Positions 1 through 33,911 of a DNA stretch of 33,911 nucleotides are shown in pieces. Made by a program: the position numbers and the translations under genes. Origin of the DNA: a virus; IMG/VR virus record IMGVR_UViG_3300008259_000351, positions 1 to 33,911 of that record; one strand, written 5' to 3'. The notes below the pieces were generated by a model. It saw only the letters and a list, made by a program, of their open reading frames with translations. It did no database searches and was not told the origin of the DNA. Numbering within the stretch: position 1 is the first letter of the stretch; each line of letters begins with the position of its first letter.

Positions 1-1
1 A

Positions 2-2161
2 CAGATGAGGGATTCATACGGCTACAAGATGATATTCGGCGGAAATGTCGGCACCAAAGATAATCCAGTCATGAAGAAGGGCATCAATAACTCAATGGCC
101 GCAGGAATGGGAGCAAGCCTCGGTCTTGGTTTGCTATCTAATGTTATGCCAAAAGAATCGCAGGGCGCATTAGCACTTGGTTCATCGATTGCAATGGTAA
201 ACCCATTAGCGGGTCTTGCTGTTGGTGTTATTGGCGGCGCGATTATGGGTATTCGTGGGGCCACAAAGCGCAAAAAGAAGGAAGCCATTGCTGAGGCAAA
301 GAAGCAATCGCAAGACTTTATGGAAGGTGTTGTTGGTTCGTATACGAAGAAAATGGGCGAGATGTTGCAGAGGGGGACACTCACTAAAGACGCCCTAAAA
401 AATATGCGTCAAACTCGCAAGAATCAATTCCAGGATAGGCAAAATCAACTAGATGCAATAATTATGGGAACCCTCAATAGGCGGGGTAAGCGCGCACTGG
501 AAATTGGGGCAGGAACTGGCGCTCCAGCATACGTGGGCGAAAAAGGCGCCACAACGGCAAAGGAACTTGCACGCCTGGACCTTGGTGGCTACGACATCAT
601 GGATAGTGATGCTTTGAAGGATATGGCCAAAAAGCAAAAAATGACTGGTACTGGCATATTTGGTTCTCTGAGCGACGAGGCGTATAAGGAGGCAATGAAG
701 AACCCGGATGCATTCATTGCTGCACAAAGAGAAATTAATGAAGTTCAGGCTCAAGCATTTGACTTAGTAACACAGTTCGGAGACCAGCGAGCAGGGAGTA
801 TTGCTTCCTCGCTTGGAAAAACCGAAATGGAAATCAGGAAACTAGCCGATGCAGCGGGCGTCAACTTGCATGACAGTGCTCAGACTACGCGTGAACAAAT
901 AATGAAACTCGCCGAGGCAATGGTGAACACATCCCAGGAATTGCGGAACGCTGCTGCTGATGTATTCGCAACGGGTACTGACGTATTCCGCAAGTCAAGA
1001 GAAGCAAAAGAGGGGAAAAATGCTCTCAATGAAGAGTCATTTGCCGTTCGTGGTCAAATTGATGAATTCCTAAAGGGAAATATCTTTGATGCTGCCGCCC
1101 AAGATAGTTTGGATACGGGTCTCCTTACCTATTTTGAGAATTTTAGACAAAACCTCATTGCTCAGTATGGTGGCGACACGATGCTCGCCGACCAGGAATT
1201 CAATAAACTATTCGGACGTGGTGGAACTGCATTCAGTCAAGAAGGTGGAGCACTGCAGGGGCAAGAATCACTAATTTATTCACTTGTTGGAGATGAACTC
1301 GGTAAAGTCATTGGAGCCGGAGAAGCGGGCGGAACTAAAAATATTGAAGAATTCCTCAGAAGCAATTTCCTTGAATCTGGGTTTGAACTTGGTGGCGATG
1401 TTGGCGCAATGGCTAAGGCTATATATGGCATGGATGCACAAACTCAACAACAAATTTTTGGCCAAGTTGAAAATGCGAACCTGGCGGACCCTGGTGTGCA
1501 GAAAGCAATACTAGATATATTGCAAAGAAGTACTGGAGTAACTGGTATTGAAGCCAGCACCTATATTGAGCCGCAACTTGAGGCGGCAACCGCAATGAAG
1601 GATGCTGCGGAACTTTTCAAAAATTCTACAATGACATTCCAGGAAGCAAGTGGACTTATTATTACAGAATTAGGAGAGGGTGACAGACGTTCGCCATTTG
1701 GTGGAATTGGCGACTCGCTGACATCTTCAATGGGCAGAACGCTATCCAACCACTCTGCAATAAATTCTGGAATTCCAGGTCGCCGCACAATTACATCTGG
1801 ATATAGGAATTTTGCCCTCGGCTCACTGAAGTCTGACCACGTAACGTGCAGGGCGCTAGATATGGTGGGAGATAACCTTGTTTCCTATCGTGACAAGATG
1901 ACTGCCGCTGGTGGTCTTGCTGAATTCCACGGCAAGGGAGACTCACGACACCTCCATGTCGTCCCACCGCAATCTGGAGGTATTGGAGACTCAATGACTG
2001 CCGTATCTGCAACTTCTGCTTCAGTTTCTAGCGGAGGACGTGGAACTTCTGTATCTAATACAAACAACTTCTACATTACGGGGACAAATGCAAATGAAAT
2101 TGCAGATGCCGTCATGTCCAAAATGGCTATGGTTAATAAAAGTAACGAGGAGCGACGATGA
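2..2161 (+). CDS. Tape measure protein, C-terminal part, with M15-like peptidase domain (5' partial)
   Basis: The reading frame is open to the left edge, so the true start is probably upstream; the first in-frame ATG is at 5. From that ATG, residues about 30-85 form a Gly/Ala-rich hydrophobic stretch ending in a Lys/Arg cluster, followed by a long helical region, as in tape-measure proteins that set tail length and enter the host membrane. Residues about 560-665 resemble a VanY/M15 D,D-peptidase-like domain: 'SDHVTCRALD' (His612, Asp619) matches the SxHxxGxAxD zinc motif with Cys in place of the first Gly, and 'RHLHVVPP' (His649, His651) gives the HxH motif. The likely role of this domain is local peptidoglycan cleavage during DNA entry. 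The last ~50 residues are Ser/Asn-rich. The stop overlaps the next start by four bases. Tape-measure identity rests on domain type and position just before baseplate genes. Confidence 0.75.
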   Translation, partial: QMRDSYGYKMIFGGNVGTKDNPVMKKGINNSMAAGMGASLGLGLLSNVMPKESQGALALGSSIAMVNPLAGLAVGVIGGAIMGIRGATKRKKKEAIAEAKKQSQDFMEGVVGSYTKKMGEMLQRGTLTKDALKNMRQTRKNQFQDRQNQLDAIIMGTLNRRGKRALEIGAGTGAPAYVGEKGATTAKELARLDLGGYDIMDSDALKDMAKKQKMTGTGIFGSLSDEAYKEAMKNPDAFIAAQREINEVQAQAFDLVTQFGDQRAGSIASSLGKTEMEIRKLADAAGVNLHDSAQTTREQIMKLAEAMVNTSQELRNAAADVFATGTDVFRKSREAKEGKNALNEESFAVRGQIDEFLKGNIFDAAAQDSLDTGLLTYFENFRQNLIAQYGGDTMLADQEFNKLFGRGGTAFSQEGGALQGQESLIYSLVGDELGKVIGAGEAGGTKNIEEFLRSNFLESGFELGGDVGAMAKAIYGMDAQTQQQIFGQVENANLADPGVQKAILDILQRSTGVTGIEASTYIEPQLEAATAMKDAAELFKNSTMTFQEASGLIITELGEGDRRSPFGGIGDSLTSSMGRTLSNHSAINSGIPGRRTITSGYRNFALGSLKSDHVTCRALDMVGDNLVSYRDKMTAAGGLAEFHGKGDSRHLHVVPPQSGGIGDSMTAVSATSASVSSGGRGTSVSNTNNFYITGTNANEIADAVMSKMAMVNKSNEERR

Positions 2162-3810
2162 CAATCAGGACCGCCCTGCAGTGGCCGCGGGGATTCGTTA
2201 TACGTAGAGACCCATTCCCCCAGGGTGCCGTACGGGGAACCGAAGGTAAAAACCCAGCCTTGACCGCCTTGTCAACACCCGTATTGACCGAAAGGGCAAA
2301 AAAAGCGGGCATAAAACCAACTGACCTAATTGTAAAAGTTGTTAACCCAAATTATGGTGGTGGTTATTCTTGGAAGAATTATAAAACTGGTGAAATTTTT
2401 CCCTTTAATCCATACAAAATACCTCCGCAATATCCACGGTCAGCCGCTATCAGTGAAAGTATGTTCACAAGAACCGGTTGGATTGGTCTCGTACTCATAC
2501 AAGGTCAAGGCGCAACACCAACCGGAGTGCAGTTATGGGTAAAGACGGGCACGGGAATAAATAAAGAGGATGCCTCAAATGCCTATATTCGCAGGGGCGG
2601 GAAATTTAAAGAAACCACTGGCATGGAATACTTTGTTGCTTATGACGAAATGCGTGGCACAGCAGACAGATATGAGCCTCGCAAACTTGGCCTGCCATAC
2701 AGGACTGAGGGCGAAATAGAGGCTTATAAGTATGAAATTCAGCAAAAGTTTAACATTACTTCAAATGAACTAGAAGCACAGGGATTTGACTGGGTGAATG
2801 GATTCTATCCAGCACCACCTGGCGAGATTAGTCAGTATGATTTGGGATATTGGACTAGTTCGGCTTCCCTGGTTAACCAGCCCGTCAATTTCGGTGGCTC
2901 GGGTGGCGGTTCCGGCCAAGGGTCTCGTGGAAGAAGCAGCGGAACACCAGCAACCCCAAATCTCCCCGTACCGGCAGTAACTATTACGACAAGAATGCCC
3001 AAGGGATATGCCGGTCGCGGGGTGGGAAGTACGGAACGTCCGCAGATGGTGCAGAGATATCAAACCGATGACGACAAATCTGCCACTGAAATATTCATAT
3101 TCAGATACATACCTCAGGGAATCAAATATAGCGGACTTTCTGGCAACTGGGTTGAGGTTCCAAGAGCAGAAGATATTCCATTTGTTGATTGGGCTAGTTG
3201 GCAACTTATGAAGGTTTCATTCTCTTTCGTAGTCGCAGCAGACAGAACAGAGCCAGGCGGTGCAATTGTTCCAGATGGCCTTGACATTCCCGTTGATGCA
3301 GAGATAGAGAAGTTGCGCAGAATGGCACAACGCAAAACCCCAGTGACCCTTGTAAATTTCGACGATATGCTCACCTTTCAGTTGCGGCGTGGAGAAAAAT
3401 CCATAAGAGGAACTGATGTATACGTTAAAAAACCCTCCCAAATCTCCGGGGAACCAGATGAACGAGTGCGGACAACACAACCAAATATGGAGTTTGTCAT
3501 CTCAGATTTTAGTGTGACGGCAACACGCCGCACATCACAACAGGCAGTAGGGGGAGCAGATGCGAATGGGCTTAAGTCAGCATCTATGTTATCCATGATT
3601 TCTGTTGCTCAGTGCGAAATTACGCTCACCGAAATACCTGTTGAGACGGTTGGAATTATTGCCTTGCCACCAATTGTAACTCCAGGCCTACCAACGACAA
3701 CAAAGAAGCCGCCTGGGGGCCCCAACAGCCAAAGGTATGAGTTTATAACTGACATTATGGCATCACCCGATAGAGCATATAACTCATACATCCCCAACGA
3801 CAATACGTAG
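2158..3810 (+). CDS. Baseplate/tail hub-associated protein (XkdP/gp53-like, tentative)
   Basis: This 550-residue protein lies between the tape measure and the gp27-like hub, where contractile-tail phages usually encode an XkdP/LysM-type or gp53-like baseplate protein. The N-terminal ~230 residues contain 'NPNYGGGYSWKNYKTGE' and an aromatic-rich region. A Gly/Ser linker follows at about residues 241-265. The C-terminal half contains 'RYIPQGIKYSGLSGNW' and 'LVNFDDMLTF', which resemble the beta-rich domain of hub-associated baseplate proteins. I see no LysM repeat. The ATG overlaps the previous stop (ATGA), suggesting translational coupling. Function is assigned mainly by position, and the exact family is uncertain. 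Confidence 0.55.
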   Translation: MTIRTALQWPRGFVIRRDPFPQGAVRGTEGKNPALTALSTPVLTERAKKAGIKPTDLIVKVVNPNYGGGYSWKNYKTGEIFPFNPYKIPPQYPRSAAISESMFTRTGWIGLVLIQGQGATPTGVQLWVKTGTGINKEDASNAYIRRGGKFKETTGMEYFVAYDEMRGTADRYEPRKLGLPYRTEGEIEAYKYEIQQKFNITSNELEAQGFDWVNGFYPAPPGEISQYDLGYWTSSASLVNQPVNFGGSGGGSGQGSRGRSSGTPATPNLPVPAVTITTRMPKGYAGRGVGSTERPQMVQRYQTDDDKSATEIFIFRYIPQGIKYSGLSGNWVEVPRAEDIPFVDWASWQLMKVSFSFVVAADRTEPGGAIVPDGLDIPVDAEIEKLRRMAQRKTPVTLVNFDDMLTFQLRRGEKSIRGTDVYVKKPSQISGEPDERVRTTQPNMEFVISDFSVTATRRTSQQAVGGADANGLKSASMLSMISVAQCEITLTEIPVETVGIIALPPIVTPGLPTTTKKPPGGPNSQRYEFITDIMASPDRAYNSYIPNDNT

Positions 3811-3821
3811 AATGTACGGTC

Positions 3822-5051
3822 ATGGCTGAAGAGATTACAAACGAGATTCAATCCGAATATGGGACAACTGTTCGTGATGCTGCATATTTTGGTTCCACGA
3901 AAGACCGTTCTTTCCAATTAGGAATTATTGACCTGGGCGCAGAAGCAGTTGGTCACATTGCTAGGGCAGTTCAATCAATTAGCGTAAGTTACTCAATGGA
4001 TATGAGTCCGCAGTTGTCTGTTCAATTATTTGACGTCAATATGCAGATGCTTGAGAATAACTATTTCAATATCGGGCGCCTATTTCTCTATAAGTCGGAG
4101 CGACGTACGGAGTTGCCTCTTGAGGCAAATTTAAGTGGGGCAGCCTCTGAGACAACGAATACCCAGACGTCCGTTACGGCTCCACCTACTGGGAATCTTG
4201 GAACTGTCGAATTCGCCTATAAGCGTTTTGTTTATGAGGTAGCATCACTAAGTGTCGGCCCCGGTCAGGGCTCATCTCCATCAATCACACTTGAACTCAG
4301 GCCAAAACCAATCATGGAGATGAAGCGTGACCGTAATCCAGGTGCCATAAAAGAGAAATCTCCTGAGGTTTTTGTGCAAGAAGTCGCACTTCAGAACGAC
4401 CTTAGTTTTTATATAGAAAAATCACCCAAGGGAAACGTCAAAATCAATAAAGCAAGTAATGATAGACGAGCAGACTCCACATGGGATGTTTTAAGCAACC
4501 TAGCAAGCGAGGCTAAATTTTCTTTATTTGAATCAGATGGAGTTCTATTTTTTGCTTCAATGCGTCATCTGTTTGGTCTTTGGGGACCAGAGCAGATGGA
4601 CGCATTTGTTATTGACGAAAAAACCAATATACCAGTTCGTCGCAAAATGAATTCTTGGTACGTTGAGTGGCCAGCACTAGGTAGGTTCAGTATTGGTGAG
4701 CAAGATATTGTCACTGTTGGCGGAATCAACCAGAAACTGGATTACGCACGACTACTCACGCCAATGCAAATGCCAACATTTCGACGCTCGGACAGTGATG
4801 TTTATCAAGTAAATGGCTCTATTTCCCTTGATAGGCATAATGCAATGGTTTTACGCCCTGGTATGACAATATATGTCGCTGGTATACCGACGTTTGAAGA
4901 TTTTTACATTATTACCGATGTGTCGTTTGAGCACATGTCAACAAACCCTGTCCAGGTTTCATTTCGGAAGCCAGAACGTGAAGATAAATATATTACTGAC
5001 ATTCCAATCGGTCCTTTCGGAACCTATATGCAGATGGATGTGGCTAACTAA
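3822..5051 (+). CDS. Baseplate hub protein (gp27 / XkdQ / gpD-like)
   Basis: The 409-residue protein has the features of the phage late-control D / XkdQ / gp27 hub family. It opens with a strand-rich region ('ISVSYSMDMSPQLSVQLFD'), has a middle domain containing 'STWDVLSNLASEAKFSLFES' and 'LFFASMRHLFGLWGP', and ends with 'GSISLDRHNAMVLRPGMTIY' and 'FYIITDVSFEHMSTNPVQVS', the typical beta-barrel C-terminus. In related tails this protein forms a ring at the baseplate centre holding the spike. It sits just after the tape measure and baseplate genes, followed two bases later by a short OB-fold-like gene. The start at 3822 lies 11 bases after the previous stop. Confidence 0.75.
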   Translation: MAEEITNEIQSEYGTTVRDAAYFGSTKDRSFQLGIIDLGAEAVGHIARAVQSISVSYSMDMSPQLSVQLFDVNMQMLENNYFNIGRLFLYKSERRTELPLEANLSGAASETTNTQTSVTAPPTGNLGTVEFAYKRFVYEVASLSVGPGQGSSPSITLELRPKPIMEMKRDRNPGAIKEKSPEVFVQEVALQNDLSFYIEKSPKGNVKINKASNDRRADSTWDVLSNLASEAKFSLFESDGVLFFASMRHLFGLWGPEQMDAFVIDEKTNIPVRRKMNSWYVEWPALGRFSIGEQDIVTVGGINQKLDYARLLTPMQMPTFRRSDSDVYQVNGSISLDRHNAMVLRPGMTIYVAGIPTFEDFYIITDVSFEHMSTNPVQVSFRKPEREDKYITDIPIGPFGTYMQMDVAN

Positions 5052-5053
5052 TC

Positions 5054-5215
5054 ATGGCACTTAATCCGCGCGCAAGTAAATCTGGTAGTGCTAATACGAG
5101 CCACGAGCCAGGTGGAATATTTGAAGGAAAAATAACCCTCGTCTACGACGATGGTACGGTTCGCGTATTTGTCAGAATGCTCGGCATTAGACGGAAAGTG
5201 TCATGTCTTTCGTGA
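5054..5215 (+). CDS. Short OB-fold-like spike fragment (gp5 N-terminal-like)
   Basis: A 53-residue reading frame starts two bases after the hub stop and overlaps the next gene by 13 bases. The segment 'GGIFEGKITLVYDDGTVRVF' followed by 'VRMLG' resembles the first strands of the OB-fold in gp5/gpV-type central spike proteins, which normally follow the hub gene. A complete OB-fold would need about twice this length, so this is either a truncated remnant, a very divergent mini-spike, or the front of a frameshifted gene. The downstream gene lies in the -1 frame, but a TAG at 5188-5190 in that frame limits where a shift could occur. No strong ribosome binding site is visible. Confidence 0.45.
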   Translation: MALNPRASKSGSANTSHEPGGIFEGKITLVYDDGTVRVFVRMLGIRRKVSCLS

Positions 5216-7077
5216 GTGCAACTCGCGTCTTCACGATTGCACCAGTTGGTGAATCTTTCCATGTTTGGTGCGTTGGTAAGCGTTATACCAAGACGTCGGC
5301 AGAAAGCGTCACCTTGCCTGCGGTGTCAGGTCTTTACTATATTTACTACAGCAATGCGGGTGTTCTCTCATACAAAACAACTTTTTTTACCTGGGACCAG
5401 GATACGCCAACAGCCTATATCTACTACAACTCTGCAACTGGAGAGGCTGAATTCTTTGCCGATGAAAGACATGGAGTAACGCTTGATTGGGCTACCCATG
5501 AATATCTCCATAGAACTCGTGGTGCCGCGCTGGCAAATGGCCTAGGTGCTAGTGGGTATACACTTGCTGGAACGGGTAGTTCTAATGCCGATATGCAAAT
5601 AAGCATCGAGGATGGAACATTTTTCGATGAAGACCTTGAGGTAAATATTACCCACAGTGCAACCCCAACAGCGAACACCTGGGAACAAAGGCTTCAATCA
5701 CCGGCTTACATTCCGATTTTCTATCGTTCTGGCTCCGGTGGCTCATGGATACTCGATACTGCAACCGCCTATCCAGTCAAGTATGGCTCTGCGCGAGCGA
5801 CTTACAACCTATCGTCCAGCGGAACATGGTCTACGCCCGACATGACCAGTGGAAAGTTCGGCGTAACATGGATTGTTGCAACCAATAACCTCAATGAGCC
5901 TGTCGTTGGAATTCTTGGGCAGACCATGAGTGACAACATTGGTCAAGCAGAGGATGTCTCATATGCCGACATGGACCTAACTGGTTTGCCAATTGTTGAA
6001 ATACGACCCCTGTATAAGTTAATTTATGAGACAAATACCGGATATACCAATGCAGTTAAATCTAGACTCGCTAGCATTGCGGATATTAGGGTTAATCAGT
6101 CAGTGAACATTGGCATTGGTGCTGCCGCTCTATCATCCCTTACTGATGTGAGTCTTACAACCCCAGTAACTAATGATGTACTTAAGTATGATGGCTCAGG
6201 TTGGGTTAATGGCTCAATACCACTAGACAGTGCTAGTGACGTCACCATAAGTAGCCCATCAACAAATCAGGTTTTGTTATATTCCGGAACAGAATGGCAG
6301 AATGCGACATTGATTCCTTCTGGAACAATTGTCCCATATGCAGGGGGAACTGAACCAAGCGGGTGGCTTTTTTGTAATGGGCAACAGGTTCTTGCCTCAT
6401 CAACCCTCGGAACGCTACTATCAACTACCTACAATACCGGAGGTGAGACTGCTGGATATAACAGGGTTCCAGATTTGCGTGGACGGACAGTGATTGCCGC
6501 AGACACCATGTCTGCTGGTGGGGTTACAACCGCTGCCGGAAGAGTTACATCAAATAATGCACGGGGGAATAGTTCTGGTTCACAAACACATACCCTAACT
6601 GAAGCAGAATTGAGAGCACACACACACTCAATTAATCATGACCATGCTGCAGTTACTAGTGGTAGTGGCTCTACGCACAACCATACGGCAAACCACGGTC
6701 ACGGACATACGATAAGTGCTAGCGGCGGTGGTGGCCATGGGCACGACGAAGCAACTGTTGCTACAAACCAGCAAGCATCTGATTATTATGTAAAACGTAT
6801 CGGAACAGCAGGAAGTAACTGGGACTTCTATTCTGGAGCAACAACTCGTTTTGATTCTGCATACTATGCGCGTGCATCAAGTGGTGGGTCTACTCACTCA
6901 CACACAATGAGCGGTTCCGTATCGGACAATAATAGCGTTACGACAAGTAGTGAAAGTAGCCATACGCATTCCGTTGACGTTGCAAGCCTTACTGGAACAT
7001 CCGGAAGCACCGGCTCATCATCTGCACACAATAATATGCAGCCGTACCTCGTCTTGAACTACATTATTAAAACATGA
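5203..7077 (+). CDS. Tail fibre with phage tail collar domain and His-rich tip
   Basis: The 624-residue protein begins with a region common in phage fibre and baseplate proteins ('SATRVFTIAPVGESFHVW', then 'DERHGVTLDWATHEYLHRT' near residues 87-105). Residues about 372-440 form a Phage Tail Collar domain ('GTIVPYAGGTEPSGWLFCNG', 'YNRVPDLRGRTVIA'), also found in microcystin-dependent-like proteins and the T4 short tail fibre. Beyond it is a Gly/Ser/His-rich tip with many HxH motifs ('SGSGSTHNHTANHGHGH', 'SESSHTHSVD'), ending in 'NNMQPYLVLNYIIKT', the usual end of collar proteins. In T4-like fibres such HxH motifs bind metal ions along the trimer axis. The protein is likely a receptor-binding fibre. 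The next gene looks like its chaperone. Confidence 0.8.
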   Translation: MSFVSATRVFTIAPVGESFHVWCVGKRYTKTSAESVTLPAVSGLYYIYYSNAGVLSYKTTFFTWDQDTPTAYIYYNSATGEAEFFADERHGVTLDWATHEYLHRTRGAALANGLGASGYTLAGTGSSNADMQISIEDGTFFDEDLEVNITHSATPTANTWEQRLQSPAYIPIFYRSGSGGSWILDTATAYPVKYGSARATYNLSSSGTWSTPDMTSGKFGVTWIVATNNLNEPVVGILGQTMSDNIGQAEDVSYADMDLTGLPIVEIRPLYKLIYETNTGYTNAVKSRLASIADIRVNQSVNIGIGAAALSSLTDVSLTTPVTNDVLKYDGSGWVNGSIPLDSASDVTISSPSTNQVLLYSGTEWQNATLIPSGTIVPYAGGTEPSGWLFCNGQQVLASSTLGTLLSTTYNTGGETAGYNRVPDLRGRTVIAADTMSAGGVTTAAGRVTSNNARGNSSGSQTHTLTEAELRAHTHSINHDHAAVTSGSGSTHNHTANHGHGHTISASGGGGHGHDEATVATNQQASDYYVKRIGTAGSNWDFYSGATTRFDSAYYARASSGGSTHSHTMSGSVSDNNSVTTSSESSHTHSVDVASLTGTSGSTGSSSAHNNMQPYLVLNYIIKT

Positions 7078-7090
7078 TAGGTTGATGAAC

Positions 7091-7402
7091 ATGGCGTTTT
7101 CTGATTTTGACCCCCCGTCCTCATGGTATTCATCTCAGGAAGATATGGACAATGATTCCGAAGCCCAATTTGCATGGAATGATGCGAGACGTGCATCATT
7201 TTTGAGATGGTGGAGACAGCACAGGCTTATTGCAAGCGACTGGACCCAAATGCCGGATAGTCCTCTTTCTGCCGGAGTTAAGGAGGAGTGGCGCATCTAT
7301 AGGGAGTGGTTGCGAAATCTCCCAGCACAAATTGATTTGGAAAACGTTGAATTCATCTCATCACCAGGCGAAGAACTCGTAAATCCATGGAGCGCCAAGT
7401 AG
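7091..7402 (+). CDS. Phage tail assembly chaperone (Phage_tail_APC-like)
   Basis: The protein is about 100 residues. Its core 'RQHRLIASDWTQMPDSPLSA' followed by 'EEWRIYREWLRNLP' fits the phage tail assembly chaperone family (PF16778-type), which usually lies directly after a tail-fibre gene. It probably helps fold or trimerise the collar fibre just upstream. In-frame starts exist at 7082 (TTG), 7085 and 7091; I prefer 7091 because AGG at 7079-7081 is then well spaced and 'MAFSDFDPPSSW' is a natural N-terminus. The gene is followed six bases later by a halogenase-like gene. Confidence 0.7.
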   Translation: MAFSDFDPPSSWYSSQEDMDNDSEAQFAWNDARRASFLRWWRQHRLIASDWTQMPDSPLSAGVKEEWRIYREWLRNLPAQIDLENVEFISSPGEELVNPWSAK

Positions 7403-7408
7403 GAATAC

Positions 7409-8587
7409 ATGTCACGGAAAAAGTTGGCTGTTATTGGTCGTGGAACTGTTGGGTGTATTTCTGTTGCCGAGTTCCTTCACTTGACTGACTGGGAAATAGA
7501 TTGGTACTACGACCCAGATACACCAGCATCAGGGGTTGGGGAAGGAACAACAGCACTCCTTCCCCAGCGGCTGCATAGTAGTCTGCTGTTTACTTATGAA
7601 GACCTAATCGCCGTCGGGGGCACAATTAAGAGGGGGATAAATAAAATTGGTTGGTCTGGCAGCGGAGACTACATGCATAATTTTTCCCTTGGGATGACTG
7701 GGGTTCATTTCTCCGCCGAGATGCTCCAAAACTTTTTATTTGAACACATCCGCGACACCGGCAGCGTCTCTCTTGTGCAAAAAAATGTAAAACACGATGA
7801 CATCGATGCGGATTTCATACTTGATTGTAGTGGTCGGCAGACAATTGATGACTCATATAATAAACTTGAATATACAATTACTAATTGCTGCTTGGTTGCT
7901 CACTGTTCGTGGGGAAATCCACAATTCGATTATACAAAAGCCATAGCAATGCCCCATGGATGGATGTTCGTCATACCGCTACAAAATAGGTGCACCTTCG
8001 GTTATGTTCATAATTCCAATATGGCCGATATGGAAACTATCAAAGAAGAACTCATGGCGGTTGTTGCCTCTAATAATCTAGAGCCGTATGCAATGCCGGT
8101 GCTCAATTTTGATAACTACTACAAAAAACAAAATTTCTGTGGCAGGGTTGTTTTTAATGGTAATGCGTCATTTTTTGTTGACCCAATGGAAGCAACGTCA
8201 ACTACAACTGCGCTGGGCGTGAATTTATTAGCAAGAGATATGTGGACGGGAGTCGAGGGGGCTAGCCAAGAAGCATGTAATAAAATATATGAAGATGATA
8301 TTGATGAGATTGAGGCAATGATTGCCCTGCACTACCTAAAAAATCCTGGGTTCAATACTGAATTCTGGAATAATGCGACATATTTGGCAGAAGAAAAAAT
8401 ATGGCTCATTCTTAATTCAAATGGTGATTTTCGCGCACTAGTTGAAGCAGTAATACATGGAACATACCCCAGCATGAGGTACGGCAGAGATGTGGGAACT
8501 TGGAATCTATTTTCATATTACCAAAATATCAACGGATTGGACATATCGCAAAATTTGCATAATGTGATGCCAGCCCATTCTCACTGA
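7409..8587 (+). CDS. Flavin-dependent (tryptophan-type) halogenase, compact form
   Basis: The 392-residue protein has the marks of flavin-dependent halogenases, which use FADH2, O2 and halide to halogenate electron-rich aromatics. Visible are an N-terminal FAD-binding GxGxxG ('VIGRGTVG', residues 8-15), the 'GVGEGTTALLP' segment (42-52), Lys74 in 'TIKRGINKIGW' at the place of the catalytic Lys79 of PrnA/RebH, 'GWMFVIPL' (from Trp185), which is the WxWxIP motif with Phe for the second Trp, and 'DPMEATS' (258-264) matching the catalytic-Glu motif EPLEST. It is about 100 residues shorter than typical enzymes, with losses probably in the substrate-binding part. It lies between a fibre/chaperone pair and the gp25 gene, an unusual place for an enzyme. 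Phage halogenases are known from cyanophages (VirX1). The substrate is unknown. Confidence 0.8.
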   Translation: MSRKKLAVIGRGTVGCISVAEFLHLTDWEIDWYYDPDTPASGVGEGTTALLPQRLHSSLLFTYEDLIAVGGTIKRGINKIGWSGSGDYMHNFSLGMTGVHFSAEMLQNFLFEHIRDTGSVSLVQKNVKHDDIDADFILDCSGRQTIDDSYNKLEYTITNCCLVAHCSWGNPQFDYTKAIAMPHGWMFVIPLQNRCTFGYVHNSNMADMETIKEELMAVVASNNLEPYAMPVLNFDNYYKKQNFCGRVVFNGNASFFVDPMEATSTTTALGVNLLARDMWTGVEGASQEACNKIYEDDIDEIEAMIALHYLKNPGFNTEFWNNATYLAEEKIWLILNSNGDFRALVEAVIHGTYPSMRYGRDVGTWNLFSYYQNINGLDISQNLHNVMPAHSH

Positions 8588-8605
8588 CATGTTAGGCTCT
8601 AGAGC

Positions 8606-8764
8606 ATGGACAATACGCAGATTGATGTAAACAAGATTATTGAATCTTTGACTAATCAGATAGCACAGCAAGCACAGCGGATTGCAGTACTTGAAGCAAC
8701 TATTGCATCGCTCAAGATGACCCTATCTGCAGCGCGCCCAGAGGATGACGTATCAATCAACTAG
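8606..8764 (+). CDS. Small coiled-coil protein
   Basis: A 52-residue frame starts at ATG 8606, 18 bases after the halogenase stop. The sequence 'IIESLTNQIAQQAQRIAVLE' and the following residues show heptad-spaced hydrophobic positions, typical of a short coiled coil, with an acidic tail. Small proteins of this kind are common in phage tail operons and may help oligomerisation or act as assembly factors. I recognise no family. It fills most of the gap between the halogenase and the gp25-like gene, and no strong ribosome binding site is visible. Confidence 0.5.
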   Translation: MDNTQIDVNKIIESLTNQIAQQAQRIAVLEATIASLKMTLSAARPEDDVSIN

Positions 8765-8820
8765 CATTCCCTTAGCGGAATCGGCAGGCTGCTTGATGCT
8801 GTATTATTGCATTGCGCCCT

Positions 8821-8826
8821 GGAGGA
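8821..8826 (+). promoter_or_regulatory. Strong Shine-Dalgarno for gp25-like gene
   Basis: GGAGGA lies five to six bases before ATG 8831. It decides for that start over an upstream in-frame TTG at 8807. Confidence 0.7.
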
Positions 8827-8830
8827 AGTA

Positions 8831-9124
8831 ATGGACACAATCAAACTGCCTATTGAGTACAATATTAATGGCTTTAACAAGGTAATTGATGGCACCGACG
8901 ATTATTATAAGCAACTTTTGTCCATTACTGCACGCCTTGAACCGGGTGTTCAGGTGGTTTATCCAGAATTTGGCGTATTTGACCCAACATTCAATACCGC
9001 AGATAGAGGAAAGTTCCTGGTTAATGCATCACGATATGTGCCAGAAGTTAGAATTGTTGCTATTGAGAGCCTGGAGACCGATGACGGTCAGTCATTCTCC
9101 TTCACCTTCGTTAGGCGGTCATAA
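8831..9124 (+). CDS. Baseplate wedge protein, gp25/GPW-like
   Basis: The 97-residue protein matches the small gp25/GPW family ('Gp25-like lysozyme' in name only), which in T4 nucleates the sheath and forms the inner baseplate wedge. Seen are 'IDGTDDYYKQLLSITARLEP', 'VYPEFGVFDPTFN' and the C-terminal strands 'RIVAIESLETDDGQSFSFTF'. Length and position directly before a J-like gene fit the usual W-J-I order of contractile tails. The strong ribosome binding site at 8821 fixes the start at 8831. The stop overlaps the next ATG by one base (TAATG). Confidence 0.75.
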   Translation: MDTIKLPIEYNINGFNKVIDGTDDYYKQLLSITARLEPGVQVVYPEFGVFDPTFNTADRGKFLVNASRYVPEVRIVAIESLETDDGQSFSFTFVRRS

Positions 9125-10521
9125 TGCCTGCTGATTTTTCTAGGTACGTTAATCTAACAATCAATGACGTCAATACCGCGAGCCTTTATCGTCAAATGAT
9201 AGAGGTTGCTCGCACCGTGATGCCAGAATTCAACCTGCGCCGCGGAACCGTTGAGGACTCCATATTCCAGTCAATGGCCTATACGGGGGCTATAGCCACC
9301 AATGCAATCAACAGAGTCCCTGATGGATTAATGCAGGGAATAGTTTCGCTTTTCGGATTTCAACGTAACTTTGGTACCCGGGCGACCATTACTGCAACTG
9401 TCACCCTTTATGGAACATCTGGCGCAGCGATACCAGTGGGAACGCAGTTTAGATATAGGTATGTAGATGCCGCGAACGGAACATTCACCGATTTCCTATT
9501 TGTGACATCAGAGGACACCATCATCACGGCATCGGCGACACCAACGGGGACTGTTGAATTAACGTGTGATGCTTTTGGTGAAATACCGATTGCTGATGTT
9601 GGCACTGCCCTACTACCCCTCAGCGTTGATACGGACATCAATACGGTAGTTGTTGATAGTTTCTCGAATGGAACAAATGCCCTAACGGATGCGGAATACC
9701 TTGATAGTGCTAGGACTTTCCTAGAGTCAATTTCAACAACCTATGTAACGGCAAAGCAGTTAGAGGCTGCAATTTTGTCAAACTTTGAGTATGTGGCAAG
9801 GTGTAAGGTTTTTGACCTAATGGACGCAAGCACCGATAGGGGTGTGTCGGTCTTTTTGCCAGATACATCACGAAATGTTACATCATCATTGTATAAGGGA
9901 TATGTTTCTATTTTCGTTTACGGATTCGGCCGGGCACTAACTAATAGTGAGTTGTCTAGTATTCAGTCTTTTGCCGCAAACTCATCAATGGCCGGGCTGG
10001 ATATTGAAGTGGTCAACTTCCAAACAGTTACCCCAACAATATCAGTTACCGCATCCTATGATTCCGCCTTCAGCCAGGCCCTGACAATAGAGGCAATCAA
10101 GGTTTCTCTTTCTGAATATTTGTCACCCCAGTATTTCCCATATGATGAAATTAGTGTTTCATCACCACGCCTTCGTTCTACTGATTTGACATATACCGTT
10201 CTTTCGTCTGGGAATACGGCTGGGCAAGATGCGGTCATCACCACCTCTGCGGCACATGGTCTTGTGGTTGGTCAGCGTGTGAGATTGGGTGGAACAAATG
10301 ATTATGATGATGCCTCAATAGCGGTGAAGTCAAGACCGAGCGACACAACTTTCACTATTGAGACAAACTACAATACTGCTGTTACTAGTGGTGTTGCCAT
10401 GTATCGCTACTTCCATGAAGCATCCGGCTCGCAGTCAACTCTCAACTTCCTAAACAGGGGAGTTTTGCCGAGTGTTTCAGTTGATGATATTACGGTTACT
10501 TTGAGCGCGGAGACACTGTAG
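9124..10521 (+). CDS. Baseplate J-like protein
   Basis: The 465-residue protein fits the Baseplate_J family (T4 gp6 / Mu gp47 / P2 gpJ), which forms the wedge core of contractile tails. The N-terminal half contains 'NLRRGTVEDSIFQSMAYTGA' and strand-rich repeats. The middle has 'LTDAEYLDSARTFLESISTT' and 'YVTAKQLEAAILSNFEYVAR', the conserved helical segment. Near the C-terminus, about residues 360-435, is an inserted beta domain with 'ITTSAAHGLVVGQRVRLGG', a module that recurs in the next gene. Starts and stops overlap by one base on both sides, indicating coupled translation with gp25-like and gpI-like genes. Confidence 0.8.
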   Translation: MPADFSRYVNLTINDVNTASLYRQMIEVARTVMPEFNLRRGTVEDSIFQSMAYTGAIATNAINRVPDGLMQGIVSLFGFQRNFGTRATITATVTLYGTSGAAIPVGTQFRYRYVDAANGTFTDFLFVTSEDTIITASATPTGTVELTCDAFGEIPIADVGTALLPLSVDTDINTVVVDSFSNGTNALTDAEYLDSARTFLESISTTYVTAKQLEAAILSNFEYVARCKVFDLMDASTDRGVSVFLPDTSRNVTSSLYKGYVSIFVYGFGRALTNSELSSIQSFAANSSMAGLDIEVVNFQTVTPTISVTASYDSAFSQALTIEAIKVSLSEYLSPQYFPYDEISVSSPRLRSTDLTYTVLSSGNTAGQDAVITTSAAHGLVVGQRVRLGGTNDYDDASIAVKSRPSDTTFTIETNYNTAVTSGVAMYRYFHEASGSQSTLNFLNRGVLPSVSVDDITVTLSAETL

Positions 10522-13500
10522 TGCCTTACGTAGATAGTTTTATTAATCGAGACAATTCCCTTTATGCGCTAGATGACGTGGAGAAACCACGGTCATTTGA
10601 CGAGTTTGATTTTGCCGCACTAACAGACTGGTCTAATGCAAATTCCTCAGTATCAATCGTTTTAGACAATCGTGAGTATCCACTGTATTATGTATTCAAG
10701 ATTTTGCCGAATAATACAAACGCAGTTTCTTTTGAACTTGATAATGTTGTAATTGGTGGAGTAAACATAAGCAATTTGAACAACATGAATATTGTTGGTC
10801 ATGCTCTTGTTAAGTGCTCCAGTTCCTTTGCGGTCAACACAACGGTTAGTGTTCGTTCTGATACTTCAGGAAGAAGCGAATCATCATCGCATACAACAAA
10901 CGTTAACCCCGGTATTCAAACCGCAGTTCGTTCAGGCTTAATTGTTGTCAATAAAAATAAGTCAGCAACAATAACTAGTGCCTATGGAAACGGCTCATAC
11001 ATAACATATAACGCGATTAACTCCTACTCGGTTGGTGATTCGGTATTAATTTTCAATACCGGTAATTCTTCGTTCAACTATACGTCAACACCCGCTACGG
11101 TTCAGTATGCAACGCCACGAATGTTTACGGTGTCAAATAGCGCTGTTGGATACGTCAAGCCAACAGCATCGTATTCGCACAAATCAAGCCCAAATTCAGA
11201 CGAAATATCTCAGCCATTCCAAGAATATTCTGGCGAAAATCTAACTGCTTCATTAGGTTTTTCGTTTTCTGGCCATGATGGCAATGCAATCTTCGTAACT
11301 ATTCCGGTTATTGCTGACATGAATCGCATATTTACATCATGGGCTACACGCATGTCACTGGAGACAACACCGCAGGTCTTTCGTGAAATTGACGAAGTAA
11401 GCAGTCCTGTTTGGCCCATGGCTCGCCTTCTTCACTCGGTGAGTGCCAGCGTCGAGGATGTAATGGACAAATATTCACTAATTGCTCGTTCTGACCCAAC
11501 GGAGCAACCTGGATTTGTGGATACTGATGATTCCTATAATAAGAGTTACTTAGTTGACCCAGATATTGCGTTACCCAAATACTATGACTGGCTCATTCAG
11601 TTTATTGGCCAAACACGTTCGTACTCAACAATCTCCTCAAACAAAGCAGCCGACCATGGGGCGACTATAAAAGTCAGATGTGCAACTACGGCAAATATAA
11701 CTATTTCTTCAGCGCTCAATAGCGGTGATTCACTAGATGGCGTGACGCTTGCTGACAATGACCGAGTATTAGTAAAAAATCAGACAATCGCTAGCGAGAA
11801 CGGTATTTATATTGTTAGTTCAAGCCCAGCGCGCTGGAGTGGTATGCCTGCATCGTCAGCAAGCATTGCATCACTGTCTCCAGTAACGCCGTCGCTTGGC
11901 TACTCGCGAATTACCACGAGTGCAGCACATGGTTTTTCTGCCGGTGATACAGTTGTCATTACTGGCGTTACACCATCTGGCCATAATGGCGAGTATATAA
12001 TTTACTCCGTCCCAACCACAACGACATTCGTCGTTGAGTCAACTGAAGTGGCTACGGCCACCTTGTCGTCGGCGACTGCGAAACGCGCAGTTGATACCAC
12101 TAATCCAGATTTGATTTTTGTTCGCGAGGGAACTGTCAATAAGATGACAATGTGGTCCCCTGTATCTCAAGGCTGGACGGGGACGGCGAATACATCTACA
12201 TCGGTTACTAATAGCCGCACAACATCACTAAGAACAAATTTAGTTACTAATCCATCTTTTGAAACCAATGCAACTGGTTGGGCTGCTGCGCAGAGTGGTG
12301 CTGGGCGAAATGCTTTGCTTGGTTTTATTGGCTCATCATCATACCTAGCAACAATGAGTAGCACCACGGATAGCAATATAGGGTCAACAACATTAACAAT
12401 TCCAGAAACAGGAAAATTCGCCTACTCACTATATGTGTATACTCCGCCATTATCATCCCTTGCTGGGCGTACGGTATCCCTTGCCAGAGAGGCCGGAACT
12501 GCCACCCTATCATCACCATCATCCACTAGCGCAACACTTGTTGGTGGCTCATGGGTTAGATGTTCTGTCATTTATGACGTAGGTACAGCGGGCACGGCAA
12601 CAATGGTGGCACGCTTATCTGGTGATTTGAGTACTGCCAGTGGGCAATCTGTTTACATAGATGCCGTTCTTGGGGAAAATAGCGCAACTGTCGGTACATA
12701 TTTTGATGGCAGCACGAACCCCAATTCACGGTGGACCGGAACAGCGCATGCAAGTACATCAATAATTTCAGGTCGCGGTAATTTGATAGATAATCCATCA
12801 TTTGAGACAGCAACGACTGGTTGGAATACTGCCAATGTAAGTTTGGCGCGCACCACAACTGATGCCTATACTGGCAGTGCTTCACTGCAAATTACCAGTA
12901 CGGATGGAACCGACACATCTGCTCGGGCTGGTCAGACGACAAACTGGACCGCAATAGCGGGTTTAACGTATAGCGGTAGCGTGTATCTAAAAAATACTGC
13001 CGGAAATAATCGCCAACATCTTATTTCCTTACGATGGATAAATTCTTCAAGTAGCGTGATTAGTGAGACGGTTGGAACTCCGGTAACTCTAACAGTTGGC
13101 GGCGACTGGCAACGATTCACTATTACCGGAACGGCACCAGCAGGTACGGTTTCCGCTGACCTATTCATTTATCCTCAGTACAACAATCCCAGCACATCAA
13201 ATATCACACTTGCTGATGCATGCATGGTTGAACAATCATCTACAGTTGGTGATTACTTTGACGGATACAATGACGACAATTCGCCTTGGGCAATTACAGG
13301 TGAGGACTTCATTAATTTTTCAGTTAAACAATTGGCGGCAAAATTAGCAACTACTGAAAATATAACCATCTCTACGGCTCTCAATAACGCAGACACAATT
13401 GATGGCATATCGCTAGCAACTGGCGACTATGTGCTTGTTAAGAATCAGACAACAGCAAGCGAGAATGGGATATACCAAGTTGCCGCTACGCCAGTGCGCA

Positions 13501-14003
13501 TAACAAATATGGCGGCAGGAATACCATTGTCTACTGGTTTCCGTGCATACGTCTGGGGTTCTGGAACAGCGAATACCGAGACGATGTTTACCCTTGATGA
13601 GGGCGGTCTCGCGGGTACCGATGCACTTGAGTTTACTGCTACAGAAAAACCATTTGCCTGGGACGACGAAGACGATTTCAAGAAGTGGCAACTTTTGAAT
13701 AAATACTTTGGCTACAAGGCTGGCTCTCTTGAGTCCATTGAAGAGACGGTCAAGAGGTATTTGATTGGCGAGAAACAGGTGCTTATTGTCCTAGACCCAC
13801 CGTTTGAATTTATTGTTTACACACTACGAGATGAGACACCGGGCATTTATTATACTTCCAGTGAAATTACAACATCTGAAGTTATAACAAATGCTTTATC
13901 AATAATTAAGCCAATGGGTTTTAGTGTCACCCATGAGGCACTTAGTGCGTTTGATACATTTATCATTGGAACAAGTATAATTGGCACAGGACGACTGGGG
14001 TAA
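10521..14003 (+). CDS. gpI-like tail protein with large adhesin insertion (two CBM-like domains)
   Basis: The 1160-residue protein starts with GTG, its G shared with the J stop. Residues about 276-366 ('PVWPMARLLHSVSASVEDVM' to 'YYDWLIQFIGQT') and 1045-1150 ('FKKWQLLNKYFGYKAGSLES' to 'IIKPMGFSVTHEAL') look like the two halves of a P2 gpI-type protein, which links baseplate to fibres. Between them lie about 675 residues of extra modules: a '[17 protein letters not shown]' domain (~390-440), a 'TTSAAHGFSAGDTVVITG' beta domain (~462-525), two CBM4/9-like sandwiches beginning 'NPSFETNATGW' (~570-725) and 'NPSFETATTGW' (~750-915), each ending in 'YFDG', and a second 'VLVKNQT' domain (~940-1030). 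The CBM-like pair probably binds cell-surface glycans. Split gpI is my reading; the CBM similarity is clearer. Confidence 0.65.
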   Translation: MPYVDSFINRDNSLYALDDVEKPRSFDEFDFAALTDWSNANSSVSIVLDNREYPLYYVFKILPNNTNAVSFELDNVVIGGVNISNLNNMNIVGHALVKCSSSFAVNTTVSVRSDTSGRSESSSHTTNVNPGIQTAVRSGLIVVNKNKSATITSAYGNGSYITYNAINSYSVGDSVLIFNTGNSSFNYTSTPATVQYATPRMFTVSNSAVGYVKPTASYSHKSSPNSDEISQPFQEYSGENLTASLGFSFSGHDGNAIFVTIPVIADMNRIFTSWATRMSLETTPQVFREIDEVSSPVWPMARLLHSVSASVEDVMDKYSLIARSDPTEQPGFVDTDDSYNKSYLVDPDIALPKYYDWLIQFIGQTRSYSTISSNKAADHGATIKVRCATTANITISSALNSGDSLDGVTLADNDRVLVKNQTIASENGIYIVSSSPARWSGMPASSASIASLSPVTPSLGYSRITTSAAHGFSAGDTVVITGVTPSGHNGEYIIYSVPTTTTFVVESTEVATATLSSATAKRAVDTTNPDLIFVREGTVNKMTMWSPVSQGWTGTANTSTSVTNSRTTSLRTNLVTNPSFETNATGWAAAQSGAGRNALLGFIGSSSYLATMSSTTDSNIGSTTLTIPETGKFAYSLYVYTPPLSSLAGRTVSLAREAGTATLSSPSSTSATLVGGSWVRCSVIYDVGTAGTATMVARLSGDLSTASGQSVYIDAVLGENSATVGTYFDGSTNPNSRWTGTAHASTSIISGRGNLIDNPSFETATTGWNTANVSLARTTTDAYTGSASLQITSTDGTDTSARAGQTTNWTAIAGLTYSGSVYLKNTAGNNRQHLISLRWINSSSSVISETVGTPVTLTVGGDWQRFTITGTAPAGTVSADLFIYPQYNNPSTSNITLADACMVEQSSTVGDYFDGYNDDNSPWAITGEDFINFSVKQLAAKLATTENITISTALNNADTIDGISLATGDYVLVKNQTTASENGIYQVAATPVRITNMAAGIPLSTGFRAYVWGSGTANTETMFTLDEGGLAGTDALEFTATEKPFAWDDEDDFKKWQLLNKYFGYKAGSLESIEETVKRYLIGEKQVLIVLDPPFEFIVYTLRDETPGIYYTSSEITTSEVITNALSIIKPMGFSVTHEALSAFDTFIIGTSIIGTGRLG

Positions 14004-14005
14004 AT

Positions 14006-14320
14006 ATGCCATTAAGTGGATATAAGGATTTCCAAACGGGAAACATATTATCTGAGGGAGATATTGACGCTTACCTCATGCAAGGTGTTTTGGTTTTTGT
14101 TGATGCAAGCGCTAGAAACACTGCTCTCGGTACCACTGATGGCGCTGGTGGGCTTTTTGCTGGTCGTGCCGTCTACTTAACTACACCCAATACGTTCCAG
14201 GTATGGAATGGTTCTGCTTGGGTAAATATTGCCACTGAAACGTATGTAACAACTGCCGTTGCCGCCATTCGCGACCCACTTATCCGGCTCTACATGGATG
14301 CCGGACTGAGCGTGATGTAG
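14006..14320 (+). CDS. Small tail/fibre-associated protein
   Basis: The 104-residue protein starts two bases after the previous stop. It contains 'GRAVYLTTPNTFQVWNGSAW', a short beta motif seen in many phage fibre-associated proteins, and ends in a short helix ('ATETYVTTAVAAIRDPLIRL'). It probably forms a small structural piece of the tail or a fibre adaptor. No enzymatic motif is visible. The motif and operon position support a structural role, but the precise family is not recognised. Confidence 0.55.
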   Translation: MPLSGYKDFQTGNILSEGDIDAYLMQGVLVFVDASARNTALGTTDGAGGLFAGRAVYLTTPNTFQVWNGSAWVNIATETYVTTAVAAIRDPLIRLYMDAGLSVM

Positions 14321-14335
14321 TAGAATTGGGATACC

Positions 14336-14341
14336 GGGAGG
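14336..14341 (+). promoter_or_regulatory. Shine-Dalgarno for the holin-like gene
   Basis: GGGAGG lies five bases before ATG 14347. It supports that start rather than the in-frame TTG at 14326. Confidence 0.65.
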
Positions 14342-14346
14342 TTGGT

Positions 14347-14562
14347 ATGTCAATAAAATTTATCAAAGATACAGTTGAGCGTGCGGTAGCAGCATTTATT
14401 GCTGCATACCTTGGCGTGTGGGTTGAGGCAGGTTCGGACTTTGATGCCCTGACTAATGCCGAAAATTTAAAGGTTGGCGCCGTAGCCGCAGTTGCCATTG
14501 TCGCTGCTGCTTTCGGACTCAAGAAGGTCGGCCCCAATAAGGATTCCGGCTCTATTCTCTGA
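14347..14562 (+). CDS. Holin, r1t-like
   Basis: The 71-residue protein has two hydrophobic segments, about residues 12-26 and 42-57, with a short acidic loop between, and a charged tail. The opening 'FIKDTVERAVAAFIAAYLG' and the ending 'FGLKKVGPNKDSGS' match the r1t-type holin family, common in phages of Gram-positive hosts including actinobacteria. Holins form membrane lesions that release or trigger endolysin at lysis. The start at 14347 follows a strong ribosome binding site. No endolysin gene is seen next to it; the only peptidoglycan-hydrolase-like domain here is in the tape-measure protein. Confidence 0.65.
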   Translation: MSIKFIKDTVERAVAAFIAAYLGVWVEAGSDFDALTNAENLKVGAVAAVAIVAAAFGLKKVGPNKDSGSIL

Positions 14563-14590
14563 TACTCCTACCAGCAGATACTTCCCTCAT

Positions 14591-14604
14591 CTACAATGTT
14601 GTAG
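14591..14604. other. Short perfect dyad upstream of 14625 gene
   Basis: Six-base arms CTACAA and TTGTAG surround two bases in the 62-base gap after the holin. No T-run follows, so it is not a classical terminator. It could be a small hairpin, an operator, or chance. Confidence 0.25.
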
Positions 14605-14624
14605 GCATTAGAGGAGAGTAACCC

Positions 14625-14993
14625 ATGCTTGCAGGAATTTATAACATTACGTGCGAACAGGGCTCGACATTTAGTCGTATTATTACTGTCGAATATCCAG
14701 ACCCAACGGATGAAAGCACTATGCTGCCGTTTGATTTTACTGACTACACGGCAAGAATGCAAATTCGCAGAACAATTGAGTCATCTGTTGCCATGATTGA
14801 ACTAACAACGGAAAATGGCGGCATCACATTTACTGATGAGGAAAATGGAGAACTCACTGTTTATATGACAGATGCTGAAACCGCAGCACTTGAAACAAGC
14901 GGTGTATACGACCTAGAAGTAATAAGTGATTCTGGCGAGGTATCAAAACTAATTAAGGGAGCATTTACCCTACTGCCAGAGGTCACGAGATGA
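14625..14993 (+). CDS. Beta-sandwich phage tail protein of unknown function
   Basis: The 122-residue protein resembles a common unnamed phage family near fibre genes: 'NITCEQGSTFSRIITVEY' at the N-terminus, 'YTARMQIRRTIESSVAMIEL' in the middle and 'GVYDLEVISDSGEVSKLIKG' near the end. The strand pattern suggests an Ig-like or baseplate-upper-protein-like fold. A good ribosome binding site (GAGGAGA) lies seven bases upstream of the ATG. The stop region overlaps the next gene by four bases. It probably attaches or stabilises fibres; this is inferred from context. Confidence 0.6.
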   Translation: MLAGIYNITCEQGSTFSRIITVEYPDPTDESTMLPFDFTDYTARMQIRRTIESSVAMIELTTENGGITFTDEENGELTVYMTDAETAALETSGVYDLEVISDSGEVSKLIKGAFTLLPEVTR

Positions 14994-15328
14994 GCGGTGT
15001 TCCCAATACTGTCAATATACAGCAAGATTCTCCGAATACTGTAACCGTAAATCAAGATGACCAAAATCTGGTAACAGTAAGAACTGTTGTAAATAACGTA
15101 ACCGTCACAACTGGTTCGATTGCACAGGGTTCAACTAAAAGATATGTGCATAGTCAAGGTTCTGCCTCTTCCACCTGGACGATAAGCCATTCCCTTGGTG
15201 GTCGTCCACAAGTAACTATCGTGGATTCTGCAGGTACGGTTGTCTATGGTGAGATACAATATTTATCAAATACCGAAATTCGGATACTTTTTAGTGCGGC
15301 GTTCTCCGGCTACGCATACTTGACCTAA
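14990..15328 (+). CDS. Short tail fibre tip-type protein
   Basis: The 112-residue protein has an Asn/Thr/Val-rich N-terminal repeat (about residues 1-45, 'PNTVNIQQDSPNTVTVNQDD') that may form a beta-helical shaft. Its C-terminal domain, 'STWTISHSLGGRPQVTIVDS' through 'FSAAFSGYAYLT', is common at the ends of phage fibre proteins. A related ending occurs at the C-terminus of the 15341 gene ('[19 protein letters not shown]'). It overlaps the preceding gene by four bases (ATGA). It is likely a minor fibre or cap; the receptor is unknown. Confidence 0.6.
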   Translation: MSGVPNTVNIQQDSPNTVTVNQDDQNLVTVRTVVNNVTVTTGSIAQGSTKRYVHSQGSASSTWTISHSLGGRPQVTIVDSAGTVVYGEIQYLSNTEIRILFSAAFSGYAYLT

Positions 15329-15340
15329 AGGACATTCACA

Positions 15341-17002
15341 ATGGCGCAAAAGTTCCTCACAAATATTGACCTCAATCAGAACCAAATTGTCAATGCAACT
15401 TTTGAGGTACTTGCGAGCGACCCGGGAAGTGGAAACTTCGAAGGTCGTCTGATTTACAATAGCACCACAGACACTATTAAGGTATACGCAAATGGTGCAT
15501 GGCGTTCGTTATCGCATACCGTATCTGCCGGTGGCTCATATACTGATGCATTAACAGTTAGTGAGTCTAACGGAACGGTTACGCTCACTCTAAATCTTGC
15601 GGATACCGACAGTGCTGGTCTTCTGTCATCAACATTCTGGAACTTACTTGATAGTGCAACATCGGATGCTACCGCCAGCAAACTGGTAAAACGTGATGCG
15701 AGTGGCAATATCAAAGTTGCTGAACCGACCGATGCCGCACATGCCGCAACAAAGGGCTACGTCGACGGCGTACGTTCTGGACTAGATGTCAAACAATCCG
15801 TTCGTGTCGCCACCACGGCAGCGCTAACGCTCTCATCCGACCTAGAAAACGGCGATACGGTTGATGGCGTAACGCTCGCTACCGGTGACCGAGTCCTCGT
15901 CAAGAACCAGGATACCGCTTCCGAAAACGGCATCTATGTCGTCAAGGCATCTGGTGCGCCAGATAGGGCGACTGACGCTGATTCAAGCGCTGAAGTTACT
16001 GCTGGCATGTTCACCTTCGTTGCTGAAGGTACAGTGAACGGCGATAGCGGTTGGGTCCTGACGACAAACGACACAATCACACTTGGTACAACTGGTCTTG
16101 TATTTGCCCAATTCTCTGGCGCTGGCCAGATTGCTGCTGGTGATGGTCTCTCAAAGAGTGGCAATACTATAAATGTCGGCGCTGGAACTGGCATTACCGT
16201 CAATGCTGATACTGTCCAAATCTCGGCAACGTATGCTGGTCAATCCAGCATTACTACTCTGGGCACTGTCACTACTGGGACATGGAATGCAACTGCAATT
16301 GCAGTTGCCTACGGTGGTACTGGGGCTACCGATGCGGCAACTGCGAGAACAAACCTTGGACTTGCTATCGGCACTGATGTTCAGGCGTATGACGCTGAAC
16401 TAGCAGCACTTGCTGGTCTGACATCAGCGGCGAATAAACTGCCGTACTTCACTGGCTCTGGCACGGCAGCCCTCACTGACCTTACTTCCCAGGCGCGAGG
16501 ATTGTTGGATGACGCTAGTTATTCTGACATGCGTACGACGCTCGGTCTAGCAATTGGGACCGATGTCCAGGCCTATAACTCAACTCTTGCTGCTGTTGCC
16601 GGAGGTACATATACCGGTGATGACAGCATTACGACTGTTGGCACAATTACTAGCGGTGTCTGGAATGGCACCGATGTCGCAATTGCAGACGGTGGTACTG
16701 GCGCCAGCACTGCCGCTAACGCAAGAAATAATCTTGCAGAAACATCAGCAAGTGGTCTAACTACCAGCACTCCAACCCTGGCTCGTATTGCCTCTCAGGG
16801 CTGTGCGGCGTCAAGTGCTGGCGTGTCGAGTACTACGGTGGTGCACAACCTTGGAACCACTAGCGTTATTGTTCAGATATTTGAGGTAGCAACCGGCGCG
16901 ACTGTTTATGGTGATATTACACGCGACAATACAAACCAGGTGACAGTTGTTCTCAATGGCACTATTTCTCTCGGTGACTACAAGATTGTTGTAACTGGAT
17001 AA
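15341..17002 (+). CDS. Tail fibre protein with repeated shaft motifs
   Basis: The 553-residue protein starts '[20 protein letters not shown]', a common opening of phage fibres. It has a '[20 protein letters not shown]' segment (~140-160) and a '[20 protein letters not shown]' module (~175-195) shared with the gpI-like protein. A shaft follows with two copies of '[12 protein letters not shown]' and two 'GGTGA' turns with 'ATARTNL' / 'ANARNNL'. The C-terminus ('[20 protein letters not shown]') is a small beta domain like that of the 14990 gene. A GGAC sequence precedes the ATG by eight bases. It is likely a trimeric fibre subunit. Confidence 0.75.
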
Positions 17003-17010
17003 CAAATCAC

Positions 17011-17026
17011 TGACCTCGAGGGGTCA
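17011..17026 (+). other. Inverted repeat upstream of collagen-like fibre gene
   Basis: TGACC and GGTCA flank a six-base centre. The gap also holds GACCTC (17012-17017) and GAGGTC (17044-17049), which could pair across the ribosome binding region just before the GTG start. No T-run follows. It might form an RNA structure affecting translation or be chance. Confidence 0.3.
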
Positions 17027-17049
17027 CTTAACGTAGGGCGATTGAGGTC

Positions 17050-20000
17050 GTGGCGCAGAAATTTACAGTCCCCATTACAGTCAAGCAGTTATCATCTGCT
17101 GGTTCTGACGCCATAACGGTCTACGTTGATGCGGATACTTATGCTCGCCTCAAAATAGAGGCTGGCGGTCGCCTTGTATGGGGCCCTGGCGATGGTTCGT
17201 TGGACACAAATCTATATCGTGATGAAGCGAACGTCTTAAAAACTGATGACACATTCAAGGCATCGGCACTTTTCGTTGATGGAATAGAGATTGATACCTC
17301 GGGGGCGACGAGTGCACAGGCTCTTGTTTATGACGGAACAAAATTTGTTCCTACTACAGCAACTGGTCCTCAGGGGGCACAGGGGGCGCAGGGTGCACAG
17401 GGTCCACAGGGTGCGACTGGAGCACAGGGGGCAACTGGCCCTCAGGGGACACAGGGTCCACAAGGTGCAACGGGCGCACAGGGTGCACAGGGCCCACAGG
17501 GGACCGAAGGTGTCAATGGCATTTCCTCGGGAAGCGTTTTGTATCTTGATAGTGCAAATATTACGCAGACTGTTCCGTTTGCCGCCCCACAAACAACACT
17601 GCTTTTAATACCAAACACAAATACCCAAACAACAATAGTTACAAACACTATTTCCAGCACAGACATAGCAATCGCTGAATTTGTAACAGAACCAGACGAC
17701 TTGCTATCCACGGTGATTATTCCTGGTTTGTGGGCAATGAGCCTTTATGCGTTCCGTTCATCTGGCGGTGGCGACCTACTTTATTGGTTTGATATTCTAG
17801 AAGTTGCCTCTGATGGCACAACTGTTGTGGGAACGATTTACAACGGTACCGTTGCTAATGGCACGCCCATTGGAACAACCCAGGATGTATACATTCATAC
17901 TGCGTACATTGAGTCGTATACGCTGGCTAGTCTTTCTAGCAGAATAAAAATAGTTGTATATGCAAATTCAACTACATCTGCAAAAAATCTCACAATAGAA
18001 ATGCGTGGCAATACGCAGACAAATATTATTACAACAATCGCATCTAACTTAGTTGGCGAAACAGGACCTCAGGGAGCACAGGGCGCACAAGGCGCTCAAG
18101 GACCTCAGGGAGCACAAGGCCCTCAAGGCAACACGGGTTCTCAAGGCGCAACGGGAGCACAGGGACCACAGGGCGATATCGGACCTCAGGGCACCCAGGG
18201 ACCACAGGGTGATACCGGTGCACAAGGACCACAGGGAGCAACTGGTCCGCAGGGTCCCCAAGGAGCGCAGGGTGATACTGGCGCAACTGGTGCTCAGGGT
18301 CCGCAGGGTTCAATCGGCCCACAGGGAGAGACGGGTCCACAGGGTTCAACTGGACCTCAAGGTCCACAAGGGGCAACAGGCGCGCAAGGGGCTACTGGTG
18401 CGCAAGGCGCTCAGGGTGCCACGGGTCCACAGGGGGCGACTGGTGACACCGGACCTCAGGGTCCTCAGGGCGCTACCGGAGCGCAGGGTGCGACAGGACC
18501 TCAGGGTGCGACAGGAGCAGAGGGACCGCAGGGTCCACAGGGCGCAACTGGTCCACAAGGAGATACTGGCGCACAGGGCGCTGCCGGTGCGACGGGAGCG
18601 CAAGGTCCACAAGGCGCCACAGGACCCCAGGGCGCTACAGGCTCTCAGGGTGCTACAGGACCCCAAGGTCCGCAGGGCGATGTTGGTCCTCAGGGTGCAA
18701 CGGGCGCACAGGGTGCTACGGGCGCACAGGGAGCGCAAGGTGCGACCGGCCCACAAGGAGCAACTGGCGATGCCGGTGCACAAGGACCACAAGGAGCAAC
18801 CGGTGCTCAGGGCGCTCAAGGTACTCAGGGTCCCCAGGGTGTACAAGGAAACTTTGGTGGAGTTACATTCGACTACACCTTTGATTCCAATACCGCCCAG
18901 ACAGACCCCGGTACTGGGAAACTTAAGTTTGATAATGCATCACTGAACCTGTCAACCGAACTCGTCATTGACGATGTAGATGACAATTCAACGGATATTC
19001 AGTCATATTTACGAACCATCGATGACTCAACAAGCACCATCAAGGGTCACTTCAGGGTATCAAAGAAAGCAGATTCTTCTGCCTTTGCACTTTTCACAAT
19101 TTCTTCAATCAGTGAGGAAACTGGATTCTTTAGGGTTGTCTCGTCTTATGTAACTGGGTCAAGCACAACCCCATTTTCCAATAATGATGATGTCATCATC
19201 ACATTTGCACGGACTGGAGACGTTGGCGCACAGGGAGCAACTGGAGCACAGGGACCACAGGGTGCGACTGGTGCGCAAGGCGCGACTGGTGCTCAGGGTC
19301 CACAGGGAGACATTGGCGCTCAGGGGGCGAGTGGTGCTACGGGAGCACAAGGACCTCAAGGCGACATCGGTCCGCAGGGTGCGACCGGTGCACAGGGTGC
19401 CCAGGGGGCGACCGGACCCCAGGGCGCGACTGGACCTCAGGGTGCAACTGGTGCTCAGGGTGCAACTGGTGCTGAAGGTCCACAGGGACCCCAGGGAGCA
19501 ACAGGTCCCCAAGGGGCGCAAGGCGCTACTGGCGCAACGGGTGCGCAGGGTGCGACAGGACCTCAGGGACCACAAGGAGATGCAGGTCCACAGGGAGCAA
19601 CTGGGGCTACAGGTCCGCAGGGAGCAACTGGTCCACAAGGGGCGACGGGAGCACAAGGAGATGTCGGTCCTCAGGGACCGCAGGGTGCGACTGGAGCACA
19701 AGGCGCAACTGGGGCACAAGGTGCAACCGGCCCACAAGGGGATGCTGGTCCACAGGGTGCTACCGGCGCCACGGGCGCGCAAGGACCCCAAGGCGCAACC
19801 GGTGCTCAGGGAGCACAGGGGGCACAGGGCGCTACTGGTCCTGTTGCTGGTTCAGCAAACCAAGTCGTATATAAAGACGGCTCAAATAACCCCGCTGGTA
19901 GTTCTTCATTCACATACAACGGAACAGACCTATCTGTTGGTGGCAAGGTTCAATCAACTGCATCTTCTGGTGACGAAGGCGGAGAATTTTTCCTTGCCAA

Positions 20001-21252
20001 ACCGTCAACAAATACAACCCTTGATGGTGGTATCACTATTGATGCCTATCAAAACAAACTAAGGTTTTTTGAGCAAGGTGGTTCGGCAAGAGGCTTTTAC
20101 ATAGACATAACTGGCGGTGGTGCTGCAGCAAGCACCAACCTTCTTGCTGGAGTACAGGGTCCTCAGGGTGCCACTGGACCTCAGGGTGCCACTGGCGCGC
20201 AGGGTGCCACTGGCGCGCAGGGTGCCACTGGACCTCAGGGTGCCACAGGTCCCCAGGGTCCCCAAGGTGCGACAGGCCCACAAGGAACACAGGGTCCACA
20301 GGGTGCAACTGGCGCACAAGGGGCGACGGGTCCTCAAGGTACGCAAGGTCCACAGGGAGCAACTGGCGCACAAGGCGCACAGGGTGCCACAGGTCCTGTT
20401 GCTGGCTCTGCAAACCAGGTTGTTTACAAGGATGGCTCCAATAACCCCGCTGGTAGCGCAAATCTTACATTTGACGGAACACGCTTAACAGCAGCAGGAC
20501 TTACCGTTGATACGAATACTCTTTATGTTGATGCAACTAATAATCGTGTAGGCATTGGCACGACGTCACCAGCATCAGCGCTGGATGTTATCGGTACTGC
20601 AACAGTGCGTGTGGCGGCAACCCAAGATGGCGTTGCCCTTGCTGGTCGTGCTGGTGGGACAGGTACTTATGAAGTAACCCTTACTCCCACAACACTGACT
20701 GCTGATAGAACTCTTACCCTGCCAAATAAAACTGGAACAGTCGCTACAACTGGAGATATTGGCCTTGTTTATGTATCAAGCGGCACTTTCTCTGGGGCAA
20801 CGGTTGTCAATTTGCAGTCAATCTTTTCTGCAACCTACGACAACTACCGTCTTGTTTTAAGCAACCTACAAGCGGCAAGCGCAGATTTGTACCTTTTCTA
20901 CATAAATATGCTTTCTGGAAGTACTGCGGCAACAACTTCGTACTACTACGCAGTTCAAGGCCTTACATTTGGCGGAAGCGCTGACAACTACACTGGACAA
21001 AACTCAAGCATTGGGGTGTGCGGAGTTTTGTCAAACTCTGACGTTCATATAGTTATGGACATAACGCGTCCAAATGTTGCCGACAGAACGATTATTTCAG
21101 CACACTGCGCATCTGCGTTCGGTAACTACACGTCTGCCGTACAGCACACCACTGCCACTGCATATGATGGAATACAACTTAACGATTTCAGATTGGGCGC
21201 AAGCACCGTAAATCTTTCGGGAACGTGGAAACTCTACGGTTACACAAACTAA
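17050..21252 (+). CDS. Giant collagen-like tail fibre protein
   Basis: The 1400-residue protein starts with GTG. Its opening 'MAQKF' matches that of the preceding fibre gene and supports this start. It has four collagen-like Gly-X-Y blocks at residues about 106-156, 336-602, 723-932 and 1034-1117, together about 200 triplets, mostly GPQ, GAQ and GAT. Globular beta domains separate the blocks. After blocks 3 and 4 the same short module '[18 protein letters not shown]' recurs. The C-terminus has '[17 protein letters not shown]', typical of fibres, then a receptor-binding-like domain. No Peptidase_S74 chaperone is visible. Triple-helical blocks would form long rods. Proline is found only at the X position of triplets. 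Thr at Y could be O-glycosylated, as in Bacillus BclA. Likely a long trimeric fibre. Confidence 0.8.
17365..17517 (+). repeat. Collagen-like Gly-X-Y block 1
   Basis: About 17 consecutive Gly-X-Y codon triplets (nine-base period) encoding GPQ, GAQ, GAT and GTQ. It lies near the N-terminus of the giant fibre and is the shortest block. Confidence 0.9.
18055..18855 (+). repeat. Collagen-like Gly-X-Y block 2
   Basis: About 89 uninterrupted Gly-X-Y triplets, the longest block. Synonymous codons vary between units, so the protein repeat is more regular than the DNA repeat. Confidence 0.9.
19216..19845 (+). repeat. Collagen-like Gly-X-Y block 3
   Basis: About 70 uninterrupted Gly-X-Y triplets, ending in 'GATGPV' and leading into the first '[18 protein letters not shown]' module. 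Confidence 0.9.
20149..20400 (+). repeat. Collagen-like Gly-X-Y block 4
   Basis: About 28 uninterrupted Gly-X-Y triplets with several near-identical GGTGCCACTGG units at its start, followed by a second copy of the '[18 protein letters not shown]' module. Confidence 0.9.
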
Positions 21253-21264
21253 TAGGAGAACTTT

Positions 21265-21450
21265 ATGCCTCGAGTACTTTATACATACGATGGAACTACC
21301 GGAACTGAAACAACGGCCAATTTTAGCGCGGGTCAAGAAACTGCGCAAGACTCACAAGATGCAACCAATGTTTCGACATACAAAACGAACTCAAATGAAA
21401 TAAAACGTGAATTAGCGGATAACCGTAGATTCATAATGGAGGTTATCTAA
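21265..21450 (+). CDS. Small hypothetical fibre-operon protein
   Basis: The 61-residue protein has a good ribosome binding site (AGGAGA, 6 bases before the ATG) and follows the giant fibre by 12 bases. It begins with strands ('MPRVLYTYDGTTGTETTANF') and ends in a charged helix ('SNEIKRELADNRRFIMEVI'). It has no recognised family. The stop overlaps the next start by one base (TAATG), suggesting it is made with the next gene and may be a structural accessory or chaperone. Confidence 0.6.
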   Translation: MPRVLYTYDGTTGTETTANFSAGQETAQDSQDATNVSTYKTNSNEIKRELADNRRFIMEVI

Positions 21451-21827
21451 TGGCAATTTCAGTAAAAAGATTGGCAGGACCAGCACAACTATCAAGCACT
21501 GCGAACTCAACAATTTATACAGTACCAAATTCAAGTTCCGCTGGGACAACTGGTGTTATTAAGGAAATTGTTCTTTGCAACACATCAGGAAGTGCGGTAA
21601 CGGTAACAATGTCGCTAAAGGTAAAAAATGTTGCCGTCGCAACATCTAACAATTTTCTTAATTCATTTTCCCTTGCTGCGAACGAAACAGTAACACTTTC
21701 AACATCATTAGTTTTAACCAATGATGGAAGTGGGTCAGCGAGTGCTACAACATCTGACCAAATACTTGGTTCCGCGAGTTCGGCAACAACAGTTAACTAT
21801 ATTCTGAACGGATACGAGGAATACTGA
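21450..21827 (+). CDS. Small beta-sandwich tail accessory protein (copy 1)
   Basis: The 125-residue Ser/Thr-rich protein has a strand pattern with 'IKEIVLCNTSGSAVTVTMSL' and 'SFSLAANETVTLSTSLVLTN', ending 'ILNGYEEY'. The gene at 31602 has the same layout ('IKQIIVCNT', 'VSLAVNETKIVNTSIVL', ending 'LVGLEEYA'), so the two are likely paralogues. Both precede fibre genes, so it may be an adaptor or decoration protein of the distal tail. It is followed six bases later by a glycine-rich fibre gene. No enzymatic motif is visible. Confidence 0.6.
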   Translation: MAISVKRLAGPAQLSSTANSTIYTVPNSSSAGTTGVIKEIVLCNTSGSAVTVTMSLKVKNVAVATSNNFLNSFSLAANETVTLSTSLVLTNDGSGSASATTSDQILGSASSATTVNYILNGYEEY

Positions 21828-21832
21828 TTGTA

Positions 21833-22621
21833 ATGGGAAAGTTTATCCGCGTCAATAACACCACAACTGGTATTAGTTTTGTTAGTGGAAGTTCTTCTGT
21901 TTCGTCGGATATTCTTGCACTTTCAAATCTTGTTGATGTACCAAATCCGATATATGGCTCTGCTGCCGATGGAACCATTTCCCTGGATGGCTCAAGTACT
22001 GTTTTATCAATGGCGCCATCGTCATCAGTCTATACAATGACTAGGGATATTTTTTGCTTCAATATAACGCTAGGCGATAATGTGCGACTCAATCCAGCCG
22101 GATATAGAATTTTTGTACAAAACACTCTTACGTTCGGTTCTGGGTCAACAATTGGGTTTACGTCTGGCTTTACAACTGCAGGCTCAATACAGCAAGGGGC
22201 GGCAGCACTATCTAGCGTTACTCATAGCCTTGGTGGTAATGGTGGTGGCTCTGGTGCGGGCACCGCTACTGCCCCAACCGCACTAACGGGTGGAACAAAT
22301 TATTACTATCAACCACTTCAAGCAGTTCGCGGCTTTTCCATAACTGGCTCTTCCACGACACCAACATTTCTTCGTGGTGGTGCTGGTGGTGCAACTGGAA
22401 CGGGTGGCGGTGTCGTAATACTTGCTGCACGATTTATTATAGTTTCTTCTGGAACCGCATACATTAAAGCCCCAGGTTCCACGGGGGGCGGGGGTGGTGG
22501 GGTCATTATAGTTATTTCCTCCGCAGCAACGCTCAACTCATCAATATCAACGGATGTTACTGGTGGCGGGGGCAGCCCATCGGCGGCAAGTGGTACTGTC
22601 ATATACTCTCAAGTTGCATAA
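21833..22621 (+). CDS. Glycine-rich fibre/adhesin without His-rich region
   Basis: The 262-residue protein has an N-terminal region with 'DIFCFNITLGDNVRLNPAGY' and 'RIFVQNTLTFGSGSTIGF', then Gly-rich turns (about 130-250, including 'PGSTGGGGGGVIIVISS'). The next gene has the same beginning and the same 'GG.(V/I)I(I/V)' ends, so the two are paralogues. The pattern suggests a beta-helix or solenoid with Gly-rich loops, as in tip adhesins (compare gp38-type Gly-rich receptor binders; this comparison is mine). It lies six bases after the preceding gene. Confidence 0.65.
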   Translation: MGKFIRVNNTTTGISFVSGSSSVSSDILALSNLVDVPNPIYGSAADGTISLDGSSTVLSMAPSSSVYTMTRDIFCFNITLGDNVRLNPAGYRIFVQNTLTFGSGSTIGFTSGFTTAGSIQQGAAALSSVTHSLGGNGGGSGAGTATAPTALTGGTNYYYQPLQAVRGFSITGSSTTPTFLRGGAGGATGTGGGVVILAARFIIVSSGTAYIKAPGSTGGGGGGVIIVISSAATLNSSISTDVTGGGGSPSAASGTVIYSQVA

Positions 22622-22623
22622 TC

Positions 22624-24342
22624 ATGGGCAATAGATTCCGCAGACTCAACAGAACCAAAGAACAACCGTCTGATTCCATTTTTGGTAGTGGCATTGACGG
22701 TGCATCTGTTATTGCCAATGGCACAACGGTTTACCTTACGGCGGATAAATATTTTACGAATCTTACCGTCGAGAGTGGTGCGACACTTTTTACGAATGGA
22801 TTTCGTATTTTTGTTAATGGCACGCTTACAAATAACGGAACAATAGGTTTTCCAAGCGGTGCAGCCCATAACGTTTCTGATGGAAGTGGAACCATTGCCG
22901 GGCGTGGAACTTCCCTAAACCCGCTCAATGCATGGGGAACAAGCAATTTCAGTATTTCCTCTACAGAAGTTCATGATATTGATGATGCCATTGCCGGGTG
23001 GTTTGTAAATTCTAGCGGAACAGTTAGCAAATTTACTGCTGGTTCGCTGGGTGCTACTGGAGCGACGGGGAGTACTACCCCTGCTGGTGCTGGTGGTGCA
23101 GGCAATGCAGGAACAGCACCGGGAGCAAATATTGGCGCGCCAGGTGGCGCTGGAAACCCAGGAAACCCGGGGAATGCCGCAACTGCTGGTACGGGTGGCG
23201 CTGGGGGCCTGGGTGGCGGTTTGGTAATTATTATCGCACGGACAGTCGCCGGTTCTGGAACGATTGTCAGTCAGGGCGTTGCCGGAAGTTCGGGCAATCC
23301 CTCAGTTGCTGGAAATGCAGGTAATCCAGGAACTTCAGCACCCAACCTTCCTGCATCCATCAATGCAGGGACACACCCCTCTGATGCACTTGCTGTGGCG
23401 CACAATGTCAACGGTCCGTTATCCCCGACACCAGGAAAAACGCATACAAGCACCTATAACCCACAAACACATAACCCAACCCATCATAATGCTGGGACAT
23501 ACCATCATCCTGGGGACTCCTTATTGGTGGTCGCGCCCCACAATGCGAACCCATACCACAATCCAACACACCACAATGCTGGTAATGGTTCACACTTTCA
23601 TCCGTCTGGCGGACATCACAGTGCACACAACCCAAATACCCATGTGTATTGGTCTAATCACAATGCCACAAGCAATGCTAATCATCATCCTGCTGGCAAT
23701 ACGCATGGCTCGCACCCATCAAATGGGCCAAGAAACTTCTCAAACCACAATGCGACAGTGAACCCAAGCAAGAACCATAATGCCGGGCACGGATACCATC
23801 ATCATCCATCTAGTCACCACGAAGGAAATCATAATTCGGGGCACGGACATCACCCACACCCATCTGGGCACCACACTGGTTCACATGCTGCTGGGGCAGC
23901 AAGACCATTCTCAAACCATAATGCAACAGTTAATGCATCAAATCAACAACACAACTCGGGATACCATTCACATCCTGCGGGTACTGACCCAGCGAATATT
24001 GGTCCATGGACTGGTGGACCAGCGGCACCAACCTTTAATTCCAATAAAAATAGCACCGTAAATGCATCAAATCTAAATGCATCCAATCTCCCATCTGGTC
24101 ACCATACCCATCCTGCCTCAAATCACAATGCTGGAGTTGCAGGAACAAGCCCACATACGGCATCCCACAATCCGCCCTACTTGGGTGGTACTGGCGGAGC
24201 AGCAGGAAATGCTGGCACCGCAAACCCTGGCGGAACTGGCGTCACCGGTAGCACTGGGGGAATTATAATAATTAGTCGCGATACGGGCAATGCCGCCAAT
24301 CAACTCGGTCACAGTAACTTTACGAAAATTTTGGATATTTAA
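22624..24342 (+). CDS. Histidine/asparagine-rich fibre or adhesin
   Basis: The 572-residue protein begins like its upstream paralogue ('KYFTNLTVESGATLFTNGFR', 'IFVNGTLTNNGTIGF') and ends with the same Gly-rich and 'IIIIS' region. Residues about 260-515 are an extraordinary insertion rich in His, Asn, Pro, Ser and Gly with many HxH and HHxH patterns and four partial copies of 'SNHNATVN'. Similar HxH patterns bind iron in T4 fibre tips, so metal binding is plausible. It could be a receptor-binding tip with a metal-loaded region. The insertion explains most of the length difference to the 262-residue paralogue. The starting ATG lies three bases after the upstream stop. Confidence 0.65.
   Translation: MGNRFRRLNRTKEQPSDSIFGSGIDGASVIANGTTVYLTADKYFTNLTVESGATLFTNGFRIFVNGTLTNNGTIGFPSGAAHNVSDGSGTIAGRGTSLNPLNAWGTSNFSISSTEVHDIDDAIAGWFVNSSGTVSKFTAGSLGATGATGSTTPAGAGGAGNAGTAPGANIGAPGGAGNPGNPGNAATAGTGGAGGLGGGLVIIIARTVAGSGTIVSQGVAGSSGNPSVAGNAGNPGTSAPNLPASINAGTHPSDALAVAHNVNGPLSPTPGKTHTSTYNPQTHNPTHHNAGTYHHPGDSLLVVAPHNANPYHNPTHHNAGNGSHFHPSGGHHSAHNPNTHVYWSNHNATSNANHHPAGNTHGSHPSNGPRNFSNHNATVNPSKNHNAGHGYHHHPSSHHEGNHNSGHGHHPHPSGHHTGSHAAGAARPFSNHNATVNASNQQHNSGYHSHPAGTDPANIGPWTGGPAAPTFNSNKNSTVNASNLNASNLPSGHHTHPASNHNAGVAGTSPHTASHNPPYLGGTGGAAGNAGTANPGGTGVTGSTGGIIIISRDTGNAANQLGHSNFTKILDI
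23400..24170 (+). repeat. Degenerate His/Asn-rich repeats
   Basis: The region encodes repeated units built around 'SNHNATVN' followed by His/Pro-rich stretches. Copies start near 23652, 23737, 23912 and 24040. At DNA level it is CA-rich with many CAC/CAT and AAT codons. Confidence 0.6.
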
Positions 24343-24343
24343 A

Positions 24344-24793
24344 ATGGAACGCATAGTTTTTTGTCCGACTGATGGAGATATTGAATCGGCTCGCGCGCTT
24401 GCACGACAATGGTGCTTGCCAATTCAGGTTGGTCAGTCCGAAAGAACAAATGGCATGACCCTAAACGGCGTATCAGTAATCTCTGTTCCAGAAGAAATTT
24501 ATGTTGACTATTTTTCTCCTGTTGCAGAAAATCAAATATGGACTTTCATTTTCGTGGACGACTTCTCTGGGTGTGACGAAGTTGAGGCGGAACTTCTTGA
24601 ATGCGATAATGAGATGTACATAAAACGGCGTATTGGTATGATGAAACCATCAGTACGCGAAAGTCACAAAATTACATTTTCTCATCGTTTTACAAAAGAG
24701 GGGCTTTATGTTTTGCGCCTCTTGCGCAATGGGGATGAGTTGTGCAAGAATGAAATTGAAGTGCATAAAGATACAAGGAGACAAATGCGATGA
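24344..24793 (+). CDS. Hypothetical protein, first gene of accessory cassette
   Basis: The 149-residue protein opens 'MERIVFCPTDGDIESARALA', contains an acidic middle ('FIFVDDFSGCDEVEAELLEC') and ends in a beta-rich region ('EGLYVLRLLRNGDELCKNEI') like an Ig-like domain. An upstream in-frame ATG at 24290 would overlap the fibre gene by 53 bases, so I prefer 24344, one base after the stop. I recognise no family. Position at the head of a run of enzyme genes suggests a linker between fibre and enzyme genes. Its stop overlaps the next start by four bases. Confidence 0.5.
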   Translation: MERIVFCPTDGDIESARALARQWCLPIQVGQSERTNGMTLNGVSVISVPEEIYVDYFSPVAENQIWTFIFVDDFSGCDEVEAELLECDNEMYIKRRIGMMKPSVRESHKITFSHRFTKEGLYVLRLLRNGDELCKNEIEVHKDTRRQMR

Positions 24794-25038
24794 CTTTTTT
24801 TAGTTCAATATCAACGGAGCGCAAGTTGCATGCAATTGATGCCCGTCTTCTGGGCGTAAAAGAGCAATTATATTCAGTTCTTGTCACAACTGGACTAAAC
24901 CCAGACGAACTTAATATGGAAACATTCAATCCCGAAACGGACTTGCCTGAAAATTCAACCTCGTTGACTGATGACGTTCAGCGACTCCTTGCTCTCATTG
25001 AGCAAATTGAACTTCTGCGTACAGAGATTGCTGGATGA
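24790..25038 (+). CDS. Small helical protein, paralogue A
   Basis: The 82-residue protein is predicted helical with a leucine-rich C-terminus. It contains 'YSVLVTTGLNPDELNMETF', a motif resembling segments in the 25703 ('QLLVVGLNPDNIEELT') and 28941 ('DAALSAGVNPESLTM') genes. The three are probably paralogues of one small family, each placed just before an enzyme gene; here the oxygenase gene begins one base after the stop. Function is unknown. An enzyme partner or adaptor is possible but is only inferred from position. Confidence 0.55.
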   Translation: MTFFSSISTERKLHAIDARLLGVKEQLYSVLVTTGLNPDELNMETFNPETDLPENSTSLTDDVQRLLALIEQIELLRTEIAG

Positions 25039-25039
25039 G

Positions 25040-25543
25040 ATGAAGACAAAAACACACGGAATCGCCATTGTTGAGTATGCAAATGCTTTTGAATCGGTCA
25101 CTAGGGCGCGAACATCCATGTCATGTGAACTCATGCCACTTGGAGCAAATGACATAGCAATCGAGCGCGTACTTCCACTTGCTGAAGCATGGAACGAAGT
25201 GTGGAAACAGATTGACCCATGTGTTTGGGATTACAGGAACACCTTTGAACTTGACCTACAGGCAGATGAGGGATATCGCGTTTTGAAGTATGGTGGTGGC
25301 GCTGAATACCACGCACACCATGACCACTACCACTCCAACGCCAGGTCGCTGAGTCTTGTCGCTTTCCTAAATGACGATTTCACTGGTGGTGAATTAGTTT
25401 TTCCGAGGTTTGACGTAACGATAAAACCACAGAAGGGAAGCATTATTTTCTTCCCCTCCAATTTTCCTTACCTTCACATTGCTCAACCCGTTGGCCTCAA
25501 CGACAGTACCGTCAAGTACTCATTGGTAACGTGGTTCAGATGA
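25040..25543 (+). CDS. 2-oxoglutarate/Fe(II) oxygenase, prolyl 4-hydroxylase-like (1)
   Basis: The 167-residue protein has the double-stranded beta-helix signature of P4H-like 2OG-Fe(II) oxygenases. 'VLKYGGGAEYHAHHDHYHS' (81-99) contains the HxD iron ligands (His93, Asp95). Then come 'LSLVAFLNDDFTGGELVFPR', 'GSIIFFPSNFPYLHIAQPV' with the distal His146, and 'VKYSLVTWF' with Lys159 as the likely 2OG-binding residue. The reaction couples 2OG decarboxylation to hydroxylation, classically of peptidyl-proline. I choose ATG 25040 because it follows the upstream stop by one base; ATG 24971 would overlap that gene by 68 bases. Such enzymes are common in cyanophages. The substrate is unknown; the collagen-like fibre is a candidate. 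Confidence 0.8.
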   Translation: MKTKTHGIAIVEYANAFESVTRARTSMSCELMPLGANDIAIERVLPLAEAWNEVWKQIDPCVWDYRNTFELDLQADEGYRVLKYGGGAEYHAHHDHYHSNARSLSLVAFLNDDFTGGELVFPRFDVTIKPQKGSIIFFPSNFPYLHIAQPVGLNDSTVKYSLVTWFR

Positions 25544-25713
25544 GTCCTGAAGAGGAATCAGTAGTAGAAGAAGAGGTTGATAGTTCATATGTTCCTTCAA
25601 TTGGTAGATATATACCAACGGGAATTGACCCATCATCCCCAGCCCCATTCTGTACGTTCACTGACTTGTTGCCGGTGGTTGTGAAAGTAGAGGAAGACGA
25701 AGATGACCTATAA
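25540..25713 (+). CDS. Small acidic protein
   Basis: The 57-residue protein has acidic ends ('PEEESVVEEEVDSSY' and 'VKVEEDEDDL') around a central proline-containing part ('GRYIPTGIDPSSPAPF'). The ATG overlaps the oxygenase stop by four bases, and its own end overlaps the next gene by 11 bases, so it is embedded in the enzyme operon. I recognise no family. It could be a disordered accessory or linker. Confidence 0.45.
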   Translation: MSPEEESVVEEEVDSSYVPSIGRYIPTGIDPSSPAPFCTFTDLLPVVVKVEEDEDDL

Positions 25714-25972
25714 CTTACAGAAAGACTTTGAGTACCATAGGGATAATCTCTTTGCTCAGTTGCTCGTTGTTGGATTAAATCCTGACAATATTGAAGAACT
25801 AACAATTAGCGATGTTCTTGCGGCATGTAAGACTTTGTATGGGTCGGCGACATATGATGAGTCGAGCCCTACTGACATGGCCCGACACGCATCACTACGA
25901 CGTGCACAAATGAATTTGCGGAGATTTTGGTATTTCTACCACCTCCTGAAATGGAGAATAAATAATGCCTAA
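25703..25972 (+). CDS. Small helical protein, paralogue B
   Basis: The 89-residue helical protein has 'FAQLLVVGLNPDNIEELT' in common with paralogues A (24790) and C (28941). Its C-terminal half is richer in Arg and aromatics ('RRAQMNLRRFWYFYHLL'). It overlaps the acidic gene by 11 bases and the next gene by 8 bases. It precedes the methyltransferase-like and halogenase genes, continuing the pattern of one such small protein before each enzyme group. Function is unknown. Confidence 0.5.
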   Translation: MTYNLQKDFEYHRDNLFAQLLVVGLNPDNIEELTISDVLAACKTLYGSATYDESSPTDMARHASLRRAQMNLRRFWYFYHLLKWRINNA

Positions 25973-26690
25973 CATGCAGCCTACATCATATGATGTTTTT
26001 GAATTTTCGCTAGCAATGAGCAATATCACCGGAATTGCATACGACTCAACAGAAGCATCACAATTCTGCCAATCACTGCTCCAGGAAGAAATATCATCCA
26101 CAGTTGACAGGAGTAGATTGGCGCTGGGGACTATGGTTTCCCTGAATTTTGCAGATTTGCTATCTGACCCAAATAGCATTGCGCATCATGCTGCCGGAAT
26201 GGGTGCCCTGCTGCTCGAAATGACAATACGTCTTTCGCGACCACAGACCGTTCTTTTTGGACCATTCGCTTACCGTGGTCTTGACATCAATCATGCAACT
26301 CTTCAGGAAGTCAATGTTTCACGGGTGGATATTATGAATGCGCCAAATCTTGATTACGCAGAAAGGTTTTGGGGCCTGGAGATTAATGAAGACCACCTAG
26401 TCTTGCAACAGGACATTCAGTCGGGAACTGTTGGCAAAACATACGACTTGATATCTCTATATCTTGAAACAGTTATGCACGACGATAACGTCCTCTTGAA
26501 TCTTGCCGAAATGCTTAATCCCGGCGGAACAATGTTTCTCATGGGAACTTCAGATTCTGGGGCAATTTATGTTCACAAGGATGCTCATCCATTTCATCAT
26601 CCACACGAACTTCTCAAGTCACAGACAAACTTAAAACTGTTTTTTATCCCAGTTGGTCTTGGCTATACGATAGTCACAAAATCATTATGA
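25965..26690 (+). CDS. Methyltransferase-like protein (C-terminal half recognisable)
   Basis: The 241-residue protein has a C-terminal half resembling class I SAM-dependent methyltransferases: 'KTYDLISLYLETVMHDDNVL' (~159-178) followed by 'LAEMLNPGGTMFLMG', the usual motif around strands 4 and 5. The N-terminal half lacks a visible GxGxG SAM-binding motif; 'TVLFGPFAYRGLDINHATL' stands roughly there. It may be a degenerate or inactive methyltransferase-fold protein. A ribosome binding site, GGAGA at 25953-25957, fits ATG 25965. Its stop overlaps the halogenase start by four bases, so the pair is probably translated together. Confidence 0.5.
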   Translation: MPNMQPTSYDVFEFSLAMSNITGIAYDSTEASQFCQSLLQEEISSTVDRSRLALGTMVSLNFADLLSDPNSIAHHAAGMGALLLEMTIRLSRPQTVLFGPFAYRGLDINHATLQEVNVSRVDIMNAPNLDYAERFWGLEINEDHLVLQQDIQSGTVGKTYDLISLYLETVMHDDNVLLNLAEMLNPGGTMFLMGTSDSGAIYVHKDAHPFHHPHELLKSQTNLKLFFIPVGLGYTIVTKSL

Positions 26691-28153
26691 AAAAAATAGT
26701 CATCGTTGGTTCTGGCACCGCTGGCCTCGTTGCTGGGCACATCATCAGGAGTCTCTTTCCTGGTTATGAAGTGCTGATTGTTTCTTCCGAGCAAATAGGC
26801 ATTATCGGCGTCGGGGAAGGCTCAACTGAGCATTGGCGCATTTTCCAGAACATAGCGAATATATCAGTTGACGACATGGTCCGAAATGCAGACATCACCC
26901 ATAAGTATGGGATTCGCTACGAGGGATGGACACACCATACCCCAGACTATTTCCACAGTGTTGGTGGAACTGGCCCATCATCTGGAACATTTATGGCCGG
27001 TTATGCATATGCATTAATGAACGATAAACAATTAACGCCAACGTTCTCATGGAGAGGTTTAACCGACAATAAGGTTATCGACCAAGGAAAAGATACACAC
27101 CTCGGAACCAATCAATATCATTTTGATACATTCAAATTAAATAATTATCTTCGTGCTATTGCTTCCAATAAAGGAATTCATCTCATTGATGATGAGGTTA
27201 TTGACGTTATCGTCGACGACTATGGATATATAAATAGGTTGGAACTTAAAAGCGGTACATCTATCAATGGTGACTTTTTTATTGATGCTTCTGGATTTCA
27301 TCGTATTCTGCTTTCTAGGTTAACTGATAACGAATTCATCTCGTATCGCAAATATCTGCCATGTGATAGTGCGATTGCCTTCCCAACCCCACCTGACCCG
27401 TCTGGGCAAATTCGTCCATACACACGAGCGCGTGCCATGTCCAGTGGATGGATGTGGGAGATACCAACCCAGCAGCGCCGAGGTAATGGCTACGTATTTT
27501 CGTCAGATTTTTGTTCTATTGATGATGCTATTGCAGAAGCATCGCGTGTTCATGGATTCGAGGTGGAGCCAGCAAAGGTTCTGAATTTCAAGTCCGGCTA
27601 CTTCAAGACAACATGGAAAAATAATTGTTTCGCCATAGGCCTTGCTGCTGCTTTTGTTGAACCGCTAGAGGCAACATCAATATCTACGACAATCCAACAA
27701 GTGCGCCTGCTTTGTTCATATCTCCCAACGTTCAGCCCCCAACGACAGTATGGAATCAAGGAATATCATCGCATTATTGATTCAGTCATGGAAAATATTT
27801 TATGCATGATTTCACTTCACTATATTTCGGACAGAGATGACACCCCAATGTGGAGAGCCCAAAAAGAAACACCGTTACCGCCACTGCTCGAACACCTCCT
27901 ACAACTCTGGAATGAAAGATGTCCTGAGATACACGACGTACCTTCTACTGGCTTTGAGTTATTTGCCGCTCCGCACCTATGGCATGTAGCACAAGGCCAG
28001 GGTGTACTCAATAAAGAAGTGGCAGAGATTCAATTAATGAACTACAATTCATTAATAGATGTACGCAAATTTATTTCCAATTACTCACAGACACTACTTT
28101 CCACAAAGTTGATTGACCATGCAGAAGCGCTTGCAAGAACTAAAAATAGTTGA
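26687..28153 (+). CDS. Flavin-dependent (tryptophan-type) halogenase, full length
   Basis: The 488-residue protein has all recognised motifs: FAD-binding GxGxxG 'VGSGTAG' (7-13), 'GVGEGSTEHW' (41-50), Lys73 in 'THKYGIRYEGW' at the place of the catalytic Lys, the exact WxWxIP motif 'WMWEIP' (255-260) that separates halogenases from monooxygenases, and 'EPLEATS' (325-331) with the catalytic Glu. Length fits the family. It would halogenate an aromatic such as Trp, Tyr or a small phenol or indole using FADH2 from a reductase. No flavin reductase is seen in the window, so the host would have to supply it. It sits in the accessory enzyme cassette. The precise substrate is unknown. Confidence 0.85.
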   Translation: MKKIVIVGSGTAGLVAGHIIRSLFPGYEVLIVSSEQIGIIGVGEGSTEHWRIFQNIANISVDDMVRNADITHKYGIRYEGWTHHTPDYFHSVGGTGPSSGTFMAGYAYALMNDKQLTPTFSWRGLTDNKVIDQGKDTHLGTNQYHFDTFKLNNYLRAIASNKGIHLIDDEVIDVIVDDYGYINRLELKSGTSINGDFFIDASGFHRILLSRLTDNEFISYRKYLPCDSAIAFPTPPDPSGQIRPYTRARAMSSGWMWEIPTQQRRGNGYVFSSDFCSIDDAIAEASRVHGFEVEPAKVLNFKSGYFKTTWKNNCFAIGLAAAFVEPLEATSISTTIQQVRLLCSYLPTFSPQRQYGIKEYHRIIDSVMENILCMISLHYISDRDDTPMWRAQKETPLPPLLEHLLQLWNERCPEIHDVPSTGFELFAAPHLWHVAQGQGVLNKEVAEIQLMNYNSLIDVRKFISNYSQTLLSTKLIDHAEALARTKNS

Positions 28154-28934
28154 AGCGAATGCCTTCAACAATATTAAAAAAATAAAACCGAATGAAATAC
28201 TTCTTTCTCCAGCGTCTGCAATGTTGCTTGATGATTCGTGTCGTCCATATGTAAATTTGGGCAACTGGCCAGAGTGGTGGAAACAACTGCAGGGTAATGA
28301 GGGTAGTCTAAAAAGGTGCTCTGGGACTTCCGATTATCTTGCTACAGGGATAACAATTCCTCTGTGGGCCAATTTGCATTTCCGCCCATCTCTCGATGGC
28401 AAAAATTGGCAGGCCAAATTTGACCTTACTAATAACTTGGGAGATTTTGGAATAGAGGGATTTAGTTATTCGCAGACGGGCGAATGCCCTGTTTCACGAG
28501 TCAAAAAGATGCCCGAATCCAATTACATCAAAGTTATTAATCCATGGCTAGTGAAAACACCCCCGGGATGGTCGTCGTTATTCCTTCCCCCATTATGGGA
28601 CCCTAATCCAAATTACACAATGCTTCCAGCGGTAGTAAATACCGACTATTACCATACGGCGAATATGGTTATTAATATACTCACCGATGAACCATTTGAA
28701 CTTGAAACAGGACGACCAATGTGGCATGTTGTGCCTTTTCCGCGAACCAAGCAGTGGAATATTGTCTGGGGTGGCGAGAGCATCTATTCTCTGCTTAGGT
28801 GGCGCGGTTTTGGTGGTACGTTTTTCCCCAAAAACCAGAAAAGCAAGTATAAGAAGATGCAGCGAGAAGTCGATGCCGACCTGGAGTCTCATCGTGTTAG
28901 TTTTATTGATAAAATACTAAATAGAAGGGGATGA
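28119..28934 (+). CDS. DUF6065-like protein
   Basis: The protein is about 271 residues. Conserved-looking blocks are 'LGNWPEWWKQLQGNEGSLKR', 'GITIPLWANLHFRP', 'INPWLVKTPPGWSSLFLPPL' and 'NTDYYHTANMVINILTD', ending in 'GRPMWHVVPFPR'. These resemble a family of unknown function (DUF6065 as I recall it) in phages and bacteria, with a jelly-roll-like character. The start at ATG 28119 overlaps the halogenase by 35 bases, suggesting translational coupling. An earlier TTG at 28113 is less likely. The family name is from memory; function is unknown, but it is tightly linked to a halogenase here. Confidence 0.55.
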   Translation: MQKRLQELKIVEANAFNNIKKIKPNEILLSPASAMLLDDSCRPYVNLGNWPEWWKQLQGNEGSLKRCSGTSDYLATGITIPLWANLHFRPSLDGKNWQAKFDLTNNLGDFGIEGFSYSQTGECPVSRVKKMPESNYIKVINPWLVKTPPGWSSLFLPPLWDPNPNYTMLPAVVNTDYYHTANMVINILTDEPFELETGRPMWHVVPFPRTKQWNIVWGGESIYSLLRWRGFGGTFFPKNQKSKYKKMQREVDADLESHRVSFIDKILNRRG

Positions 28935-28940
28935 TGTTTT

Positions 28941-29180
28941 ATGGATTTTTCTCTAACACCGCAAGACAAAATAAGAATCAGGCAAATGGCGCGCCAGAAA
29001 CTGGAACTTGAACTATTTGATGCAGCGCTTTCTGCTGGGGTTAACCCCGAATCACTAACAATGATTGACGGTGAATTCACATGGCAGCCAGAGACAACAC
29101 AGGCAGCATACTCCGACTCGGCGCAGTCACGACTTAGAGATATATTGAATGTCTACGAGGCTTTTCTAAAACACGAATAA
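28941..29180 (+). CDS. Small helical protein, paralogue C
   Basis: The 79-residue protein has 'LFDAALSAGVNPESLTMI', parallel to paralogues A and B, and a C-terminal helix 'RLRDILNVYEAFLKHE'. A GGGG sequence lies ten bases upstream of the ATG. It precedes the second prolyl-hydroxylase-like gene by 11 bases. As for A and B, a partner role for the neighbouring enzyme is plausible only by position. Confidence 0.5.
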   Translation: MDFSLTPQDKIRIRQMARQKLELELFDAALSAGVNPESLTMIDGEFTWQPETTQAAYSDSAQSRLRDILNVYEAFLKHE

Positions 29181-29191
29181 GAGAAGGATAA

Positions 29192-29854
29192 ATGAACCCC
29201 TCATTCTACTGGCCCGCCAGCAAATCCTCTGCAATTATGGTTGCTGAGGATATTATAAATTCCGATGTTTGCGACGGAATTATTAGAGAGTGCGGTTTAT
29301 ATTATTCATCACTATTCTCTCCAGGTCCAGTTGTTAGTGGCATATTCCCATCAATTAAAAGCAGCATGGACTTCAACTGGTCAGAAGATGTGTTGCGTTC
29401 TGTCGGCGTTCCGCATGGTCCGTTGACGACGTATGAACATGAAGTCGTCTCAAGTCTTTGGGTCGCCATTGCTTACTACAGAGAAAACTTTCGTTGGCTG
29501 TGGGATTGGGAAGGGATGTGTGACACGGGCTTTCGGCTACAGCACTACAAGCGTGGGATTGGCCATTATCGCGAGCATATTGATGGTGGTCCTGGAGAAA
29601 GTGCAGTATCGGCAAGAATGCTAGGGGTTGTTATCTACCTCAATACTGTTGATGTCGGCGGAAGTACATTTTTCCGCGAACATGATATCCATGTTCCAGC
29701 AAAAAGGGGTTCAATTGCTATTTTCCCCGCCAACTGGACACACCCACACCAGGGGTGCGTTCCATTATCTGGTGATAAGTGGATAGTTAGTACGTTCATA
29801 CTCAAGCCATCACAAGATGGGATATTAGAGACGGGCAATGAACACCTTTTATGA
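29192..29854 (+). CDS. 2-oxoglutarate/Fe(II) oxygenase, prolyl 4-hydroxylase-like (2)
   Basis: The 220-residue protein has a P4H-like core: 'QHYKRGIGHYREHIDGGPG' contains HxD (His129, Asp131). Then come 'LGVVIYLNTVDVGGSTFFRE', 'GSIAIFPANWTHPHQGCV' with the distal His (184 or 186), and 'KWIVSTFIL' with Lys196 as the probable 2OG contact. The N-terminal ~110 residues are the helical family-specific lead. A strong ribosome binding site (AGAAGGA) precedes the ATG by three bases. It is longer than the 167-residue copy at 25040 and distant from it in sequence. It overlaps the next oxygenase by 17 bases. The substrate is unknown. Confidence 0.8.
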   Translation: MNPSFYWPASKSSAIMVAEDIINSDVCDGIIRECGLYYSSLFSPGPVVSGIFPSIKSSMDFNWSEDVLRSVGVPHGPLTTYEHEVVSSLWVAIAYYRENFRWLWDWEGMCDTGFRLQHYKRGIGHYREHIDGGPGESAVSARMLGVVIYLNTVDVGGSTFFREHDIHVPAKRGSIAIFPANWTHPHQGCVPLSGDKWIVSTFILKPSQDGILETGNEHLL

Positions 29855-30464
29855 CCCATTGACCAATCGCATCTTAACCAAGCGTCCTGATGCATATCTG
29901 ATAGATGAGGTATTTTCTGAAGATGATTTTGCAATATTATTAACACAGTTATCTTCTATTGAAGATTCAATGGCCCTTCCATACGATAGATGGTTTGGGA
30001 GATTTGGTCTTAATAGCACTGATAGGAGATGCCCTGAACTGCTGTCTAATTATCACGACAAGTTATTGCCGCTTGCTAGAAAATTATTTAGTCCAACGCT
30101 AGAACCATCGTATTGCCTGTGGGCTTCATATCGTGGATATCGTGCACAACTTCCGAAACACATAGATGATAACGCCTGTACCTATACGATTGACCTATGC
30201 CTATCTCATGTCGCACCATGGTCTATTTACATTGAGGGTAAGGAATTGATACCATACCCGAACCAAGCAGTTGTCTATTATGGTGAGGACCAGTATCACT
30301 GGCGAGAAGCATTCACCGAACCCAATAAAAATCGTGTAGATATGATTTTCTTTCACTTTGTGGAACCGCAGCATTGGTGGTTTACGAAAGGGCCACAATA
30401 CATAGACAAAATAACCAATGACAGAGATTCATATCAAAAGAATAAAGGAATGAGGCGGCAATAA
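29838..30464 (+). CDS. 2-oxoglutarate/Fe(II) oxygenase-like protein (divergent, 3)
   Basis: The 208-residue protein has a more distant beta-helix core: 'AQLPKHIDDNACTYTIDLCL' gives HxD (His108, Asp110), followed by 'PNQAVVYYGEDQYHWREAF' with the distal His154, and 'NKNRVDMIFFHFV' with Arg166 instead of Lys as the likely 2OG contact. Iron ligands appear intact, so it may be active but on another substrate. Its start lies inside the previous gene (17-base overlap), and its stop overlaps the next ATG by one base. Classification is less sure than for the two P4H-like copies. Confidence 0.65.
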   Translation: MNTFYDPLTNRILTKRPDAYLIDEVFSEDDFAILLTQLSSIEDSMALPYDRWFGRFGLNSTDRRCPELLSNYHDKLLPLARKLFSPTLEPSYCLWASYRGYRAQLPKHIDDNACTYTIDLCLSHVAPWSIYIEGKELIPYPNQAVVYYGEDQYHWREAFTEPNKNRVDMIFFHFVEPQHWWFTKGPQYIDKITNDRDSYQKNKGMRRQ

Positions 30465-30754
30465 TGAATTATGTATTTATTACTAAAATTCGCAATGCCA
30501 TTCAAGAACTATCAAAGCCAGAGTATTGGAATAAGCCAAACACCGTGGAGGCATGGGGATTTATCACAAAGTTAGCAATTATTTTTCCAGGTCTTCTTTT
30601 TGGAAAACAGTGGTGGTGGCTTTATATTTTCGCCATTATATCCAGCATTTCTCTTATATGGTCTTCAACACATAAAACTTTGCCGACTATTATTCTTTTC
30701 AACGTTGCCTGGGTAATCCTGGCAACCACTGCGATTGCGAAACACTTCCTATGA
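30464..30754 (+). CDS. Small membrane protein
   Basis: The 96-residue protein has two clear hydrophobic segments (about residues 50-67 and 74-92) and a possible third at 33-46, with a polar N-terminus. No signal peptidase site is visible. The TAATG and ATGA overlaps bind it to the oxygenase before and the glycosyltransferase after. It might anchor the glycosyltransferase or be another membrane factor such as a lysis accessory. No family is recognised. Confidence 0.55.
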   Translation: MNYVFITKIRNAIQELSKPEYWNKPNTVEAWGFITKLAIIFPGLLFGKQWWWLYIFAIISSISLIWSSTHKTLPTIILFNVAWVILATTAIAKHFL

Positions 30755-31524
30755 TTTCTATCATCACGCCAACGTACAATACACCCCAGGACATTCTTGC
30801 CCGAACATGGGGCTCCCTTAAGTCACAAACATTCACGGACTGGGAATGGGTTGTATGGGATGACTCCACGCATAACGAAACCTGGCGACAAATCTACGGT
30901 TTCTGCTCCGATGAACGGTACAGGATTCAAATGCATCGTTCGCATGTTCACTCTGGCTCTATCGGCGAGGTGAAGCGGAATGGTTTCATGGTTGCTAAGG
31001 GTGACATTCTGGTCGAATTGGACCACGACGACGAATTAACCCCCGATGCGCTTCAACTGATTAACGATGCATTTAATGAGAATCCGGATGTAGGGTTTGT
31101 CTACTCCGACTGGTGCGAAATCCTCCCTGATGGGCAGTCAGGGCGCTACCCAGATGGGTGGGCATTTGGGTATGGCAGTGACTATTGGGACGACGAGCAT
31201 GGCGTGTGGACAATGCGTGCGCCAGAACTCAATACCGTGACCATGCGACATATCGTTTCGGCACCCAATCACGTTCGGGCGTGGAGGGCGGACGTTTATC
31301 GTGCTCTCAACGGACATGACTGGACACTCAAGGTGGCGGACGACTATGACTTATGTGTTAGGACGTTCTTAGCAACGGAATGTTTGCATATACCGAAAAT
31401 GATTTACAAGCAGTACATATCACCCAATACTGCCCAGCGGCAACACAATGCCATGATTCAAGAGAATGTCGCAATTATTGCGGACAAGTACAAAGACTAT
31501 CTTGATAGCCGATTTGGACAGTAA
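30751..31524 (+). CDS. Family 2 glycosyltransferase (GT-A)
   Basis: The 257-residue protein starts 'MISIITPTYNTPQDIL', the typical nucleotide-sugar-binding strand of GT2, with 'WEWVVWDDST' and the DxD-type motif 'LVELDHDDELTPDAL' (Asp91 and Asp93/94) for metal and UDP-sugar binding. The C-terminal part ('NHVRAWRADVYRALNGHD', 'VADDYDLCVRTFL') supplies the acceptor-side ED/DD motif. It is the last gene of the accessory cassette and overlaps the membrane protein by four bases. It might glycosylate a phage protein, for example Thr-rich collagen triplets, or modify a cell glycan. The acceptor is unknown. Confidence 0.8.
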   Translation: MISIITPTYNTPQDILARTWGSLKSQTFTDWEWVVWDDSTHNETWRQIYGFCSDERYRIQMHRSHVHSGSIGEVKRNGFMVAKGDILVELDHDDELTPDALQLINDAFNENPDVGFVYSDWCEILPDGQSGRYPDGWAFGYGSDYWDDEHGVWTMRAPELNTVTMRHIVSAPNHVRAWRADVYRALNGHDWTLKVADDYDLCVRTFLATECLHIPKMIYKQYISPNTAQRQHNAMIQENVAIIADKYKDYLDSRFGQ

Positions 31525-31590
31525 TCATACGGCTCACTATTCTTGCAAACTAGAGCCATACGCTAAACTAGGTATGAATCTTTCCCCTAA

Positions 31591-31596
31591 GAGGAG
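31591..31596 (+). promoter_or_regulatory. Strong Shine-Dalgarno after the cassette
   Basis: GAGGAG lies five bases before ATG 31602, in the 77-base gap that separates the accessory cassette from the last fibre genes. Independent translation initiation is expected here. Confidence 0.6.
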
Positions 31597-31601
31597 CATC
31601 A

Positions 31602-31967
31602 ATGGCACTCTATCCAGTAACTCTCTACGGCCCAAACTTTTTGTCAAACTCAGCAGCCGTCATATATGACTCTGATACGCCGACCGTGGCAGGCACAACA
31701 AAGTTGGACAATGTCACAATTATTAAGCAAATCATAGTGTGCAATACTGATACATCAGCAAGAACATTCACACTATACCTTGACACAAACTCAACCGCCG
31801 CTGCCTCAGAAACGCTATTTAATGCAGTCTCATTGGCTGTTAATGAGACAAAGATTGTCAACACTTCAATCGTATTGCGAGCAGACAAAGACCAAAAGAT
31901 AATGGCATTAGCGTCGGTAAGCAACAAGGTAACTATTACGCTTGTTGGGCTTGAGGAGTATGCATAA
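31602..31967 (+). CDS. Small beta-sandwich tail accessory protein (copy 2)
   Basis: The 121-residue protein has the same pattern as the 21450 gene: 'TIIKQIIVCNTDTSARTFTL' then 'NAVSLAVNETKIVNTSIVLR' and the ending 'LVGLEEYA'. It likely is a second copy of a small structural protein associated with fibres. The start is fixed by a strong ribosome binding site. The stop overlaps the next start by one base. Copies on both sides of the enzyme cassette suggest duplication of a fibre module. Confidence 0.6.
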   Translation: MALYPVTLYGPNFLSNSAAVIYDSDTPTVAGTTKLDNVTIIKQIIVCNTDTSARTFTLYLDTNSTAAASETLFNAVSLAVNETKIVNTSIVLRADKDQKIMALASVSNKVTITLVGLEEYA

Positions 31968-32515
31968 TGGCTGCGTGGGAGGTCAATCGATTTATTACGA
32001 TTAATGGTTCGGATTCCCTTGTTGAACTTAATGAAACGGAAACGCTGACCAACAAGACACTAACTGCACCAGTAATTAATCGCCCGGGCTTGGCGGTTAC
32101 TCGTGAAGAGTGGACAGTTAGTGCATCGGCCATTTCTACTTCAAGCGCTACTGCCGTGAACCTTGACCCGTTTACGACCAATACATCTGCATGGATTTAT
32201 ACCGGTAATGCCACAAACTCGTGGGTGCCGAATTTTGGCCACGCCTCATCAACGAGTGACGCAACATCAATAAATACATGGCTAAATACTGGCGAAAGCC
32301 TTACCGTATGTGTCGCTGCCTATATTACCAATACCGCTGCATTTGCATCAACCATGAAAATTGATGGACAGACGGCGTTTACCCCCAGTTGGCAAGGAGC
32401 ATTAGCGCCAAGTGCCGGGAATACTTCATCGTACGATGTGTATACATATACAATTATTAAGACTGACCCAACACCAACATACGTCGTCTACGCTGCCCGA
32501 ACAAGGTTTGCCTAA
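31967..32515 (+). CDS. Short fibre-like protein
   Basis: The 182-residue protein contains 'LTNKTLTAPVINRPGLAVT', a segment very common in phage fibre proteins, followed by a Thr/Ser-rich beta domain with 'NLDPFTTNTSAWIYTGNATN' and 'ESLTVCVAAYITNTAAF'. The C-terminus 'TYVVYAARTRFA' looks like a final strand. It follows copy 2 of the accessory protein (TAATG overlap), just as the 21833 fibre follows copy 1. It is probably a minor receptor-binding or tip protein. Confidence 0.6.
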   Translation: MAAWEVNRFITINGSDSLVELNETETLTNKTLTAPVINRPGLAVTREEWTVSASAISTSSATAVNLDPFTTNTSAWIYTGNATNSWVPNFGHASSTSDATSINTWLNTGESLTVCVAAYITNTAAFASTMKIDGQTAFTPSWQGALAPSAGNTSSYDVYTYTIIKTDPTPTYVVYAARTRFA

Positions 32516-33911
32516 ATGCCGTTGGCTGTGAGTTTTGTTGCAGCCTGTGCTCGTGGACTGGGGCTGGGGAATGGGGAAGCGCCGCTTGCCCCCTCTATCA
32601 CTACGCCCGCAAGCAATGACACGACATTAGGTACGCCAATCACGGCAGCGATTGCCTACACGATTACCATTTCTACATTCACAGTTTCATATGTTCAATA
32701 TAAATTGGACAAAATTGATTCGTCCAATACAGTCACAGATGAAGGACAATGGACTGGCTCACTCGCAGGTGCTAGCGGTTCAAATTCAGCAACCCTCAGT
32801 ACTAGGGTCAATTCATCTGGGTCTACTGAAAATATTCTCCACAATCAGAAGTATGCACTATATTTGCGTTCTGTTGACGCTGCTGGGCAAACAGGGCCAT
32901 CATCTACGGTAAGACGATTTACGACCGCCGCAGAGAGTGCGCCAACAGCATTCAGTTCACTTGGGCAGCAGGCACTAATGGAACATACTCAATTGGAACC
33001 AGGGAATATTCCGTTGTTGCCGGAAATAATCCCGGCGCAGGAACATACACAACACTATCTGGTTCTAGTGGTACGACATCGCTAACGGCAACTTCAAATG
33101 GAACTGCACTTTTGCCTAATACGCAGTACACGGTCTACTTAAGGTACACAGCATCAAGCCCTGGGTCTGCCAGCAATACTGCGTATGCAACGCACACAAC
33201 CGCTGCCGAAATCCTTCCGAGTGCACCAACAGTGTCAATCTCTTCATGGGATGGAACGGATAATGACCAAGCAGGGTTGGGGCGCGAAAATGGTAGAACG
33301 CAAATTGTTATTGCACGCGGAAACGTACCGACGCCACCAACGCCAACGTATCTTTATAAGTATCAGTATGCGTACGGAACTTCATCCGACCCCACGAACT
33401 GGGCAGACTTCCCAACATCAGGGCAGGCATCTTCAGTAACTATTTCTAGTCTTCCGAATGATACGACATATTATGCGAGGGTTCGCGCAGTATCACTTGG
33501 CACTAGTACTGGTGGCACCATATCAGGAAACGCATCTGGAACTACAAATCCAGCATTGCCACCTCAGCCAACAATTGAATGGCGCTCCATGTCTGGTTCA
33601 TCGTATGGAACGGCGCAATTCACGATAGGTAATAATGGTGGTTCAACGACTGCTGTCTATATTGTGAGACGCCCAACTTCTGGAACAAATACTGGAGCAA
33701 CATTTGTTCTCAAAGCAACTGGTAGTCAAGATATTGGTGGTTACTCTTCTGATGGTGGCACGGAGTATTACGTTTCTTACAACTACAATCGTCTAGGTGA
33801 AGCAAGTGCTGCTTCTACAAGTGAACTTAGATGGACGCGACCAGCAAAAAACGTATCAAAGACGTGGCGTGGAAACGACTTTTGTCAAGCGTACTATTTC
33901 CCAGACTACAC
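32516..33911 (+). CDS. Fibronectin-III-type fibre protein, frame change near 32950, 3' partial
   Basis: Translation from ATG 32516 gives an Fn3-like protein up to about 'RRFTTAAESAPTA' (~32950), after which this frame becomes unrelated and stops at 33085. In the -1 frame the sequence continues as 'QFTWAAGTNGTYSIGTREYS' and stays open for about 950 bases to the window end, with Fn3-like features ('NDTTYYARVRAVSLG', 'NTQYTVYLRYTA'). One extra base near 32950 would join both parts into one protein of over 460 residues. No classical slippery heptamer is visible, so a sequencing error or real single-base deletion is more likely than programmed frameshifting. Likely a fibre or surface-binding protein. 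Confidence 0.65.

Follow-up and report, generated by a model that had tools for sequence, protein, structure and literature searches.

Viral halogenases are widespread, and one of them, VirX1 of cyanophage Syn10, is a characterised iodinating biocatalyst that is active as a halogenase in vitro (PMC8407142). The roles so far suggested for viral halogenases concern metabolites (PMC7824862), antibiotics (PMC2984593) and changes to host metabolites. More specifically, a halogenated-metabolite cluster has been proposed in the jumbo cyanophage S-SSM6a (PMC7824862). A literature search for a halogenase with a phage tail fibre, protein halogenation or virion modification found no proposal that a phage halogenates its own adhesin.

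The locus described here lies in IMG/VR virus record IMGVR_UViG_3300008259_000351, whose 33,911 nucleotides are hereafter called the window. It encodes a halogenase, HAL, of the same family as VirX1 (HAL profile match 6.5e-65). The VirX1 gene is CPUG_00131, which matches chain 6qgm of PDB 6QGM over its full length (E=0). Its context also resembles that of HAL: Gly-rich genes of the tail-fibre region lie immediately upstream, and a D6065 homologue (E 2.6e-16) comes next. Unlike VirX1, HAL falls in a separate clade and is paired with two Gly-rich adhesin-like proteins, HISFIB and FIB218, and with the oxygenase OX1; none of these three had a match among the searched Syn10 neighbour genes. To our knowledge, VirX1 has no established natural substrate. 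With the S-SSM6a cluster, the window shares a halogenase plus 2OG oxygenases in one phage gene cluster, whereas the carbamoyltransferases, HemK-like methylase and sugar phosphatases of S-SSM6a went unrecognised in the window cassette in family profile scans.

The halogenase cassette and its upstream partners

A sequence-only reading of the window had proposed an enzyme cassette at 24344–31524. The cassette is genuine: closely packed open reading frames (ORFs), all on the plus strand, fill this interval, with structural genes on either side. Four-base overlaps join the methyltransferase-like gene to HAL and TM96 to GT2, OX2 and OX3 overlap by 17 bases, and OX3 and TM96 have one base in common.

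HAL (26687–28153), called a full-length flavin-dependent halogenase from the outset, matches PF04820 (Trp_halogenase) at 2.6e-105 over profile positions 1–451 of 458, and PHROG 2928 ‘tryptophan halogenase’ at 1.7e-97. It contains the GxGxxG motif, catalytic Lys, WxWxIP motif and catalytic Glu of flavin-dependent halogenases. Across 45 homologues G8/G10/G13, K73, W255, E258-I259-P260 and E328 are invariant, and W257 nearly so; from alignments we take K73 and E328 to be the counterparts of the catalytic Lys and Glu of RebH and PrnA. In a comparison aimed at the C-terminal Trp-binding region of free-tryptophan halogenases, the best aligned stretches with PrnA, RebH and Thal stop at profile position 396–415 of 491. 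Judged by family and catalytic residues, HAL is a predicted flavin-dependent halogenase.

Three 2OG-Fe(II) oxygenase-like proteins had been noted, and two are clear by Pfam: OX1 (24971–25543; PF13640, 6.8e-15; H116, D118, H169) and OX2 (29192–29854; PF13640, 4.6e-9). The weaker third, OX3 (29838–30464), found no match in the Pfam search; its match to PHROG 2954 (8.5e-14) and an HxD...H pattern seen by eye make it a probable divergent 2OG-type oxygenase. D6065 (28113–28934, ATG likely at 28119) keeps its DUF6065 label as a weak one: the window protein matched nothing in Pfam, DUF6065 (PF19541) included, and 5 of 39 aligned homologues match that family (best E 0.0025). Three of the 39 match dUTPase (best 1.1e-4), with profile matches otherwise at E 0.05–0.9, and a Foldseek comparison relates the predicted structure to the dUTPase fold at E about 3e-4 and a TM by query length of about 0.3. 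The methyltransferase label of the protein at 25965–26690 is also retained as weak, a single member matching PF13489 at E 0.063, short of the curated cut-off. The glycosyltransferase and membrane-protein calls stand: GT2 (30751–31524) matches PF00535 at 3.5e-17, and TM96 (30464–30754) is a small, very hydrophobic protein with one clear transmembrane-like segment.

Four small proteins complete the interval. The ORF of g24290 opens at 24290 with its start likely at 24344 (24344–24793), and it has no family match in Pfam or PHROG. An 82-aa protein follows at 24790–25038, where many relatives have an ORF of similar size. An 89-aa protein (25703–25972) gave no Pfam or PHROG match above noise, and a 79-aa protein lies at 28941–29180.

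Fibre genes had been placed on both flanks. Upstream they are present, as Gly-rich adhesin-like genes and a collagen-repeat protein; the downstream genes are small and of phage structural type. The interval as first drawn also omits the region 21833–24342, where the plus-strand genes FIB218 (21833–22621) and HISFIB (22624–24342) are the conserved upstream partners of the enzymes, and it omits HAL2 (7409–8587, plus strand), a divergent second halogenase-family protein (PHROG 2928, 1.3e-62). HAL2 lies near a collar-domain tail fibre (5203–7077) and adjoins a tail-fibre-assembly protein (7082–7402); its relatives are scarce, at 7 loci.

A fibre and enzyme block across phage backbones

Divergent IMG/VR contigs conserve the unit FIB218 - HISFIB - OX1 - HAL - D6065, usually opened by F21450 (21450–21827, plus strand; PHROG 20100, 4.5e-7), a small structural-type protein of 125 aa. 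Our main count covers 35 non-redundant HAL-anchored loci: HISFIB and FIB218 are each found in 32, OX1 and D6065 each in 31, and F21450 in 27. Recurrence of this core in dozens of divergent contigs is beyond chance, and the conserved co-occurrence with fibre genes that the sequence-only reading had named as a check is found, with one adhesin-like protein, HISFIB, as the usual companion. The exceptions, L017, L019 and L025, carry a protein of 28–32% Gly upstream of an HxD-motif ORF and HAL. The remaining genes vary among contigs: homologues of g24290 occur in 25 of the 35 loci, TM96 in 23, OX2 in 19, the methyltransferase-like gene in 15, OX3 and the 79-aa protein in 14 each, and the rare GT2 in 6. 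What had been drawn as one cassette comprises a conserved core of OX1, HAL and D6065, with the methyltransferase-like gene, OX2, OX3 and GT2 as accessory genes.

Searches anchored elsewhere gave a similar result. HAL was present in 67/67 FIB218-anchored loci with room for it, and in 63/63 loci of a first HISFIB-anchored set and 40/51 of a more distant one. HISFIB lies 0.5–2.4 kb upstream of HAL in most loci. A D6065 profile scan of genome contigs returned three MAG contigs only, each with OX1, HAL and D6065.

The block is present in phages of at least two capsid types. Among 40 contigs, an HK97-type capsid matched strongly in 11 and weakly in 11. T4 gp23 was absent from all 40 in a search run with a positive control, which speaks against the close relatives having a T4-type backbone, and PsbA (PF00124), sought as a cyanophage marker, was found in none of them. 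Distance correlations with HAL over 20 contigs were 0.91 for D6065, 0.84 for OX1 and 0.81 for HISFIB, against 0.16 for the capsid, and in a larger set 0.84 for D6065, 0.65 for HISFIB, 0.64 for FIB218 (which thus follows HAL as closely as HISFIB does), 0.43 for F21450 and 0.35 for TM96; such correlation is not proof of function, because linked genes co-transfer regardless of role. On these comparisons, the block moves between phage backbones, with fibre and enzymes exchanged together.

Cultured cyanophages present a mixed picture. Where the halogenase is linked to fibres, as in Syn9 and Syn10, proteins of 21–36% Gly lie upstream of the HAL relative. A related halogenase lies away from fibres in the cultured phages Syn1, Sf-CH11, S-PM2, S-B64, S-MbCM6, S-RIM44, S-SSM7 and HTVC008M; such genes in cultured cyanophages sit beside talC, hli or psbA genes or between terminase genes, and that of S-SSM7 is surrounded by carbamoyltransferases and sugar genes. 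The earlier suggestion that the enzymes decorate fibres gains from the co-occurrence seen in IMG/VR and loses some ground to these distant relatives, whose halogenases are about 29–33% identical and which show in part the arrangement, enzymes far from fibre genes, that it had named as counting against it.

HISFIB as a candidate substrate

Composition and position point to an adhesin role for HISFIB. It carries a variable His/Asn-rich insert of 314 aa (23242–24183, plus strand; 15.6% His, 15% Asn), with boundaries set by simple Gly-motif rules. The sole 31-base array from a tandem-repeat search lies at 24059–24089, close to the 3' end of the insert. Similar architecture is described for the gp38 adhesins of PP01 and S16 (PMC12892980): S16/T2/PP01-type gp38 combines a beta-helix with a polyglycine-II sandwich bearing hypervariable loops, and HISFIB has a conserved N part, then Gly-rich runs and a variable segment. 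This sequence-based likeness is one of working only. Neither HISFIB nor FIB218 matches Pfam, and an AlphaFold2 model of FIB218 (pLDDT 87) has no PDB fold match at E<=1, so identification of either as gp38 was set aside. FIB218 is similar to collagen-like proteins of giant viruses (BFVD).

Histidine content tends to go with the presence of HAL. HISFIB is His-rich in 97 of 105 non-redundant cases with HAL, eight HAL-bearing HISFIBs being His-poor, against 0/7 without HAL, an association that reflects two independent losses only (sign test p 0.5). Six of the seven HAL-less proteins are Tyr-rich instead, and PF04820 is absent from the searched contigs that encode them. The Nereis jaw protein Nvjp-1 offers a precedent, a Gly/His-rich structural protein described as halogenated (PMC13120676). 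It shares its Gly/His-rich composition with HISFIB and, unlike HISFIB, is an animal protein. We know of no common descent between the two, nor of any enzyme precedent for halogenation of protein His by a flavin-dependent halogenase.

Fibre hydroxylation in its canonical form fares less well. A collagen-repeat fibre of 1400 aa (17050–21252) lies upstream of the block, and Pro occupies the Gly-X-Y ‘Y’ position in 0/206 of its triplets (47/3917 in relatives). With X-Pro-Gly sites absent from this fibre, canonical collagen prolyl-4-hydroxylation is unlikely.

Specific linkage, movement between backbones, a His-rich HISFIB with HAL, the retained flavin-dependent halogenase catalytic set, the Gly-rich proteins in the exceptional loci and the Nvjp-1 precedent together suggest, short of proof, chemical modification of the attachment protein by the phage that encodes it. 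Our preferred explanation, which we hold at about even odds, is that HISFIB above all is the adhesin on which the enzymes act, ahead of virion assembly. HISFIB, with its companion FIB218, would be a virion adhesin co-inherited with enzymes that modify it inside the infected cell, while it is still unassembled. Hydroxylation of side chains would fall to OX1. HAL, drawing on reduced flavin from the host, would act on electron-rich rings by halogenation or another oxidation, insert His being the favoured target and Tyr the second; none of the scanned window proteins was recognised as a flavin reductase. D6065, with its putative dUTPase-like fold, would serve as a partner, and the accessory oxygenases, methyltransferase-like protein and GT2 may add variable decorations in some lineages. 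Possible benefits include toughness, metal binding or a change in how the receptor is bound. We offer only tentatively, as a possibility, the more specific idea that tailed phages halogenate (and hydroxylate) the adhesin's His/Asn-rich variable region with dedicated co-inherited enzymes, and that adhesin maturation is the natural role of VirX1-type enzymes.

Competing explanations and significance

The enzymes might instead serve to produce or alter a small halogenated metabolite, for instance a toxin or a signalling molecule, or to decorate surface molecules of the host such as capsule or LPS, their position in the host-recognition region being incidental. Precedents include the proposed metabolite cluster of a jumbo cyanophage (PMC7824862), the antibiotic protection proposed for cyanophage prnA (PMC2984593) and pelagimyophage host-recognition islands, whose glycosyltransferases are believed to change the surface of the host (PMC7029224); the setting of the S-SSM7 halogenase and the GT2 of the window fit as well. 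We nevertheless consider this account unlikely: GT2 occurs in only 6 of the 35 loci and HISFIB in 32, no NRPS, carrier protein or other scaffold-making enzyme was recognised in the cassette by family profile scans, and fibre and enzymes are exchanged jointly between backbones.

A different possibility keeps the adhesin as substrate and changes the chemistry. QhpG and GoxB act on protein side chains, and QhpG is a halogenase-related protein-modifying monooxygenase; HAL could likewise work as a flavin monooxygenase, with side chains as the target of oxidation. Its profile similarity to QhpG (6.8e-6) and GoxB (0.005) is weak and far short of cut-offs, and everything else that points to the adhesin as substrate holds equally here. 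Against this version, which we regard as distinctly improbable, HAL keeps WxWxIP and the Lys and Glu found in true halogenases, and its relative VirX1, whose gene neighbourhood is similar, is an active halogenase in vitro (PMC8407142). Least probable, in our view, is the absence of any functional link, with a metabolic cargo block hitch-hiking beside the fibre at an insertion hotspot and its enzymes acting elsewhere. The off-fibre positions of related cyanophage halogenases, beside talC, hli or psbA or between terminase genes, favour it, but one specific adhesin accompanies HAL in nearly all examined IMG/VR loci, and the genes of the block travel together.

Modification of the adhesin by the co-inherited enzymes has the advantage of a specific candidate substrate, supplied by the conserved genetic link of a halogenase to one adhesin-like protein. 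If it is true, protein halogenation would join the means by which phages tailor their attachment proteins, and the block would be a source of enzymes for large protein substrates.

Composition and gene order of the halogenase module

The sequence-only reading had described a cassette of enzyme genes at 24344-31524 of the window, an IMG/VR virus record of 33,911 bases, and this cassette is present at those coordinates. Pfam and PHROGs bear out its family calls for the flavin-dependent halogenase (HAL), two of the 2OG-Fe(II) oxygenases (OX1-OX3) and the GT2 glycosyltransferase, but the methyltransferase-like call (MT-like) is weak. The oxygenase call for OX3 is based on a PHROG match, and the DUF6065-like call for D6065 holds through its relatives only. 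TM96, the small membrane protein, is strongly hydrophobic.

We scanned viral contigs with HAL as the query and compared the best 80 loci (44-72% identity), labelling them by automated gene calls followed by BLAST and HMM searches. One gene order was seen again and again in these loci: F21450 (a small structural-type protein), FIB218 (a Gly-rich protein), HISFIB (a Gly-rich, adhesin-like protein with a His/Asn-rich insert), small genes, OX1, HAL and D6065. Among 35 non-redundant HAL-anchored loci, FIB218 and HISFIB were each present in 32, and OX1 and D6065 each in 31. The remaining genes were found in fewer of these loci: TM96 in 23, OX2 in 19, MT-like in 15, OX3 in 14 and GT2 in 6.

To test the HAL link from the opposite side, we anchored scans on HISFIB, FIB218 and D6065, again considering the best 80 matches of each. 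HAL was found in every locus with room for it, both in the HISFIB scan (63/63) and in the FIB218 scan (67/67), of 74 labelled D6065 loci, 69 had HAL as well as HISFIB, and a more distant HISFIB query returned 40 loci with HAL and 11 without; because each scan covers its best 80 matches and the same contigs recur in several scans, these counts are not mutually independent. That HAL and HISFIB belong to a module inherited as a unit is well supported.

The FIB218 model (21833-22621; pLDDT 87) had no match in the PDB, and in BFVD its predicted fold resembles collagen-like proteins of the giant viruses Pandoravirus and Orpheovirus (E 6e-12 to 6e-10). The D6065 model (pLDDT 88) bears a weak resemblance to dUTPases. 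The window also encodes a 1400-aa collagen-repeat protein (17050-21252), in which X is mostly Ala or Pro, Y is mostly Gln or Thr, and Pro never occurs at Y.

HISFIB as the proposed substrate

HISFIB has a conserved N-terminal part and a Gly-rich C-terminal part; between the two come Gly-rich runs and then a variable insert. The insert in the window (23242-24183) contains 15.6% His and 15% Asn. In most loci HISFIB lies 0.5-2.4 kb upstream of HAL and has the highest His content of any protein of at least 150 aa. Among 56 inserts that could be delimited by rule, Trp is missing from 17, Tyr from one and His from none. A contig from an Actinomycetota MAG (L245) starts with a 304-aa ORF whose His content is 20%; OX1, HAL and D6065 come next.

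HISFIB is His-rich in 97 of 105 cases with HAL versus none of seven without it, a contrast that goes back to only two independent losses. The main group without HAL has inserts rich in Tyr and Asn rather than His. No PF04820 (Trp_halogenase) match was found on eleven HAL-lacking contigs, each searched whole. On ten contigs (L312, L316, L318, L320, L321, L345, L347, L348, L349 and L362), oxygenase and D6065 homologues adjoin a His-poor HISFIB homologue and the contig carries no halogenase; those HISFIB proteins that we read contain Tyr/Asn-rich repeats such as GNNYSYPG.

Cultured phages, backbones and a second halogenase

Cultured phages show both arrangements. The halogenase lies directly behind tail-fibre and Gly-rich genes in the six cyanophages Syn9, Syn10, S-SZBM1, S-WAM1, P-TIM40 and P-RSM6, five of which have annotated 2OG oxygenases downstream of it; in eight other cultured phages it is placed elsewhere. 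The second of the Syn10 halogenases is the characterised VirX1. In S-SRM01 (L089), a halogenase is directly followed by a Gly-rich adhesin (16494-17582) that is annotated as a gp37-gp38 tip complex and bears a Trp/Cys-rich segment. The IMG/VR module HALs group in a single supported clade when 84 halogenase sequences are placed in one tree, and on this tree the fibre-linked label, assigned by reading gene neighbourhoods, requires three changes.

A capsid-family search of forty contigs returned PF05065 matches in a strong group of 11 and a weak group of 11; T4 gp23 matched none of the forty, but did match all three T4-like control phages. HAL distances agree far more closely with those of D6065, OX1 and HISFIB than with those of the capsid. 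In a larger set, HAL distances correlated with D6065 at 0.84, HISFIB at 0.65 and FIB218 at 0.64, and with the neighbouring control genes F21450 and TM96 at 0.43 and 0.35; part of such correlations comes from physical linkage alone.

The window encodes a second, divergent halogenase-family protein, HAL2 (7409-8587), whose gene comes after one for a collar-domain fibre and one for a tail-fibre-assembly protein. HAL2 forms a deep branch of its own in the halogenase tree and carries WMFVIP, versus WMWEIP in HAL. The assembly protein directly precedes the HAL2 homologue in all four relatives (L268-L271), and the collar fibre is present in L269 and L271, the two loci that reach far enough upstream.

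Interpretation

Published proposals for viral halogenases involve metabolites (PMC7824862), antibiotics (PMC2984593) and modification of host metabolites; in the literature we searched, we found no prior proposal linking a halogenase to an adhesin. The best explanation of the module, to which we give about an even chance of being correct, is that it modifies HISFIB. That this modification would be halogenation of the adhesin is a less certain reading.
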